From contig NZ_VEXQ01000003.1 of assembly GCF_006376615.1 (NCBI RefSeq), forward strand, positions 248,001 to 312,000: DNA of 64,000 nt. Reading direction: 5' to 3'. Numbering within the stretch: the stretch's first letter is position 1; each line of letters begins with the position of its first letter. The stretch is from Buttiauxella sp. B2. GTDB lineage: Bacteria > Pseudomonadota > Gammaproteobacteria > Enterobacterales > Enterobacteriaceae. Under the pieces are notes generated by a model. The model made no database searches. It had not been told where the DNA came from and saw only the letters and a list, made by a program, of their open reading frames with translations. The translations under genes and the position numbers were made by a program. Below are positions 1 through 64,000 of this stretch, in pieces.

Positions 1-1
1 G

Positions 2-1633
2 CTAAAAGAAGATTATCAGTACGCACAACAAGTGCAGCGTGATGCGCGTCAGCAGGCGTTTGCCCTGACTGAGGTAGTGCAGCGCCGTGCGCACTTCAGT
101 TACTCAGACTCTGCAGCAATGCTTGATGGTAACAGCGATTTAAATGAGAAATTGCGTAGCCGTCTGGAGCAAGCTGAAGCAGAACGTACACGTTCGCGTG
201 AAGCATTACGCCAACATGCCCAGCAGCTGAGTCAGTTCAGCCAATTAATGGCATCGCTTAAAAGCTCCTTTGATACCAAAAAAGAGTTGTTAACCGATCT
301 GCATAAAGAACTACAGGATATCGGCGTTCGTGCTGATATCGGTGCAGAAGAGCGTGCACGTGCGCGCCGTGATGAATTGCACGCCGCGCTGAGTAACAAC
401 CGTTCTCGTCGTAATCAGCTTGAAAAAGCGCTGACATACTGCGAAGCAGAAATGAACAACCTCAACCGCAAACTGAAGCAACTTGAGCGCAGCTATTTCG
501 AAATGCGTGAACATGTTGTGACGGCGAAAGCAGGCTGGTGTGCAGTGATGCGCATGGTGAAAGACAATGGCGTTGAGCGCCGTCTGCACCGCCGTGAACT
601 GGCATACGTCACTGGGGATGAGCTGCGTTCTATCTCGGATAAAGCGTTGGGTGCGTTGCGACTGGCGGTGGCAGATAACGAACATCTTCGTGATGTATTG
701 CGTATGTCAGAAGATCCAAAACGCCCTGAGCGCAAGATTCAGTTCTTCGTTGCGGTTTATCAGCATCTTCGCGAACGTATCCGTCAGGACATTATCCGTA
801 CCGATGATCCGGTAGAAGCCATCGAGCAGATGGAAATTGAACTGGGTCGTCTGACGGAAGAACTGACCTCGCGTGAGCAAAAATTGGCAATCAGTTCGCG
901 TAGCGTGGCGAATATCATTCGCAAGACTATTCAGCGTGAGCAAAACCGTATCCGTATGCTCAATCAGGGGCTGCAAAGCGTATCATTCGGTCAGGTGAAT
1001 AGTGTGCGTTTGAATGTGAACGTACGCGAAACACATGCGATGTTGCTGGATGTGCTTTCTGAACAACACGAGCAGCATCAGGATCTGTTTAACAGTAACC
1101 GCCTGAGCTTCTCGGAAGCGTTAGCGAAACTGTATCAACGCCTGAACCCGCAAATCGATATGGGCCAACGTACACCGCAAACCATTGGCGAAGAACTGCT
1201 GGATTACCGCAACTATCTCGAAATGGAAGTTGAAGTAAACCGCGGTTCAGATGGTTGGTTACGTGCGGAAAGTGGTGCGTTGTCTACCGGTGAGGCTATC
1301 GGTACCGGGATGTCGATTCTGGTGATGGTTGTTCAAAGCTGGGAAGAAGAATCCCGCCGACTGCGCGGCAAAGACATTTCCCCATGCCGTTTGCTCTTCC
1401 TCGATGAGGCGGCGCGACTGGATGCGAAGTCGATTGCGACGCTGTTTGAGCTGTGTGAACGCCTTGAAATGCAACTGATCATTGCAGCACCAGAGAACAT
1501 TAGTCCAGAAAAAGGCACTACCTATAAGCTGGTGCGTAAGGTTGTTCAGAACCATGAACACGTCCACGTTGTAGGACTCAGAGGCTTTGCGCCACCGCTT
1601 CCCGAGCCGGTGGCTGGCACAATCGATACGTAA
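2..1633 (+). CDS. mukB: Chromosome partition protein MukB, C-terminal part (5' end outside window)
   Basis: This is the C-terminal third of the SMC-like condensin MukB, which with MukE and MukF compacts and segregates the chromosome. The reading frame is open from the first bases, so the gene begins upstream. The visible part runs from the distal coiled coil (charged, heptad-rich, about the first 390 residues) into the C-terminal ATPase head. The head carries the ABC signature [10 protein letters not shown] and a Walker B segment, [11 protein letters not shown]. The sequence follows E. coli MukB (1,486 residues) to its end. It is followed by a strong hairpin terminator, so mukB ends its transcription unit (smtA-mukFEB in E. 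coli). Confidence 0.97.
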
Positions 1634-1641
1634 TAATCATC

Positions 1642-1662
1642 GCGGGCTACGGCCCGCTTTTT
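1642..1662 (+). terminator. Rho-independent terminator after mukB
   Basis: A 6-bp GC stem, GCGGGC / GCCCGC, with a 4-nt loop is followed directly by five T residues. It lies nine bases after the mukB stop. Confidence 0.85.
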
Positions 1663-1794
1663 GTTACGGAGAGATTTCTTAATCTTTAATATTATTTACA
1701 TTTATGCGGGCAAATAGTTTTTCCTGTTTATATACTGGTATTAAAACCCAGCGACAAATCTGGGTGAAATATAAAGTGAAAACAGGGGGCAGGG

Positions 1795-3675
1795 ATGTTG
1801 CTTACAAAATTGCATGGCTTTCGACTGTCAGGGCTTGGGTTTGGACTAGCACTAAGTTTCGCTCCACTGTTTATGGCGCAGGCCGATGAGCCCGCCATGG
1901 TTCCATCAGATAGCTCTGCGGTGAGTATTGAACCCAGCAGCTTACCAGACCAGCCATTACCACAATCTGCCGCTACCGCCGGCATGGTGGGGGTATTGCC
2001 ACTCAATTCAACCGGTATGTCTGCCGCACAAAGCCGCTCGCAACTTGTGGCTAATTTGCCTGCGGGTTACACACCGGTTTACCTGAATGCACTATCGGCG
2101 TTCTATGCTGCTCGCGAGATGAAACCGATGTGGGAGAATCGCGATGCGGTAAAAGCTTTCCAGCAACAGCTTGCGGAACTGGCGATTTCTGGCATACAGC
2201 CACAATTCACCACTTGGGTTGAGCTGCTTACCGACCCTTCCGTAACAGGTTTAACCCGCGATATCGTGTTGTCTGACGCGATGATGGGCTACCTGCAATT
2301 TGTTTATGGAATCCCAACGGAAGGTAACCGTTGGTTGTACAGCACTAAGCCGTACAAGCTGCAAACTCCACCCATTTCGGTAATTAACCAGTGGCAGGTG
2401 GCGGTTGATCAAGGAACGCTCGTCAGTTTTGTTGAAACATTAGCGCCTCAGCACCCGCAATACGCCAAACTGCATCAGTCATTGGTGCATTTGCTCAGTG
2501 ACTCACGGCCATGGCCACAATTGGCCGGCACTGAAACACTGCGCCCAGGACAGTGGAGCAATGATGTGCCTGCACTGCGTGAAATTCTTGCCCGAACCGG
2601 CATGCTACAAGCTGAACCCGCAATTCCTCTTCCAGAACGTGACAGCGCGCCCGATACAGCTGCTGTAGTAAGCCCGTCTGCCATTCAGCAAGATAGTGAT
2701 ACCAATGATCAGCAAATTCCTAATGCTGCGGCAGGGGCGAAAAAGAAATCAGCGCCCGCCGTGCGTAGTGCCTACAGCCGCGAGTTGGTTGAAGGTGTTA
2801 AGCGTTTCCAGAAATGGCAGGGTTTAGGTGTTGACGGTTCAATTGGGCAGTTAACTCGCGACTGGCTGAATGTGACTCCACAGCAGCGAGCGTCGCTTGT
2901 GGCATTAAATATTCAACGTTTGCGATTGCTGCCGAAGAAACTGGACACCGGCATTATGGTAAACATTCCTAACTATTCGCTGAGCTATTACCTTAATGGA
3001 AGTGAAGTATTGGCTTCGCGTGTGATTGTTGGGCGCCCTGATCGCAAAACACCAATGATGAGCAGCGCGCTGAATAATGTGGTCGTTAACCCACCATGGA
3101 ATGTGCCGCCTACGCTTGCTCGCAACGATATTCTGCCAAAAGTACGTCAGGACCCAGGCTATCTAGATAGACACGGTTATAGCGTACTACGTGGCTGGAG
3201 TAACAATGCTGAGGCTATCGACCCATGGCATGTTGATTGGGAAACCATTACTGCCAGCAATTTGCCTTTCCGCTTCCAGCAGAAACCTGGCACGCAGAAC
3301 TCGTTAGGGCGTTACAAGTTTAATATGCCAAGCTCTGACGCGATTTATTTGCATGATACGCCGAATCACACCCTGTTCCAGAAAGATGTGCGAGCACTAA
3401 GTTCTGGTTGCGTAAGGGTCAACAAAGCCTCTGAACTGGCAAACATGTTGTTGCAGGATGCAGGTTGGAACGATGCACGAATTTCAAGCCAGCTGAAAGA
3501 TGGCAGCACTAAATACGTGAATATTCGCCAGACTATCCCAGTGAACCTTTACTACCTGACTGCTTTTGTCGGGGATGATGGGCGCACGCAGTACCGTACA
3601 GATATTTACAATTATGATCTCACCGCGCGATCTGGCGCACAAATCCTTTCAAAAGCCGAGCTATTGATACGCTAA
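1795..3675 (+). CDS. ldtD: L,D-transpeptidase LdtD (YcbB)
   Basis: Periplasmic L,D-transpeptidase that makes 3-3 (mDap-mDap) cross-links in peptidoglycan, important under envelope stress and for beta-lactam tolerance in E. coli. It has 626 residues against 615 in E. coli. It begins with a hydrophobic signal sequence cut near AQA-DE (about residue 30). A peptidoglycan-binding-like domain is split around the middle ([16 protein letters not shown]), and a YkuD catalytic domain lies at the C-terminal end with the motif HDTPNHTLF then SGCVRV. The nucleophile is Cys539. The extra length lies in the variable linker near residues 290-325. The start has a purine-rich leader and aligns with the E. coli start. 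The next gene, mepK, hydrolyses the bonds this enzyme makes. Confidence 0.97.
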
Positions 3676-3723
3676 ATGCAGTAATTCTAATGAATTAGCG
3701 GTCGTAATAACTGTAAAACTTAC

Positions 3724-3750
3724 CCGGGTCCTCTACGAGGCCCGGTTTTA
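3724..3750 (+). terminator. Terminator after ldtD
   Basis: Stem CCGGG(T)CCTC / GAGG-CCCGG with one bulged T and a three-base loop, followed by TTTTA. It separates ldtD from mepK. Confidence 0.75.
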
Positions 3751-3856
3751 CTGGGTTTTGCACGCCTTGACTCACTTTGTTTTGGCAGTTAAGGTGCGGA
3801 GCAGTGCGCCCGAAGTGCGTATTATTCGATCGTTTTTACTTGTAGACCTGGATATC

Positions 3857-4405
3857 ATGGACAAATTTGACGCAAATCGCCGCAAGCTGCTGGCGTTGGG
3901 TGGCGTGGCTTTAGGTGCCTCGCTGTTACCAACAGAAGCGTTTGCTATGCTTTCAACACCGCGCCCGCGCATTCTGACTCTTAATAACCTTCATACGGGT
4001 GAGTCTCTGAAAGCTGAATTTTTCGATGGTAAAGGCTATATTCAGGACGAATTAGCAAAGCTTAATCATTTCTTCCGCGACTATCGCGCGAATAAAATTA
4101 AATCCATCGACCCGAAATTATTTGACCAGCTATATCGCTTGCAAGGCTTGTTGGGAACTAATAAACCGGTGCAACTGGTATCGGGTTATCGCTCTCTGGA
4201 CACCAACAATGAGTTACGTGCCCATAGCCGGGGTGTAGCAAAAAAGAGCTATCATACCAAAGGCCAGGCAATGGATTTCCATATTGAAGGGATTTCGTTA
4301 AGCAATGTACGCAAAGCAGCATTATCTATGCGCGCTGGTGGTGTAGGATACTACCCAAGCAGCAACTTTGTGCATATTGATACTGGGCCGTTAAGGCGCT
4401 GGTAA
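3857..4405 (+). CDS. mepK: Murein DD-/LD-endopeptidase MepK (YcbK)
   Basis: Peptidase M15A-family murein hydrolase. E. coli YcbK was renamed MepK because it cleaves 3-3 cross-links. The upstream reading frame is open further, but the start at [10 protein letters not shown] matches the 182-residue E. coli protein and places the twin-arginine-type export signal (RRKLLALGG, then a hydrophobic stretch to about residue 30) at the N-terminus. The likely zinc ligands are His133, Asp140 and His173 (motifs [12 protein letters not shown] and FVHID). It lies directly after ldtD, which builds the 3-3 links, so the two adjacent genes form an opposing pair in wall remodelling. Confidence 0.95.
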
Positions 4406-4445
4406 AACAACGGAATCCGGCGAGTGTTGCCGGTATTGGAGCGTC

Positions 4446-5093
4446 ATGAACTATCACATTATTCCGGTCACCGCTTTCGGCCAAAACTGTTCACTAATTT
4501 GGTGTGAAAAAACTCAACAGGCAGCAGTGGTTGATCCCGGTGGCGAAGCCGAAAAGATCAAACAGCAGGTTGCAGCAAAAGGCGTGACAATCACGCAGAT
4601 CCTATTAACACATGGTCATCTTGATCATGTGGGAGCGGCAGCTGAACTAGCCGAGCATTACGGTGTTCCTGTTGTTGGGCCGGAAAAAGAAGACGAATTC
4701 TGGTTGCAAGGTTTACCGGCACAAAGCCAAATGTTTGGTCTTGAAGAATGTTTGCCACTGACGCCAGATCGTTGGCTGAATGAAGGTGAAACCGTGTCGG
4801 TGGGAAATGTAACTTTACAGATTCTACATTGCCCGGGCCACACGCCAGGCCACGTTGTGTTCTTTGATGCGCAATCTCAATTGCTGATTTCTGGTGATGT
4901 GATTTTCAAAGGTGGAGTAGGGCGTAGCGATTTCCCACAAGGTAATCACGCGGCGTTGATTGACTCTATCAAACGTAAATTGTTGCCACTGGGTGATGAT
5001 GTGACGTTTATTCCAGGTCATGGGCCGATGTCTACGCTTGGCTACGAGCGCCTACATAATCCATTCCTGCAAGATGAGTTACCAGTCTGGTAA
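4446..5093 (+). CDS. gloC: Hydroxyacylglutathione hydrolase GloC (YcbL, glyoxalase II type)
   Basis: Cytosolic metallo-beta-lactamase-fold hydrolase that releases D-lactate and glutathione from S-D-lactoylglutathione in methylglyoxal detoxification. The 215 residues equal the E. coli YcbL length. The metal-binding motif THGHLDH is at residues 55-61 (ligands His56, His58, Asp60, His61). Further ligand motifs are [18 protein letters not shown] and PGHGP. The start is 40 bp after mepK with no visible terminator between them, so co-transcription is likely. A gene for the methylglyoxal source, mgsA, lies about 39 kb away at 44.4 kb. Confidence 0.95.
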
Positions 5094-5110
5094 TACCGGT
5101 CTGCCGAAAT

Positions 5111-5141
5111 AAAAAGAGCCGCTTAATGCGGCTCTTTTTTT
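5111..5141. terminator. Bidirectional terminator between gloC and aspC
   Basis: An 8-bp stem, AGAGCCGC / GCGGCTCT, with loop TTAAT is flanked by A5 on the left and T6 on the right. It can therefore act for both convergent genes. Confidence 0.9.
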
Positions 5142-5153
5142 GTCGATATTTAC

Positions 5154-6344
5154 TTACAGCACAGCGACAATTGCTTCGCACAGTGGCGCCATGTTATCTG
5201 GCGTCATACCCGCAACGTTGACACGGCCGGATGCAACTGCATACACACCAAACTCTTCACGTAAACGCAGTACCTGCTCTTTGGTCAGGCCGCTGAACGA
5301 GAACATACCGTTCTGGTTGATGATAAAGCTAAAGTCGCGGTTTGCACCTTTCTCTTGCAGAGTATTCACGAACAACTGACGCATACGGTGAATGCGCTGG
5401 CGCATGTCAGACAGCTCTTGTTCCCAGATGGTACGCAGAGCATCATTGCTGAGAATAGTGGCAACAATTGATGCACCATGCGCTGGTGGGTTTGAGTAGT
5501 TGGCACGAATCACTGATTTCACCTGGCTGAATGCGCGGTCAACAGTATCTGCGTCTGTAGCAACCAGGGTACAAGCACCTACACGCTCATTGTAGAGACC
5601 GAAGTTCTTAGAATAGGAGCTGGCAACAATCAGTTCTTTATGGCTTGCAGCGAAGATACGCAAGCCCTCTGCATCTTCTTCCAGACCACGAGCAAAGCCT
5701 TGATAGGCGAAGTCAAATAGCGGTAACCAGCCTTTAGCCAGTGACATTTCTGCCAGGGTTTTCCATTGCTCAGCTGTTGGATCAATACCGGTCGGGTTAT
5801 GGCAGCAGCCGTGGAACAACACCACATCACCAGCTTGTGCGGCTTGCAGGCTGTTGATCAGACCTTCAAAATTCAAAGAGTGGTTCTGCGCGTCATAGTA
5901 ATCATATTCGCACACTTCCAGACCGGCGGAGTTAAATACGCTCTTATGGTTCGGCCAGCTTGGGTTGCTCACCCAAATACGTTTAGCGGTTGTGTTTTTA
6001 GCCAGGAAATCTGCGGCAACACGCAGTGCGCCAGTGCCGCCTGGGGTTTGCGCAGTACGAGCGCGTTTTGCAGCACTGAGCGCGTTACCTTTCCCAAACA
6101 GTAATTCCTGTGTGCAACTGCCAAACTCAGGAATACCGTCTATGCCGAGGTAGTTCTTGGTGTTCTCATTTTCCAGCAGATAAAGTTCCGCTTTCTTTAC
6201 GCAGGTCAAAACCGGAGTTTTGCCCGTTTCATCCTTATAAACACCAATGCCGAGGTTAATTTTTGTAGGACGGTCATCGGCGCGAAACAGATCGGCCAAA
6301 CCAAGAATGGGATCAGCAGGGGCTGCGGTAATGTTCTCAAACAT
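5154..6344 (-). CDS. aspC: Aspartate aminotransferase
   Basis: PLP-dependent class I aminotransferase interconverting aspartate/2-oxoglutarate and oxaloacetate/glutamate. The E. coli enzyme also transaminates aromatic keto acids. It has 396 residues, the same as E. coli, when started at MFENITAAP. The 34-codon upstream extension of the open frame is not conserved and is left out. The PLP lysine lies in [15 protein letters not shown] (K246). Substrate-binding features such as NPSWPNH and [10 protein letters not shown] are intact. It is monocistronic, convergent with gloC and downstream of ompF on the same strand, with an ompF terminator between. Confidence 0.98.
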
Positions 6345-6473
6345 GACAGGTTTCCATTGTGATATCGAGGGGAGTAACGCTCTCAGGTTAACCGCTGTTT
6401 TAGCAAATGCCAACCGTTTGCAACAAAAAGAAACAGCCTCCGTCACAACTAAATTTTTTCATCTTTTCAGGCA

Positions 6474-6504
6474 TAAAAAAACAGGGCCGAAGCCCTGTTT
6501 TTAA
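6474..6504 (-). terminator. Terminator of ompF
   Basis: Stem ACAGGGC / GCCCTGT with loop CGAA, flanked by A7 on the left and T5 on the right. Read on the minus strand it is a strong terminator 30 bp after the ompF stop. Confidence 0.9.
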
Positions 6505-6533
6505 ACCATCCTCGCAACAATGTTGCTGGATAA

Positions 6534-7730
6534 TTAGAACTGGTAAACGATACCAACAGTCACGTGGTCATCAGTATCTTGACCCGTTGTTTTTGAGTAG
6601 TCATTATCGCTCAGCAGGTTGAACTGATAAGCACCATAGACGTTCATGTTTTTGTTGAAGTAGTACCAAGTACCCAATTCTACGTATTTAACCAGGTCAG
6701 CATCGCCACCACCGAAGGTAGCACCATTTGCAGTACGGCCAACCAGGTCTTTACCTTTAGACTGTACGTAACCGATGGATGGGCGCAGACCGAAATCGAA
6801 CTGGTACTGAACTACAGCTTCAAAGTTCTGAGTTTTGTTTGCAAAGTTTGCATCAGGCTCGCGAGTCATGTTCTGAGTTTCTGCATACATAACTGCTGCA
6901 TAAACGTTGTTTGCGTCGTATTTAAATGCTGTAGACCATGCTTCAGCATTATCGCCGCTTGCGCCGCCATTATAACGAGTACCAGTAGTCGCGTTAACAG
7001 CTGTTAGCGCATTCTTCTGTGCATCGGTACGGTCAGAATTTTCATAACCAGCAGCTACGCTGAAGCCTTCTGCAAAGTCATAAGTTACAGCAGTGCTGTA
7101 GCCTTCACCGTTGGCTTTAGCGCCGTTACCGCTCAGGCTAACCGACTGCGGAGTACCAGTATTGTCGTCATAGTTGACAGTAACAGGACTGTTACGATCG
7201 TTTTTACCCTGATACTGCAGAGCAAGGTTCAGTCCGTCAACCAGACCGAAGAAGTTGCTGTTACGATAGGTCAGAACACCGTTAGTACGGCCGTTCATGA
7301 AGTTGTCGGTAGCAGCCCAAGAATCGCCACCCCAAACAACCAGCATATCAGTGTAAGCCGCTACGTCGTAGATTGCACCGTAGTTACGGCCGTAATCCAG
7401 GGAACCTGCATCACCAAATTTCATACCTGCAAATGCCAAACGAGTAGCCTGGCTCTGAGCGCCCTCTACGTTGGAAGCGGTCATGTTGTATTCCCACTGG
7501 CCGTAACCGGTCAGTTGGTCATTGATCTGAGTCTCACCTTTGAAGCCAATACGGGCATAGGTAGAGTCAGCGTTTGTGCTGTGGCCGTTAGTAGTCCAGC
7601 CATGCTCGCCTACAGCTTTACCGTAGAAGTCCAGTTTGTTACCGTTTTTGTTATAGATTTCTGCAGCGTTAGCTGCACCGGCTACCAGCAGAGCAGGGAT
7701 TACCACTGCCAGAATATTGCGCTTCATCAT
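6534..7730 (-). CDS. ompF: General porin OmpF (OmpK35-like)
   Basis: Trimeric 16-strand outer-membrane porin for small hydrophilic solutes. It has 398 residues, longer than E. coli OmpF (362), with the extra residues in surface loops (for example a Thr/Ser/Gly-rich stretch near 190-205). The signal peptide ends ANA-AEIYNK. The protein ends in the Phe (IVYQF) needed for barrel assembly, and [13 protein letters not shown] and [12 protein letters not shown] are family hallmarks. In constriction loop L3 the E. coli motif PEFGGD is VVWGGD here, so the Glu equivalent to E117 is replaced by Val while the preceding Asp is kept. The start ATG-ATG and leader match E. coli ompF. It is expected to be controlled by OmpR and micF. 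Confidence 0.95.
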
Positions 7731-8283
7731 TATTTATTACCCTCATTGGTTTTTTTGTGACACCTGCCACTGCCGTCAATAATTCTGTACGGAACTATTG
7801 ATGAGAGTTTGGTGTCTTTCTGTATCTGTCAGGCATCTTTCCATCCATGAAACCGTTTCGCTAGCCTGAAAGTGCTACAAACATCGAGAGTTGGTCACAA
7901 AAAGAAACTATGTGTAACTAAATGTGTATTTTGTGGAACTTTGTGAACTATCTCAAACTTCCTTGCCGCTTCGTCTAAAAATTCATCTTTCTTATTCTAT
8001 ATATATGAATTACTTATATTTAATTCATATAACTGAGAATCTCGTTTGTTTTTTGCTTACATTTGTACATTATTTGAGTGATTTTTGGATGTCCAGACAT
8101 CTGAGTGAAATTTATCCGAATGTGCTAAGTCAAATCTGAGAAGCAGTAAGCAAGCTGAAGACGGGAGTGTTTTGTGATTGTTTGTTTCGCAGACACAATT
8201 CGTAACTGGCGAGTTGCAGAATGGGGTTGAAATTGACGTTTGTTTAACTTTCGTTGAAGAAAAAAGACGTTTGTAGAGCAGAT
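7731..8283 (-). promoter_or_regulatory. ompF leader and promoter region
   Basis: This 550-bp gap belongs mostly to ompF. Read on the minus strand, the roughly 110 bases before the start contain blocks closely matching the E. coli ompF 5' leader: the segment reading CCAAACTCTCATCAATAGTT, then ATTGACGGCAGTGGCAGGTGTC, then GAGGGTAATAAATA before the ATG. This leader carries the micF pairing region in E. coli. Upstream, GTAGCACTTTCA and GCGAAACG with GGAAAGATGCCTG match the E. coli promoter. The AT-rich stretch beyond about 7,880 is where OmpR and IHF sites would lie, but I cannot place them exactly. Nothing gene-like is visible at 7,990-8,283. Confidence 0.75.
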
Positions 8284-8284
8284 A

Positions 8285-8312
8285 GAAAAAAGGCCAGCAA
8301 TTGCTGGCCTTG
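8285..8312 (-). terminator. Terminator of asnS
   Basis: An 11-bp inverted repeat, AAGGCCAGCAA / TTGCTGGCCTT, with no spacer is preceded on the plus strand by an A-run (a T-run on the minus strand). It lies just downstream of asnS. Confidence 0.85.
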
Positions 8313-8326
8313 GATAATTGAAGTTT

Positions 8327-9727
8327 TTAGAAGCTGGCGTTGCGTGGCGTACGTGGGAATGGAATCACGTCACGAACATTCTGAACACCGGTTACATAGG
8401 CAATCAGACGCTCAAAACCAAGACCGAAACCAGAATGTGGAACGGTGCCGTAACGACGCAGATCGCGATACCACCAGTAGTCTTCTTTATTCAGACCCAT
8501 TTCAGTCATACGTGCATCAAGCACATCCAGACGTTCTTCACGCTGAGAACCACCGATGATTTCGCCAATACCAGGTGCTAACACGTCCATTGCGGCAACG
8601 GTTTTACCGTCTTCGTTAAGGCGCATATAAAAGGCCTTAATATCTTTCGGATAGTTTTTCACAACCACCGGTGCTTTGAAGTGCTGCTCTGCAAGATAAC
8701 GTTCATGCTCAGAGGAAAGGTCAACGCCCCAGTAAACAGGGTTCTCGAATTTCTGACCACAATTCTCAAGAATTGTAACAGCGTCGGTGTAATCAACCTG
8801 TGCGAAGTCAGCTTCGATGAAGCGCTGTAAACGTTCCACTGCATCTTTGTCAACGCGCTCGGCGAAGAACTGCATGTCGTCCATGCGCTCATCAAGCACG
8901 GCTTTAAAGACGTACTTCAACATGGCTTCTGCCAGGCCTGCAACATCGTCCAGATTGGCAAAAGCTACTTCTGGCTCCAGCATCCAGAACTCAGCCAGAT
9001 GGCGGCTGGTGTTGGAGTTTTCAGCGCGGAAAGTTGGACCAAAGGTATAAACCTTGGACAGTGCACACGCATAGGTTTCGCCGTTCAACTGGCCAGATAC
9101 GGTCAGGAATGCTTCTTTACCAAAGAAGTCTTTATCGAAATCTATTTTTCCCGCTTCGGTACGTGGCAGGTTTTCCATATCCAGCGTTGATACGCGGAAC
9201 ATCTCACCAGCACCTTCAGTATCGGAGGCGGTGATAAGCGGTGTAGATACCCAGAAATAACCCTGCTCATGGAAGAAGCGATGCAGCGCCTGTGCCAAAG
9301 TATGACGAACGCGAGCTACAGCACCAATCATATTGGTGCGCGGACGCAGGTGGGCCACTTCACGCAGATACTCAATACTGTGGCGTTTAGCCGCCATTGG
9401 ATAAGTATCAGGATCATCAACCCAACCGGTCACTTCTACTTGAGTAGCCTGGATTTCAAAGCTCTGGCCCTGACCGAGAGACTCGACAACTTTGCCTGTG
9501 ACAACAACGGAACAGCCGGTTGTCAGACGCAATACGTCATCATTGTAATTAGGCAGAGAATTATTAATGACGGCCTGTACAGGAGAGAAGCAGGAACCGT
9601 CATAAACGGCGAGGAAGGAGATACCAGCTTTTGAATCTCTTCGAGTACGCACCCACCCGCGCACGGTGACTTCTTGGTCAACGGCTACGCGGCCCTGGAG
9701 TACGTCGGCTACAGGCACAACGCTCAT
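8327..9727 (-). CDS. asnS: Asparaginyl-tRNA synthetase
   Basis: Class IIb aminoacyl-tRNA synthetase that charges tRNA-Asn with asparagine. It has 466 residues, identical in length to E. coli AsnS. The N-terminal OB-fold anticodon-binding domain covers about residues 1-110 ([17 protein letters not shown]). The catalytic domain has class II motif 2 around [22 protein letters not shown] and motif 3 near the C-terminus ([17 protein letters not shown]). The start MSVVPVADV is the conserved one. It is monocistronic with its own terminator. Confidence 0.98.
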
Positions 9728-9849
9728 ATTTTTCTCTCTATTAAATGGTCAGTGGCAAAAAAATAGTTACCCACAATCGGGGGTTATCTATGTTACCTGT
9801 CGCGAGCCGACAGACAAGCAGAAAAATCAAAGGAGGCGAAGAAATACAA

Positions 9850-9890
9850 TAAAGAAAGAAACCTATGGGCGTAATGAATATCACCCATAG
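9850..9890 (-). terminator. Possible weak terminator of pncB
   Basis: Inverted repeat CTATGGG / CCCATAG with a 14-nt loop, followed on the minus strand by a broken T-rich tract. It sits 11 bp after the pncB stop. The T-tract is interrupted, so the call is tentative. Confidence 0.45.
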
Positions 9891-9901
9891 ATTTATTTGA
9901 A

Positions 9902-11104
9902 TCAGCTAGCTTTCTTAACCAGCGGTAAATCGAAGGCTTTACGTAGTGCTCGAACGAAGGCTTTATCGTGGCAAATGGTTTTGCCAGGGCTGTCGGACAG
10001 TTTTGCCACAGGTTTACCGTTGCACTCCACCAGCTTTATAACAATATTCAACGGTTTGACCTGCGGAATATCACATGTCAGACGGGTACCGATACCGAAA
10101 CTCAAATTCACGCGCGCGCAGAAATGGTGGTAAAGCTCGATGGCTTTCGGTAAATCGAGGTTATCAGAGAACACCAGAACTTTGGTTTTCGGATCTATTC
10201 CCAGCTTTTCATAATGAGCAATCGCTTTTTCACCCCATTCAAATGGGTCACCTGAATCATGGCGCAGCCCTTGATACTGGCTGGCAAAAGACAAGTCAAA
10301 GTCGCGCAGGAAAGCATCCATAGTAATGCAATCTGTAAGTGCTATACCGAGTTGGTGAGGATATTCGTCAAGCCAGGCCTGAAGCGCTGCGCGTTGACTG
10401 TTCGCCAGAACGGGGCTGATTTGCTGATGTGCCTGGAACCATTCGTGGGCTTGGGTGCCCATCGGCGTTAAATTCAGGCGACGCGCCAGGTCGTAGTTAC
10501 TGGTGCCAACAAACCACGTTTCTTGTTGCAGGCGCTCAACGATTGCCTGCTGAACTTCACGCGAGAAACGGCGGCGCGTACCAAAATCCATCAAGCGGAA
10601 TGCAGAAAGATTGATATCTGCCGTCAGCTCTTTGAACTGGACCAGCTTGGCTTCCAGACTATCCAGTGCCATTTGCGGGGTAACGCCCGGCGAGCGATGT
10701 TGATGTACTACTTCGCTTATCACTGCAAGCAATGGAACTTCCCACATAATCACTGTCAGCCACGGCCCGGTCAGGCGAATGTCTAAATGGCCGTTGTTAT
10801 TGCTGATGTGTACCTGAGTGGGATCGTAGCGGAAAGTACGCAGCCAAGAGAGATAGTCAGCCTCAAAGAATGGCAAACCTTCAAGGAAGGTGAACTCCTC
10901 GTTGCTGAGCGCGAGGTGGCGCATATTATCAACCTGTTCACGGATGGCATCTGCATAAACTCCCAGCAGATCGTCGCCGCGGCAACGAAATTCAGCCGCG
11001 ACATTCACGTCGTGATAGCGGTGGAAAACTGCCTGCTGCATATGAAGCTTATAGGCGTCAGTATCCAGAAGCGTTTGCAAAATTGGGGAAGCGTGTCGTG
11101 TCAT
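9902..11104 (-). CDS. pncB: Nicotinate phosphoribosyltransferase
   Basis: Converts nicotinate and PRPP to nicotinate mononucleotide, the entry step of NAD salvage (Preiss-Handler pathway). It has 400 residues, as in E. coli, when started at [10 protein letters not shown]. An in-frame ATG five codons upstream exists, but the homologous start is preferred, although neither ATG has an ideally spaced ribosome binding site. Conserved blocks include [17 protein letters not shown] at the N-terminus, [23 protein letters not shown] and the C-terminal [13 protein letters not shown]. In E. coli the next gene across the gap is pepN; here a four-gene operon intervenes. Confidence 0.96.
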
Positions 11105-11588
11105 GGCGCGTTGCAGCATCCTCTCACAGGAGCGTTTCCATCAAGGGCTAAGCAGATAAAAGACGCAGGAGTATACCCTGATTATCTGTTTATTAAACCT
11201 GGATCACAACACACGGGCACTTTATGGTCGATGGCAATTCGTGCCGCTTGTTATACATATGTATCAACAAGATGGGTAACTCTTTGAATTAACAGCTAAC
11301 TCTTTACCCATCAGACCCTTATGGGGCATGAGGGGCTTAGAATGATAATTACTGGTTGAGTATGGCAACTTGTTCCTGGCATCCACCCAGCATACTCACC
11401 CAGTACACGTGTGTTACGTCGAGACTGTTTGATTTGGCGGAATCCCCCTGTTGCTCTGGTTAGCGGCAGGGGGAGGTATATCGGATGAATCTGTTATTGA
11501 AGTTTATGTACGTCTCACTTCAAAGGTGCTGTGCTCGCTATCCTTTTCATTACATATATCCAGGGTTGCAATAAGAACGTGCAATTCT
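11105..11588. promoter_or_regulatory. pncB upstream region with candidate promoter, operator and a hairpin
   Basis: On the minus strand a TATACT hexamer (11,175 to 11,170) is a good -10 for pncB. The perfect inverted repeat GTTTA-T-TAAAC at 11,188-11,198 would cover its -35 region and may be an operator. NadR controls pncB in enterobacteria, but its usual half-site spacing differs. At 11,444-11,473 a 7-bp repeat, CCCCCTG / CAGGGGG, with a 16-nt loop lies downstream of the DAHP synthase gene. It has no T-tract on either strand, so I do not call it a terminator. No gene is seen here. Confidence 0.45.
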
Positions 11589-12992
11589 TTAACGCAATGC
11601 TTTCCCCAGCAGAAATGCTAATTCCAGTGACTGTGCTCGGTTAAGCCGCGGATCACATGAGCTTAAATAACGGTAAGATAAATCGCGATCATCAATATGT
11701 TGCAACCCTCCGGTACACTCAGTGACATCCCCTCCCGTCATTTCAAGATGAAGGCAACCAGGATGCATGCCTTCCTCCCGCAGCAACCTAATAAAACGCT
11801 GGGCCTCCTCTACTATGCTGGTAAAGCTGCGGGTTTTATGTCCTGAAAAAGTGTTGCGAGTATTTCCATGCATGGGATCTATGGCCCAAATAACCGGATG
11901 ACCGCTCATGCGGGCCGCGTGTAACAATGGCGGGAGTTTTTCATCGATTTTGTCGTTCCCCATTCTGGCGATCAACACGATTTTTCCCAGCTGTTTATCA
12001 GGGTCTATGATTGTTAACAGTGCAAGTAAACGCTCTGTTGTCATATTTGGACCGCACTTGATACCAACTGGGTTTCCGATGCCACGCAAATACTCAACAT
12101 GTGCGCCATCGGGATCACCGGTTCGCTCACCAAGCCATAACATATGCGCTGAACAGTTATACCAAGTGCCATCTACCGCATCTTTGCGAGTCATCGCCTC
12201 TTCGTAATGTAATAAAAGCGCTTCATGACTGATGAACAATGGCCGACCGGCATAATCATCGCGGACATGACGATGGTAACTGCCGTGCAGTTGCTCGCGC
12301 ATCAGGTGATAATAATTGTCAGAATCCCCGCGTCGGTCTGGGGAGAAATTAGGTTCTGTGAAGTCAGGAAAAACGGACGTATTCATCGCACGCAGCAAGT
12401 TCACGGTCACGGCTGCGTGATAATAGGCTCGGAGCATACGTTGAGGGTCAGGGATGCGATCCTGAAGTGAAAAGTCCTGACCATTAATAATATCACCACG
12501 ATAACTGGGCAGTGTCACCCCATCACGAGTCTCCTCTTGTTGGCTACGTGGCTTGGCAAACTGCCCTGCAATACGCCCTAACTTGACTACTGGTAGTCCG
12601 GTGGACTCGTGAATTAAACCTGCCATTTGTGCCATGGTCAGGCAATGATCGCGGATGGTGGTCGCCTGACAACCATCGAAAGATTCCGCACAATCGCCAC
12701 CCTGCAGCAAAAACGCTTTCCCTTCAGCAACCTGAACCATCTGATGGCGAAACTGGCGGATTTCTGTTGCGAGTAGTAACGGTGGGCTAGACCGTAATTG
12801 GCGTTCATAATCCTGCAAGATGCGCTCATCCGGATACACCGGCAACTGGCTAATGGGGAAATCACGCCAGGAGGCAGGATGCCATTGTCGTGAAACTGAG
12901 AGTGAAAAAGGGTTCATTTCAGTCAGAAACGATACTGGGAAACTTCGATAAGAGTCACCGGTTAGTACATCAATATCACGCTTAAGCAACAT
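11589..12992 (-). CDS. Class II 3-deoxy-D-arabino-heptulosonate 7-phosphate (DAHP) synthase
   Basis: Catalyses the first shikimate-pathway step, condensing phosphoenolpyruvate with erythrose 4-phosphate. This is the plant/actinobacterial/phenazine-cluster (class II) type, unrelated at sequence level to the E. coli AroF/G/H enzymes. Diagnostic blocks are LLQGGDCAESF (residues 95-105), KLGRIAGQFAKPRS, GNPVGIKCGPN, IARMGNDKI and WAIDPMHGNTRN. The start at 12,992 is chosen because AGGAG lies four bases before that ATG; it gives 467 residues. A shorter protein from MNPFSLSVSRQ (12,917) would look more like typical family N-termini but has no clear ribosome binding site. It is last in the four-gene operon. 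A dedicated DAHP synthase beside prephenate-processing genes suggests extra carbon supply for a secondary product. Confidence 0.92.
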   Translation of the reverse strand: MLLKRDIDVLTGDSYRSFPVSFLTEMNPFSLSVSRQWHPASWRDFPISQLPVYPDERILQDYERQLRSSPPLLLATEIRQFRHQMVQVAEGKAFLLQGGDCAESFDGCQATTIRDHCLTMAQMAGLIHESTGLPVVKLGRIAGQFAKPRSQQEETRDGVTLPSYRGDIINGQDFSLQDRIPDPQRMLRAYYHAAVTVNLLRAMNTSVFPDFTEPNFSPDRRGDSDNYYHLMREQLHGSYHRHVRDDYAGRPLFISHEALLLHYEEAMTRKDAVDGTWYNCSAHMLWLGERTGDPDGAHVEYLRGIGNPVGIKCGPNMTTERLLALLTIIDPDKQLGKIVLIARMGNDKIDEKLPPLLHAARMSGHPVIWAIDPMHGNTRNTFSGHKTRSFTSIVEEAQRFIRLLREEGMHPGCLHLEMTGGDVTECTGGLQHIDDRDLSYRYLSSCDPRLNRAQSLELAFLLGKALR

Positions 12993-13046
12993 GTATCTCC
13001 TAGGAAAAGACAACAGCAAACGTTGGCATGTGCGCCAGCAGTGGTT

Positions 13047-13445
13047 TTATTTTGCCGTCTGGGAGCGGGTCAGATAGGTTTCTATAACGCCGTTTTGTCG
13101 GGCCACATAGTCTTCCCGTACTGGCGTGTAAACGTCGATAACTTCTGAGGTCTCTAGTGCTTCTGCATGGTGAACAGCCCATGATGGAATGATGAACGTA
13201 TCACCGGCGTGTAGATAAACAGTACGACCGTCAACATTCAGACGTAATGAACCTTTGAGAATGGTGGTGGCTGTTTCATGTTCATGCTGATGCTCAGGGA
13301 TTTGGGCACCTGTTTTGAACTGCCAAAAAGCGATAGTAAAATCTGTACCGTGTACAAATTTCGCTTGGATCTTACTTTCTGTCCCCTCTGGTCGATTCAG
13401 ATCCATGTCGTAAGAAATCATGTCTTTATTCAGATATAAACTCAT
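13047..13445 (-). CDS. Single-domain cupin protein, possibly a BacB-like isomerase
   Basis: A 132-residue small beta-barrel (cupin) protein. Motif 1 reads GAQIPEHQHEHETATTILKG, giving the metal ligands His-x-His plus Glu. Motif 2 reads GDTFIIPSWAVHH, giving the last His. It is therefore probably a metal-binding enzyme. It has a good ribosome binding site (AAGGA, nine bases before the ATG). It lies between the prephenate decarboxylase-like gene and the DAHP synthase gene. In the bacilysin pathway a cupin (BacB, a double cupin) follows BacA and shifts the double bonds of the dihydro-hydroxyphenylpyruvate product; this protein may do the same, by context only. Generic cupin roles such as dioxygenase or epimerase cannot be excluded. 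Confidence 0.8.
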   Translation of the reverse strand: MSLYLNKDMISYDMDLNRPEGTESKIQAKFVHGTDFTIAFWQFKTGAQIPEHQHEHETATTILKGSLRLNVDGRTVYLHAGDTFIIPSWAVHHAEALETSEVIDVYTPVREDYVARQNGVIETYLTRSQTAK

Positions 13446-13491
13446 TATTTAATTTCCTTTTAAAATACGTATTAATAAACGAAACGTAGGT

Positions 13492-14031
13492 TTATAAAGA
13501 TTGTTTTACTTTTGCATGAATGGAAAAACCCATCGGGACTGGGCCAAAATCAGCCAGAATATTAAGCTGGCATTGCTGAGCGGCAAGTAATGTGGTTATA
13601 CAACCATCAACAGTGCCTGCCGCACACTGTTTTGCCGCCTCACTATTCGAATTAAATAATTCAATAGCTACATTCTTATCAACACCTTTAATTTGATGAA
13701 TTAAATCCTGAGGTGCAGGGTGAGAACCAACACTTTTTATTTTTCTGACGTTATCCAGTCGACTGGCGAGCAACATATTATGTGTATCCATCACAAAACA
13801 GTCGATGAGCTTGAGGTGCTGTAAATTTTTGAAAACAAGATGATGCAAATATGGGTATACGATACACCCTAGCAGAACATCATTATTCTCATTCTGTTCC
13901 ATATATTTTGCGGCGGATTCCAGCGTCTGGTGAAGTCTCACTTCGCCTCCCTGGTTATTATTTTCCAACCAGAGATGGGCAGCTTTTTCGCAATTGGTTC
14001 CCGCCGGTCCTAATGTATGAACGGTTATCAT
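13492..14031 (-). CDS. Prephenate decarboxylase-like protein (BacA type, prephenate dehydratase fold)
   Basis: A 179-residue protein consisting of a single prephenate dehydratase (PDT) domain with no chorismate mutase or ACT domain. It opens with TVHTLGPAGTNCEKAA, like PDT (LGPEGT) and closely like Bacillus BacA. The second lobe contains FNSNSEAAKQCAAGTVDGCI. Where dehydratases carry the catalytic Thr-Arg-Phe, it reads PMGFSIH (residues 166-172), similar to the PMSWSLF of BacA. This argues for non-aromatising decarboxylation of prephenate rather than phenylpyruvate formation. A ribosome binding site, AAGGA, lies five bases before the ATG. It is the second gene of the operon, 24 bp after the RraA-like gene. 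By eye it is richer in A+T than the flanking core genes. Confidence 0.82.
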   Translation of the reverse strand: MITVHTLGPAGTNCEKAAHLWLENNNQGGEVRLHQTLESAAKYMEQNENNDVLLGCIVYPYLHHLVFKNLQHLKLIDCFVMDTHNMLLASRLDNVRKIKSVGSHPAPQDLIHQIKGVDKNVAIELFNSNSEAAKQCAAGTVDGCITTLLAAQQCQLNILADFGPVPMGFSIHAKVKQSL

Positions 14032-14055
14032 GACAGTCCTTAATTAATAATAAGA

Positions 14056-14757
14056 TTAAATACGGCCGGTAAAATTAATCAATTCTGGTAGTCGTTCGCC
14101 TGCTCTGATTTTTTCCAACATGGTATTTTCAGTACTGTCAATGGCCAACGCTTTCTCCATAACCTCAACAATAGCGGAGGCTGGTACTACAGCTACCCCA
14201 TTGGCATCAACGATAATTAAATCACCGCTATGAACAGTGATATGTTCAATCAAACAGTGAGTACCTGTTTCGGCTACCAAATACGCCCCTTGGGTATCCG
14301 TCGGTATCGGATTGCTGGCCAGAACTGGCATATTCAGCATTTTGAGCTCCTTCATATCGCGCACCGCCCCCCCTAAAATGACACCGGAAAAACCCATTTT
14401 TTCGAAGTAAGTACAGCTCATCCCGCCAGCCAGCGCGGCCTCCGTGATAAGTTCACCTCCGCCTGCTACATAAACCAGCCCATCGGCATACTCAAGTTCG
14501 GGAACCAGAAATGCTTTGACCTGTTCCCACGTTGACGGTTGACGCTGCAGAATGTCACTGCCTTTACGCACCATTTTCCAGCTAACGGTATAGGCCTGTG
14601 CTACGAGATATGGTTCATCGCCATTAATAGCACGTATTTTTGAGGTTAATACGTTGCCGGTGCCCATCCCATCGAGAATATCTACCACAGTAGATGTACT
14701 TATTTTTCTTTCTCGAAACACCGCCAAAATATTTTTAGGTAATCGTTCAAAATTCAT
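14056..14757 (-). CDS. RraA / 4-hydroxy-4-methyl-2-oxoglutarate aldolase-like protein
   Basis: A 233-residue member of the RraA-like fold family, which includes HMG/CHA aldolases, oxaloacetate decarboxylases and the RNase E inhibitor RraA. The start at MNFERLPKN (14,757) follows GGAG at five bases. The frame is open 33 codons further without support. The metal/substrate signature GGAVRDMKEL (residues 129-138) keeps the Arg133-Asp134 pair used by the aldolases, so an enzyme is more likely than an RraA-type regulator. The second conserved region is YADGLVYVAGGGE...AALAGGMS. It is the first gene of the operon. Its substrate is unknown; a retro-aldol or decarboxylation step on a prephenate-derived keto acid is an inference from context. 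Confidence 0.8.
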   Translation of the reverse strand: MNFERLPKNILAVFRERKISTSTVVDILDGMGTGNVLTSKIRAINGDEPYLVAQAYTVSWKMVRKGSDILQRQPSTWEQVKAFLVPELEYADGLVYVAGGGELITEAALAGGMSCTYFEKMGFSGVILGGAVRDMKELKMLNMPVLASNPIPTDTQGAYLVAETGTHCLIEHITVHSGDLIIVDANGVAVVPASAIVEVMEKALAIDSTENTMLEKIRAGERLPELINFTGRI

Positions 14758-15609
14758 AACAACTCCGGTCCTTAAGTTTATCAGAGCATGATGTAGATAT
14801 TCATACACCTTCTTTTTGCGCTGAAATTCCATGTCATATGCATGTTTAAAAAACAAGATCTGATTTAATAACAGAGCATGAAATTCAAAGCACTCTAACT
14901 AATAGTGTGGGCTTGGTAATTATCAAATATTGTAAACCTGGGCGATGATATGAGATATAAATCATTAACAAACTAATCTATAACGTTTCTTCCTTGTGGA
15001 TTGTTTTTTATTGAAACAACCAGAAATGAAAATTCACACATTTTATTTCATTTAATTCCAACGTGTTTTGCAGTAACGGTTTTTTGTGTTTAAGGATGGG
15101 AAATGTTGCTTCAGGTGATGGTTCTGAAGTAGATCATTAGCATGCTAACCTATAACAATTAGTCAGTGTGGGTGTATTTATTTAGATAATTAAAAGTTAA
15201 TAAAAAGCACTTTTTGATCTACGCCGAAGTTATTATTTTATGGAATGATGTTTTGTTTTTAAAACACATATGAATTATTAATGCGGTGGTTAGTTCATTC
15301 TGAACGGGTTATCGCCATGTTGCTCAAACGTGTGTTGAAGATGGATTATGAAAATATAAACAGTGGCATTTGAGTTAACTATTCGCACTGACCATCAGAT
15401 ACTCGTACTGCAAACAGCCCATCAGTACTGGTCGTTTTCACGAACACATCGATATCAGGATGGTTCCAACTGAGAGGAAGGGGTCATCTCTTCTTTATGT
15501 AGCAATTCATGTGAGAAGCCCAGAAAAGATGATGATTCTGCGTGGCAACATTCGAGCAACAGGAATAGACTGAACTCCGCAAACTTACGGATGATGTATA
15601 AGGTTTTTT
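14758..15609. promoter_or_regulatory. Long AT-rich gap between the four-gene operon and pepN
   Basis: An 850-bp non-coding stretch, strongly AT-rich between about 14,860 and 15,300. It must hold the promoter of the minus-strand operon and, nearer 15,500-15,600, that of pepN. I could not place sigma-70 hexamers with confidence. The word AGTGTGGG occurs twice, near 14,905 and near 15,165, each preceded by an AT-rich TAAT/ATTAG segment; these may be paired binding sites. No open frame with coding character and no tRNA or IS remnant is seen. Confidence 0.4.
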
Positions 15610-18222
15610 ATGACACAACAGCCACAAGCCAAATATCGCCACGACTACCGTGCGCCGGATTACACGATTACCGATATCGATTTGACCTTTGACCTTGATG
15701 CCACAAAAACCCTGGTCACTGCTATTAGCCAAATTAGCCGGCAGGGCGCAGCAGATGCGTCTTTGCGTCTTGATGGTGAAGATCTGACGCTGGTTTCTAT
15801 CGATGTTAACGGTGCTGCCTGGGAGCATTATCGCCAGGAAGAGGGCGCATTGATTATTGAATCATTGCCAGAGACCTTCACGCTGACCATCGTTAACGAA
15901 ATCAGCCCTGCGACCAATACCGCGTTGGAAGGTCTTTATCTCTCCGGCGATGCGCTTTGCACACAATGCGAGGCCGAGGGTTTCCGCCATATTACCTGGT
16001 ATCTTGACCGACCAGATGTTCTGGCGCGTTTCACCACCAAAATCATTGCTGATAAAACCCAGTATCCTTTCCTTTTATCTAACGGTAATCGCATTGCCGA
16101 AGGTGAACTGGACAACGGTCGTCATTGGGTGCAATGGCAAGATCCTTTCCCAAAACCTTGCTACCTGTTTGCGCTGGTGGCGGGTGATTTCGATGTTCTT
16201 CGCGATACCTTCAAAACGCGTTCAGGCCGGGATGTGGCACTAGAGTTATTTGTCGACCGTGGCAATCTTGACCGCGCAAGCTGGGCGATGACTTCTCTGA
16301 AAGCGTCAATGAAGTGGGATGAAACCCGTTTCGGTCTTGAGTACGACCTCGACATTTATATGATTGTCGCCGTGGACTTCTTCAACATGGGCGCGATGGA
16401 GAATAAAGGACTGAACGTCTTTAACTCCAAATATGTTCTGGCGCGTGCTGAAACGGCAACCGATAAAGACTACCTCGACATCGAACGTGTTATTGGCCAC
16501 GAATACTTCCATAACTGGACCGGTAACCGTGTGACTTGCCGCGACTGGTTCCAGTTAAGCCTGAAAGAAGGGCTGACCGTATTCCGCGATCAAGAATTTA
16601 GTTCCGACCTTGGCTCACGCGCAGTAAACCGCATTCAAAACGTGCGCACCATGCGTGCAATGCAGTTTGCTGAGGATGCAAGCCCGATGGCACACCCAAT
16701 TCGCCCGGATAAAGTTATTGAAATGAATAACTTCTATACGTTGACGGTATATGAAAAGGGTTCTGAAGTTATCCGTATGCTGCACACGTTACTGGGCGAA
16801 GAGAGTTTCCAGAAAGGGATGCAACTCTACTTTGAACGCCATGATGGCAGCGCTGCGACCTGCGATGACTTTGTTCAGGCAATGGAAGATGCGTCAAACG
16901 TTGACCTGTCCCATTTCCGCCGTTGGTACAGCCAGGCGGGCACGCCAGTGGTTACCGTGCATGATGACTACGACCCAGAAAATGAGCTGTATACGCTGAC
17001 CATCAGCCAGGCCACGCCGCCAACCGCTGAGCAACAGGAAAAACACCCGCTGCATATTCCGTTCGATATCGAACTGTATGACAACGAAGGTAAAGTGATT
17101 CCGTTGCAAAAAAATGGCCACCCGATTCACCATGTACTGAATGTGACTCAGGCCGAGCAGACGTTTGTCTTTGATAACGTCTATTTCCAGCCTGTTCCGT
17201 CATTGTTGCGTGAATTCTCAGCACCGGTGAAACTGGAATACAAATGGAGCGACCAGCAACTGACGTTTCTGATGCGCCATGCTCGCAACGATTTTTCCCG
17301 TTGGGACGCTGCGCAAAGCCTGTTGGCAACCTACATCAAACTGAATGTAAACCGTAGCCAACAGGGCCAGCCTCTGTCACTGCCATTACATGTTGCTGAT
17401 GCATTCCGTGCAATTTTGCTGGATGAGAAGATTGACCCGGCTCTGGCAGCAGAAATTCTGACGCTGCCATCGCAAAACGAAATTGCTGAACTGTTCCAGA
17501 AAATCGACCCACAGGCGATTGCCGCGGTGCATGCAGCGTTAACCCGTACACTGGCAAACGAATTGGCTGACGAATTCCTGGCGGTGTACAACGCTAACAA
17601 ACTCGATGAGTATCGCGTTGAACATGCGGATATCGGCAAACGCGCTTTGCGTAACACCTGCTTGCGTTATCTGGCCTTTGGCGAGAAACAGCTTGCTGAG
17701 CAACTGGTGCGTAATCAGTATCAAAGTGCAGACAACATGACGGATTCTATTGCCGCCTTGTCTGCCTCAGTTGCGGCGCAATTGCCTTGCCGTACAGAGC
17801 TGCTGGCTGCATTTGATGAGAAATGGCATCAGGACGGTTTGGTCATGGACAAGTGGTTTGTCTTGCAAGCGACGAGCCCGGCGACTGATACGTTGAGCAA
17901 AGTGCGTGAGTTGCTGAACCACCGTTCATTTAGCATGGGTAACCCGAACCGCGTTCGTTCGTTGATTGGCGCGTTTGCAGCGGGCAACCCGGCGGCGTTC
18001 CATGCGCTCGATGGCAGCGGCTATCAATTTATGGTGGAAATGCTCAGCGAGCTAAACCACCGTAACCCGCAGGTAGCGTCACGTTTGATTGAGCCGTTAA
18101 TTCGACTGAAACGTTACGATGCAAAACGTCAGGAAATGATGCGTGCGGCACTGGAACAGCTGAAAGGGCTGGAAAACTTGTCGGGTGATTTGTTCGAGAA
18201 AATCACTAAAGCATTGGCGTAG
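15610..18222 (+). CDS. pepN: Aminopeptidase N
   Basis: Cytosolic M1-family zinc aminopeptidase, the main broad-specificity aminopeptidase of enterobacteria, completing peptide degradation after Lon and Clp. It has 870 residues, as in E. coli. The exopeptidase motif GAMEN is at residues 261-265, and the zinc motif HEYFH at 297-301 with the third ligand Glu320 in LKEGLTV. The start MTQQPQAKYRHDYRAPDY is conserved, with AAGG ahead of it. It is convergent with the ssu operon, sharing a bidirectional hairpin. Confidence 0.98.
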   Translation: MTQQPQAKYRHDYRAPDYTITDIDLTFDLDATKTLVTAISQISRQGAADASLRLDGEDLTLVSIDVNGAAWEHYRQEEGALIIESLPETFTLTIVNEISPATNTALEGLYLSGDALCTQCEAEGFRHITWYLDRPDVLARFTTKIIADKTQYPFLLSNGNRIAEGELDNGRHWVQWQDPFPKPCYLFALVAGDFDVLRDTFKTRSGRDVALELFVDRGNLDRASWAMTSLKASMKWDETRFGLEYDLDIYMIVAVDFFNMGAMENKGLNVFNSKYVLARAETATDKDYLDIERVIGHEYFHNWTGNRVTCRDWFQLSLKEGLTVFRDQEFSSDLGSRAVNRIQNVRTMRAMQFAEDASPMAHPIRPDKVIEMNNFYTLTVYEKGSEVIRMLHTLLGEESFQKGMQLYFERHDGSAATCDDFVQAMEDASNVDLSHFRRWYSQAGTPVVTVHDDYDPENELYTLTISQATPPTAEQQEKHPLHIPFDIELYDNEGKVIPLQKNGHPIHHVLNVTQAEQTFVFDNVYFQPVPSLLREFSAPVKLEYKWSDQQLTFLMRHARNDFSRWDAAQSLLATYIKLNVNRSQQGQPLSLPLHVADAFRAILLDEKIDPALAAEILTLPSQNEIAELFQKIDPQAIAAVHAALTRTLANELADEFLAVYNANKLDEYRVEHADIGKRALRNTCLRYLAFGEKQLAEQLVRNQYQSADNMTDSIAALSASVAAQLPCRTELLAAFDEKWHQDGLVMDKWFVLQATSPATDTLSKVRELLNHRSFSMGNPNRVRSLIGAFAAGNPAAFHALDGSGYQFMVEMLSELNHRNPQVASRLIEPLIRLKRYDAKRQEMMRAALEQLKGLENLSGDLFEKITKALA

Positions 18223-18229
18223 CCATTGG

Positions 18230-18270
18230 CTCTCACCCCTCTTCCTTTTATCGGGCGGGGTGAGAGTATT
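18230..18270. terminator. Hairpin between convergent pepN and ssuB
   Basis: A 10-bp inverted repeat, CTCTCACCCC / GGGGTGAGAG, with a 17-nt loop lies between the two stop codons. The T-tract is short on both sides. Confidence 0.65.
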
Positions 18271-18272
18271 AC

Positions 18273-19046
18273 TTAACCGGTGCGTACCACACGTACCGGT
18301 TCTTCCACAACCTGCCGTTTCATCACGCGTTCCAAAACCTGCGCTTCCAGTTCAGCCAGACGGGCCACGCCGAGTTTCCGTGGGCGAGGTAAATCAACGG
18401 TCAGGTCGAGGCCAATCTTTCCTTCTTCAATCAGCAAAATGCGGTCTGCCATGGCGACGGCTTCACTGACATCGTGCGTCACCAACAACACCGTAAAACC
18501 ATGTTCCTGCCACAGAGAAACGATCAACTCCTGCATTTCAATACGTGTCAGGGCATCTAACGCACCCAGCGGTTCATCAAGCAACAACAGGCGTGGTCGA
18601 TGAATCAGCGCTCGCGCCAGCGCCACACGTTGCTTTTGCCCGCCAGAAAGTGCGGCTGGCCATTCAGTAGCTCGATTGGCAAGCCCAACCGCCTCCAGAG
18701 CCTCTGCTGCTGCAACTTTCCAGTTTCCTTTTAATCCTAATCCGACATTGTTAATCACTGATTTCCATGGCAGCAGGCGGGCATCCTGAAACATTAAACG
18801 TGTCTCATCCTGGCTTTCACGCAAGGGTGCATTTCCGGCAATTAACGAACCGCCATTGGGATTTTCCAGGCCTGCTAGCAAACGCAGCAAAGTACTTTTT
18901 CCGCCGCCGCTGCGGCCAACAACTGCAACAAACTGCCCGGCAGGAATGTGTAGCTCGAGTTCATCGAGAATAGTTTTATTGCCGTAGCGTTTAGTCACGC
19001 TGTTAAGGAGTAGGGGAGTTCCCAGATTTAAACGAGCAGTATTCAT
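18273..19046 (-). CDS. ssuB: Aliphatic sulfonate ABC transporter ATP-binding protein
   Basis: ATPase of the SsuABC importer, which brings alkanesulfonates in as sulfur source. It has 257 residues (E. coli 255) from [11 protein letters not shown]. That start overlaps the ssuC stop as ATGA, confirming it over the longer frame. Walker A is [10 protein letters not shown], the ABC signature is [15 protein letters not shown], and Walker B is [12 protein letters not shown]. It is the last gene of ssuEADCB. The operon is expected to be induced during sulfate limitation (Cbl/CysB in E. coli). Confidence 0.97.
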
Positions 19047-19834
19047 GCATTTTCCTCCTGTAGCTGGTAGGCCGGGTGCCAGCGCAGCCAAACACGTTCG
19101 AGTAATTGTGCGCTGATATCAGCAAGCTTGCCGAGCAGGGCATAAAGAATGATGGCAACGACGACCACATCGGTTTGCAGGAATTCGCGGGCATTCATCG
19201 CCAGGTAACCAATCCCTGAATTGGCAGAAATGGTTTCTGCGACGATTAAAGTCAGCCACATCAGGCCTAATGCGAAACGTAGACCGACCAAAATCGAAGG
19301 CAGGGCCCCGGGCAGAATCACTTGGGTGAACAGGCTAAAACCGGATAACCCGTAACTGCGTGCCATTTCCAACAAACCCTGGTCAATATTGCGGATCCCA
19401 TGCCAGGTATTGATGTAAATCGGAAACAGTGTGCCAAGTGCGACTAAGAAAATTTTTGCTGACTCATCAATGCCAAACCACAAGATTACCAGTGGGATTA
19501 GCGCCAGGTGCGGGACATTGCGCAGCATCTGAATTGAACTGTCCAGCAACCGCTCCCCCCAGCGAGAAAGGCCACTTATCAGCCCAAGCACTAACCCTAA
19601 AGAACCGCCAATGCTAAAACCAATCACCGCTCGCCATGAGCTGATAGCCAAGTGTTGCCACAATTCACCACTGGCTGAGAGATTCCAGAATGCAGCAGCA
19701 ACACCCTCTGGCGAAGGGAAGATACGAGTGGAAAGCCAGCCCGCGCTCGAAGAAATCTGCCATATCGCAATAACGGCGACAGGCAGCACCCACGGCGCCA
19801 GTTTCAACAACAATTTGTGCGTTGATGGGTTCAT
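19043..19834 (-). CDS. ssuC: Aliphatic sulfonate ABC transporter permease
   Basis: Inner-membrane permease of the SsuABC alkanesulfonate importer. It has 263 residues, as in E. coli, from [11 protein letters not shown]. This start has AAGGAG just upstream and replaces a frame open for 78 further codons that overlaps ssuD. The sequence shows about six hydrophobic segments. The cytoplasmic EAA-type loop that contacts SsuB lies around [24 protein letters not shown]. Its start lies 10 bp after the ssuD stop, and its stop overlaps the ssuB start by four bases. Confidence 0.97.
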
Positions 19835-19844
19835 GGGTGTCTCC

Positions 19845-20990
19845 TTAGCTTTGCGCCATTTTGCGTGGAATAAAATCATTTGCCACCACTTCACCTTTCT
19901 CATGAATCTGGCGGGGCTGTGGGATTTGTGGAATCGCAACATCGAGATGTGGGAACAGCAATTCGCCGACGCGATAAGCTTCCTCCAGATGCGGATAGCC
20001 CGAGAAAATAAAGCTGTCGATACCCAGTGCGGCATATTCGTTAATGCGTGCAGCCACGGTTGGACCATCGCCTACCAGCGCTGTACCTGCGCCACCACGT
20101 ACCAGGCCAACGCCTGCCCACAGATTTGGGCTTATTTCCAGATTGTCGCGTTTGCCGCCGTGCAGCGCCGCCATGCGGTGCTGACCGACAGAATCAGTAC
20201 GGGCAAAGGCCGCCTGCGCTTTAGCAATGGTTTCATCATCAAGCTGAGAAATCAGGTGATTAGCCGCATCCCATGCCTCTTCATTAGTTTCACGCACAAT
20301 AACGTGCAAGCGAATACCGAAACGCACGGTGCGCCCGCGGGCTGCGGCTTTAGCGCGTACCTGTTCGATTTTCTCTTTAACCAAATGCGGTGGCTCGCCC
20401 CAAGTGAGATAGAGATCGACCTGCTCAGCGGCCAAGTCCTGCGCCACATCCGAAGAACCGCCAAAGTAGAGGGGAGGGCGGGGTTGCTGCACCGGAGGGA
20501 ACAGTAATTTTGCCCCTTTAACCTGAATATGTTTTCCTTCGTAATCCACCGTCTCGCCTTCCAATACGCGACGCCAGATATGAGTAAATTCGGCTGATGC
20601 TTCATAACGTTCCTGATGATTGAGAAACACGCCATCTGCCGCTAACTCTTCCGGGTCACTACCGGTGACCAAATTAAATAAAGCACGTCCGTTGGAAAGT
20701 CTGTCAAGTGTTGCGGCCTGACGAGCGGCAACAGTTGGGGAAACAACGCTCGGGCGCAGCGCCACAAGGAATTTCAAACGTTGTGTCACAGGGATCATGG
20801 ATGCGGCAACCAGCCAGGCATCTTCACAGGAACGTCCAGTTGGAATCAGCACACCGGTAAAACCGAGCCTGTCAGCTGCTTGGGCAATTTGTTGCAGATA
20901 ACCATGATCAACCGGGCGCGCTGCATCGTTGCTGCCTAAATAGTGACCATCGCCATGAGTAGGTAAAAACCAGAATAGATTGAGGCTCAT
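19845..20990 (-). CDS. ssuD: FMNH2-dependent alkanesulfonate monooxygenase
   Basis: Two-component flavin monooxygenase of the bacterial luciferase family. It uses FMNH2 from SsuE and O2 to release sulfite and an aldehyde from C2-C10 alkanesulfonates. It has 381 residues, equal to E. coli. The start [19 protein letters not shown] is conserved. [16 protein letters not shown] and the C-terminal [23 protein letters not shown] are hallmark blocks. The ATG overlaps the ssuA stop (ATGA), indicating translational coupling. Confidence 0.98.
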
Positions 20991-21964
20991 AATTTATCTC
21001 CTTTAGCGGCAGCAGTGGGTTGCCAAATACGAGTGCGGATATCGACTTTTTTAGGCACTAAATGATTTTCATAGAACAGATCTGCGGTCTGCTGTTGTTT
21101 AGCGGCCGTCTCTGCACTAACCGGCGTAATGACCGTGGGTGGACGATGATCGAAATAGGTCGCGATGACGTTTTCAGGTAAACCCATCGTTTTTGCCAGC
21201 AATGAAACACTTGCGTCGCGCTGGCTACGGGTCAACGCATCCGCATCACTAAAGGCTTTCAGAATGTGTTGTAGGAACGGGCCATTTTTTTCTGCATATG
21301 GACGAGAGGCGAGATAGAACGAACCGGTTTGATTAAGCTCGCTGCCATCCGTTAAGACACGAACACCGCCATTTAAAAGCGCTGCGGAGTAGTAAGGGTC
21401 CCAAATCGCCCAGGCATCAACATTGCCTTGTTGGAAGGCAGCACGTGCATCGGCTGGGGTTAAATACGCAGCCTGGACATCAGTAAATTTCAACCCAGCT
21501 TTTTGTAACGCCCTTAACACCAGGTTGTGGGAACTGGAGCCTTTCTGGAACGCGATTTTATGACCTTTGAGATCCGCGACTGTTTTAATCGGGCTGTTCT
21601 CTGGTACCAGAATCACCTCGGCTTTAGGTTTTGCCGGTTCAGAACCGACATACACCAGATCTGCTCCTGCGGCCTGAGCAAAGATGGGTGGTATATCGCC
21701 CGTGCTACCAAGATCGATACTGCCGATATTCAACGCTTCCAGCATTTGCGGGCCTGCGGGAAATTCAATCCACTGGAACTTAGTTTGCGAATACTCTTTT
21801 TCCAGTAGCTGGTGGCTTTTTGCCAGCACCATACTGACCGAGCCTTTTTGATAACCGATGCGTAATTGTTCTGGGCCTGTTTCGGTGGCGTGAAGTGTGG
21901 CACTCAAACTTAGCGCACCCGCAAGAGCTAGCCAGGGAGCGGTTCGTTTTAGCAAATTAAACAT
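20987..21964 (-). CDS. ssuA: Aliphatic sulfonate-binding periplasmic protein
   Basis: Periplasmic binding protein of the SsuABC importer. It has 325 residues from [11 protein letters not shown] (E. coli 319). The start has AAGGAG six bases upstream, whereas the frame is open 29 codons further into ssuE. The signal peptide is cut near LHA-TE (about residue 27). Conserved blocks are [30 protein letters not shown] and [16 protein letters not shown]. Its start overlaps the end of ssuE by eight bases. Confidence 0.96.
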
Positions 21965-22532
21965 GAGCAACTCCTTGAGCTTTAAAAGGGGAGGCGACAA
22001 TAAAATCCCGACGGTGTAATGCCTGCCAGAAATTTTCCAGAGCACCATCAAGGCGTTGTTGTAAGTTATTGCTGAACACCGGTTTGTGCTGGTAATCCGT
22101 TATTTGGCTGTCGTCAGCAAATACGCCATGCAGAATTTCTTGAGCTTTCAGTGCGTTGAGCACGGGTTTTAGTGCGTAATCGACCGCCAACATATGAGCT
22201 ACGGTTCCACCGGTGGCTAAAGGCAGAACGACTTTCTTATCCAGGGCACGCTCTGGCAGCATATCAAGCAGCGTTTTTAAGGCTCCAGAAAAGGAAGCTT
22301 TATAAACAGGTGTTGCGATGATCACGCCATCGGCTTGCTGCAATTGTTCGTTTAAGGCTAATAACGCCGGGCTATCGAAACGTGCGTACAGTAAATCTTC
22401 AGGGGCGAAGTTCTGCAGATGCCAGTGACACACCTCAATATCCAGAGCGCTTAATTTTTCGCGGGCATATTCCAGCAGTGCGCTGGAACGGGATGGGAAG
22501 CGTGGGCTTCCAGCAAGGGTGATCACACGCAT
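21957..22532 (-). CDS. ssuE: NAD(P)H-dependent FMN reductase SsuE
   Basis: Flavin reductase that supplies FMNH2 to SsuD. It has 191 residues, equal to E. coli, and a flavodoxin-like fold beginning MRVITLAGSPRFPSRSSALLEY with a conserved FMN-phosphate loop. Further motifs are ATPVYKASFSGALKTLLD and LPLATGGTVAHMLAVDYALKP. It is the first gene of the operon. The AT-rich 22,533-22,660 region upstream should carry the Cbl/CysB-controlled promoter, but I cannot place a site. Confidence 0.97.
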   Translation of the reverse strand: MRVITLAGSPRFPSRSSALLEYAREKLSALDIEVCHWHLQNFAPEDLLYARFDSPALLALNEQLQQADGVIIATPVYKASFSGALKTLLDMLPERALDKKVVLPLATGGTVAHMLAVDYALKPVLNALKAQEILHGVFADDSQITDYQHKPVFSNNLQQRLDGALENFWQALHRRDFIVASPFKAQGVAHV

Positions 22533-22669
22533 ATCGTTTCCTTATAACTAATTGTTTGCTTTTAGATAACACTAATAACAATTGAGTGTGATAATCGCGC
22601 AGAAGTGTTATTCCACTAAATGATTTATGTGGGAAACAATTGCTAAAAAATGCATAACTAACAGTGGAG

Positions 22670-22685
22670 AGGAAAACGTTTGCGC
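22670..22685 (+). promoter_or_regulatory. PurR operator upstream of pyrD
   Basis: The 16-mer AGGAAAACGTTTGCGC closely follows the PurR consensus (ACGCAAACGTTTGCGT), with the central CG pair and the full right half. E. coli pyrD is PurR-repressed at a site in the same position. Confidence 0.75.
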
Positions 22686-22735
22686 TGATACGGCCTTTTT
22701 TGTCGCAGGTCAATTCCATTCGGTGACGTTATCGT

Positions 22736-22780
22736 TAATAATACTGCCCCAGTTTGCATACTGGGAATTCTGGAGTGTTC
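22736..22780 (+). promoter_or_regulatory. pyrD promoter end and leader hairpin
   Basis: TAATAAT (22,736-22,742) serves as -10 and is followed by a C-run start region. CCCAG (22,748-22,752) can pair with CTGGG (22,761-22,765) just ahead of the ribosome binding site TGGAG (22,771-22,775). In E. coli, transcripts starting at C form this hairpin and block translation, while shorter G-starts do not. The same arrangement is visible here. Confidence 0.65.
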
Positions 22781-23791
22781 ATGTACTACCCCTTCGTTCG
22801 TAAAGCCCTTTTCAAGCTCGATCCCGAGCGCGCTCATGAAGTGACATTTCAGCAATTGCGTCGTGTAACAGGTACACCACTCGAATGGCTGGTGCGTCAA
22901 AACGTGCCGTCTAAACCTGTGACCTGCATGGGATTGACGTTTAAGAATCCACTTGGCCTGGCTGCTGGTCTGGATAAAAACGGTGAGTGCATTGATGCAC
23001 TAGGTGCCATGGGTTTTGGCTCAATTGAAATTGGCACGGTAACGCCTCGCCCACAGCCTGGAAATGACAAGCCGCGGATCTTTCGTCTGGTAGAAGCAGA
23101 AGGTTTGATCAACCGCATGGGTTTCAATAACCACGGCGTTGATAACTTGGTTGAGAATGTCAAAAAATCCCATTTCGATGGGGTACTGGGCATTAATATC
23201 GGTAAGAATAAAGACACCCCAGTTGAGCAGGGTAAAGATGACTATTTGATCTGCATGGATAAAATTTATCCATATGCTGGTTATATTGCGATCAATATAT
23301 CCTCCCCAAATACTCCGGGATTACGCACGCTACAATACGGTGATGCACTAGATGATCTTTTAGCTGCGATTAAAAATAAACAAAAGGCACTCCAGGAATT
23401 ACATCATAAATATGTGCCTGTTGCTGTGAAGATCGCACCGGATCTTTCTGAAGAAGAATTGATCCAGGTTGCTGACAGTTTAGTTCGCCATAATATTGAT
23501 GGTGTCATTGCAACCAACACAACATTGGATCGAAGCCTTGTTCAGGGCATGAAATATTGCGATGAAATGGGTGGTTTAAGTGGTCGGCCGGTTCAATTGA
23601 AGAGTACAGAAATTATTCGTCGCCTGTCGCAGGAATTAAATGGCCGTTTGCCGATAATTGGCGTGGGTGGTATTGATTCTGTGATTGCCGCTCGCGAGAA
23701 GATGGCAGCAGGTGCCTCATTGGTTCAAATATATTCTGGGTTCATATTTAAAGGCCCACCGCTGATTAAAGAAATCGTCTCAGGTCTCTAA
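22781..23791 (+). CDS. pyrD: Dihydroorotate dehydrogenase (class 2, quinone-dependent)
   Basis: Membrane-associated FMN enzyme oxidising dihydroorotate to orotate with quinone as acceptor, the fourth step of pyrimidine synthesis. It has 336 residues, as in E. coli, from [11 protein letters not shown]; a nine-codon upstream extension has no support and overlaps the leader hairpin. The N-terminal helical membrane-binding segment is followed by the barrel, with [20 protein letters not shown] and the catalytic-base serine in [11 protein letters not shown], and then [17 protein letters not shown] PurR box and a start-site-switch leader lie upstream. Confidence 0.98.
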
Positions 23792-23807
23792 TCATTTTTA
23801 CTTTCAG

Positions 23808-23843
23808 ACAACCGGGGCTTTATTTTCAACCCTGGTTGTTTTA
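23808..23843 (+). terminator. Terminator of pyrD
   Basis: Stem ACAACC(GGGG) / (CCCT)GGTTGT with a loop of about 12 nt, followed by TTTTAT. It lies between pyrD and zapC. Confidence 0.75.
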
Positions 23844-23956
23844 TATTCCATCACTGTTGCTAATTTGAACATATTAGTCTTTTATTAATGTGTTCATTAG
23901 CCAAGCGGCGATAAGGATATTTTAAATCGCAGGAATAGACGAAAGGGCAAATAGTT

Positions 23957-24499
23957 ATGCGGATTAAACCGGACGATAATTGGCGTTGGTATTATGATGA
24001 AGAGCATGATCGCATGATGCTCGATTTAGCCAATGGTATGCTTTTCCGTTCGCGTTTCCCTCGTAAAATGTTGACACCTGATGCCTTTGAAAACACAGGG
24101 TTTTGTGTTGATGATGCCGCTTTGTTCTTTTCCTTTGAAGAAAAATGTCGTGAGCTTATTTTAACTAAAGAGCAGCGTGCAGAACTGGTATTAAATGCGC
24201 TGGTTGCTATTCGTTATCTCAAGCCGCAAATGCCAAAAAGCTGGCACTTCCTCTCCCATGGGGAATGTTGGCAACCGATACCAGGCGATGCCGCTTGTGT
24301 ATGGTTGAGCGATGATATGCAGCAGGTGAATCTGCTGGTGGTGGAAACGGGCGATAACGCCGCACTTTGTTTACTGGCACAACCCGGCTTACAGCTTGCT
24401 GGCCGCACTATGCAGCTTGGTGATGCGATTAAAGTGATGAACGACAGATTAAGACCGCAACCGGTAAGCAACGACCTTAGTCTGGATACAGCGGTTTAA
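23957..24499 (+). CDS. zapC: Cell division protein ZapC
   Basis: Cytoplasmic FtsZ-ring-associated protein that promotes FtsZ bundling. It has 180 residues, equal to E. coli ZapC (YcbW), and the same N-terminus, [20 protein letters not shown]. The centre ([17 protein letters not shown]) is nearly identical, while the C-terminal tail diverges. It is convergent with ycbX, and the two stop codons overlap by three bases. Confidence 0.96.
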
Positions 24500-25608
24500 T
24501 TTCCAGCCAGTTCCACATCACCCGCCGGAATACAGCTACAACACAAGATAGTGCCGTCATCGCTGATAGCGCTTTTCTTCAACGCTTTCACTTCCCCACT
24601 GACTAATTTAATTCGGCAACTGCCACAGATTCCAGCCCGACAGGAATAGGGCACACGGATACCTTGTTGTTCGAGTTGTTCCAGCAAAATCTGCTGATTG
24701 TTACCGCGAAATTGCTGGCCCTGCCAGTCAATGGCAACCATACTTTCTTGCTGCTCGAAGGGTTCAACTTCTTCAGCCACGGCCCCCGCACCGTAAATTC
24801 TGGCCGGTTTTGTTTTCAGCACTTCAAGCTCATCGCCGACACGAATAATGCCAGTGTTACGGGCAATCAGATTTTGTCCGAAGTCGACATCACCACTATC
24901 AAGCGCTGTGCGGAAACTTTGTAGCGTTGCAAGTGGTTCACCGCTTGGGTGTTTACGTCCACGCTCCGGGCTGACAGTCGTGAAAATACAGCGGCTGCAA
25001 GGTTTGGCGACATCAAACGTTACATCACCGATGCGCACTACCTGCCAGCTGTCTTCTTCCCACGCCTGCGCGCCAGTTATCACAATGTTCGGGCGAAACT
25101 GCGCCATTTTCACGCTTGCTGGGCAACGATTTTGTAAATCGCGCAAAGAGGCTTCGTTAGTGAGCAGGAAGGGAAAGCCATCGGCAAAGGACAGTGGCAC
25201 TTCTTCATGACGTTTAACGCGGCGCGTTAAAGTTTCGCCCAGCCAGCGTAATTGTACTGGCCGTGAAAAAAAGCTGCTTAGCCATTGGTTGATTGTGTCG
25301 GGGGCTATCTGAGCGGTGAAATGATTGCCCCAAACCATAGTTGGTTCGGCGTCTGGCTGAAAATCTGCAAAGCGGACAGTGGCGGAGCTACCATCCGGGG
25401 CGCTAAGGAATAAACCATCATGAGTGATGGCAGGGGTGAACAGCACCATTTGTGGAAACTGACGCGCGGTAATAAATGTGCCGTCGGGTTCTGTCACCAT
25501 AAAAATGCGGTCAAAGGATAAACCGCTGGCGGTTGCCTGAGCATGCGAAAGTGCCAGGCCACGCATGGATTTCACAGGATGAATATAAAGTTGGGATAAG
25601 TTAATCAT
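24496..25608 (-). CDS. ycbX: YcbX, MOSC-domain and 2Fe-2S protein for N-hydroxylated base reduction
   Basis: A 370-residue protein (E. coli 369) with an N-terminal MOSC-associated beta-barrel domain (about 1-110), a MOSC domain (about 120-265; [16 protein letters not shown] holds the Cys expected to bind molybdenum cofactor), and a C-terminal plant-type ferredoxin domain with the cluster motif CRAGICGSC plus a distal Cys (CCSC). In E. coli, YcbX with CysJ detoxifies N-hydroxylated base analogues such as 6-hydroxylaminopurine. The start at [17 protein letters not shown] has GGAGG five bases upstream, so the longer frame is rejected. Confidence 0.95.
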
Positions 25609-25716
25609 TGCGCCCTCCATGCGTGTAAAAATAATAAGAGGGCAACTTTATGACATGCGTGGCGGATTAGCTATAATGCGCCACTATTTTCTTTTTACAC
25701 CTGATTAAGTGACGAT

Positions 25717-27834
25717 ATGAATTCTCTGTTTGCCAGTACGGCGCGTGGGCTTGAAGAGCTATTAAAAACTGAACTGGAGGGCCTTGGTGCGCAAGCATGC
25801 CAGGTAGTTCAGGGCGGCGTACATTACCAGGGGGACTCACGTCTGCTCTATCAAAGCTTGATGTGGAGCCGCCTTGCGTCCCGCATTCTGCTGCCATTAA
25901 ACGAATGCAAAGTTTATAGCGATCTGGATTTGTACCTCGGCGTACAGACCATCGACTGGCCAGCGCTGTTTGGGCCGGATGCCACATTTGCAGTGCATTT
26001 CAGCGGTCTGAACGACGTTATTCGTAACAGCCAGTACGGCGCGCTAAAAGTGAAAGATGCAATTGTTGACTCCTTCACGCGCAAAAACTTACCTCGTCCG
26101 AATGTTGAGCGCGAACAACCTGATTTGCGTATTAACGTCTGGCTTAATAAAGATACCGCCAGCATTGCGCTGGATCTGAGCGGCGAAGGCCTGCATCAGC
26201 GTGGCTACCGTGACAGCACCGGTGCTGCACCTATTAAAGAAACACTGGCTTCAGCCATTGTTATGCGTTCAGGCTGGCAGCCGGGCACACCGCTGCTCGA
26301 CCCAATGTGTGGTTCCGGTACGTTGCTGATTGAAGCGGCGATGATTGCCACTGACCGTGCGCCTGGTTTGCACCGCAAGCATTGGGGATTCCTTGGCTGG
26401 GCGAACCATGATGTGGAATTGTGGAAAGAAATCATCACCGAAGCGCAAGTTCGTGCGCGCAAAGGTCTGGGCGAATACACCTCTCGTTTCTACGGTTCTG
26501 ATAACGACTCACGTGTTATTGAACGTGCTCGTGCCAATACCCGCCGTGCGGGCCTGGCCGATATCATCAGCTATGAAGTGAGAGATGTCGCAAAACTGAG
26601 TAATCCACTGCCTGAAGGGCCTGCAGGTACAGTTATCAGCAACCCACCATATGGTGAGCGACTGGATAGCGAGCCCGCTCTGATTGCTCTGCACAGCTTG
26701 TTAGGCCGTAACATGAAGACCCATTTCGGCGGCTGGAACTTGTCCTTGTTTAGTGCATCTCCGGATTTGCTAAGCTGCCTGCAATTGCGTGCAGAACGTC
26801 AGTTCAAAGCGAAAAATGGCCCACTGGACTGCGTTCAGAAAAACTACCAGTTATCGGAAACTAGCACCGGTGCGGTATCAGGGCAGATTGCTGATGACTA
26901 CGCTAACCGCCTGCGTAAAAATGTAAAAAAACTCGATAAATGGGCGCGTCAGGAAGGTATCGAATGCTACCGAATTTATGATGCAGATTTGCCGGACTAT
27001 AACGTCGCTGTTGACCGCTACGGCGAATGGGTTGTGGTGCAGGAATATGCACCGCCAAAAACGGTTGATGCGAATAAAGCACGCCAGCGCCTGTTTGATG
27101 TTATTGCCGCAACGCTTTCTGTGCTTGAGTTACCATCCAACAGACTGATTCTGAAAACCCGTGAGCGCCAGAAAGGGAAAAGCCAGTATCAGAAAATGGA
27201 TGAGAAAGGTCATTTCATGGAGGTCAGCGAATATAACGCTCGCCTGTGGGTTAACCTGACTGATTATCTTGATACCGGTTTGTTCCTCGACCACCGTATT
27301 GCGCGCCATATGCTAGGCAAAATGAGCAAAGGGAAAGATTTCCTCAACCTGTTTGCTTATACCGGTAGTGCGACTGTTCATGCAGGTTTAGGCGGTGCAA
27401 AAACGACGACTACCGTCGATATGTCCCGTACTTATCTTGAATGGGCTGAGCGTAACTTGCGCCTTAACGGCTTGAGTGGCCGTGCGCACCGTCTGATTCA
27501 GGCTGATTGCCTGGGCTGGTTGCGTGAAACCGACGAACAGTTTGATCTGATTTTTATCGATCCACCAACGTTCTCGAACTCAAAACGTATGGAAGAATCT
27601 TTTGATGTCCAACGCGATCATCTGGTGCTGATGAAAGACCTTAAACGTCTGTTGCGCCATGGCGGCACCATTATGTTCTCCAACAATAAACGCGGCTTCA
27701 AAATGGACTTTGACGGGCTAGCTAATCTGGGCTTGAACGCTCAGGAAATCACTCAGAAAACTCAGTCGCAAGACTTTGCCCGTAATCGCCAAATTCATAA
27801 CTGCTGGCTCGTTACTCACGCAGCCAAGGATTAA
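25717..27834 (+). CDS. rlmL: Bifunctional 23S rRNA methyltransferase RlmKL (m2G2445 and m7G2069)
   Basis: Fused enzyme. The N-terminal half (THUMP domain, then a Rossmann methyltransferase with NPPY at residues 309-312) makes m2G2445. The C-terminal half (Rlm[17 protein letters not shown], then FIDPPTF) makes m7G2069 in 23S rRNA. It has 705 residues against 702 in E. coli. The start [17 protein letters not shown] is conserved. It ends five bases before uup, so the two genes are probably co-transcribed. Confidence 0.97.
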
Positions 27835-27839
27835 TTTTT

Positions 27840-29747
27840 ATGTCATTAATTAGTATGCACGGTGCCTGGTTGTCGTTTAGCGACGCACCGTTATTAGATA
27901 ACACTGAACTCCACATTGAAGAAAACGAACGCGTCTGTTTAGTGGGCCGTAATGGTGCCGGTAAATCGACGCTGATGAAGATACTGAATCGTGAAGTGCC
28001 GTTAGATGACGGCCGCATGATTTATGAACAAGATTTGATCGTTGCGCGTTTGCAGCAAGATCCACCGCGTAATGTCGCGGGCACCGTTTATGACTTCGTT
28101 GCTGAAGGTGTTGAAGAGCAGGCTGAACACCTCAAGGCGTATCACGATATTTCTCATAAAGTGATGACCGATCCGAGCGAGAAAAACCTCAACGAGATGG
28201 CACGTATTCAGGACATCCTGGATAACCAGAATCTCTGGCAGTTGGAAAGCCGTATTAATGAAGTGCTGCTGCAATTAGGTCTGGATGCAGATACTGAGCT
28301 GTCTGCACTGTCCGGTGGCTGGTTGCGTAAAGCGGCATTGGGCCGCGCCCTGGTGAGTTCTCCGCGCGTCTTGTTGCTTGATGAACCAACGAACCACCTG
28401 GATATTGAAGCGATCGACTGGCTCGAAGGTTTCCTTAAAGAGTTCCAGGGCAGCATCGTGTTTATTTCTCACGACCGTTCATTCATCCGCAATATGGCTA
28501 CCCGTATTGTCGATCTTGACCGTGGCAAACTGGTTTCTTATCCAGGCAATTACGATCAATATCTGCTGGCGAAAGAAGAAGCGCTGCGCGTTGAAGATCT
28601 GCAAAACGCCGAGTTTGACCGCAAACTGGCTCAGGAAGAAGTCTGGATTCGCCAAGGGATCAAGGCTCGCCGTACACGTAACGAAGGCCGTGTTCGCGCA
28701 TTGAAAGCGATGCGTAACGAACGTAGTGAGCGCCGTGAAGTGCTGGGCAGTGCCAAAATGCAGGTCGAAGAAGCAGCCCGCTCGGGCAAAATTGTCTTTG
28801 AGATGGAAGATGTTTGCTACAGCATCGGCCAACGTGCGCTGGTGAAAGACTTCTCCGCACAGGTTCAACGCAGCGATAAAATCGCGCTGGTGGGGCCAAA
28901 CGGCTGTGGTAAAACTACACTGCTGAAACTGATGTTAGATCAGTTGAAAGCGGATAGCGGGCGCGTACATTGCGGTACAAAACTGGAAGTGGCCTACTTT
29001 GACCAGCACCGCGCAGAGCTTGATCCTGATCGCACTGTGATGGACAACCTCGCGGAAGGCAAACAAGAAGTGATGGTGAACGGCAAGCCACGCCATGTTC
29101 TGGGCTATTTGCAGGACTTCTTGTTCCATCCAAAACGGGCAATGACGCCAGTGCGTGCGTTGTCAGGCGGTGAGCGTAATCGTCTGTTGCTGGCGCGCTT
29201 GTTCCTTAAACCAAGTAACTTGTTAATTCTCGATGAACCGACCAACGACCTTGATGTTGAAACGCTCGAATTACTAGAAGAGCTGATTGATGGCTATCAG
29301 GGCACCGTGATGCTGGTGAGCCACGATCGTCAATTTGTGGATAACACAGTGACAGAGTGCTGGATTTTTGAAGGTGAAGGCAAAATTGGTCGCTACGTCG
29401 GTGGTTATCACGATGCTAAAGGCCAGCAAGCGTCTGCTCAATCTTTGCGCCAACCTGTGGCAGAAAAAGTGCAAAACAACCAGCCCGCTAAGGCGGAAGT
29501 TGTTAAACGTGCAGCTAGCAAGCTAAGCTATAACTTGCAACGTGAATTAGAGCAATTACCACAACGTCTTGAACAACTTGAGGCTGAACTGGAAGTGCTA
29601 CAAGCGAAGGTTGGGGATGCTGAGTTTTTCAACCAGCCTCACGATGCCACGCAAAAAACACTGAGCGACCTGAGTACAGCGGAAAAAGCACTGGAAGAGG
29701 CTTTTGAACGTTGGGAATATCTTGAAGCTCTGAAAAACGGCGCGTAA
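27840..29747 (+). CDS. uup: ABC-F ATPase Uup
   Basis: Soluble ABC-F protein with two ATPase domains. In E. coli it is linked to ribosome function and to precise excision of transposons. It has 635 residues, as in E. coli. The first Walker A, GRNGAGKST, is near residue 36 and its signature is LSGGWLRKAALGRAL. The second Walker A, GPNGCGKTT, is near residue 353 and its signature is LSGGERNRLLLARL. The C-terminal domain (after about residue 545) is a charged coiled coil thought to bind DNA. The preceding ATG is close to the rlmL stop, and pqiA follows after 14 bp. Confidence 0.97.
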   Translation: MSLISMHGAWLSFSDAPLLDNTELHIEENERVCLVGRNGAGKSTLMKILNREVPLDDGRMIYEQDLIVARLQQDPPRNVAGTVYDFVAEGVEEQAEHLKAYHDISHKVMTDPSEKNLNEMARIQDILDNQNLWQLESRINEVLLQLGLDADTELSALSGGWLRKAALGRALVSSPRVLLLDEPTNHLDIEAIDWLEGFLKEFQGSIVFISHDRSFIRNMATRIVDLDRGKLVSYPGNYDQYLLAKEEALRVEDLQNAEFDRKLAQEEVWIRQGIKARRTRNEGRVRALKAMRNERSERREVLGSAKMQVEEAARSGKIVFEMEDVCYSIGQRALVKDFSAQVQRSDKIALVGPNGCGKTTLLKLMLDQLKADSGRVHCGTKLEVAYFDQHRAELDPDRTVMDNLAEGKQEVMVNGKPRHVLGYLQDFLFHPKRAMTPVRALSGGERNRLLLARLFLKPSNLLILDEPTNDLDVETLELLEELIDGYQGTVMLVSHDRQFVDNTVTECWIFEGEGKIGRYVGGYHDAKGQQASAQSLRQPVAEKVQNNQPAKAEVVKRAASKLSYNLQRELEQLPQRLEQLEAELEVLQAKVGDAEFFNQPHDATQKTLSDLSTAEKALEEAFERWEYLEALKNGA

Positions 29748-29761
29748 CCAGGAGACACGAT

Positions 29762-31030
29762 ATGTGTGCCACGCATCACCATCGTTCACACATATTGTGT
29801 TCACAGTGCGATTTACTGGTAGCACTACCAGAATTGGAAGACGGCCATAAGGCCGTCTGTCCACGTTGCGAAACCACGCTGGTTACGCAATGGGCCTTGC
29901 CGCGTCAACGACCTACAGCGTATGCGTTGGCAGCGTTGTTTATGCTGTTGCTCGCCAATCTTTTTCCCTTCATCAGTATGAAAGTCGCAGGTATCAACAG
30001 TGAAGTTTCATTGCTTGAAATTCCTGGTGTGCTTTTTAACGAGGATTACGCAAGCCTCGGCACGTTCTTTATGGCATTCGTGCAAGCGGTGCCTGCGTTC
30101 TGCTTAATCACTATTCTGCTGTTGGTTAATCAGGCGGCAATGCCGCTGCCGCTGAAAAAACGGCTGGCTCGCATCCTGTTCCAGCTAAAAAGTTGGGGCA
30201 TGGCTGAAATCTTCCTTGCCGGTGTATTGGTGAGTTTTGTCAAACTTATGGCCTATGGTGACATTGGCGTCGGCAGTAGTTTTGTACCGTGGTGCCTGTT
30301 TTGCATTTTACAGCTGCGAGCGTTCCAATGTGTGGACAGACGTTGGCTTTGGGATGATATTGCCCCTGAACCTGCTATTGCTGCACCGCTGAAGGTTGGT
30401 ATATCGGGTATTAGACAAGGGTTACGTTCATGCCCATGCTGCACAGCTATCGTCCCTGAGGATCAGGAAGTTTGCCCACGTTGTGGCACCAAGGGATATG
30501 TTCGTCGTCGCCACAGTTTGCAATGGACACTCGCTCTGTTGCTGACTTCAATTATGCTTTATCTCCCTGCCAACATATTGCCCATTATGATTACCGAAGT
30601 CCTGGGAAGCAAAATCCCCTCGACGATTATTGCCGGGGTTATCCTGTTGTGGGGCGAGGGGTCTTATCCGGTGGCTATGGTCATTTTCATCGCCAGTATT
30701 ATGGTACCGACGCTCAAAATGTTGGCGATTGCGTGGCTATGTTGGGATGCAAAAGGCCACGGGCGTCGTGATAGTGAAAGGATGCATTTAATCTACGAAG
30801 TGGTCGAGTTTGTCGGGCGCTGGTCGATGATTGATGTCTTCGTGATTGCGGTTTTATCGGCTCTGGTACGCATGGGAGGATTAATGAATATCTATCCGGC
30901 TATTGGGGCCGTCCTGTTTGCACTAGTGGTTATTTTGACAATGTTTGCAGCGATGACCTTTGACCCTCGCTTGTCCTGGGATCGCGCACCGGATTCAACT
31001 CATGAGGAGTCTTCTGAGCATGGAAAATAA
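29762..31030 (+). CDS. pqiA: PqiA, inner-membrane protein of the Pqi lipid-transport system
   Basis: Inner-membrane partner of the MCE protein PqiB in intermembrane lipid transport, named for paraquat induction. It has 422 residues (E. coli 417). Two zinc-ribbon motifs are visible, CSQCDLLVALPELEDG...CPRC (about residues 14-40) and CPCCTAIVPEDQEVCPRC (about 224-242). Each precedes a block of hydrophobic transmembrane helices, reflecting an internal duplication. An AGGAG ribosome binding site precedes the start. The end overlaps pqiB by 11 bases. SoxRS control is expected from E. coli, but I cannot place a SoxS site. Confidence 0.96.
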   Translation: MCATHHHRSHILCSQCDLLVALPELEDGHKAVCPRCETTLVTQWALPRQRPTAYALAALFMLLLANLFPFISMKVAGINSEVSLLEIPGVLFNEDYASLGTFFMAFVQAVPAFCLITILLLVNQAAMPLPLKKRLARILFQLKSWGMAEIFLAGVLVSFVKLMAYGDIGVGSSFVPWCLFCILQLRAFQCVDRRWLWDDIAPEPAIAAPLKVGISGIRQGLRSCPCCTAIVPEDQEVCPRCGTKGYVRRRHSLQWTLALLLTSIMLYLPANILPIMITEVLGSKIPSTIIAGVILLWGEGSYPVAMVIFIASIMVPTLKMLAIAWLCWDAKGHGRRDSERMHLIYEVVEFVGRWSMIDVFVIAVLSALVRMGGLMNIYPAIGAVLFALVVILTMFAAMTFDPRLSWDRAPDSTHEESSEHGK

Positions 31031-32660
31031 AAGCGGGGAAGCAAAAGTAACAAAGGTAAAAAACTGGTCCCCGATATGGATTTTCCCTATCGTTACTGTG
31101 CTGATTGGCGCGTGGATCTTATTTTATCACTATAGCCACCAGGGGCCGGAAGTCACGCTCATTACCACCAATGCAGAAGGCATTGAAGGTGGTAAAACCA
31201 CCATCAAAAGCCGCAGTGTTGACGTGGGGGTTGTAGAAAGCGCCGTGCTTTCGGATGACCTCCTTCATGTAGAGATTACTGCGCGCATGCATTCCGGTAT
31301 GGAAAAGCTGTTGCATAAGGATTCGGTTTTCTGGGTGGTAAAACCTCAGATAGGCCGTGAAGGTATTTCGGGTCTCAGCACATTGCTTTCAGGTGCTTAC
31401 ATTGAACTGCAACCAGGAACCAAAGGGGCGAAGCCTGCACGATATGACTTGCTGGATGCGCCTCCTCTTGCTCCACCTGACGCTAAGGGTATTCGCATTA
31501 CGCTCGATAGCAATAAAGCGGGCCAACTTTCTCCTGGTGACCCAGTGCTGTTCCGTGGCTATCGCGTTGGGTCTGTGGAAACCAGCACCTTCGATCCGGC
31601 AAAACGTGCTATTAGTTATCAGTTGTTTATCGGTGCGCCGAACGACCGTCTGGTCACCAGCAACGTACGTTTCTGGAAAGACAGCGGTGTGGCAGTCGAT
31701 TTATCTTCACAAGGTATGCGTGTAGAGATGGGCTCGCTGACAACGCTGTTTAGCGGTGGTGTGAGTTTCGATGTACCAGAAAGTCTGGAGCAAGGTGAAC
31801 CCGTTTCTCCGGGTAGTGAATTCAGACTGTTCGATGACCAGAAAAGCATTCAGGATTCACTTTATACCAAGCATATTGATTACCTGATGTTCTTCAAAGA
31901 CTCGGTGCGAGGCTTGCAACCGGGGGCGCCAATTGAATTCCGTGGAATTCGTTTAGGCACGGTTGCAAGAGTGCCATTCTTCACGCCTGGCATGCGTCAG
32001 GCATTGAATGATGATTTCCGTATTCCAGTATTGATTCGCATCGAGCCTGAGCGTTTGCAGAACATGGTTGGCGAAACAACGGATATACAAATGGCGTTGG
32101 ATGCACTGCTTAAACGCGGTTTAAGAGCCTCGATGAAAACAGGCAATATTGTTACCGGTGCGCTGTACATCGATCTCGACTTCTACCCTAAAGCGCCGCC
32201 AATCACTGGCATGACGACGTTTAGTGGTTATCCAATTATCCCGACCATGAGTGGTGGCTTGGCTCAAATCCAACAACGTTTACTGGAGACACTGGATAAG
32301 ATTAATAACTTGCCACTGAATCCGATGATTGAACAGACCACCAAATCGCTTGCTGAAAGCCAGCGTACTATGCAGCACTTGCAGCAGACACTTGATAATC
32401 TTAATAAGATTACGTCGAATAAATCGATGCAATCGTTGCCAGAAGATATGCAGACAACGCTGCGCGAGCTTAATCGCAGCATGCAGGGCTTCCAGCCGGG
32501 TTCTGCGGCCTACAACAAGATGGTAGGCGATATGCAGCGTCTTGATCAGGTTCTGCGTGAGCTGCAACCTGTGTTGAGAACGCTGAACGATAAGAGCAAT
32601 TCGCTGGTCTTTGAAGCGAAGGATAAAAAAGATCCCCAGCCGAAGAGGGCTAAAGAATGA
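31020..32660 (+). CDS. pqiB: PqiB, periplasm-spanning MCE protein
   Basis: An MCE-family protein anchored by one N-terminal helix (about residues 20-38, IWIFPIVTVLIGAWILFYHY). It has three tandem MCE domains (each with a GxxVxxRGxxxG-like strand pair, for example GDPVLFRGYRVGSVE and GAPIEFRGIRLGTV) and a long C-terminal coiled-coil tail forming the tube toward the outer membrane. It has 546 residues, as in E. coli, from MENKSGEAKVTKVKNWSP. That start overlaps pqiA, and the longer in-frame extension is rejected. The C-terminus overlaps the pqiC start as ATGA. Confidence 0.97.
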   Translation: MENKSGEAKVTKVKNWSPIWIFPIVTVLIGAWILFYHYSHQGPEVTLITTNAEGIEGGKTTIKSRSVDVGVVESAVLSDDLLHVEITARMHSGMEKLLHKDSVFWVVKPQIGREGISGLSTLLSGAYIELQPGTKGAKPARYDLLDAPPLAPPDAKGIRITLDSNKAGQLSPGDPVLFRGYRVGSVETSTFDPAKRAISYQLFIGAPNDRLVTSNVRFWKDSGVAVDLSSQGMRVEMGSLTTLFSGGVSFDVPESLEQGEPVSPGSEFRLFDDQKSIQDSLYTKHIDYLMFFKDSVRGLQPGAPIEFRGIRLGTVARVPFFTPGMRQALNDDFRIPVLIRIEPERLQNMVGETTDIQMALDALLKRGLRASMKTGNIVTGALYIDLDFYPKAPPITGMTTFSGYPIIPTMSGGLAQIQQRLLETLDKINNLPLNPMIEQTTKSLAESQRTMQHLQQTLDNLNKITSNKSMQSLPEDMQTTLRELNRSMQGFQPGSAAYNKMVGDMQRLDQVLRELQPVLRTLNDKSNSLVFEAKDKKDPQPKRAKE

Positions 32661-33223
32661 AAAAATGGCTTCCGCTAGTTGCTGTTTTAGTTTTAACGGC
32701 CTGTAGTAGCAGTGGCGATGGAAAGACATACTATCAGCTACCTCAAAGCTCATCGCCTGCTATGCAGGCTGTGAGTCAGCCTGGTACACATCTATTGTGG
32801 GTAGATCAGGTTGCTGTTCAAGATTATCTCGCCGGAAACGGCGTGGTCTATCAGACCAGTGATGTGCAGTATGTCATTGCTACCAGCAATTTATGGGCAA
32901 GCCCGCTGGATCAGCAATTGCGTAATACACTGGTGAGCAATCTGAGCAGCGCTTTGCCGGGATGGGTTGTGGCGTCACAACCACTGGGCAACGATCAGGA
33001 TACTCTGAGTGTTAACGTGACGGGTTTCCATGGGCATTACGATGGCAAAGTCATTGTTAGTGGTGAATGGCTTCTCAACCACCAGGGACAGTTGATTAAA
33101 CGTCCGTTTCACATTGAGTTGAAGCAACAAGCTGATGGTTATGATTCCATGGTAAAAACGTTAGCTCAGGCTTGGCAGCAAGAGGCTCAAAGCATTGCCA
33201 GCCAACTGACACGCATTAATTAA
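32657..33223 (+). CDS. pqiC: PqiC outer-membrane lipoprotein (YmbA)
   Basis: An ABC-transporter auxiliary-type lipoprotein that docks the PqiB tube at the outer membrane. It has 188 residues (E. coli 187). The lipobox LTACSS places the lipidated Cys at residue 16, and the next residues are Ser-Ser, compatible with outer-membrane sorting. Its ATG overlaps the pqiB stop by four bases. A terminator follows, closing pqiABC. Confidence 0.95.
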   Translation: MKKWLPLVAVLVLTACSSSGDGKTYYQLPQSSSPAMQAVSQPGTHLLWVDQVAVQDYLAGNGVVYQTSDVQYVIATSNLWASPLDQQLRNTLVSNLSSALPGWVVASQPLGNDQDTLSVNVTGFHGHYDGKVIVSGEWLLNHQGQLIKRPFHIELKQQADGYDSMVKTLAQAWQQEAQSIASQLTRIN

Positions 33224-33241
33224 TCACCTCGGTAGCACAAA

Positions 33242-33285
33242 AAAGCTGCGTCAACCGTCGACAAAACGGGGCGCAGCTTTTCTTT
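33242..33285 (+). terminator. Terminator of pqiABC
   Basis: A 9-bp stem, AAAGCTGCG / CGCAGCTTT, with a 21-nt loop, followed by a T-rich tract (TTCTTTT). It lies 18 bp after the pqiC stop. Confidence 0.75.
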
Positions 33286-33491
33286 TGACATGAGTTTGTT
33301 ACCTGTGCGATTTCACATTTTTTGTACAAATACTCTTCTGCGTAGCTCACATTTATGACATTGGCGTGAATTTTGCGCATTGACGGTGGCGTCTTTTGGA
33401 GGTATTCGTTATATGTGGTTGCACGTTTTGTAGCCACTGTTTTCTTTCCACCAGATCCATTTGATAGATCAAGAAATGAGGGAAACGAGGC

Positions 33492-33659
33492 ATGAAGAGA
33501 CAAAAACGAGATCGCCTGGAACGGGCTCATCAACGTGGTTATCAAGCAGGTATCGTCGGACGCTCCAAAGAGATGTGTCCCTATCAGACACTGAATCAGA
33601 GGTCGTACTGGATGGGAGGCTGGCGAGAAGCCATGGAAGACAGGGCGGTTACCGCGTAA
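33492..33659 (+). CDS. rmf: Ribosome modulation factor RMF
   Basis: A 55-residue basic protein that dimerises 70S ribosomes into inactive 100S particles in stationary phase. Translation gives MKRQKRDRLERAHQRGYQAG, then IVGRSKEMCPYQTLNQRSYW, ending AMEDRAVTA. It matches E. coli RMF over its full length with a few substitutions. A GAGGG lies nine bases before the ATG. It sits in its E. coli position between pqiC and fabA. The 200-bp region upstream should contain the growth-rate- and ppGpp-dependent promoter. Confidence 0.96.
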   Translation: MKRQKRDRLERAHQRGYQAGIVGRSKEMCPYQTLNQRSYWMGGWREAMEDRAVTA

Positions 33660-33680
33660 TCACTGTCTCTTTAGTTGAAA

Positions 33681-33703
33681 GAAACCTCCGCAGCGCGGAG
33701 GTT
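33681..33703. terminator. Hairpin between rmf and fabA
   Basis: A perfect 9-bp repeat, GAAACCTCC / GGAGGTTTC, with inner G-C pairing closes a short loop between the convergent genes. The T-tract is weak on the plus strand. Confidence 0.65.
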
Positions 33704-33718
33704 TCGCATTTCAGAGGA

Positions 33719-34237
33719 CTAGAAAGCAGAAGTGTCTTTGAACAGACCTACTTTCAGGTCGGTAGCTGTGTAGATAACACGGCCATCAACCAGTACTTCA
33801 CCATCAGCAAGCCCCATAATCAGGCGGCGATTGATGACGCGTTTGAAGTGAATGCGATAAGTTACTTTTTTGGCTGTAGGCAAAATCTGGCCTGCAAGCT
33901 TCACTTCACCCACACCCAGCGCACGGCCTTTACCTTCACCACCTAACCAGCCCAGGTAGAAACCTACCAGCTGCCACATGGCATCCAGACCCAAACAGCC
34001 AGGCATTACTGGATCGCCGATGAAGTGGCAAGCAAAGAACCACAGATCAGGAGTCACATCTAATTCTGCTTCAACGTAACCTTTATCGAAGTTACCGCCG
34101 TCCTCGGTCATCTTGACCACGCGGTCCATCATCAGCATAGGTGGCGCAGGTAACTTAGGGCCTTCAGCGCCAAACAGTTCACCACGACCAGAGGCAAGAA
34201 GATCTTCTTTAGTATAGGATTCGCGTTTATCTACCAT
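33719..34237 (-). CDS. fabA: 3-hydroxydecanoyl-ACP dehydratase/isomerase FabA
   Basis: Introduces the cis double bond in unsaturated fatty acid synthesis by dehydrating 3-hydroxydecanoyl-ACP and isomerising trans-2 to cis-3. It has 172 residues, as in E. coli. The hot-dog fold has the catalytic His71 ([13 protein letters not shown]) and Asp85 ([10 protein letters not shown]). FabR- and FadR-like sites lie upstream, so repression by FabR and activation by FadR are expected. Confidence 0.98.
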
Positions 34238-34275
34238 GTTTACAGTAAGCCTTTTTATAATGAAGAACGCATGTT

Positions 34276-34293
34276 AGCTAACACGTGTACGCT
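34276..34293 (-). promoter_or_regulatory. FabR operator at fabA
   Basis: On the minus strand AGCGTACACGTGTTAGCT, a near-palindrome of the FabR type (AGCGTAC...GTNNGCT), lies about 40 bp before the fabA start. Confidence 0.7.
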
Positions 34294-34312
34294 CAACAAG
34301 TCCGATCAGTTT
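34294..34312 (-). promoter_or_regulatory. FadR activator site at fabA, overlapping the lonH stop
   Basis: On the minus strand AACTGATCGGACTTGTTG matches the FadR-binding site known upstream of E. coli fabA. It covers the last codons and the stop of the upstream gene. Confidence 0.7.
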
Positions 34313-36060
34313 GTGTTGAACCAGTTAAGCCAACGCAGTGGCCACGGATAACGGTGACGCATGTCTTGCGCGGATGCCTGAGCAATTCGCTCTTGTACCG
34401 CACGCATAAGCGTATTTTGCCCTTCGCCATCCCAGGGCAGATTTGTTAATAAGGGTAGTGCATCCGTGACGTCATCGATGGCCCAAATAGTAAATTGGCC
34501 TTGTTCTACCGCATCGAGAATATCCTGATGCAAGCAAAGATGACGCACATTCGAAACGGGGATAATAACGCCCTGTTGCCCGGTTAATTCACGTTGCTGG
34601 CAAATACGGAAGAAACCTTCAATCTTCTCATTTAATCCGCCGACGGGTTGTACTCGACCAAACTGATCGACTGAACCGGTCACTGCGATATGCTGATAAA
34701 TCGGCACATTCGCCAGTGCACTAATTAACGCGCACAGTTCGGCCATTGAAGCGCTATCACCGTCTACTTCGCTATAAGACTGTTCAAAAGTCAGCGATGC
34801 AGAGAAGGGAATTTGCTGATCGAGCTGCAACTCTGACATCAAAAATGCCTGCATGATCATCATGCCTTTCGCATGAATATTGCCGCCAAGTTCTGCCTTG
34901 CGTTCAACATCAGTAAATTCGCCGTCGCCAACGTGCACGACACAGCTGATTCGGGAAGGTTCGCCGAATGCGCGAGGGTGGCCTGGGAACTCAATCACCG
35001 ACAGTGCGTTGATCTGGCCAACCATTTCCCCTTCGGTTTCGATAAGGATTTGCTCAAGCAGGATTTCATCCTGCATGCGTTCCGCCAGATAACCTTCACG
35101 CCATTCGCGTTGAGCCAGCATCTGCGTTAGTGCAGCAGCATCGAAGGTTTCATTTTCTGTGAACGCGGCAACTTCGCGCAGCTGACGACCAATCCACGAT
35201 GGGCATAGCGGCAGCGTTTCCTGGTCGCCGGTATAACGCACGGCTTCACGAATGAAAACCTGCCAGGCATCGGTTGCTGGTGCGGGCAGTGCTTTAGATT
35301 TCGCAACGGCATAAATCCATTGGCACCACAATGCCATATCATCAGCTGAGGCGATTTGCAGATTCTCTTCAAACTCGCTGTAAATGGCCAGAGATGACAT
35401 TTCAGGTTCCATATCCTGGAAGTCAGCCAGCGATTCACGCTCACCAACCAGTACCAGTTTCAGGCTCAGCGGCAAAGAAGGAATATTGACTGGCAGCGGA
35501 CGTGTTTCATCTGGAGAAATCCAGTCGAAGCGACCCTGCGTCACCATTTGCTTCAGACGCAGCCATAGTAGTGGCTGTGCCAGTACGCTGCGTAATGACA
35601 GTACCAGAATACCGCCATTTGCACGGTGAACCAGGCCAGGAGTCAGGGTGATTTCCCCTGCAAACTGACGAACGCAGCCAAATAGCTGATCTGCTTCGAT
35701 CCAGTCTGCCGCAACGACTTCGGCCTGACCCGCAAAATTATCATCTACGGACTCAACCGGGCGTAACGTAATGCGTTGACCATCAATCAGATAATGACCG
35801 CCAGTCAGAGAATCTTCCGCAGACCAGCATTCGCGCGCAGCAGTGGCAATAAGGTTAAGGTATTCGGCTTCTTCAGCGGCTTTTACCAGCATCAGATCGG
35901 CCGAGGCTACCGGTTGGCTGAGTTGTACCAGTCCGTAAGACAGACGTGGTTGCACAGCGGAGAAGGGGGCCGTTTCGGAATCATAAGGCTGTGCGAAAAT
36001 TTCCTGATAGCTATCGGTATCAGGTACAAGAGCACGCCATTCAAGTCGATTAGTCGTCAA
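34306..36060 (-). CDS. lonH: Lon-related ATP-independent protease LonH (YcbZ)
   Basis: A putative Lon-family serine peptidase of 584 residues (E. coli YcbZ 586). The N-terminal and middle regions are degenerate AAA-like, lacking a clear Walker A. The C-terminal third is the Lon proteolytic domain, with the catalytic Ser in SEVDGDSASMAELCALISAL and Lys in GGLNEKIEGFF. It is upstream of fabA on the same strand, with the fabA regulatory sites abutting its stop codon. It is divergent from matP. Confidence 0.93.
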   Translation of the reverse strand: MTTNRLEWRALVPDTDSYQEIFAQPYDSETAPFSAVQPRLSYGLVQLSQPVASADLMLVKAAEEAEYLNLIATAARECWSAEDSLTGGHYLIDGQRITLRPVESVDDNFAGQAEVVAADWIEADQLFGCVRQFAGEITLTPGLVHRANGGILVLSLRSVLAQPLLWLRLKQMVTQGRFDWISPDETRPLPVNIPSLPLSLKLVLVGERESLADFQDMEPEMSSLAIYSEFEENLQIASADDMALWCQWIYAVAKSKALPAPATDAWQVFIREAVRYTGDQETLPLCPSWIGRQLREVAAFTENETFDAAALTQMLAQREWREGYLAERMQDEILLEQILIETEGEMVGQINALSVIEFPGHPRAFGEPSRISCVVHVGDGEFTDVERKAELGGNIHAKGMMIMQAFLMSELQLDQQIPFSASLTFEQSYSEVDGDSASMAELCALISALANVPIYQHIAVTGSVDQFGRVQPVGGLNEKIEGFFRICQQRELTGQQGVIIPVSNVRHLCLHQDILDAVEQGQFTIWAIDDVTDALPLLTNLPWDGEGQNTLMRAVQERIAQASAQDMRHRYPWPLRWLNWFNTN

Positions 36061-36235
36061 AGTCGCTATTTATTAATTAGATGTCAAAGGCGCGATTATA
36101 CAAGAATAGGGAGGACAGCACACGGTTTATGCGGAGTGACAAGTTTACTTAGTTCACAGCTTTTATTTTTCAGGTAAGCGAAAATAAAAAAAACTGTTAT
36201 TCTGAAATGAGTTACACGGTCACACTGAGATCACA

Positions 36236-36688
36236 ATGAAATACCAACAGTTGGAAAATCTCGAGAGCGGCTGGAAGTGGAAGTATCTGGTAAAAAAACA
36301 CCGCGAAGGCGAGCTTATCACGCGTTACATCGAAGCTAGTGCGGCAAAAGAAGCCGTTGATGAACTGCTACGCCTGGAAAATGAGCCTGTGCATGTGTTG
36401 AGCTGGATAGAGAAACATATGAATCCAGAACTCCACAACCGCATGAAGCAGACTATTCGCGCGCGGCGTAAACGGCACTTTAATGCTGAACATCAGCATA
36501 CGCGTAAAAAGTCCATCGACCTTGAGTATTTGGTTTGGCAGCGACTAGCAGGGCTTGCTCATCGACGTGGGTGCACACTCTCAGAAACTATTGTACAACT
36601 GATTGAGGATGCTGAGCGTAAAGAGCAATACGCGAATCAGATGTCTTCTCTCAAACAAGATCTCCAAGCTTTGCTTGGTAAAGAGTAA
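36236..36688 (+). CDS. matP: Macrodomain Ter protein MatP
   Basis: A DNA-binding protein that binds matS sites and organises the Ter macrodomain, also linking Ter to ZapB at the divisome. It has 150 residues, as in E. coli. The N-terminal helical bundle begins [21 protein letters not shown]. The ribbon-helix-helix domain follows at about residues 95-130 ([20 protein letters not shown]), and a C-terminal coiled coil tethers distant sites. It has its own promoter region, shared divergently with lonH. Confidence 0.97.
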
Positions 36689-36756
36689 TATTAATGTACA
36701 GCTGTAATGTCGCTGTGCTTTAAGTCTCAGCTCTTTTATTCAGAGAATAGAAAACA

Positions 36757-36784
36757 AAAACCCCGCCGAAGCGGGGTTTTTTAT
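36757..36784. terminator. Bidirectional terminator between matP and ompA
   Basis: A perfect stem, AAAACCCCGC / GCGGGGTTTT, with loop CGAA, flanked by A- and T-rich tracts. It serves mainly ompA on the minus strand. Confidence 0.9.
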
Positions 36785-36798
36785 AACGGTAACTTAGC

Positions 36799-37869
36799 TT
36801 ATGCAGCAGGCTGAGTTACAACGTCTTTGATACCTTTAACTTCGATCTCTACGCGACGATCTGGAGCCAGGCAATCAATCAGTTTAGCTTTAGGAGCTAC
36901 GTTATCACAGGTGTTGCCAGTAACTGGGTTAGATTCGCCCATACCGCGTGGGGAGATCTTGTTAGCTGGGATACCTTTAGAAATCAGGTAATCAACAACA
37001 GACTGTGCACGTTTGTCAGACAGCTTCTGGTTGTACTGGTCGGAACCGATACGGTCGGTGAAGCCCAGAACTACAACAGAACCATCTTTCGGGTCGAGGT
37101 TGCTCAACTGAGTATACAGTTGATCCAGTGCCTGCTGACCTTCTGGCTTCAGAGTTGCTTTGTTGAAGTTGAACAGAACATCAGACTTCAGAGTGAAGTG
37201 CTTGGTCTGTACTTCTGGAGCTGGAGCCGGAGCTGGAGCTACAACAGGAGCCATAGTTTCCTGACCGAAACGGTAAGAAACACCTACGCTCAGCATGCCG
37301 TTATCTGGACGAGTACCAACAGTTTGCGCGTCACCGATGTTGTTAACCCACTGGTAGTCCAGGCGAGTTGCGATATCACGGGTGATTGCATACTCGAGGC
37401 CAACTGCAGCCAGCGGAGAAACGCCAGTGTCGTGGTCGCTGATACGAGTAGTACCGTTGTTGTAGTTACCTTTAGAGTCTGCACGCCATACCATACCACC
37501 CAGACGAGTGTAGATGTCCAGGTCGTCATTGATTGGGTAGCTCAGTTTAGCAGCCAGTTGAACGCCTTGCGCTTTGAAAGCACCGTTATCAACGCTGCCT
37601 TTATATGGCATACGACCTAACCAGTCATAACCCATTTCAAAACCAACGTACGGGTTAACCTGGTAACCACCGAACGCACCAGCACCAAGCTGGCTGCTGT
37701 GGGTTGGGCCGTTGTTGTTCTGATAGCCGTTTCCGTAGAAACCAGTATCGTGGTACTGAGACCAACCCAACTTACCACCTGCGTACCAGGTGTTATCTTT
37801 CGGTGCGGCCTGCGCTACGGTAGCGAAGCCAGCCAGTGCCACTGCAATCGCGATAGCTGTCTTTTTCAT
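36799..37869 (-). CDS. ompA: Outer membrane protein A
   Basis: Abundant outer-membrane protein with an 8-strand N-terminal barrel and a C-terminal periplasmic OmpA-like domain that binds peptidoglycan. It has 356 residues (E. coli 346), the difference lying in the surface loops (for example [13 protein letters not shown]). The signal peptide ends AQA-APKDN. The proline-rich hinge [12 protein letters not shown] joins the domains, and the binding motif includes [11 protein letters not shown] and GFTDRIGS. The start [14 protein letters not shown] has GAGGCGCAAAAA before it, as in E. coli; the 11-codon upstream extension is rejected. The long leader at 37,870-38,020 is the kind that stabilises ompA mRNA and is bound by MicA. 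Confidence 0.98.
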
Positions 37870-38130
37870 TTTTTGCGCCTCATTATCATCCAAAAAGGCC
37901 ATGAGCTTTAAAATCGCTCTAAAGCCCAGGGTTAAATCCTTCGCCCGAGTTTATGCTCCCTTGTTACTCTACCGATCAATCGGTGTTATGAAGAGCAACC
38001 CTAGCGAGCTAAAGTCTACAACGTAGTTGAAAACTTACAAGTGTGAAGTCCGTCAGGCATATGAAAAAAAACGATTTCTGTACACATTTTATAACAACTT
38101 TGTGTGTAATTCACACTCTAAGAATTTGCT

Positions 38131-38152
38131 GAAAGGCCGCCTGAAGCGGCTT
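38131..38152. other. Hairpin in the sulA-ompA gap
   Basis: Stem GCCGC / GCGGC with loop CTGAA and flanking AA/TT pairs. It may be the sulA terminator, but it lacks a proper T-tract. The rest of 37,870-38,228 is the ompA leader and promoter region. Confidence 0.4.
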
Positions 38153-38228
38153 GGGACGTGGATCCGCAATAATTCACAATGATTTGTCAGTAGTTGAGAA
38201 AAAGTTCCAGGATTTCTCTGAAATTTAC

Positions 38229-38738
38229 TTAATGATACAAACTAGAATGAATTTTTAGACCAGTTCGTGGTCGATGACCTGTTTCCGAGGTGCGCATCGG
38301 ACGCATAATGAACCCAATAGCATTACCCATTTCTGCAGCAGAGGACAACTGTAGATGTTCTTCGTCAGTTAATTCTTGCGGTAACCAACCAATCACAATG
38401 CTGTAATTCCCTGTCTGCAGTGCTTTTACCATAGCATCTACGGTAAAAAGTGGATCTAGCTGACTTACCTGCATAACTTTAGTCAGTGGAAGACCCGCAG
38501 ATTGCACCCATTGACGGCTTAATTTTTGCTGTGGTGTGAGCCACAACTGCCAGCGCGACTGCTGCCCAAGTTGCTGAAGCAATGGCAACAACACCAACTG
38601 CGTAACCCATGGCTGATCTTCGCTGTAAATCACTTCACTGATCAACCCTCTAGTGTTGTTAGCGACTGATGACTGAGCTGATGAAGGCGCAGAAGTTGGA
38701 ACAGTGGCAACGTGAGTTAGAACGTTATGTGATTGCAT
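38229..38738 (-). CDS. sulA: SOS cell division inhibitor SulA
   Basis: SOS-induced protein that binds FtsZ and stops division until DNA is repaired; it is removed by Lon. It has 169 residues, as in E. coli. The core [27 protein letters not shown] and the region [10 protein letters not shown] are conserved, and the C-terminal tail (KIHSSLYH) is the Lon recognition end. A perfect LexA box lies 21 bp upstream. Confidence 0.97.
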
Positions 38739-38759
38739 AGTTAATCCCGCCTGATGGGT

Positions 38760-38779
38760 TACTGTATGAATATACAGTA
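38760..38779 (-). promoter_or_regulatory. LexA box of sulA
   Basis: TACTGTATGAATATACAGTA is a nearly perfect palindrome with CTGT-N8-ACAG, the LexA consensus. It lies just upstream of sulA. Confidence 0.93.
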
Positions 38780-38957
38780 ATGCCTATAAGAACAAAGATC
38801 AATCTAAATTTCGGAAAGCATATCGCAAATTCACCACGTAAATCTGCAGAAAGAAAGAATGTGATTGCCGCCAGCCATCAGGTTACTTATTTTCCTGTTA
38901 CAGGACGCGGTAATAAGCGTCGTGATGCATTATGGCATGATATTTAAGGATATATTC

Positions 38958-39572
38958 ATGAAGAAGCGATCATATGCAAGGATTCATCAATCAAAAGAAT
39001 GTTTATCCTCTCTAGGCGATATTAGCTATCGCTCACTATTTGGTGGTTACAGTTTAACTGTCGAGAATGTTGTGTTTGCCATGGTTTCCGAAGGGGAACT
39101 TTATCTACGTGCGTGTGAACAATCGGAGGTTTATTTCGTTAAAAGGGAGTCAGCACCTCTGGTTTACAACAAACGTGGGCGCACGATTGAACTCAATTAT
39201 TATCGTATTGATGAAGAGTTGTGGCGCGACCAGGAAAAGCTATTACAACTTTCAACCGGTGCCCTGTTTAGTGCCCGTCGCGAAAAATCCCGCCAGAAAG
39301 CTCAAAAGCGCCTTAAAGATTTACCGAATTTAACGCACAACCTGGAAATGATGCTGTGGGAAGCTGGTATTGCTGATGTGCGAACCCTCCATGCTTATGG
39401 GGCGAAACGTTCGTGGATTAAGCTGAGGAACCGAAATAAAAGGCTCGGTGTGCAGGTCTTGTTGGCGTTGGCTGGAGCTATCTGTGGTATTCATGAAGCT
39501 GCACTCCCGGCTGCAACACGCCGGGAGTTAGTCGAGTGGGGGCATCTTTACCAGCAACGGCACATGCGTTAA
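38958..39572 (+). CDS. sxy: DNA transformation regulator Sxy (TfoX)
   Basis: A co-activator that works with CRP at CRP-S promoters of natural-competence genes. It has 204 residues (E. coli 209). The N-terminal TfoX domain includes DISYRSLFGGYSLTVENVVFAMVSEGELYLRAC. The C-terminal TfoX domain includes LPNLTHNLEMMLWEAGIADVRTL. The start at MKKRSYARIHQ has AAGGA seven bases before it; a TTG-started longer frame is rejected. It ends overlapping the yccS stop by four bases, in convergent orientation. Divergence from E. coli is higher than for most neighbours. Confidence 0.93.
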   Translation: MKKRSYARIHQSKECLSSLGDISYRSLFGGYSLTVENVVFAMVSEGELYLRACEQSEVYFVKRESAPLVYNKRGRTIELNYYRIDEELWRDQEKLLQLSTGALFSARREKSRQKAQKRLKDLPNLTHNLEMMLWEAGIADVRTLHAYGAKRSWIKLRNRNKRLGVQVLLALAGAICGIHEAALPAATRRELVEWGHLYQQRHMR

Positions 39573-41704
39573 TCGTGCTGTTGTGAAACTTGTTGCTGAA
39601 GACGGGATATTTCTGGCAACAGCGCAACCAGCAGGCCAATTTGCTGAAGTACTAACGGCTCTTTGGTATCTGGTTGCGGCTCCAGCGAAGTTATGCGCTC
39701 AGACAACCCCTGCAACGCCTTTTGAACTCTATCTTCATCGGTGGGCAGGTGATGAAGTGCATCATCGACATAACACACTGCGTCATCAAGCAGCAGCAGG
39801 ATATCCTCATTAGCCAGTTTTTCACGGTGTGCACCTAATGCAGATATATAGCTGTTAAAGGTGTGATTGAGACACAACAAGCGAAATCCCGTTTCGCGCA
39901 TATCCGTCGAAACACGCGGTTCAGAGGACATGTTAGATACCACCGAAGCCAGTTCAGCATCTTTGTTGTGTGCATCACGGCGCGCAATTCGGTACTCAAG
40001 GCGGTTATCTCTTCCCTGATGGTATTGCTCAAGAATTGCATCCAGATAACGGCAGTTAGCGTTGAACGCTCGTTCCACCACTAATGGCAACCTACGGAAA
40101 CGCCAGTCAGGCCAGATGAAACTTACCGCGGCCCAGGCGATGGCACACCCAAGCAATGTGTCGAAAATACGCGGCATCGCGACTTCAAACCCTTCACCCA
40201 ACAGGTTGAAGCACAACAACACCAGCAAGGTGATAAACATGGTGGCATGAGCATATTGCACATTGCGAAAGGCAAAGAAGAGTACGCCGGTAATAACGAT
40301 TAAAATAAGCTGCCCTTCAATTGACGGCACGAAGTACAGCACCGGAAGCCCGATAGCCACTCCCACTAAAGTACCGATGATACGCAAGGCTAAGCGGCGA
40401 CGTGTAGCGCTGTAGTTTGGCTGGCAAACGAAGAGGCTGGTCAGCAGTATCCAATAGCCATGCTTAAGTCCTGTAAATTGGATAAATGCATAGCCAACAC
40501 ACAGTACGACTGACATCCGTACGGCATGGCGAAATAACGCAGATTCCGGCGTTAAATTTCGTTTCAGGCGTTGCCAGATATCACCAAAACCCGTTAACCG
40601 GTCATCGGCAAGGCGGTTTTCAATATCGCTTTCCGGAGCAGCCAAAGCTTGCTCTGATTCAATTGTCGCTAATTGAGCGTCGATGGCGCGTAAATTGCTT
40701 ACCAGGAAGCCAAGTGCTTTTAGTTCACCCACCAGATATTGATCTGCTTTCAGTCTCTCCATTGCGGCATCCAGATGAGTGAATGCGCGTTCAAAACGCG
40801 GGTCGTGTTGATATTTCACGCGTAGCAATATAGAGCGAGAAAGCTGCAAACATGCCTGAGATTGCATGGTCAGCAAGCGCTGAAATCGGAACATAATATC
40901 GCTGTAGCGAAATTTATCGCGTAGTGCCTGATATTGAATATGTGAAGAACTGGCTCTCTCGTGAATATCCTGAGCGGCAAAATAGTAATGCAGGGTGCGA
41001 CGTGTGCCACGTTGCCCACGATCGCCACGTAAGCGAGTCAGTAACGAACCTTTGGTTTGGTTCAGGGTTGTTACAAGTTGGCTATTGGCCATGGCAAGCT
41101 CAATCATTGGAGCCTGGCTTTCTTCTTCAATATCAGGGTCAAACAGCGTGGCTTTGACTTCAAGATAGCGTGCGAGACTCTCGTAACAACGAGCCAGGTT
41201 ATCTTGCAGCGGTCGAATCGGGAAAATGAGATGCCCGGCAAGAGTCAGCAAGTTGTACCAGATGGCACCCGCTAACAGCAGAATGGGTTGTTGGTACCAT
41301 TGTTCATACAAAGAAATACCGAGCATGGTATAGATTGCGATAAGCAGTGCGCCGAAGGCGATAGTGGCGTAACGCTGGCCTAATCCACCCAGCAGAATAA
41401 ACCCGCTGGTTGAAACCATAAGCCCAATACCGAAGAACACTGGCCATGGGTACAACAATTCTACAGACGCTGAGGCAATAAAGAAGCTAACCAGGGTAAT
41501 CAGAAGATTACGCAGACGGCCAGCCAGGCGGTCATCCAAATCGGTAAGGGCTGCTGCAACAACGCCCAGGGTTAGCGGGATAGTAAGTTTGACTTCGCCC
41601 AACCACCAGGGAAAGGCGGTGGTGCCTATAAGTGCAATGAAAATGCGCAAGTTATAGAGCCAGGTACTATTCCAGGTATAGCGGCGCAAAATTGGGCTAA
41701 GCAT
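39569..41704 (-). CDS. yccS: YccS, FUSC-family inner membrane protein
   Basis: A large inner-membrane protein of 711 residues (E. coli 717) with two blocks of about five to six hydrophobic helices (about residues 15-160 and 395-520), each followed by a cytoplasmic helical region. This is the organisation of the FUSC/aromatic-acid exporter (AaeB-like) family. Its substrate is unknown. It is the second gene of a yccF-yccS pair, starting 24 bp after the yccF stop. Confidence 0.92.
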   Translation of the reverse strand: MLSPILRRYTWNSTWLYNLRIFIALIGTTAFPWWLGEVKLTIPLTLGVVAAALTDLDDRLAGRLRNLLITLVSFFIASASVELLYPWPVFFGIGLMVSTSGFILLGGLGQRYATIAFGALLIAIYTMLGISLYEQWYQQPILLLAGAIWYNLLTLAGHLIFPIRPLQDNLARCYESLARYLEVKATLFDPDIEEESQAPMIELAMANSQLVTTLNQTKGSLLTRLRGDRGQRGTRRTLHYYFAAQDIHERASSSHIQYQALRDKFRYSDIMFRFQRLLTMQSQACLQLSRSILLRVKYQHDPRFERAFTHLDAAMERLKADQYLVGELKALGFLVSNLRAIDAQLATIESEQALAAPESDIENRLADDRLTGFGDIWQRLKRNLTPESALFRHAVRMSVVLCVGYAFIQFTGLKHGYWILLTSLFVCQPNYSATRRRLALRIIGTLVGVAIGLPVLYFVPSIEGQLILIVITGVLFFAFRNVQYAHATMFITLLVLLCFNLLGEGFEVAMPRIFDTLLGCAIAWAAVSFIWPDWRFRRLPLVVERAFNANCRYLDAILEQYHQGRDNRLEYRIARRDAHNKDAELASVVSNMSSEPRVSTDMRETGFRLLCLNHTFNSYISALGAHREKLANEDILLLLDDAVCYVDDALHHLPTDEDRVQKALQGLSERITSLEPQPDTKEPLVLQQIGLLVALLPEISRLQQQVSQQHD

Positions 41705-41728
41705 TAATACTCACTATCCTTTTCAAAT

Positions 41729-42175
41729 TTACTGGAAGCGACGGCGTGCATTGGCCTCACGCGCAGCCTGTGCAGTTTCAACAGAAACGACACGACGACC
41801 CACTGGCCAGAGTGCAATCGCTGCTATTTTGAAGTTAGCGATTCCCACAGGAATGCCGATAATAGTGATGCATTGTGCGATGCCAGTGCAGATGTGCAGT
41901 ACACAGAGCCACCAGCCGAAAAATATCAGCCACACAATATTCAGTAATGTACCGCCAGTGTTCATGATTGTACTTTTGCTCTGTGGGTCTAGCTCATCAA
42001 CATGAACAGCTTCGTTCCCATATGGAACGAAAGAGAGTTTGGTTATCTCCCAGCAGGAACGAGTCAGCGGGAGCGTGAAAATAAAAATGATACTGACAAG
42101 AGTGGCCAGCAACCAGGATAGGGTGGTTAGAAAGCCCCCCAGTACAAAGTTCAAAACATTAAGGACTGTACGCAT
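41729..42175 (-). CDS. yccF: YccF, inner membrane protein
   Basis: A small YccF-domain membrane protein of 148 residues, equal to E. coli. It has hydrophobic helices around residues 10-35 and 68-120, including the GWWLC segment, and the C-terminal basic tail RREANARRRF-type end seen in the family. The start MRTVLNVLNFVLGGF is conserved; the 35-codon extension toward helD is rejected. It probably acts with YccS encoded downstream. It is divergent from helD. Confidence 0.93.
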   Translation of the reverse strand: MRTVLNVLNFVLGGFLTTLSWLLATLVSIIFIFTLPLTRSCWEITKLSFVPYGNEAVHVDELDPQSKSTIMNTGGTLLNIVWLIFFGWWLCVLHICTGIAQCITIIGIPVGIANFKIAAIALWPVGRRVVSVETAQAAREANARRRFQ

Positions 42176-42307
42176 AATCACTCTTCGTTGGTATGAATGT
42201 AGACAAATGAATAACCACAACAATTGTAACGCGTTTTTACTCTGGAGCGTCAATCCTTCGGCGGGTAAACTCAACCACAACCACTATTTTGGATCAGGCA
42301 AAGCGTA

Positions 42308-44362
42308 ATGGAACTGAAAGCGACCTCCCTTGGCAAGCATTTAGCACAACATCCCTACAATCGTGTGAGATTGCTGACTGCTGGTGTAGAGGTAAAGGGC
42401 GATCGCCATGAATACCTTATTCCATTCAATCAGTTAATAGCAATAAATTGCAAGCGTGGCCTGGTCTGGGGCGAGCTGGAATTTGTCCTGCCCGATGATA
42501 AGGTTGTGCGCTTACACGGCACTGAATGGAATGAAACTCAGCACTTTTATCATCATCTCGATGAGCTATGGCAGAACTGGAGCGCTGAAATGAGTGAAGT
42601 TGCGGCTCAGGTACTTCATCAGCAATATGCTGAGATAACGCGTCGAATCCAGCAGGAAAAATGGTTCAAACGCAGCGACATGCAAGCATTACAACAAAAC
42701 GTACGGGCTGCATTTTCCGCATTGCCACTGCCACAAGCGCGTCTTGAAGCATTCGATAATTGCCGCGAAGTCTGGTTGCACTGTAAAGCCTGGCTTGAAC
42801 AAGGTGAGGTGCGTCGCCATCAGCGTAATACTGCTTTCACCAATCATATGCTTGAAAAGTATTCTGATTTCTTCCAGGAAGTTGAAAGCTCACCGCTGAA
42901 TCCTTCTCAGGCTCGCGCTGTGGTAAATGGCGAAGATTCACTGTTGGTGCTGGCGGGAGCAGGTAGCGGCAAAACATCTGTTCTGGTTGCGCGTGCTGGT
43001 TGGTTACTGCAACGGGGCGAAGCAAGTGAGGATCAAATCTTGTTGCTGGCGTTTGGGCGCAAAGCCGCACAAGAGATGGATCAGCGAATCGCTGAACGGC
43101 TGCACACTGATGCTATTTCAGCCCGCACTTTCCATTCCCTCGCGTTACATATTATCCAGCAAGGGAGCAAAAAAGTGCCACGCGTCAGCGAGCTTGAATC
43201 GGATACCAGCGCACGTCACCAATTGTTGATTGAATGCTGGCAGCAACAGTGCCGTGAGAAAAAAGCACAGGCAAAAGGCTGGCGTGAATGGCTGCGGGAC
43301 GAGTTGCAATGGGAGGTACCGGAAGGTGAATACTGGAAGGATGAACGATTAGCCAAACGCCTGGCGAGCCGGTTAGACAGGTGGCTAGGATTGATGCGTA
43401 TGCATGGTGGTTCGCAGGCAGAAATGATTGCAGCAGCACCGGAAGAAAAACGCGACCACTTTGCTAAACGCGTCAAGCTGATGGCTCCATTGTTGAAAAG
43501 CTGGAAGATCGCACTGAAATCTGAAGAGGCCGTCGATTTTTCGGGGTTGATTCATCAGGCCATTAATGTGCTGGAGAAAGGTCGATTTATCAGTCCCTGG
43601 AAGCACATCTTGGTAGATGAATTTCAGGACATCTCACCACAACGCGCAGCTTTGTTGGTGGCACTGAGAAAACAGAACTCCCATACTTCTTTATACGCGG
43701 TAGGGGATGACTGGCAGGCAATTTATCGTTTCAGCGGTGCAGAGATGACGCTGACGACTGCCTTTGCTCACCATTTTGGTGATGCAGACCAATGTGCGCT
43801 GGATACGACTTATCGCTTTAACGATAGAATCGGTGAAATTGCCAATCGCTTTATACAGCAGAATCCACATCAACTTGCCAAACCACTGAACAGTTTGTCC
43901 AAAGGCGATAAAAAAGCCATCACACTGTTGGCCGACGACCAGCTTGAAGCATTGCTCGATAAGATGAGCGGTTATGTGAAACCTGAGCAACGTATTCTGG
44001 TACTCGCTCGTTACCACCATTTACGCCCTACGATTCTGGAAAAGGCCGCGACACGTTGGCCAAAACTGGCCATTGATTTCATGACCATTCATGCAAGCAA
44101 AGGGCAACAAGCTGAGTATGTTGTGGTTCTGGGGTTGCAGCAGGGAAAAGATAGTTTTCCGGCGGAAGTGCGAGAATCTGTCATGGAAGAGGCGTTACTG
44201 CCAGAACCAGAAGATTACCCGGATGCAGAAGAGCGGCGGTTATTGTACGTAGCGATGACGCGGGCCCGTCATCGTGTCTGGCTACTATTCAACAAACAAG
44301 AACCATCCAGTTTTGTTGAGATTCTGAAACAGCTTGGCGTGCCCGCTGCAAATCGACCGTAG
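42308..44362 (+). CDS. helD: DNA helicase IV
   Basis: SF1 3'-5' helicase acting in recombination and repair. It has 684 residues, as in E. coli. After a non-helicase N-terminal region, Walker A (LAGAGSGKTS, about residues 215-224) opens the UvrD-like core. Motif II is LVDEFQDISP, motif III includes VGDDWQAIYRFSGAE, motif V is TIHASKGQQAEYVVV, and motif VI is LLYVAMTRARHRVW. It is divergent from yccF and followed closely by the convergent mgsA. Confidence 0.97.
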   Translation: MELKATSLGKHLAQHPYNRVRLLTAGVEVKGDRHEYLIPFNQLIAINCKRGLVWGELEFVLPDDKVVRLHGTEWNETQHFYHHLDELWQNWSAEMSEVAAQVLHQQYAEITRRIQQEKWFKRSDMQALQQNVRAAFSALPLPQARLEAFDNCREVWLHCKAWLEQGEVRRHQRNTAFTNHMLEKYSDFFQEVESSPLNPSQARAVVNGEDSLLVLAGAGSGKTSVLVARAGWLLQRGEASEDQILLLAFGRKAAQEMDQRIAERLHTDAISARTFHSLALHIIQQGSKKVPRVSELESDTSARHQLLIECWQQQCREKKAQAKGWREWLRDELQWEVPEGEYWKDERLAKRLASRLDRWLGLMRMHGGSQAEMIAAAPEEKRDHFAKRVKLMAPLLKSWKIALKSEEAVDFSGLIHQAINVLEKGRFISPWKHILVDEFQDISPQRAALLVALRKQNSHTSLYAVGDDWQAIYRFSGAEMTLTTAFAHHFGDADQCALDTTYRFNDRIGEIANRFIQQNPHQLAKPLNSLSKGDKKAITLLADDQLEALLDKMSGYVKPEQRILVLARYHHLRPTILEKAATRWPKLAIDFMTIHASKGQQAEYVVVLGLQQGKDSFPAEVRESVMEEALLPEPEDYPDAEERRLLYVAMTRARHRVWLLFNKQEPSSFVEILKQLGVPAANRP

Positions 44363-44381
44363 TTTTTCAGTTCGATGATAG

Positions 44382-44840
44382 TTATTTCAATCGCTCAGCC
44401 AGATAGCGCGGGTAATCTGGAATCAAAATTTCTACTGCACGATCAAAGCCCGGTGATTGAATAATAAAATCGGCAGTCGAAAGGTTAGTTGCTACAGGGA
44501 TGTTCCACACTGTTGCCAGACGCAGTAAGGCTTTAACGTCCGGGTCGTGTGGAACAGCGTTGAGCGGATCCCAGAAGAAAATCAGCACATCAATTTTCCC
44601 TTCAGAAATCAACGCGCCCACTTGCTGGTCACCGCCCATCGGCCCGCTCAACATGGCATTCACATCAAGACCGCTACCACGCTGGATGAGATTCCCGGTG
44701 GTACCGGTTGCGTACAACACATGTTGAGCAAGAGTAGCCTTGTGGCGTTCAACCCATTTCAACAACGCGTCTTTACAGTGGTCATGCGCAACCAGCGCAA
44801 TATGCTTGTGTTCCGCCAGGGTGCGGGTAGTGAGTTCCAT
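44382..44840 (-). CDS. mgsA: Methylglyoxal synthase
   Basis: Converts dihydroxyacetone phosphate to methylglyoxal and phosphate, a phosphate-recovering overflow route of glycolysis. It has 152 residues, as in E. coli. [10 protein letters not shown], the phosphate-binding TGTTGNLI and the catalytic region [14 protein letters not shown] are intact. AGGA precedes the start. The gloC product in this window acts later in methylglyoxal detoxification. Confidence 0.97.
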
Positions 44841-44934
44841 TGGATAATCCTGATTGATTTATATTGACTACAGATTACTGGAAGTTACTGACGCTGCAAG
44901 AGAAGAGGGGCAAAAATACGGAGGTTGAAAGGCA

Positions 44935-45600
44935 TTATTGTGCAGGATGATCCTTCACCCACTGTAAGAACCGCTCCCGGGTAGGTTTATCTGCCTGTAA
45001 AAACCAATATTTTAGGCGTTGCTCGGTTAATGTTTCAGACTGGCGAGCCGGAGAATCGAGTTCAGACACCCCGGAAAGCAATGCGCTATCATCCGCCATC
45101 ATGGTGGCGAATCCTTTTACTGATGCAGTTTTCTCAGACTTGTTGTAAAACTGCGTATCCTGTTCGTAATCAATTCCCTGGGGTGTTATTTTCACCGGCA
45201 AGATATCCATTTTCAATGGAATGACTGCGGCATTACCATCAAGCAACTGAAGATGAGGAGCCTGGTCAAATTCATCGCTTTCTTTATCATTCTCAATGCG
45301 CGGCAGATTAAAATTGACCTGATTGACTTCTTTGGTATCGAAACTCACGACCAGAGGAGGGGAAATATAAAGGCGTTGTTCCCGCGTAGTGGTTCGAATA
45401 TTTTTTTCTACTCGAAACACCATTTGATGCGGGCCGTTATCCAGCTCCAGGCTATCAGCTCCCCTGAGCAAAGAGCTAGAAACTTTTTTTCCATCCAGCA
45501 CGAGCAAATCTACATCCGTGGACAGACGCAGGGTTGTCGCCCACGATTCATGCGGCAAAAGAAGAGTCCAACATATTGCGATTAAGCACAGGGTTCTCAT
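44935..45600 (-). CDS. csgI: Curli assembly inhibitor CsgI (YccT), DUF2057
   Basis: A periplasmic DUF2057 protein of 221 residues (E. coli 220). The signal sequence ends near SWA-TTLRL (about residue 21). The core [23 protein letters not shown] is almost identical to E. coli, while the signal peptide and the middle diverge. In E. coli it inhibits CsgA polymerisation. It appears monocistronic. Confidence 0.92.
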
Positions 45601-45786
45601 CTATTTCTCCGGCCAAGGGTAAATGGGACCATCCCTTACTGAATGTATCAAAATTTTTCATAAGAACGGTTCATTAACATATAGACATATTCCCAAGAAT
45701 TGCTCTACTACCTGTGTATGGGAAAGATGGTGAGTCAGTAATGGATGACATACACTTTTGATTACTGAGTCTTAGCGGAGAATGTG

Positions 45787-46200
45787 ATGAAACAGGCAGA
45801 TATCGAAACTATTCTAAAAAACACCCGAACAATTGCGCTAGTGGGAGCCAGTGATAAACCCGATCGGCCAAGCTATCGGGTGATGGCTTATTTGCTGGAT
45901 CAAGGATATGAAGTCATTCCTGTCTCACCAAAAGTGGCAGGTAAAACGCTTTTAGGGCAGCAAGGCTATGGCACGCTTGCTGATATCCCTAAGAAAGTCG
46001 ATATGGTTGATGTATTTAGAAATTCAGAAGCTGCATGGGAAGTGGCGCGAGAAGCGATTGCTATTGGTGCAAAAACGTTGTGGATGCAGTTGGGCGTTAT
46101 CAATGAACAAGCCGCTGTACTAGCCCAGGATGCCGGATTGAATGTAGTGATGGATAAATGTCCAGCGATTGAAATCCCACGCTTAGGTTTAGCTAAATAA
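45787..46200 (+). CDS. yccU: YccU, CoA-binding-domain protein
   Basis: A small Rossmann-fold CoA-binding protein of unknown role. It has 137 residues, as in E. coli. The motif [18 protein letters not shown] forms the nucleotide/CoA loop, and the C-terminus carries the conserved Cys in [10 protein letters not shown]. An ATG at 45,787, six bases after GGAG, is preferred over a GTG one codon earlier. Confidence 0.94.
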
Positions 46201-46202
46201 TA

Positions 46203-46227
46203 AAAAACCCCGCAATGCGGGGTTTTT
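46203..46227. terminator. Bidirectional terminator between yccU and hspQ
   Basis: Stem AAAAACCCCGC / GCGGGGTTTTT with loop AAT, usable on both strands. Confidence 0.92.
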
Positions 46228-46228
46228 G

Positions 46229-46546
46229 CTAATTACGCAGGCGAGGTGCCAAAAGCTGTTGCCGTATCGAAGCCGCCAATTCATCCATCGACGGTTGTTC
46301 GGGGTGATCGTCTTGTGACTCCCAACTTAACTGGGCTTCAGCAAGATAGGTATGCACCGCCTGGCCATCATCATCTTCCATCACTACATGATACCAGGGT
46401 GCACTACGCAGAACATCATTGCCGGCCAGGTCATCTTCTGCGGGTTCATCCAGAGAATATTCTGGGTCAATATCGACCACCACTCCCAGATAACCCAGCA
46501 AAGAATGTCGGACTTGCTGGCCAATGCCGAATTTGCTGGCAATCAT
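46229..46546 (-). CDS. hspQ: Heat shock protein HspQ
   Basis: A small heat-shock-induced protein that binds hemimethylated oriC DNA (hence YccV-like domain) and acts as specificity enhancer for Lon. It has 105 residues, equal to E. coli, from [15 protein letters not shown]. The start is set by a strong AGGAGG five bases upstream. A heat-shock promoter is expected upstream, but I did not identify it. Confidence 0.95.
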
Positions 46547-46649
46547 AGTCACCTCCTGAGAAACGTTACTGCAACAGATGTGCGGGCAAGTTTCTACTTT
46601 TCAAGCAATACCATATCTTTCAAAATGCAGCCAAGCTGCTACTCGAAAT

Positions 46650-47849
46650 CTATAGGGCATTCATGACGCGACAGGCAAACCCTTTCAGATACAGCCCTTC
46701 CGGATAGGTGGCAATCACTGGATGATCGGCTGCCTGGCGGAACTGCTCTATAAATTGTACATCACGCCCAGCATCTACGGCGGCGTCGGCGATGATTTTC
46801 TGGAATAAATCTGTCGTCATAAGACCAGAGCATGAGAACGTCATCAGAATTCCACCCGGATTCAACAACTGGATTGCCAGCATGTTGATATCTTTGTAGC
46901 CACGACAAGCGCCCATCAGTTGGCTCTTGTTTTCGACGAACTTTGGCGGGTCCATAACGATAACGTCGAATTTTTCACCCTGATCGCGGTATTTGCGCAG
47001 CAGTTTGAAAACGTCGTCACGCAGGAACTCAGCTTTGCTCAGATCGAGTTTATTCAGCTCGACGTTTTTCTTCGCGACATCTAAAGCATCCTGAGAGGTA
47101 TCAACACTCACAACCTGGCTACAACCGCCCATCAGCGCGGAAACGGCAAAACCCCCAGTGTAAGAGAAACAGTTCAGGACACGTTTATCTTTCACATATT
47201 GGCGGGTCGCAAAGCGGCTATCGCGCTGGTCAAGGTAGTAACCTGTTTTATGGCCACCTTTAATATCGACCAGCAGCTTCATGCCGTGTTCTTCAATTGG
47301 TAATAAGTCAGGTGGTAATTCACCGCTGACAGGGCCTTGCGTCAATTCCATCCCTTCTTTCTTACGTACCGCCACATCGGAACGGTCGTAAATAGCGCAT
47401 TCTGGATAAAGATTTTGCAACGCAGCAACGAGTGCAGGGCGTTGATATTCAGCACCAGCAGAAAGCAGTTGCAGCACCAGAAAATTACCAAAACGGTCAA
47501 TTGTCACACCCGGTAGACCATCAGATTCACCTGCAATCAGGCGATAGCTGTCCAGCCCATCACGGTTTGCCAGCCATTGCCGCCAAATCTGCGCTTGCTG
47601 CAAACGACGAGTGAAAAACTCGATGTCGATGCTTTCATTGGCGTCGAAACTCCAGACGCGAGCACGGATTTGCGACGAAGGGGAATAGGCTGCACGGGCT
47701 AACCATTTGCCTTGGCTATCAACAACATCAATTGTTTCGCCAGGATTAGCTTTGCCTTCCATGCGTGCGACCGCACCAGAAAACACCCACGGATGACGGC
47801 GCAATAAAGATTTTTCGCGCCCTTTGGTTAACACTAAACGTACACTCAT
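46650..47849 (-). CDS. rlmI: 23S rRNA (m5C1962) methyltransferase RlmI
   Basis: Methylates C1962 of 23S rRNA. It has 399 residues (E. coli 396). The N-terminal PUA domain ([21 protein letters not shown]) is followed by a Rossmann methyltransferase with [18 protein letters not shown] and the catalytic region MDPPKF plus FSCSGLM. The few extra residues are at the C-terminus. It is divergent from acyP. Confidence 0.97.
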
Positions 47850-47939
47850 AATTTGCTATGCTTTCTTGCTAATAATTGGGCGTCATTTTCCGGTTAACAC
47901 CGGCGAAATGCAACGCAAGAACCCGAAACGGAGGAAGTT

Positions 47940-48221
47940 ATGGCCACAGTATGCACACTCGCCTGGGTCCACGGCCTGGTTCAGGGGGTTGGTTTTCGCT
48001 ACAGCACCCAGCGTGAAGGGCTAAAACTGGGTTTAACCGGTTATGCTCGTAACATGGATGATGGTAGCGTTGAAGTATTGGCCTGCGGAGAAGCACAGCA
48101 GGTTGAAAAACTTGTCGCTTGGCTAAAAGCAGGGGGTCCACGCAGTGCTCGGGTTGATAAAGTGCTGACTGAACCACATCAACCCGACCGCCAATGGACA
48201 GATTTTAGTATTCGCTACTAA
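47940..48221 (+). CDS. acyP: Acylphosphatase YccX
   Basis: Hydrolyses acyl phosphates such as acetyl or carbamoyl phosphate. It has 93 residues (E. coli 92). The signature [14 protein letters not shown] holds the catalytic Arg20, and [13 protein letters not shown] the catalytic Asn38. A GGAGG precedes the ATG. It is convergent with tusE, and the stops overlap by three bases. Confidence 0.96.
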
Positions 48222-48547
48222 ATACACTTCACCGGCTTTGGCAGCCCAGCAATTTTTGTTGCCTGCTTGGCCGGTCCTTTTGGAAATAATCGATACAGAT
48301 AACGGCTGTTACCTTTTTCTTCACCGAATTTATTCGCCATCGCCTTCACCAACATGCGAATAGCTGGGGACGTATTAAATTCCAGATAAAATTCGCGTAC
48401 GAATCTCACCACTTCCCAGTGTTCTACCGCAAGCGTAATGCCTTCACCGGCGGCAATAACTTCTGCAAGCGGCTCGCTCCATTCCTGGCTATTTTTCAGA
48501 TAACCATCGGCGTCGGTTTCTATTTCTCGGCCTTCAAACATCAACAT
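48218..48547 (-). CDS. tusE: Sulfur-carrier protein TusE
   Basis: Final relay protein (DsrC family) passing persulfide sulfur from TusBCD to MnmA for 2-thiolation of wobble uridine in tRNA. It has 109 residues, as in E. coli, from [17 protein letters not shown]. The C-terminal Cys in KPVKCI is the sulfur carrier. An upstream 25-codon extension of the frame is rejected by homology. Confidence 0.95.
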
Positions 48548-48601
48548 AATTATTCGTTGCTCCAGACAAACTGGCGGCAGTGTAGCAAATTTTACTGTTT
48601 C

Positions 48602-48637
48602 AGAAAAAACAAAGCCCCGCAATTTGCGAGGCTTTGG
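48602..48637 (-). terminator. Terminator of yccA
   Basis: Stem CAAAGCC(C)CGC / GCG(A)GGCTTTG with loop AATTT. On the minus strand it is followed by a T-run. Confidence 0.8.
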
Positions 48638-48655
48638 TATGGAACAGGCAAGTGA

Positions 48656-49315
48656 TTAATTGCGGTTTGCGAAGCCCAGAATGCTCAACAGGCTGATAAA
48701 GATGTTGTACAGAGAAACGTACAAGCTAACTGTTGCGCGAATGTAGTTGGTTTCACCACCACGGATGATATTACTGGTCTCAAACAAAATGGCGCCAGAA
48801 GAGATCAGGATAAACACCGCGCTGATAGCCAAATGCAAAGCAGGCAGTTGCAGGAAGATGTTCGCTACCATGCCAACTAGCACGACAACTACACCCGCCA
48901 TCAGCATGCCGCCCAGGAAGGACATATCCTTACGGGTGGTCAGCACATAAGCCGAGCAGCTAAAGAACACCAACGCCGTACCGCCTAACGCCATGCCAAT
49001 CACATCGCCCATACCGGCCGAGATATAAGAATTAAGCATTGGGCCGAGGATGTAACCCAGGAAGCCGGTGAAAGCAAAAGCAGCAAGAATGCCTGTAGGT
49101 TTATCCGCCAGACGGTAAGTCAAAAACATCAGGCCATACATACCAACCAGAGTCAGAATCAGACCCGGAGATGGCAACATCAACACTGTGCTGGCGGTTG
49201 CAGTAATCGCAGAAAACGCCAACGTCAGGCTGAGCAGGAAATAAGTATTACGCAGTACCTTATGGGTACTCAGCAGTGACGAACGGTCACGCGAAGAAGT
49301 AATTATGCGATCCAT
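48656..49315 (-). CDS. yccA: FtsH modulator YccA, Bax inhibitor-1 family
   Basis: An inner-membrane protein of 219 residues with seven hydrophobic helices of the BI-1/TMBIM family. In E. coli it is both a substrate and an inhibitor of the FtsH protease and protects SecY in jammed translocons. The cytoplasmic N-terminus ([20 protein letters not shown]) is where FtsH begins degradation. The sequence is nearly identical to E. coli. It is divergent from the OppA-like gene. Confidence 0.96.
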
Positions 49316-49541
49316 TCAGAAACTCTCTCTTAATGCAGGTGTATATGGTGACTGAGAATAATAGCCTCCTTTATTGCAAGGAAGTCATTTTACCCATCTT
49401 TACCTTGTCCGCGAATAAATCACAAGCCGGACATTCGTCAAAGAAATAACTTATATGTGGCTGAAAAACATTGCTTTAACCATTCCGGATGCTAAGAGTG
49501 TTAACCGTACCGTCGTTAATAACTCAAATAAGGCGTGTGTA

Positions 49542-51170
49542 ATGAAAACAAACAACCACATCACATTTATCAAATCATTTGTCGCAGTGAGCTTGGCCTG
49601 TGCCATTTCTGGTGCCTGGGCCGCTAACGTGCCAGCAGGGACAGAGCTTGCAGCGACTCAGGAATTAGTGCGCAACAACGGCAGTGAGCCAGCCTCGCTT
49701 GATCCCCATAAAGTTGAAAGTAGTGTTGAGTCGGCCATTATCAGTGATTTTTTTGAAGGGTTGGTAGCCGTGCGAAACGATGGCTCTATAGAGCCAAGGC
49801 TTGCTGAAAAATGGGAAGAGAAGGACAGTACTGTATGGACGTTTCATCTTCGCCCCGGCATTAAATGGTCGAATGGGGAGCCTATCACCGCGCAAGATGT
49901 GGTCTGGAGTTGGCAACGCCTGGTTGACCCGAAAACGGTGTCTCCGTATGGCACTTATCTCGGCAATATGCACCTTGAGAATGCAGCAGACATTGCAAAT
50001 GGTAAAAAATCCCCTGATACATTAGGTGTCAAAGCGCTAGATGATTCGACGCTACAAATCACGCTCACTCAGCCAACCGCCGCGTTTCTTTCTATGCTTG
50101 CGCACACGTCGCTGGTGCCAGTTGATAAAACAGTTGTTGAGAAGTACGGAGATAAATGGACACAGCCGGGTAATTTCGTCAGCAGTGGTGCGTACACACT
50201 TTCGCAGTGGGTGGTGAACGAAAAAGTTGTTGGCGTGCGTAACAAGCAATACTGGGACGATAGCCATACGGTTATTAATAAGGTGACTTATCTGCCTATT
50301 GCTTCCGAAACGGCAGACATCAACCGCTACAAAGCGGGTGAAATTGATATCGTTTTGACTGTGCCGCAAACCCTGTATGCGGCATTGAAAAAATCTATCC
50401 CGGATCAGGTTCACGTTACCCCGAAACTGGCGACTTACTATTACGAGTTCAATACCACCAAGCCGCCATTCAATGATGCGCGTGTACGTCGGGCGCTGAA
50501 TATGGGGCTGGATAAAGACATCATCGCTGAAAAAGTGCTGGGGCAAGGACAACTCCCTGCCTGGGTAATCAGCCAGCGTAAAATTGGTGGTGTAGAGCTT
50601 AAATCCCCTGATTACGCCAGCTGGAGCCACGAGAAGCGTATCGCAGAGGCTAAAAAATTACTTGAAGAGGCGGGATTTAACGCCGCCCACCCATTGAGCT
50701 TTAATCTTTTGTACAACACTTCGGAATCGCACCAACGTATCGCGATTGCCGCCAGTTCAATGTGGAAGAAAAATTTGGGTGTTGAAGCGAAGCTGCAAAA
50801 TCAGGAATGGAAAACCATGCTCGACACAATGCACAGCGGTAATTTTGACGCCGTTCGCTACGCGTGGGTCGCGGATTACGATGATGCATCGACCTTCCTG
50901 AATAATTTCCGGACTGGCGATAGCGAGAATACGACGAAGTACAGCAACGCTGATTTTGATCAGGCACTGAAAAATGCTGCAAAAGCGGACAATGTTGTAG
51001 AGCGCGGAAAGTTTTATCAGCAAGCAGAGGACAAATTGGGGGAGGATGTACCAGCGATTCCGGTTTATCACTATGTTTCAGCCCAACTGGTGAAACCTTT
51101 TGTCGGCGGATATGCGCCAAACAACCTCGCTTTCTACTACACCAAAGATATGTACATCAAAAAACATTGA
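49542..51170 (+). CDS. Oligopeptide ABC transporter substrate-binding protein, OppA/MppA-like (orphan)
   Basis: A 542-residue SBP family 5 periplasmic protein (E. coli OppA 543), beginning MKTNNHITFIKSFVAV with the signal peptide cut near AWA-ANVPAG. Family blocks present are LVRNNGSEPASLDPHK, EKWEEKDSTVWTFHLR, WTQPGNFVSSGAYTL, the peptide-contacting YYYEFNTTKPPFND, and the C-terminal KDMYIKKH. The region corresponding to the OppA Cys-containing loop differs. No oppBCDF genes are nearby, so it probably supplies a transporter encoded elsewhere, as MppA does for murein peptides. It is not at this position in E. coli. A longer in-frame start at 49,455 has no ribosome binding site. Confidence 0.88.
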   Translation: MKTNNHITFIKSFVAVSLACAISGAWAANVPAGTELAATQELVRNNGSEPASLDPHKVESSVESAIISDFFEGLVAVRNDGSIEPRLAEKWEEKDSTVWTFHLRPGIKWSNGEPITAQDVVWSWQRLVDPKTVSPYGTYLGNMHLENAADIANGKKSPDTLGVKALDDSTLQITLTQPTAAFLSMLAHTSLVPVDKTVVEKYGDKWTQPGNFVSSGAYTLSQWVVNEKVVGVRNKQYWDDSHTVINKVTYLPIASETADINRYKAGEIDIVLTVPQTLYAALKKSIPDQVHVTPKLATYYYEFNTTKPPFNDARVRRALNMGLDKDIIAEKVLGQGQLPAWVISQRKIGGVELKSPDYASWSHEKRIAEAKKLLEEAGFNAAHPLSFNLLYNTSESHQRIAIAASSMWKKNLGVEAKLQNQEWKTMLDTMHSGNFDAVRYAWVADYDDASTFLNNFRTGDSENTTKYSNADFDQALKNAAKADNVVERGKFYQQAEDKLGEDVPAIPVYHYVSAQLVKPFVGGYAPNNLAFYYTKDMYIKKH

Positions 51171-51333
51171 GGCCAGATTCGTTGCAAGTCGCAAAATTTG
51201 CAGCGAATGCTGTTGTTAAACTAATCAAATTGTTGATGATTCAGCCAAACAACACGAATTTGGTGATTTTTCAGGCGAACGAACAAAATCGTGCTTTACA
51301 TGAAGTATGGGTATGTTTATAGTTCGCCTCGTT

Positions 51334-51421
51334 GGAAGTGTGGCCGAGCGGTTGAAGGCACCGGTCTTGAAAACCGGCGACCCGAAAGGGTTCCAGAGTT
51401 CGAATCTCTGCGCTTCCGCCA
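51334..51421 (+). tRNA. serT: tRNA-Ser (anticodon UGA)
   Basis: An 88-nt class II tRNA. The acceptor stem GGAAGTG pairs with CGCTTCC, and the D-arm includes GCCGAGCGG. The anticodon stem CCGGT / ACCGG holds the loop CTTGAAA (anticodon TGA). A long variable arm, CGACCCGAAAGGGTT, is followed by the T-loop GTTCGAATC and an encoded CCA. It matches E. coli serT and lies at the same place after yccA. It is followed by a terminator. Confidence 0.97.
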
Positions 51422-51428
51422 ACATTTG

Positions 51429-51457
51429 AAGGGGTTGCCGAAAGGCGACCCCTTTTT
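51429..51457 (+). terminator. Terminator of serT
   Basis: Stem AAGGGGT / ACCCCTT, with a further GCC/GGC pairing inside the loop, followed by T5. It lies eight bases after the tRNA. Confidence 0.85.
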
Positions 51458-51571
51458 CATTTGTGTCGTATTACCCATAAGCCGGCATAACCTAAATATG
51501 TACCGTCGGTATCTGAAACACTCCCGAGTCACAAACCTCTACAAATTTGCCAGCACAAGAATGATGCCTTT

Positions 51572-52531
51572 TCAGAAACTCATCGCCAGGCCAATACCGT
51601 AACCCGTCGTATTATTGCCAAACATATAACGTGCGACCAGACGAGTGCGGCTTATCACTACGTCATAATCGCTGCTGTCCAATTCTAGTCCCAGCCCCAA
51701 CGAGTTAAGGCTATTGAACCCGAGCAGACCACGCTGTTCCCCCAGATATTCGGTACGGGCACCTTCCATTACATAGCGAACGGGTTTTCCTAGTAACGTC
51801 CAGTCAGAAATAGGCGCACGGCGGCGTAGATAGAGGCCCAAATTATCCGCGTTAGCCTCGCCGCTAGCGGCAAACGAGCTATCGAAGCTGCGCAGTTCCT
51901 GTTTGGAATAACGCAACTCCACATCAATGTCCTGGCTTTTGGAGAATAATTCATAGTCGAGCATCAGCGCGCCCCCCAACCCATAAACGTTGAGACGGCC
52001 TCCATCAAGAAACTTAAAATCTGCGTCTCTAGATTGTTGGAGCAGATACGCACCGACCCGCAAATCGCTTGCCATCGTCCCCAGCGTAAAGTTAGCGATG
52101 GGGCGCAATACCAAATTACCGCCCCATCTATCCGTGTGCAGTTTAAAATCCCAACCGATACCGCCTGTTGCGTTCAGACTGTTCCATTTCACGGGGATCT
52201 TGCGGCTTTCAGTACCATTGCTGAAGACAAATTGCGGATCGTAACGGCTATAGCCCAACGTGCCTTCCAGATAAATGGGGAATTCTTCGCTCATTGTGGC
52301 ACCGCCACCAAATTGAGTGATGGAAAGCGAGTTCTTCTCATTGCCGCCGCCGCCGATATTGAGGTCGCTGGCGGTAATATCAGGTACTACCGTGTAACTC
52401 ATTAGCGAAAGAACCGCATTGGCTCGTTGCCTGATAAGGTTGCCGTCAGCCGCAAAACCAAGTGGGCTGGCGAGGAGTAAACCAGCCAGCACAAAAGTTT
52501 TAGCGTGAGATAAAGGGAAGGGTAGCGCCAT
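51572..52531 (-). CDS. Solitary outer-membrane autotransporter-like beta-barrel protein
   Basis: A 319-residue exported protein with a signal peptide cut near GFA-ADG (about residue 28). The rest is an alternating-polarity sequence with many aromatic-ended strands, closing with GYGIGLAMSF, a C-terminal Phe typical of outer-membrane barrels. It resembles the family described as a solitary autotransporter barrel without a passenger (Omp_AT); this is my recognition, not a search result. ATG at 52,531 has GGAG six bases before it, so the GTG start four codons earlier is rejected. It lies 180 bp after the giant autotransporter on the same strand, with two inverted repeats between. Function unknown. 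Confidence 0.75.
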   Translation of the reverse strand: MALPFPLSHAKTFVLAGLLLASPLGFAADGNLIRQRANAVLSLMSYTVVPDITASDLNIGGGGNEKNSLSITQFGGGATMSEEFPIYLEGTLGYSRYDPQFVFSNGTESRKIPVKWNSLNATGGIGWDFKLHTDRWGGNLVLRPIANFTLGTMASDLRVGAYLLQQSRDADFKFLDGGRLNVYGLGGALMLDYELFSKSQDIDVELRYSKQELRSFDSSFAASGEANADNLGLYLRRRAPISDWTLLGKPVRYVMEGARTEYLGEQRGLLGFNSLNSLGLGLELDSSDYDVVISRTRLVARYMFGNNTTGYGIGLAMSF

Positions 52532-52581
52532 GCTTTTCTCCACAAGAATCTTTGTCCAAAAGAAGGCGTTTTACCTTTTGT

Positions 52582-52602
52582 GTGCCATTCTGGCACTTTT
52601 TG
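52582..52602 (+). other. Small hairpin upstream of the solitary barrel gene
   Basis: Stem GTGCCA / TGGCAC with loop TTC is followed by TTTTT on the plus strand. There is no plus-strand gene to terminate here. On the minus strand it would sit in the 5' leader of the barrel gene. Confidence 0.5.
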
Positions 52603-52639
52603 GGAAAATGTATGGTTTTTTCCTTTCTTTACCCACTCA

Positions 52640-52661
52640 CTATATCCATCCCTGGATATAG
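52640..52661. repeat. Perfect 9-bp inverted repeat between autotransporter and barrel gene
   Basis: CTATATCCA and TGGATATAG are separated by four bases (TCCC). It is symmetric with no T-tract, so it is more like an operator than a terminator. Confidence 0.6.
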
Positions 52662-52710
52662 AAATAAGTGCATGACTTTAAGAGGTTAACCACCTCAACG
52701 GAAAGCAAAA

Positions 52711-55700
52711 TCAGAAGCGAATCTTCATACCAACCGACCCACCAAAATCATTACTGATGCTGGTATTGCTGCCACCGTTGCTCCAGGTTTTACCGACTTC
52801 GGTATAAGCTTCGGCATTTTTGGCGATAGTCCAGGTAGCACCCACAGCCGCTTGCGTGCTGCTGTATTGCTGATCCGAAGATACCACTGATTTTCCAGCA
52901 TTATTCGTGGTGTTCTCAAACGTTGCGTTATCCTGCCCATTGGAAAGCTGTTGCCACAAATTCACCCGTACGTAAGGTTTCACCTTGCCGACGTTGGTTT
53001 CATATTCTGCTCCCAAACGCGCACCAATGCGGCCGATGATGGCATCATCTGCATCAATGGACGCACGAGTTTTCGCATCACCTTCCAGAATCACACTATC
53101 AAAATCACTGTGCTGCCAGATGAGTTGCGCCTGCGGTTCGATAAACCAGGTAGTATCGCCAAAGAGAATTGGGTAACCCGTTTCAACCGAGGCGATAAAG
53201 CTGTTGCCATCAGGGCTGTAAGTATTTTGATTTTGTGCGTTCTTCAAATCGATGCTGTGGTTGCCGTACTGCAATACGTTATCAACATAGAAACCGCTTT
53301 GTGCGGTGTAGGTCGCATAACCGCCGACATATACCGACAGGGTAGAGTTATAACCCGCCGTACCGTAGCCACCAGAATTTGCGCCCTGAACGCTGGTGTC
53401 ATCGTCCACAATCGAGGTGTACATCCCAGCACGCCAGTCTTCATCAACATACAAATCGAAACCAATCTGCATACCATTAATCTGCGAATCAGCCTGCGAG
53501 CCTGTGGCATCGTTAAATGACTGATGGGTGGATTGCGTGATATAGCGTGCCCAGAAACGCTGGTCATTGTCTTGTGCCACGGTGGTATTCCACGGCTGTT
53601 CGTCGCCCACGCGTTGGTGCAACGTACCCAGAACCGCTAAATCTGCCTGGCGGACAGTTGAGGCGACGGTGTTAAAGATAGGCACTTCCGGACGATAACT
53701 GGCACGCAGGAACCAATCTTCACCTTGCCCCTGGCTGTTTCCAGCGAACAAACGGTATTCCCAGGCACCGGCTTCAAGGTGATCCGCGCCAATGGTAAAT
53801 GCATCTTTGGTGGTTTGCGCTGTGGTCGTCGCACCGTTAATCGCTTCTACCACCGCGATACCGTCACCTTCGGTCTGTTCACCAAGCTGGCTGACGTCGA
53901 TATCCAACAACGTTCTACCTGTAGCGGCACCGCCGTTGATCACCAACCGATCGGCAACGCCTGGGCTATGTTGCTGTGCTGCAATTTTCAGCACACCGTT
54001 AAGCCCAACATAATCACCATTTACTGTCAGGGTTGATCCCACATCACCGCCACGCAGATTCACCGTGCCCTGGTTTGCCAGTGCGCCAACGGTCTGGTTA
54101 TCGCCGCCGGTATCCAGCGTCGCACCGCTGCTGACGATATGCGTTGAAGCCGCGCTGAGTTTATTTACCCCCTGAGCTTTCAGGGTGCCATTTTCTACCA
54201 GCGTAATGCCCTGGTAATTATTACTACCAGCAAGAATTGTGGTGCCAGAACCTTGCTGCCAGAGTTGGCCGGTGCCGGAGATATTGCCGCCCAGCGTTAA
54301 GCTATTGGAGCGGTTAATTTGCAGCACACCGTTATCAATAATATTGGCTATAACGCTACCCTGGGTGCTGCCGGTACCCAATTGCAAATTGCCGGCACGA
54401 ATGGTGGTATCACCGGTGTAAGTACTGTCCTGGCTGAGTGTTAGCGTACCGAGTCCGGCTTTGGTCAGCGCGCCAGTTCCGCTTGCCGCACCCAGCAGGG
54501 TTACGTTATTGCCGTTGGTATCAACAGTGCCGCCGTTTGCGGCGAGCGTCACAGCACGGGCGGTATCGAACGCCGCTCCGTAGCGGAATGTACCACCATT
54601 AAGCACAATTCCTGTTCCAGCCTGGCCGAGGTTGCTATCGCTGGCAACTTGCAAAGTACCGCCGCTGACCGTAGTGCCACCTGCATAGGTATTGTTGCCA
54701 TTAAGCAGCAGTGTTCCGATATCAGTTTTGTCTATGCCGCCGCTGCCTGCGATAACTGAGTTAATGGTGGCGATGTAGTTTGCTCCAGGAGCCGTGCCAT
54801 CACCCACGCGAATCTGCGTATCTGCAGTGTTGGTGGTTATCGTGCCGTCGTTGATGACGTAACCGTCTGTGGCGAATTGCATCCCGCTAACCCGCACCTC
54901 GCCAAGCGAATTGTCCACCGTGACTGTGCCTTTTTCACCGCCGAATATCGCAAACGATCCGTCGCTGAATGGTGCATTGAAGCGCCCATCCGGTGTGGTG
55001 ACATCCGTTGACCAGTTATCGTTGCCGTGGCTGTTTTGCCATACGCCATCGCCACCGTTAATCTCGCCGTTGTTTTTGGATGCGGTGAGGTTGCCGTCCC
55101 AGAAACGCAGAATAACGCCAGTGCGGTTGACCAGGTTTACCTGCCCGGCAATAGAGGTTTGAACGTACAGATCATCCGCAGCATCCGGCGCGATGCCGAT
55201 ATCCATGATGTTATTCGTCAGGCTGCCTGTGTAGTTAAACACGCGATAAATCCCGACATCGAAAGTGCCACCGGGGGTTTGCGTGATATTGAGTTTGCCG
55301 TTGAGGTTCAGATCGCCGTTGATATTCACCAGATCGTTAAGCACACCGCCCGCTGTAAACGACTGACCAAACTGGAAATCCACCTGGGAATTTTGATTCA
55401 GGGCTAACCCGCCTAAGGTTAATACGCCAACACTCGCTAAATCAGCCCCCGCAGCAAGATGCCCGTCGTCGGCAACCGTCACTTTTCCGCCAATGACGCC
55501 CGCTCCTCCAAGAGTGGACAGGGTGCTTACGTTCACATCACCCGTTGCTGCCAACTGGTTACCATTTACCAACAATGTGCCTTGCTGCACCGTGGTTTGG
55601 CCGGTGTAAGTGTTGTCTCCGGTCAGCGTCAAAATACCGCTACCGATTTTGCTCAGCACGCCACCTACACCGCTAATTACACCGCTAATCAAATCATCAC

Positions 55701-58700
55701 GATTAAGTGAACCTTCGCTGAGCGTTTTGCTTCCCAGCTCAACATTGCCCGCACCCGATAGCGAGCCGATGGTGGTGCCGCTACTGGTGTTTGCAAGATT
55801 CACCACGCCGCCTGCGTTATTGGTAATCACGGCGTCCTGCGCTTGTGCGCTATCGGTGAAAGTCACCAGGCCGTTGTTAGTTACCGTAGCGCTACCCGCA
55901 TTGGACTGCTCACTGAGATTCAATTGCGTTCCGGCAGCAAGGTTAATCTGCGCGGCACCGCCAGAGGAGGTATCACCAAGATTAATCATCGCGCCATTTG
56001 CGGCGTTGATTGTGCTATTAGCCGCGGATGCGCTACCAGTGAAGTTAAGTGTTGCGTCATCAAGTGCCACAGAATGCGACTGGGCCGTCGCGCTATTATT
56101 GAAGTTTAATGTGGCCTGATGATTCACCGTCAATGTGCTGATATCCGGGCCTAATGCACCCGTGACATTGGCATCAACTACCACTTGCGCAGTGCCATCT
56201 TTACCGGTGATGGTGGTTGCGCCCTGATAAGTCGTCGCGTTATTGAGCACCAGATTGCTGTCGTCGGTGCCGGTTGAAGTATCTTTAATTGTCAGCCCAC
56301 CAAGCCCGCCAATCACCCCGTCTGGCGTGAACGTAAGGCCATAAAGATCGAACTGCCCGCCACCTGTTTCACTCAGGAAAATAGGGCGCGTGGTGGTGTA
56401 ATTCGCGCCAATTTGCAGCACGGAGTTGTTATTAATCAGAATCGATGTGCCTGCAAGCCCGAGGTTGGCGTCGGTAGAGACATTCAGTGTGCCGGCATAG
56501 ATCTCGGTACCACCTTCATAATCATTATTGCCGGTTAAAATCAGGCGACCAGGATCGAGTTTGACCAGTTTCAACCTCTCGAGGGGGTTATTCTGATGCA
56601 GGTCGGTATTAATCGTCGTGGTGATATCTCCACCGCTGGCACCTGCTCCAACGCGTATACCGAAGTATGCAGTGGCGAGAGTTTCACCCTGATTGGCATA
56701 ATTGATTGAAGGGATTTGACTGGTAGTGCGTGCGATATTCAGCGTACCGCCAAGCAGTAAATAGCCATCGGTATCAAACTGCATCCCAGAGGTAACGACC
56801 GAACCGTTACTATCGTCCACCACTACGGTACCACTGATACCCTGGAATATAGCGAACGCCTGTTGCTGCCACGGTGCGTTTCCGATCCCAGTAGAAGATG
56901 TCCATTTATTTTCGTTTACCCCTATGGTGGAACGCCATATCCCATTTCCTCCATTAATAATGCCATTACCTTCAATGCCAGTAGCACCATGGTTAGCAAC
57001 ATCATCGCCGTCCCAATACTGCAGATTAGCTGAACCCCTAGGGAAGCCCTCTACCAGATTTACCTGATTTGGCAGTGTGGTTTGCACTGAATAAATGGTG
57101 GAGTTACCTGGTGGCAGCGAAATAATATCCAGCCCATTATTGGTGAGCGAACCGGCGTATTCGAACAGACGGTACAAACCCGGCGCGAAAATACCACCCG
57201 CTGACAAGGTCACGTTCAGGTCACCGTCCAGCGTCAAATTGCCGCCCACGGTCACCAGGTCGTTTAATGCACCACCTGAGGTAAACGGCTGCCCTAATTC
57301 AAATTTGTTGTTAGTATCGGACGCAAGCGTTAAATCACCTTTGATAGCCAGCGTGCCTGTACCGCCGTCACCCGGCGTTAACGTGGTGCCATTGGCAAAG
57401 GTGACACTGCCACCAATGGTGCCCGAGCCGCCGAGTGTGGCTCCGCTGGCAACGGAAGTTGCGCCTGTAGCACCTGACTGATCACCGTTTACCAGCAACG
57501 TGCCGCTGTTTACCTGAGTGACACCCTGATAAGTATTGGCACCGCTTAACCGAGTCACCCCAGTGCCAATCTGGTGAAATTCACCGCTGCCAGAGATAAC
57601 GCCGCCAAGGTTAACGGTATCTGACTGGTTGATAATAAAAATACCGTTATCAATGATATTTGTGGCCGCAGAAAGCGCACCTGCCGTGCCGCCGGTACCG
57701 AGTTGCAATGTGCCGCCAGTGTCGATGAGTGTATTGCCGCTGTAGGTGTTTTCTCCGGTCAGGATTGTGGTGCCGCTTGCTGCGCGCTCCAGTTCACCCG
57801 TACCGCTGATTATCCCCGTATACAGTTGTGATGCAGAGGTGCCATCGAAAACGACCCGGCTCGTTGGTCCGTCGGTTGCGATGTTGTAGTTATTGATGGT
57901 GGCGTTATTCGCTGTAACCAGATTGTCGCCTGTGCGTAACGTGCCGCCGTCAGTGACAGCAATAGAAGGCGTGCCCGATAACAGCAGATTGTTAACAACG
58001 CGGACATTAGCCTGTGTTCCGCTAACCGTTAAGTTGCTCCAGCCGGTGCCGATATTGGTTGCTGTGGCCACGTCATCTGTTGTCAGGGTACCAATTCGCG
58101 TTGGGCCAGCACCGCCATTCCACAGATTCGTATTGGTCAGCGTCAGCTGATTATTACTGCCACCTTCGCTGAGAATGTGGCGAGTTGCGCCAAGATCGAC
58201 GTTACCTATCAGTGCCTTATCATTGCCATCGCCCCCCGTGAAATCTACCGCACCGTCGAAGGTGCCGCTATTCCAGGTGAAGGTGTCGCTGCCACTGCCC
58301 GCAGCAATCAGTCCCGTTGTCGCACCGCCGTTAAGCGTAATTAAATCGTTACCGCTACCGGATAAAATCGCCGTTGACGTATTGTTGGCAGCACTGAGGA
58401 TGTTCTGGTTGGTAATGGTATTGTTGGCACTGCCACTGGCATCAATCACGACCGAGTTTGGGCTACTATCGGTAATCGTTCCGCTGTTAAGAATGGTGCG
58501 CGCCGCAGCACTGCCGTTAATGCGGATCAGTGGTTGTGAGTTAGTGGTGCTGGTGGAATTAATGGTGCCGGTGTTGGTAAAGGCTGCGGCGTTGGTTGCC
58601 AGAATGCTGCTGTTGACGTCGCCGCTGGTCTGAATATTACCACTGTTGGTCACAGCGTTCGCATCAATGGCTGAAATCGCAGCACCTCCGTTTGAGCCCA

Positions 58701-61700
58701 CGGTGATGTTAGCTCCCGATGTCACCGCGCCGTTAGTTTTCGCCAGAATACCGTTGCCATTGGACGCGCTCGTTCCCGTCACATTGATGGTGTAGCCGTT
58801 ACCGATGGTGAGATTGCCGGTAGTATTGCTGCCATCGGCCTGTTCAAAAGCAAAGCCCGCACCGCTGCCGGAAACATTGAGGATATTTCCACTCCCTTCG
58901 GCATTAAAGGTGACGGCAGTGCGGATTGCCGGGCCGTCTGAAGCGTTGACGGTAACCGTGTTTAAATTGATGTTTGAGGTGGCCGCGTTGTTGTTAATGC
59001 CGGCACCTGTGCCAGAAATATCAATCACCGTATTCTGGGCAGTGAGTGATGAAGCACCGGCATCCATACGAATACCATCTGCGCCATTGCTGGCGGTAAT
59101 GTGGTTCCCGGAGCCATTAATTGTAAGAGAGGCCCCGTCATCAATAAGCTGAACAGCGGCAAGGCCACCGTTGGCTGTAACGTTGCCCAGTTGTGTAACC
59201 TGTGCGCCAGCACCCTGTACTTTCACACCGACGTTGCCGCTGTTCGCAGCCCCTGTGACGCTTATCGCTCCAGTGTTAGTCAACGTGCCCTGGTTCTGGA
59301 TATGTACGCCGATATTATTCGCACCTGATACCGAAATGGGCGCGTTATTCAACCCTGTACCGCCGTCATGCAAAAGCACGCCAGTGCTGTTGGTACCGTT
59401 AAGGTTGATGCCCGCGCCGTTGAGCGTGACCACGCCTTTATAAGAGACGTCATAGCCGGTAATACCGCTTTGCAACACGCCGGATGTGAGTGCGACGTCT
59501 GAAGTGACCACTGTCGAAAGTGCATCGCCAGCCGAACTAATATTGCCATCAATGGTGTAAATACGTCCGTCAACTACCACGCCGGTCGTGTTGTTATGGG
59601 AAAGGATAATCCCGCCGTTGTTGATAGTCCCCGTCGCGCCACCTGCGACTTTCACCCCCACGGCATTTTCGCCATTTACCGTGATAGTCGCGGTGCCGGT
59701 ATTGAGCATAGAAGGCACATCATCGGCGGTGTCCATTTGCCCATCAGGGCCATCATCACGCCCGTGGGCGAATACGCCAATGGAACTATCACCGGTGACG
59801 GTAAGTTGATATGCGCCACCTCCGCCAGAGTTACCGTCAAACGTGGCACCATGGTCGATTAAAAACAGAGTGGAATGCGCCTGTCCGTTATCGTCAATCA
59901 CTGCATTGGCAAGATTAATCCTGGCACTCTGGCCGTAGGCGTAATAGCCAATTTGGTTGGTGTTATTAAAGGTTAATGCGGCATCCGAACCAACATTTAT
60001 AGTGGCGCTGCCACGAGCGTGTGCGCCAATGGCACCTGCAGCAAACAGGTTCATGTCCGAGTTGATATCGGCGGTGGCCTGGAAACCCTGCACACCTTCA
60101 GCAAACACCGCGTAGTTACGATAAGTCACCGGGTTATTGTCACTACCACCGGCATCTCCGGCAGCCCCAACGGTAATCACGCCAGAATTTGTTGAAGTGA
60201 CCGCCGCAGCCTTGGTCGATGCGAGCACGTTGATGGCAGCGTTATTGTCACCAAAAACGTTAATACGACCGTTATTCGTTACATTGTTGGTATCAATAAC
60301 GGACAGTCCGTAGTTGGCCGCCGCTGCGCCACCCGCTAACTGCCCAAGCACGTTAATGACGCCAGTAACGCTGTTGGTGACTGCCCCCGTCGCACCACTC
60401 ACCAATATGCCTACGGCATTGCGGGTTTGCCCACCGAGAGTAATCGTCCCGTTGTTAGTGACGGCTCCGCTACTGCTGGTATGAATGCCTGCCGACTGCT
60501 GTGCGCCGCCGACCATGAGCACTGGTGAGTAGATTTTTGTGGCGGTAATCGGTGTGCTACCAATGAAAATATTGCCGGAATTGGTGTTGGCGAAGGTTGA
60601 TGCATCGGCTATATCGACGGCATAACCCGAGGCGCGTCCGTCAACATTAAAGCTATTGCCAACCACCGCAATGGTGCCGCTGTTGCTCGCGGTTGTAGTC
60701 CCTTGAGCCCGCAAACCGTAGGCATTAGCGGAGCTGCCATCGGTTAGCGCAACGTTAATATATCCTTCGTTGGTGAGTGTGCTGGCACCATCACCCTGGA
60801 TTGCGGTGCTGCCCTGGTTATGCACATTTTGATTGGTGCCATCTTTTTCGATGAACAGGCCTGCGTTGATTGTTCCGGTATTGAGCGCGGTAGCGTTGGT
60901 GGTTCGCATCCCAACACCGGAAGGGCTGGCACTGGAACTGCGCCAGATGTTAATTGTCCCGTTGTTGGTCAACACGGCATTGGTATCGCCGCGCATCACG
61001 GCAGAGGCTCCGTCTACGGCCAGGCTACCTTCAGCGGTTACCGTACCTGTCGCGTTAGCACCTGTGGCATAAATAATATCGAGATTACCGGTGCCCAGCG
61101 TGGCGTTATTGTTATGAGCCAGGCCGTCGTCCCAAACGTGATAGGTCAAATCAACCCGGTTATTCACTTCATCACCCAACAAACTTTGAATGATGCCGTT
61201 GTAGGTATTTTGCGCGATGGTGCTGGAATCAATCACCACACTGCCGTAAGCCGGGGGAAGTTGTACGCCACCCGTGAGCCAAAGCTGCACCTGGCTTTGA
61301 CGGCCAGCATAGGCGCCTTGCCCCAGTAAGAAATCATTCACCGTTGCAATATCTAGCGCTGAATTAATGGGAAAGGTGATGGAGGTTTGTACTGGATCCA
61401 AAATGACCTGCTGCCCAACCTGAATGTAGTTAGGTAGCGTAATGCTATCGTTGTATTTGGAGCTGACCGCAGTCTCGTTTTGCAAATCAGTTGCAATTAC
61501 TAAGGCAGGCATAAAGTGAATATAGTTATCTGACTGCCAGTTCACGTGGCTATCAGCAGTGCTTGTCCCTTGTGCCCTGGCAAGCGTTGAGTTTTTCGCC
61601 AGTAGTTCAATTGTGTTTGCCGCCGCGGATATTGGCGTTGTTCCGGCAGTATCCGCCCCGATATTAATATTGGCCGTGCCGCCTTCAGGGGCGATATCAA

Positions 61701-62367
61701 CAATGCCGAAATTGTTATAGATGCGGAAAGAGTGGGAGTCGTAAATATTTAGCGGTAGATCGCCCACCAATGACGTACCAGGGGCTGAAAAAGTGCTGGA
61801 ATCATACACTTTGATAACCGAGTCGCTTCCTTCAAGCCCGGGAACTACAACGTTGAGTTCCTGGTTTTGCTGCGGCACTGAAGGGTTGGTGGAATAGCTA
61901 AAGTTATCAATATTGGCGGAGGTAATGGGCGTTATAACACCTTGAGAATCGGTTGCCTGGATAAATGTAATTCTTGGCCCCGTACTGCTTGCCAGCCCAT
62001 CACGAACCAACATCTGCGTGGCGCTGCCGTTAACGCCCGGGGCAATCTGTGGGATTGGCCCGAGGATATTGAGCGTAGTACCTGGGGCATAGTGATTGAG
62101 CGCGGGGGTGTTATCTATGGTGAAAGCAAAACCGGTATCAATCACTTGATCGTAGTTAACCAGGACCGGAAATCCATAAGAAGGATAAGCGTCGGCCCAG
62201 TTGATATCGTCAGCAAAAGCGGGAAGTGCTGTGAGAAATAAAGAGGCACTCAGCAATGCTGTTTGTGTTGCCCGGCCTTTGCATTTTTTTCGTGTTTTCG
62301 TCGTCTCTGGGGCGACAACGAATGCATTTTGGCTTGGGTTCCATACCAGACGATAGATACGATTCAT
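52711..62367 (-). CDS. Giant type Va autotransporter adhesin-like protein (3,218 residues)
   Basis: A surface autotransporter. The N-terminus MNRIYRLVWNPSQNAFVVAP is the extended signal peptide region (ESPR) of large autotransporters, with cleavage near AFA-DD (about residue 53). Residues about 430-1,400 are full of short NxGTIxVxG-type strands predicting a beta-helix. Passenger-associated transport repeats (GxxTYxGxTxVxxGTL) occur near 1,535, 1,610, 1,945, 2,245, 2,555, 2,640 and 2,710. A module of about 175 residues is present twice (about 1,690-1,870 and 2,335-2,510). The C-terminal barrel runs from about 2,935 (RFWARYITQS) to the final VGMKIRF. No serine-protease GDSG motif is seen. GGAG lies seven bases before the ATG. 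It starts 69 bp after the DUF4239-like gene. Confidence 0.9.
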   Translation of the reverse strand: MNRIYRLVWNPSQNAFVVAPETTKTRKKCKGRATQTALLSASLFLTALPAFADDINWADAYPSYGFPVLVNYDQVIDTGFAFTIDNTPALNHYAPGTTLNILGPIPQIAPGVNGSATQMLVRDGLASSTGPRITFIQATDSQGVITPITSANIDNFSYSTNPSVPQQNQELNVVVPGLEGSDSVIKVYDSSTFSAPGTSLVGDLPLNIYDSHSFRIYNNFGIVDIAPEGGTANINIGADTAGTTPISAAANTIELLAKNSTLARAQGTSTADSHVNWQSDNYIHFMPALVIATDLQNETAVSSKYNDSITLPNYIQVGQQVILDPVQTSITFPINSALDIATVNDFLLGQGAYAGRQSQVQLWLTGGVQLPPAYGSVVIDSSTIAQNTYNGIIQSLLGDEVNNRVDLTYHVWDDGLAHNNNATLGTGNLDIIYATGANATGTVTAEGSLAVDGASAVMRGDTNAVLTNNGTINIWRSSSASPSGVGMRTTNATALNTGTINAGLFIEKDGTNQNVHNQGSTAIQGDGASTLTNEGYINVALTDGSSANAYGLRAQGTTTASNSGTIAVVGNSFNVDGRASGYAVDIADASTFANTNSGNIFIGSTPITATKIYSPVLMVGGAQQSAGIHTSSSGAVTNNGTITLGGQTRNAVGILVSGATGAVTNSVTGVINVLGQLAGGAAAANYGLSVIDTNNVTNNGRINVFGDNNAAINVLASTKAAAVTSTNSGVITVGAAGDAGGSDNNPVTYRNYAVFAEGVQGFQATADINSDMNLFAAGAIGAHARGSATINVGSDAALTFNNTNQIGYYAYGQSARINLANAVIDDNGQAHSTLFLIDHGATFDGNSGGGGAYQLTVTGDSSIGVFAHGRDDGPDGQMDTADDVPSMLNTGTATITVNGENAVGVKVAGGATGTINNGGIILSHNNTTGVVVDGRIYTIDGNISSAGDALSTVVTSDVALTSGVLQSGITGYDVSYKGVVTLNGAGINLNGTNSTGVLLHDGGTGLNNAPISVSGANNIGVHIQNQGTLTNTGAISVTGAANSGNVGVKVQGAGAQVTQLGNVTANGGLAAVQLIDDGASLTINGSGNHITASNGADGIRMDAGASSLTAQNTVIDISGTGAGINNNAATSNINLNTVTVNASDGPAIRTAVTFNAEGSGNILNVSGSGAGFAFEQADGSNTTGNLTIGNGYTINVTGTSASNGNGILAKTNGAVTSGANITVGSNGGAAISAIDANAVTNSGNIQTSGDVNSSILATNAAAFTNTGTINSTSTTNSQPLIRINGSAAARTILNSGTITDSSPNSVVIDASGSANNTITNQNILSAANNTSTAILSGSGNDLITLNGGATTGLIAAGSGSDTFTWNSGTFDGAVDFTGGDGNDKALIGNVDLGATRHILSEGGSNNQLTLTNTNLWNGGAGPTRIGTLTTDDVATATNIGTGWSNLTVSGTQANVRVVNNLLLSGTPSIAVTDGGTLRTGDNLVTANNATINNYNIATDGPTSRVVFDGTSASQLYTGIISGTGELERAASGTTILTGENTYSGNTLIDTGGTLQLGTGGTAGALSAATNIIDNGIFIINQSDTVNLGGVISGSGEFHQIGTGVTRLSGANTYQGVTQVNSGTLLVNGDQSGATGATSVASGATLGGSGTIGGSVTFANGTTLTPGDGGTGTLAIKGDLTLASDTNNKFELGQPFTSGGALNDLVTVGGNLTLDGDLNVTLSAGGIFAPGLYRLFEYAGSLTNNGLDIISLPPGNSTIYSVQTTLPNQVNLVEGFPRGSANLQYWDGDDVANHGATGIEGNGIINGGNGIWRSTIGVNENKWTSSTGIGNAPWQQQAFAIFQGISGTVVVDDSNGSVVTSGMQFDTDGYLLLGGTLNIARTTSQIPSINYANQGETLATAYFGIRVGAGASGGDITTTINTDLHQNNPLERLKLVKLDPGRLILTGNNDYEGGTEIYAGTLNVSTDANLGLAGTSILINNNSVLQIGANYTTTRPIFLSETGGGQFDLYGLTFTPDGVIGGLGGLTIKDTSTGTDDSNLVLNNATTYQGATTITGKDGTAQVVVDANVTGALGPDISTLTVNHQATLNFNNSATAQSHSVALDDATLNFTGSASAANSTINAANGAMINLGDTSSGGAAQINLAAGTQLNLSEQSNAGSATVTNNGLVTFTDSAQAQDAVITNNAGGVVNLANTSSGTTIGSLSGAGNVELGSKTLSEGSLNRDDLISGVISGVGGVLSKIGSGILTLTGDNTYTGQTTVQQGTLLVNGNQLAATGDVNVSTLSTLGGAGVIGGKVTVADDGHLAAGADLASVGVLTLGGLALNQNSQVDFQFGQSFTAGGVLNDLVNINGDLNLNGKLNITQTPGGTFDVGIYRVFNYTGSLTNNIMDIGIAPDAADDLYVQTSIAGQVNLVNRTGVILRFWDGNLTASKNNGEINGGDGVWQNSHGNDNWSTDVTTPDGRFNAPFSDGSFAIFGGEKGTVTVDNSLGEVRVSGMQFATDGYVINDGTITTNTADTQIRVGDGTAPGANYIATINSVIAGSGGIDKTDIGTLLLNGNNTYAGGTTVSGGTLQVASDSNLGQAGTGIVLNGGTFRYGAAFDTARAVTLAANGGTVDTNGNNVTLLGAASGTGALTKAGLGTLTLSQDSTYTGDTTIRAGNLQLGTGSTQGSVIANIIDNGVLQINRSNSLTLGGNISGTGQLWQQGSGTTILAGSNNYQGITLVENGTLKAQGVNKLSAASTHIVSSGATLDTGGDNQTVGALANQGTVNLRGGDVGSTLTVNGDYVGLNGVLKIAAQQHSPGVADRLVINGGAATGRTLLDIDVSQLGEQTEGDGIAVVEAINGATTTAQTTKDAFTIGADHLEAGAWEYRLFAGNSQGQGEDWFLRASYRPEVPIFNTVASTVRQADLAVLGTLHQRVGDEQPWNTTVAQDNDQRFWARYITQSTHQSFNDATGSQADSQINGMQIGFDLYVDEDWRAGMYTSIVDDDTSVQGANSGGYGTAGYNSTLSVYVGGYATYTAQSGFYVDNVLQYGNHSIDLKNAQNQNTYSPDGNSFIASVETGYPILFGDTTWFIEPQAQLIWQHSDFDSVILEGDAKTRASIDADDAIIGRIGARLGAEYETNVGKVKPYVRVNLWQQLSNGQDNATFENTTNNAGKSVVSSDQQYSSTQAAVGATWTIAKNAEAYTEVGKTWSNGGSNTSISNDFGGSVGMKIRF

Positions 62368-62436
62368 ATAAAAACTCCAGACGTAATGTAAAAATTAAAA
62401 CCCCCAGAAATAGTGATGAATAGAAAGGGCGATTCA

Positions 62437-63228
62437 CTATTGCTGAGTGGTTAATACCTTATTTTCAGTTTGAATTGAGGATTTAAGGAGTAATAAATTT
62501 TGTGGTTCAATACGTATTAACCCACCGCGTGGGCTGGCAATATCTGCAACCATTGAAAGTGCAACAGCAATGATGGCCGGTAAAATAAAGAGATAGACTT
62601 TATTGCTCTTTTTACTGTGTGAACCATAACCAATGAGAATGTTACATATCACGGCAATGGCAACAAGTAATACCCATGCTGAAGCAGGGAAGCGTTTTAT
62701 CCACGCTGCCTGGGTGTAACCTTGGGTGTTGATAACATCATTCATGCCTGCGGCAATTAATGCTGTTACTGGCGTTGTGGATATATGAGTTTCATTTTTA
62801 ATAACTTGCCATAATTGCGTCTGTGAACTAGCTGTTTCCTTATCAAGAGTGGCAAGCTCTTCTTCATCATGTAATTGATAAAACGCAATGCGCAGATCCA
62901 GGTATTTTAATAATTCATTACGAGCAGTAGTCGCATTCTTTGCAGAAAGCAAATCGATACGTAAATATTCTGTACCAATAGCATTGGCTTCTTCAGACTC
63001 ATTGTTCTTACGTTGATCATAATGGCCTACAGCATTGGAAAAGCTGAACCCTATCAACAAACCAAGCAGGGTAAGGGTTGCCGCCTGAACCACGCCAAAA
63101 TCCTTCAGCGTTTCCTCATCCAGATGGCCTTTTCGTCGCAGGCAATAAACCCCGATGGCTGAGGCAAGCGGCAATATGATTAGTAACGCAATGAACAGGA
63201 ATAGCGGGTGGCCCAACAACATGCTCAT
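62437..63228 (-). CDS. Four-helix inner-membrane protein, DUF4239/bestrophin-like
   Basis: A 263-residue membrane protein with hydrophobic helices at about 8-29, 43-65, 181-199 and 209-228. A charged, soluble helical segment lies between helices 2 and 3. The motif DFGVVQAATLTLLGLLIGFSFSNAVGHYDQRK, with acidic residues after it (NESEEANAIGTEYLR), is typical of the DUF4239 family, which is distantly related to bestrophin channels. The family assignment is by recognition and the function is unknown. It ends 69 bp before the giant autotransporter start on the same strand, so they may be co-transcribed. A second ATG two codons in (63,222) is an alternative start. Confidence 0.75.
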   Translation of the reverse strand: MSMLLGHPLFLFIALLIILPLASAIGVYCLRRKGHLDEETLKDFGVVQAATLTLLGLLIGFSFSNAVGHYDQRKNNESEEANAIGTEYLRIDLLSAKNATTARNELLKYLDLRIAFYQLHDEEELATLDKETASSQTQLWQVIKNETHISTTPVTALIAAGMNDVINTQGYTQAAWIKRFPASAWVLLVAIAVICNILIGYGSHSKKSNKVYLFILPAIIAVALSMVADIASPRGGLIRIEPQNLLLLKSSIQTENKVLTTQQ

Positions 63229-63578
63229 ATATCATCTCTTTTATAATGATAAAGCTGCCGCACTAAGTTTGAACGGTGATTAAATATTTGCACATTTCTG
63301 TGAAAAAGGTAGCTGGTAACAATATTTTTTTACAGTGCAATGGAACTAAAGTGTGGTGCATGAATGTTGATGAAAAAATCAATCACACTTTTAAAACCAT
63401 TGCACTATAGTTTTAAAAAACAATTGCTCACAAAATTAGCAGGGTATTTCTGAATACCTTCTGATTTTAATGTTTAAAAAACACTTTCGGCATAATATCT
63501 GGAATTTTCGAGTGTGTTTTCTCTGGGTTGCTAAAATTTTTAAGTTGGTCCGTGATATCCCTTAATTAGGTAAGGAAT
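63229..63578. promoter_or_regulatory. AT-rich divergent promoter region with nested inverted repeat
   Basis: This gap separates two divergent genes and should hold both promoters. It is dominated by the nested inverted repeat at 63,334-63,406, described separately. A run of T/A-rich DNA around 63,320-63,330 and 63,410-63,480 flanks it. No gene is seen. Confidence 0.5.
63334..63406. repeat. Nested two-stage inverted repeat (10 bp outer, 8 bp inner)
   Basis: AGTGCAATGG (63,334-63,343) is the exact complement of CCATTGCACT (63,397-63,406). Inside it AAAGTGTG (63,348-63,355) is the exact complement of CACACTTT (63,384-63,391). Four and five unpaired bases separate the two stems, and a 28-nt loop remains. 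It lies midway between two divergent genes. Confidence 0.8.
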
Positions 63579-64000
63579 ATGAAAGTGAAAAGTTATACAA
63601 GATTAATTCTTGGGACAAGTTTGCTGCCAGTGTCATTCTGGATTGCGTCGGCAATAGCCGCACCAGAAGAAACCGCAGCGGTTACTTCACCAGGTGATGC
63701 AACTGAAGCGACAAAACAAGCCAATAATGCAGTTCAGCAATTCCTTCCTTTCTCAAATACACAGGATTTTACTGACGCCAAACAAGGTTTTATTGCCGAC
63801 TTGCCTAGCCCAATCATTAAAGGCGCATCGGGTAATACCGTCATTGATCTTTCCCAGTATGATTTTTTGCATAAAGAAGGTCCTGCTCCTGATACGGTAA
63901 ACCCTAGTCTGTGGCGTCAGTCGCAGATTTTAGCTATCCATGGGCTATTTAAAGTTGTCGATGGTATTTACCAGGTTCGTAGCATAGATCTTGCAAACAT
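63579..64000 (+). CDS. Exported linear primary-alkylsulfatase, N-terminal part (3' end outside window)
   Basis: The first 140 residues of a metallo-beta-lactamase-superfamily alkylsulfatase (SdsA1/YjcS type), which hydrolyses alkyl sulfates such as dodecyl sulfate to alcohol and sulfate. The signal peptide ends near AIA-APEE (about residue 28). The N-terminal family block runs from LPFSNTQDFTDAKQGFIADL to ETVNPSLWRQSQI-like sequence (DTVNPSLWRQSQILAIHGLF) and VVDGIYQVRSIDLAN, close to E. coli YjcS. The catalytic HxHxDH region would follow outside the window. AAGGA lies very close to the ATG. Sulfur or carbon scavenging is plausible; the ssu operon is also in the window. Confidence 0.85.
   Translation, partial: MKVKSYTRLILGTSLLPVSFWIASAIAAPEETAAVTSPGDATEATKQANNAVQQFLPFSNTQDFTDAKQGFIADLPSPIIKGASGNTVIDLSQYDFLHKEGPAPDTVNPSLWRQSQILAIHGLFKVVDGIYQVRSIDLAN

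Follow-up and report, generated by a model that had tools for sequence, protein, structure and literature searches.

Two described systems bear most closely on the locus analyzed here. In the bacilysin pathway, BacA decarboxylates prephenate without aromatization and is joined by BacB, a protein of 235 amino acids (aa), according to an excerpt of PMC9147277. The tropodithietic acid (tda) cluster of Phaeobacter, which serves a marine antibiotic pathway, encodes TdaC, the role of which is called obscure in an excerpt of a 2020 review (PMC7497051). PDT-like (prephenate-dehydratase-like) proteins of the TdaC type are also encoded in clusters of Pantoea, Staphylococcus xylosus, Pseudoalteromonas, and Serpentinimonas. 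DUF6421, described in an excerpt of PMC12614342 as the family of the Fe/pterin oxidase PolE, is found in such clusters of Pseudoalteromonas, Pantoea, Serpentinimonas, and genome G981. Among enzymes of the RraA fold, R123 matters for catalysis in the P. putida aldolase, and FlDet, a family member, has both dehydratase and decarboxylase activity.

A stretch of 64,000 nucleotides from Buttiauxella sp. B2 (the window) contains a four-gene cassette that resembles each of these systems in part. Its PDT-like protein shares TNCE, YPxLH, and FGPVPMxF(S/T)IH with TdaC, but the tda neighbors encode a LysR protein, glutathione S-transferase, thioesterase, and acyl-CoA dehydrogenase, whereas the cassette has a cupin, an RraA-like protein, and a DAHP synthase; none of the larger open frames in the insert that carries it is tdaB, D, E, or F. 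The likeness to BacA-BacB lies in a cupin gene that follows the PDT-like gene and in PDT-like proteins that lack TRF in both types and stand apart from PheA. BacB differs from the cassette cupin in length (235 versus 132 aa), and no BacC to BacG or other bac-like genes were found in the insert. The proteins of the Pantoea, S. xylosus, Pseudoalteromonas, and Serpentinimonas clusters are 45 to 53% identical to that of the cassette, from which DUF6421 is absent. The DUF6421 clusters also carry genes for aminotransferases, ATP-grasp proteins, and exporters, in combinations that vary, and the S. xylosus cluster, in a stretch that ends at the record edge, has an ATP-grasp gene and a DMT transporter gene; the cassette has none of these.

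An insert between pncB and pepN

The features of the region are as follows.

11259..11267, plus strand: left copy of a 9-bp near-duplication at the insertion edge, 8/9 identical to 15497-15505
11268..15496 (approximate), no strand: inserted segment between pncB and pepN, ~4.23 kb, GC 43.8% versus 49.2% in the rest of the window
11589..12992, minus strand: class II DAHP synthase gene, 467 aa
13047..13445, minus strand: single cupin gene, 132 aa, with P(E/Q)HxHxHE, PSW(A/S)xH, and DVYTPxRED stretches in 12/12 loci
13492..14031, minus strand: PDT-like protein gene, TdaC-type, 179 aa, with TNCE, YPxLH, and FGPVPMGFSIH and lacking TRF and PxEN(S/T)
14056..14757, minus strand: RraA-like protein gene, 233 aa, with G112-X20-R133-D134-X2-E137
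14758..15496, minus strand: AT-rich upstream region (34% GC) inside the insert, presumed promoter region, with no promoter-like site above chance
15137..15148, no strand: perfect palindrome TTAGCATGCTAA, possible operator
15497..15505, plus strand: right copy of the 9-bp near-duplication, partner of 11259-11267

In each of the 11 further species of the genus, pepN adjoins pncB, and the junction was compared base by base in six of them. No terminal inverted repeats of at least 6 bp were found between the 70 and 75 bp at the insert edges. Judged by eye, the genes flanking the cassette differ between genera, and the cassette is apparently a horizontally moving unit.

An earlier note on this DNA had described one minus-strand set of four genes with good ribosome binding sites, and this was borne out: the open reading frames lie at that place and on that strand, the gaps from the RraA-like gene through the PDT-like and cupin genes to the DAHP synthase gene are exactly 24, 46, and 54 bp, and GGAG, AAGGA, AAGGA, and AGGAG (by eye) precede the respective ATGs. 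For the DAHP synthase, the ATG behind AGGAG was used as the start (467 aa); the longest start in the open reading frame list is at 13019. Pfam scores exceeded the cutoffs (in brackets) for the RraA-like protein (71.7 [24.5]), PF00800, the PDT domain of PheA-type dehydratases (38.1 bits [25.2]), Cupin_2 (55.2 [27.2]), and DAHP_synth_2 (546 [27]). Beyond these four, the insert has no large open frames, and it also lacks aromatic-cleavage genes. The note was likewise right that no ligase, dehydrogenase, aminotransferase, or exporter is encoded among these open frames. The Serratia locus has an MFS transporter gene after the DAHP synthase gene on the same strand, and the lack of an exporter is therefore not certain there.

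Between positions 11100 and 15620, neither promoter-like sites (11 versus 10.3 expected) nor terminator-like sites (6 versus 4.0 expected) were above chance. The spacing and conserved order of the four genes nevertheless suggest that they would be read as one transcript. An operator common to the loci was not supported, TTAG-N4-CTAA being present in only one (L008) of the nine other upstream regions scanned, and the sole Rfam match up to an E value of 1 (positions 11100 to 15700) was a subthreshold PepN thermometer at pepN.

Conservation of the gene set

The note had proposed a pathway encoded by a minimal gene set, an idea that would have suffered had the genes rarely been neighbors elsewhere. 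They were neighbors in all loci found: the RraA-PDT-cupin order was identical in 12/12 loci, and a DAHP synthase gene was present in 10 of the 12, the locus of Acinetobacter rudis being one that lacks it. The hosts, scattered among gut and water bacteria, include Yersinia similis, Serratia, Providencia, Proteus, Aeromonas, Acinetobacter, and two further genomes. Nine loci came from exact 8-residue matching, which undercounts; the Proteus locus appears again in two Proteus records of a plasmid collection (L011 and NZ_OL790812.1), which were left out of the count. Among 295 genomes sampled from the family, the same 3 were matched by the cupin at E ≤ 1e-30 and by the RraA-like protein at E ≤ 1e-25, and distant blastn searches with the cassette DNA gave no match in 5,426 E. 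coli genomes.

For the three cassette genes present in Y. similis, dN/dS against that species was 0.03 to 0.09. Because of these values and the same order in 12/12 loci, the four-gene arrangement is not due to chance. Distances among the four proteins correlate (r of 0.81 to 0.91), as is also expected from common descent with the host. Loci L007 and L009 were excluded from the distance and dN/dS work, as were the L007 RraA-like gene (open only from residue 44) from the RraA-like alignment, the broken DAHP synthase genes of both loci from the DAHP synthase alignment, and the broken L009 PDT-like gene from the PDT-like alignments and tree.

Searches of the open-license PubMed Central literature, including searches for a prephenate decarboxylase with BacA and a cupin, showed no description of the cassette. 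This metabolite cassette is very small and apparently mobile, and the genera in which it occurs include common ones (Proteus, Providencia, Serratia, and Aeromonas).

The TdaC-type protein and its partners

The PDT-like protein is nearest to TdaC (47.6% identity) and is the closest relative of TdaC seen; a four-gene system in laboratory E. coli may be easier than the whole tropodithietic acid pathway for learning what TdaC-type proteins do. Three BacA-type proteins (two of them annotated as BacA and one from Streptomyces, B. subtilis BacA not being among them) were 25 to 32% identical to the PDT-like protein. TRF is a catalytic motif important in prephenate dehydratases. It occurred in 0/19 PDT-like proteins, compared with 25/29 PheA domains (a filtered set, from 40 frames before filtering), and the PxEN(S/T) loop occurred in 0/19 and 23/29, respectively. 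The PDT-like genes of L057, L058, L087, and L088 stand outside the alignment of 19 and the tree; TRF was also absent from those of L087 and L088 and from the open part of that of L009. In the tree, which has long branches and includes 12 of the 29 PheA domains (17 were left out), TdaC-type and BacA-type proteins grouped together with 100/100 support, apart from PheA. The window protein carries the motifs of the TdaC type, with TNCE and VPMGFSIH where the BacA-type motifs TSSE and IxMxWSVF, as defined from the three BacA-type proteins, are absent. The earlier description of the protein as resembling a BacA-type prephenate decarboxylase thus holds for the loss of the dehydratase motifs and fails for the type. 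A PDB sequence search with the PDT-like profile gave no matches at E ≤ 0.01.

The note had also likened the cupin to BacB, which is not well supported: it is a single cupin, and BacB ranked 17 of 19 among its solved-structure matches (E 6.8e-4). The best of these were an uncharacterized cupin (4e2g), a cellulose oxidative enzyme, and KdgF, the uronate-ketonizing cupin. The KdgF match covers residues 23 to 114 of 132 (E 6e-10) and takes in the shared pattern D-x-(F/Y)-(S/T)-P-x-R-(E/D)-D, aligned at VIDLFSPRRDD; however, the open frames of the insert include no genes for pectin or alginate, and similarity to a cupin is by itself a poor guide to the reaction.

The RraA-like protein keeps G-X20-R-D-X2-E/D in 12/12 loci, in common with HMG/CHA aldolase, and differs from that enzyme in scoring far below the curated cutoffs. 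The motif was reportedly described by Mazurkewich in 2014 for RraA-fold class II (metal-dependent) pyruvate aldolases. Scores were also far below the NCBIfam RraA equivalog cutoffs (41.6 versus 136 and 23.9 versus 241.25), which speaks against a regulator of RNase E.

The DAHP synthase matches PF01474 with 546 bits and contains GGDCAE, GRxAGQxAKPRS, and DPMHGNT; it falls below the NCBIfam TIGR01358 equivalog cutoff (534.2 versus 614.7) and is a divergent member. That of L088 reads 412 aa, without the GGDCAE spelling. The note's assignment to class II was upheld, whereas the parallel it drew with phenazine pathways was not supported: the nearest PDB entry is 5uxm (E 6e-134), and the 405-aa chain 6bmc, of the type linked to phenazines, had the lowest score of seven. 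Motifs that look catalytic are conserved in the RraA-like protein, the cupin, and the DAHP synthase.

Proposed pathway and alternatives

Our judgment is evenly balanced on the reading that we favor from the encoded proteins, in which the cassette would be a mobile biosynthetic kit for nonaromatizing prephenate decarboxylation, isomerization of the product, and a further reaction at its pyruvyl side chain. The class II DAHP synthase would push carbon into the shikimate pathway, with prephenate supplied by the host. The TdaC-type enzyme, having neither the TRF threonine nor the PxEN loop found in dehydratases, would then decarboxylate prephenate and leave the ring nonaromatic, in the way of BacA. 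The metal cupin may shift a ring double bond so that it is conjugated with the keto acid, or may add water, in the manner of BacB or KdgF, and the RraA-like protein, as a metal-dependent pyruvate-enolate enzyme, may act on the pyruvyl side chain by retro-aldol cleavage, decarboxylation, or dehydration. The end product would be a small molecule for which the cassette need not encode its own ligase, aminotransferase, or exporter. Prephenate as the substrate and a dihydro product are what we infer from these assignments. Both TdaC-type genes (L012 and L058) and BacA-type genes (L051 to L053) elsewhere have a branched-chain/class IV aminotransferase gene as their immediate neighbor, consistent with a keto acid as the product.

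Were the PDT-like protein instead a real dehydratase, it would yield phenylpyruvate and, with the DAHP synthase, raise the supply of phenylalanine or phenylacetate, the cupin and RraA-like protein modifying the aromatic product. Excerpted literature lends this reading some footing, as the 2020 review proposes a dehydratase role for TdaC by analogy with TrlB/TrlH (PMC7497051) and the tropolone clusters listed for Burkholderia, Trinickia, and Pseudoduganella contain both DAHP synthase and prephenate dehydratase (PMC11481866); the protein also scores above the Pfam PDT cutoff. We retain it as unlikely, given the loss of TRF and PxEN(S/T) from all 19 proteins and a profile alignment that has a gap at the position of the PxENTS loop and places MGF under TRF in global mode only. 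The host, moreover, already has pheA (a 410-aa open frame with TRF), and none of the open frames in the insert is a phenylacetate or tropone gene.

A somewhat unlikely alternative is that the substrate on which TdaC-type enzymes employ the PDT fold is not prephenate, for example, in a cysteine-dependent reaction of a sulfur or tropone pathway, so that the cassette product would be unrelated to prephenate decarboxylation. All TdaC-type proteins read have Cys14, Cys144, and His172, which the three BacA-type proteins lack, and thus the substrate of the TdaC type may differ; Cys136 (except in Tritonibacter) and His63 (except in L087) are near constant, and TdaC itself belongs to the pathway of a sulfur-containing antibiotic. 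However, the presence of a DAHP synthase gene in 10/12 cassettes links their product with the shikimate pathway, and one TdaC-type gene elsewhere lies in a gene run with DAHP synthase/chorismate mutase. That there is no pathway at all, the RraA-like protein regulating RNase E within a chance cluster, we regard as very improbable: RraA does stand in the Pfam family name, but the order is kept at different chromosomal sites, the genes are under purifying selection, and the protein falls far short of the RraA equivalog cutoffs.

Returning to nonaromatizing decarboxylation, one specific version of it, which we consider doubtful, would lose the side chain: cupin isomerization of the TdaC-type decarboxylation product to a ring-ylidene pyruvate would be followed by hydration and retro-aldol cleavage by the RraA-like protein to pyruvate and 4-hydroxycyclohex-2-enone. 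A diffusible C6 enone would explain an insert without aminotransferase, ligase, or exporter genes. If true, this route would be a C6 path from prephenate that bypasses tyrosine, with a neutral product for which no exporter is required, and TdaC-type proteins would have a function in it. 4-Hydroxycyclohex-2-enone could also lose water to form phenol.

Insertion between pncB and pepN

The four-gene minus-strand set proposed in the earlier note is present as described at 14757-11589, as judged from open reading frames, gaps, and Pfam matches. The cassette genes, in order of transcription and separated by gaps of 24, 46, and 54 bp, are listed below.

Genes of the cassette.
First gene (-): RraA-like protein, 233 aa
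Second gene (-): prephenate dehydratase (PDT)-like protein, 179 aa
Third gene (-): single cupin, 132 aa
Fourth gene (-): class II DAHP synthase, 467 aa

All four proteins exceeded Pfam cutoffs. None reached the cutoff of any listed NCBIfam model (the DAHP synthase scored 534.2 bits versus a cutoff of 614.7), and each therefore seems to be a divergent representative of its own family.

In 11 other searched species of the genus (12 genomes including that of the window), pncB adjoins pepN, with 252 to 376 bp between aligned ends in the other species. Base-by-base comparison with six of those 11 species showed homology to the window up to 11267 on the left and again from 15496-15497 on the right, which gives an insert of approximately 4.23 kb. 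The insert consists of the four genes, 739 bp of AT-rich upstream DNA, and 321 bp of downstream DNA, without further open frames of at least 100 aa, and has a GC content of 43.8%, compared with 49.2% for the window outside it. At the edges of the insert lies a 9-bp near-duplication whose two copies differ at one position; a search there for terminal inverted repeats was negative. The insert ends at the edge of a subthreshold Rfam match to the PepN thermometer at the pepN start (15484-15639; 33.4 bits, gathering threshold of 83).

Promoter-like and terminator-like sites were no more frequent than in shuffled sequence. Upstream of the operon lies a perfect palindrome, TTAGCATGCTAA (15137-15148), accompanied by an imperfect copy, TTAGTTTGTTAA, near 14965-14976; we take the palindrome to resemble SlyA-type operators. 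With one mismatch allowed, there were three strand matches in the window, two of which are the site at 15137-15148, versus 0.77 expected by chance, and three matches were reached in 6 of 100 shuffles. Elsewhere in the window, an open frame of 3,218 aa (52711-62367, minus strand) has a signal-like start and appears adhesin-like by eye.

The PDT-like protein and its relatives

The second protein scores as a PDT yet lacks the TRF and PxEN(S/T) motifs, which were found in 0 of 19 PDT-like proteins versus 25 and 23, respectively, of 29 PheA domains. Local profile-profile alignment (E = 1.8e-15) placed a gap at the PxENTS loop. MGF falls under TRF only in the global alignment, the one run that extends to the end, so this placement is weak. 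The protein shares 47.6% identity with TdaC, the PDT-related protein of the tropodithietic acid (tda) cluster, 45 to 53% with cluster counterparts in Pseudoalteromonas, Staphylococcus xylosus, Pantoea, and Serpentinimonas, 25 to 32% with three BacA-type proteins (two annotated as BacA and one from Streptomyces), and 18% with the host PheA. In the tree, TdaC-type and BacA-type proteins grouped together (100/100) apart from 12 PheA sequences, with long branches.

A class-level search of 369 genomes gave 49 matches, 47 of which were PheA-sized open frames of at least 346 aa; the other two were the gene in the window and an incomplete frame at the end of a contig. The phylum search (398 genomes, E ≤ 1e-8) matched three genomes: that of the window, G878, with a tda layout by eye, and G981, where the gene (no Pfam match at E ≤ 1e-5) is accompanied by DUF6421 and by genes for an aminotransferase of class IV and an exporter of the LysE type. 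Genome G352 has, where a contig ends, an incomplete and divergent PDT-like frame (L059 8796-9293; ATLGPEGTNHD) that is not clearly of either TdaC or BacA type.

Aminotransferase genes directly adjoin the TdaC-type genes of Pseudoalteromonas and G981 and the BacA-type genes of Pantoea, Pseudomonas, and Streptomyces. This common neighbor is the strongest contextual indication that the products of both types are keto acids that can be converted to amino acids. In the stretches read for the tda cluster, Pantoea, S. xylosus, and Serpentinimonas, the TdaC-type gene had no adjoining aminotransferase gene.

Five loci with TdaC-type genes (L012, L013, L014, L016, and L058), one of them on an S. xylosus plasmid, have varying ATP-grasp, aminotransferase, and exporter genes, and are perhaps separate clusters for prephenate-derived amino acids or dipeptides; DUF6421 was seen in all except L013. 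The BacA-type loci of Pantoea, Pseudomonas, and Streptomyces share a block encoding a Dabb protein, an AMP-binding/phenylacetate-CoA-ligase-like protein, a branched-chain aminotransferase, the BacA-type protein, and an ornithine-cyclodeaminase-like protein; those of Pantoea and Pseudomonas additionally have DUF2000, carboxymuconolactone decarboxylase, and LysE.

Partner enzymes and possible chemistry

The motif G-X20-R-D-X2-E/D, reportedly described by Mazurkewich in 2014, is kept in the RraA-like protein at 12 of 12 loci. One study states that most homologs have one of two motifs required for metal binding and catalysis and shows that R123K cripples the Pseudomonas putida aldolase (PMC5065237); another describes an enzyme of the RraA family that acts as both dehydratase and decarboxylase (PMC8563752). 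The cupin retains its histidines and a D-V-Y-T-P-x-R-E-D stretch at 12 of 12 loci. That stretch aligns with similar ones in a cellulose oxidative enzyme, two uncharacterized cupins, and KdgF, which converts unsaturated uronates to ketonized forms (PMC6344544); BacB ranks 17th of 19 matches. The closest match to the DAHP synthase was 5uxm (E = 6e-134). Class II DAHP synthases scored above the cutoff in 34 of 148 genomes of the order, the genome of the window being the only one from its own family.

We infer the chemistry of the cassette from gene anatomy. In its boldest version, the side chain would be cleaved to yield a C6 enone and pyruvate, a reaction compatible with the three types of enzyme. 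Ligase, aminotransferase, and exporter genes are indeed missing from the insert, as had been claimed, and we interpret this as pointing to a product that can diffuse. The cassette is a variant within known prephenate-diverting systems and not categorically new. No description of it was found in the literature searched, and it bears on the question of the role of TdaC.

Recurrence, rarity, and decay

The cassette is real and conserved and apparently mobile. With each species represented by a single genome, a scan found at least nine loci that carry relatives of the PDT-like gene (too low a count, because exact-peptide seeds were used), and a cupin search of 295 family genomes found two further loci besides that in the genome of the window. 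In that sample, the RraA-like protein (E ≤ 1e-25) occurred in the same three genomes and no others. Comparison across loci bore out the proposed gene association: the order RraA-PDT-cupin is kept at 12 of 12 loci, window included, and the DAHP synthase gene follows the cupin gene at 10. Acinetobacter rudis has no DAHP synthase gene within 7.5 kb downstream. In Yersinia similis, IS-type transposase genes (integrase core, Pfam; L005 9046-10217) occupy the expected place, beginning 61 bp behind the cupin gene, and the contig ends soon after.

The cassette is rare, occurring in 1 of 60 relatives and 1 of 394 genomes of the order (E ≤ 1e-20), with no DNA match in 5,426 Escherichia coli genomes. Flanking genes vary by genus (open frames read by eye): acs/actP in Providencia, tpiA and pfkA in Aeromonas, and ackA-pta in G1345. 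In Serratia (L003 4613-8856), an MFS transporter gene (Pfam) and, behind it, pobA- and pcaB-like genes (by eye) follow on the same strand.

Pairwise distances correlate at 0.81 to 0.91 among the four proteins (three genes compared at 10 loci and the DAHP synthase at 8); ancestry shared with the host could be an alternative source of this correlation. The dN/dS values against Y. similis were 0.03 to 0.09 for the three genes that it has. Some copies are decaying: the PDT-like and DAHP synthase genes are broken in Providencia alcalifaciens, as are the RraA-like and DAHP synthase genes in P. heimbachae.
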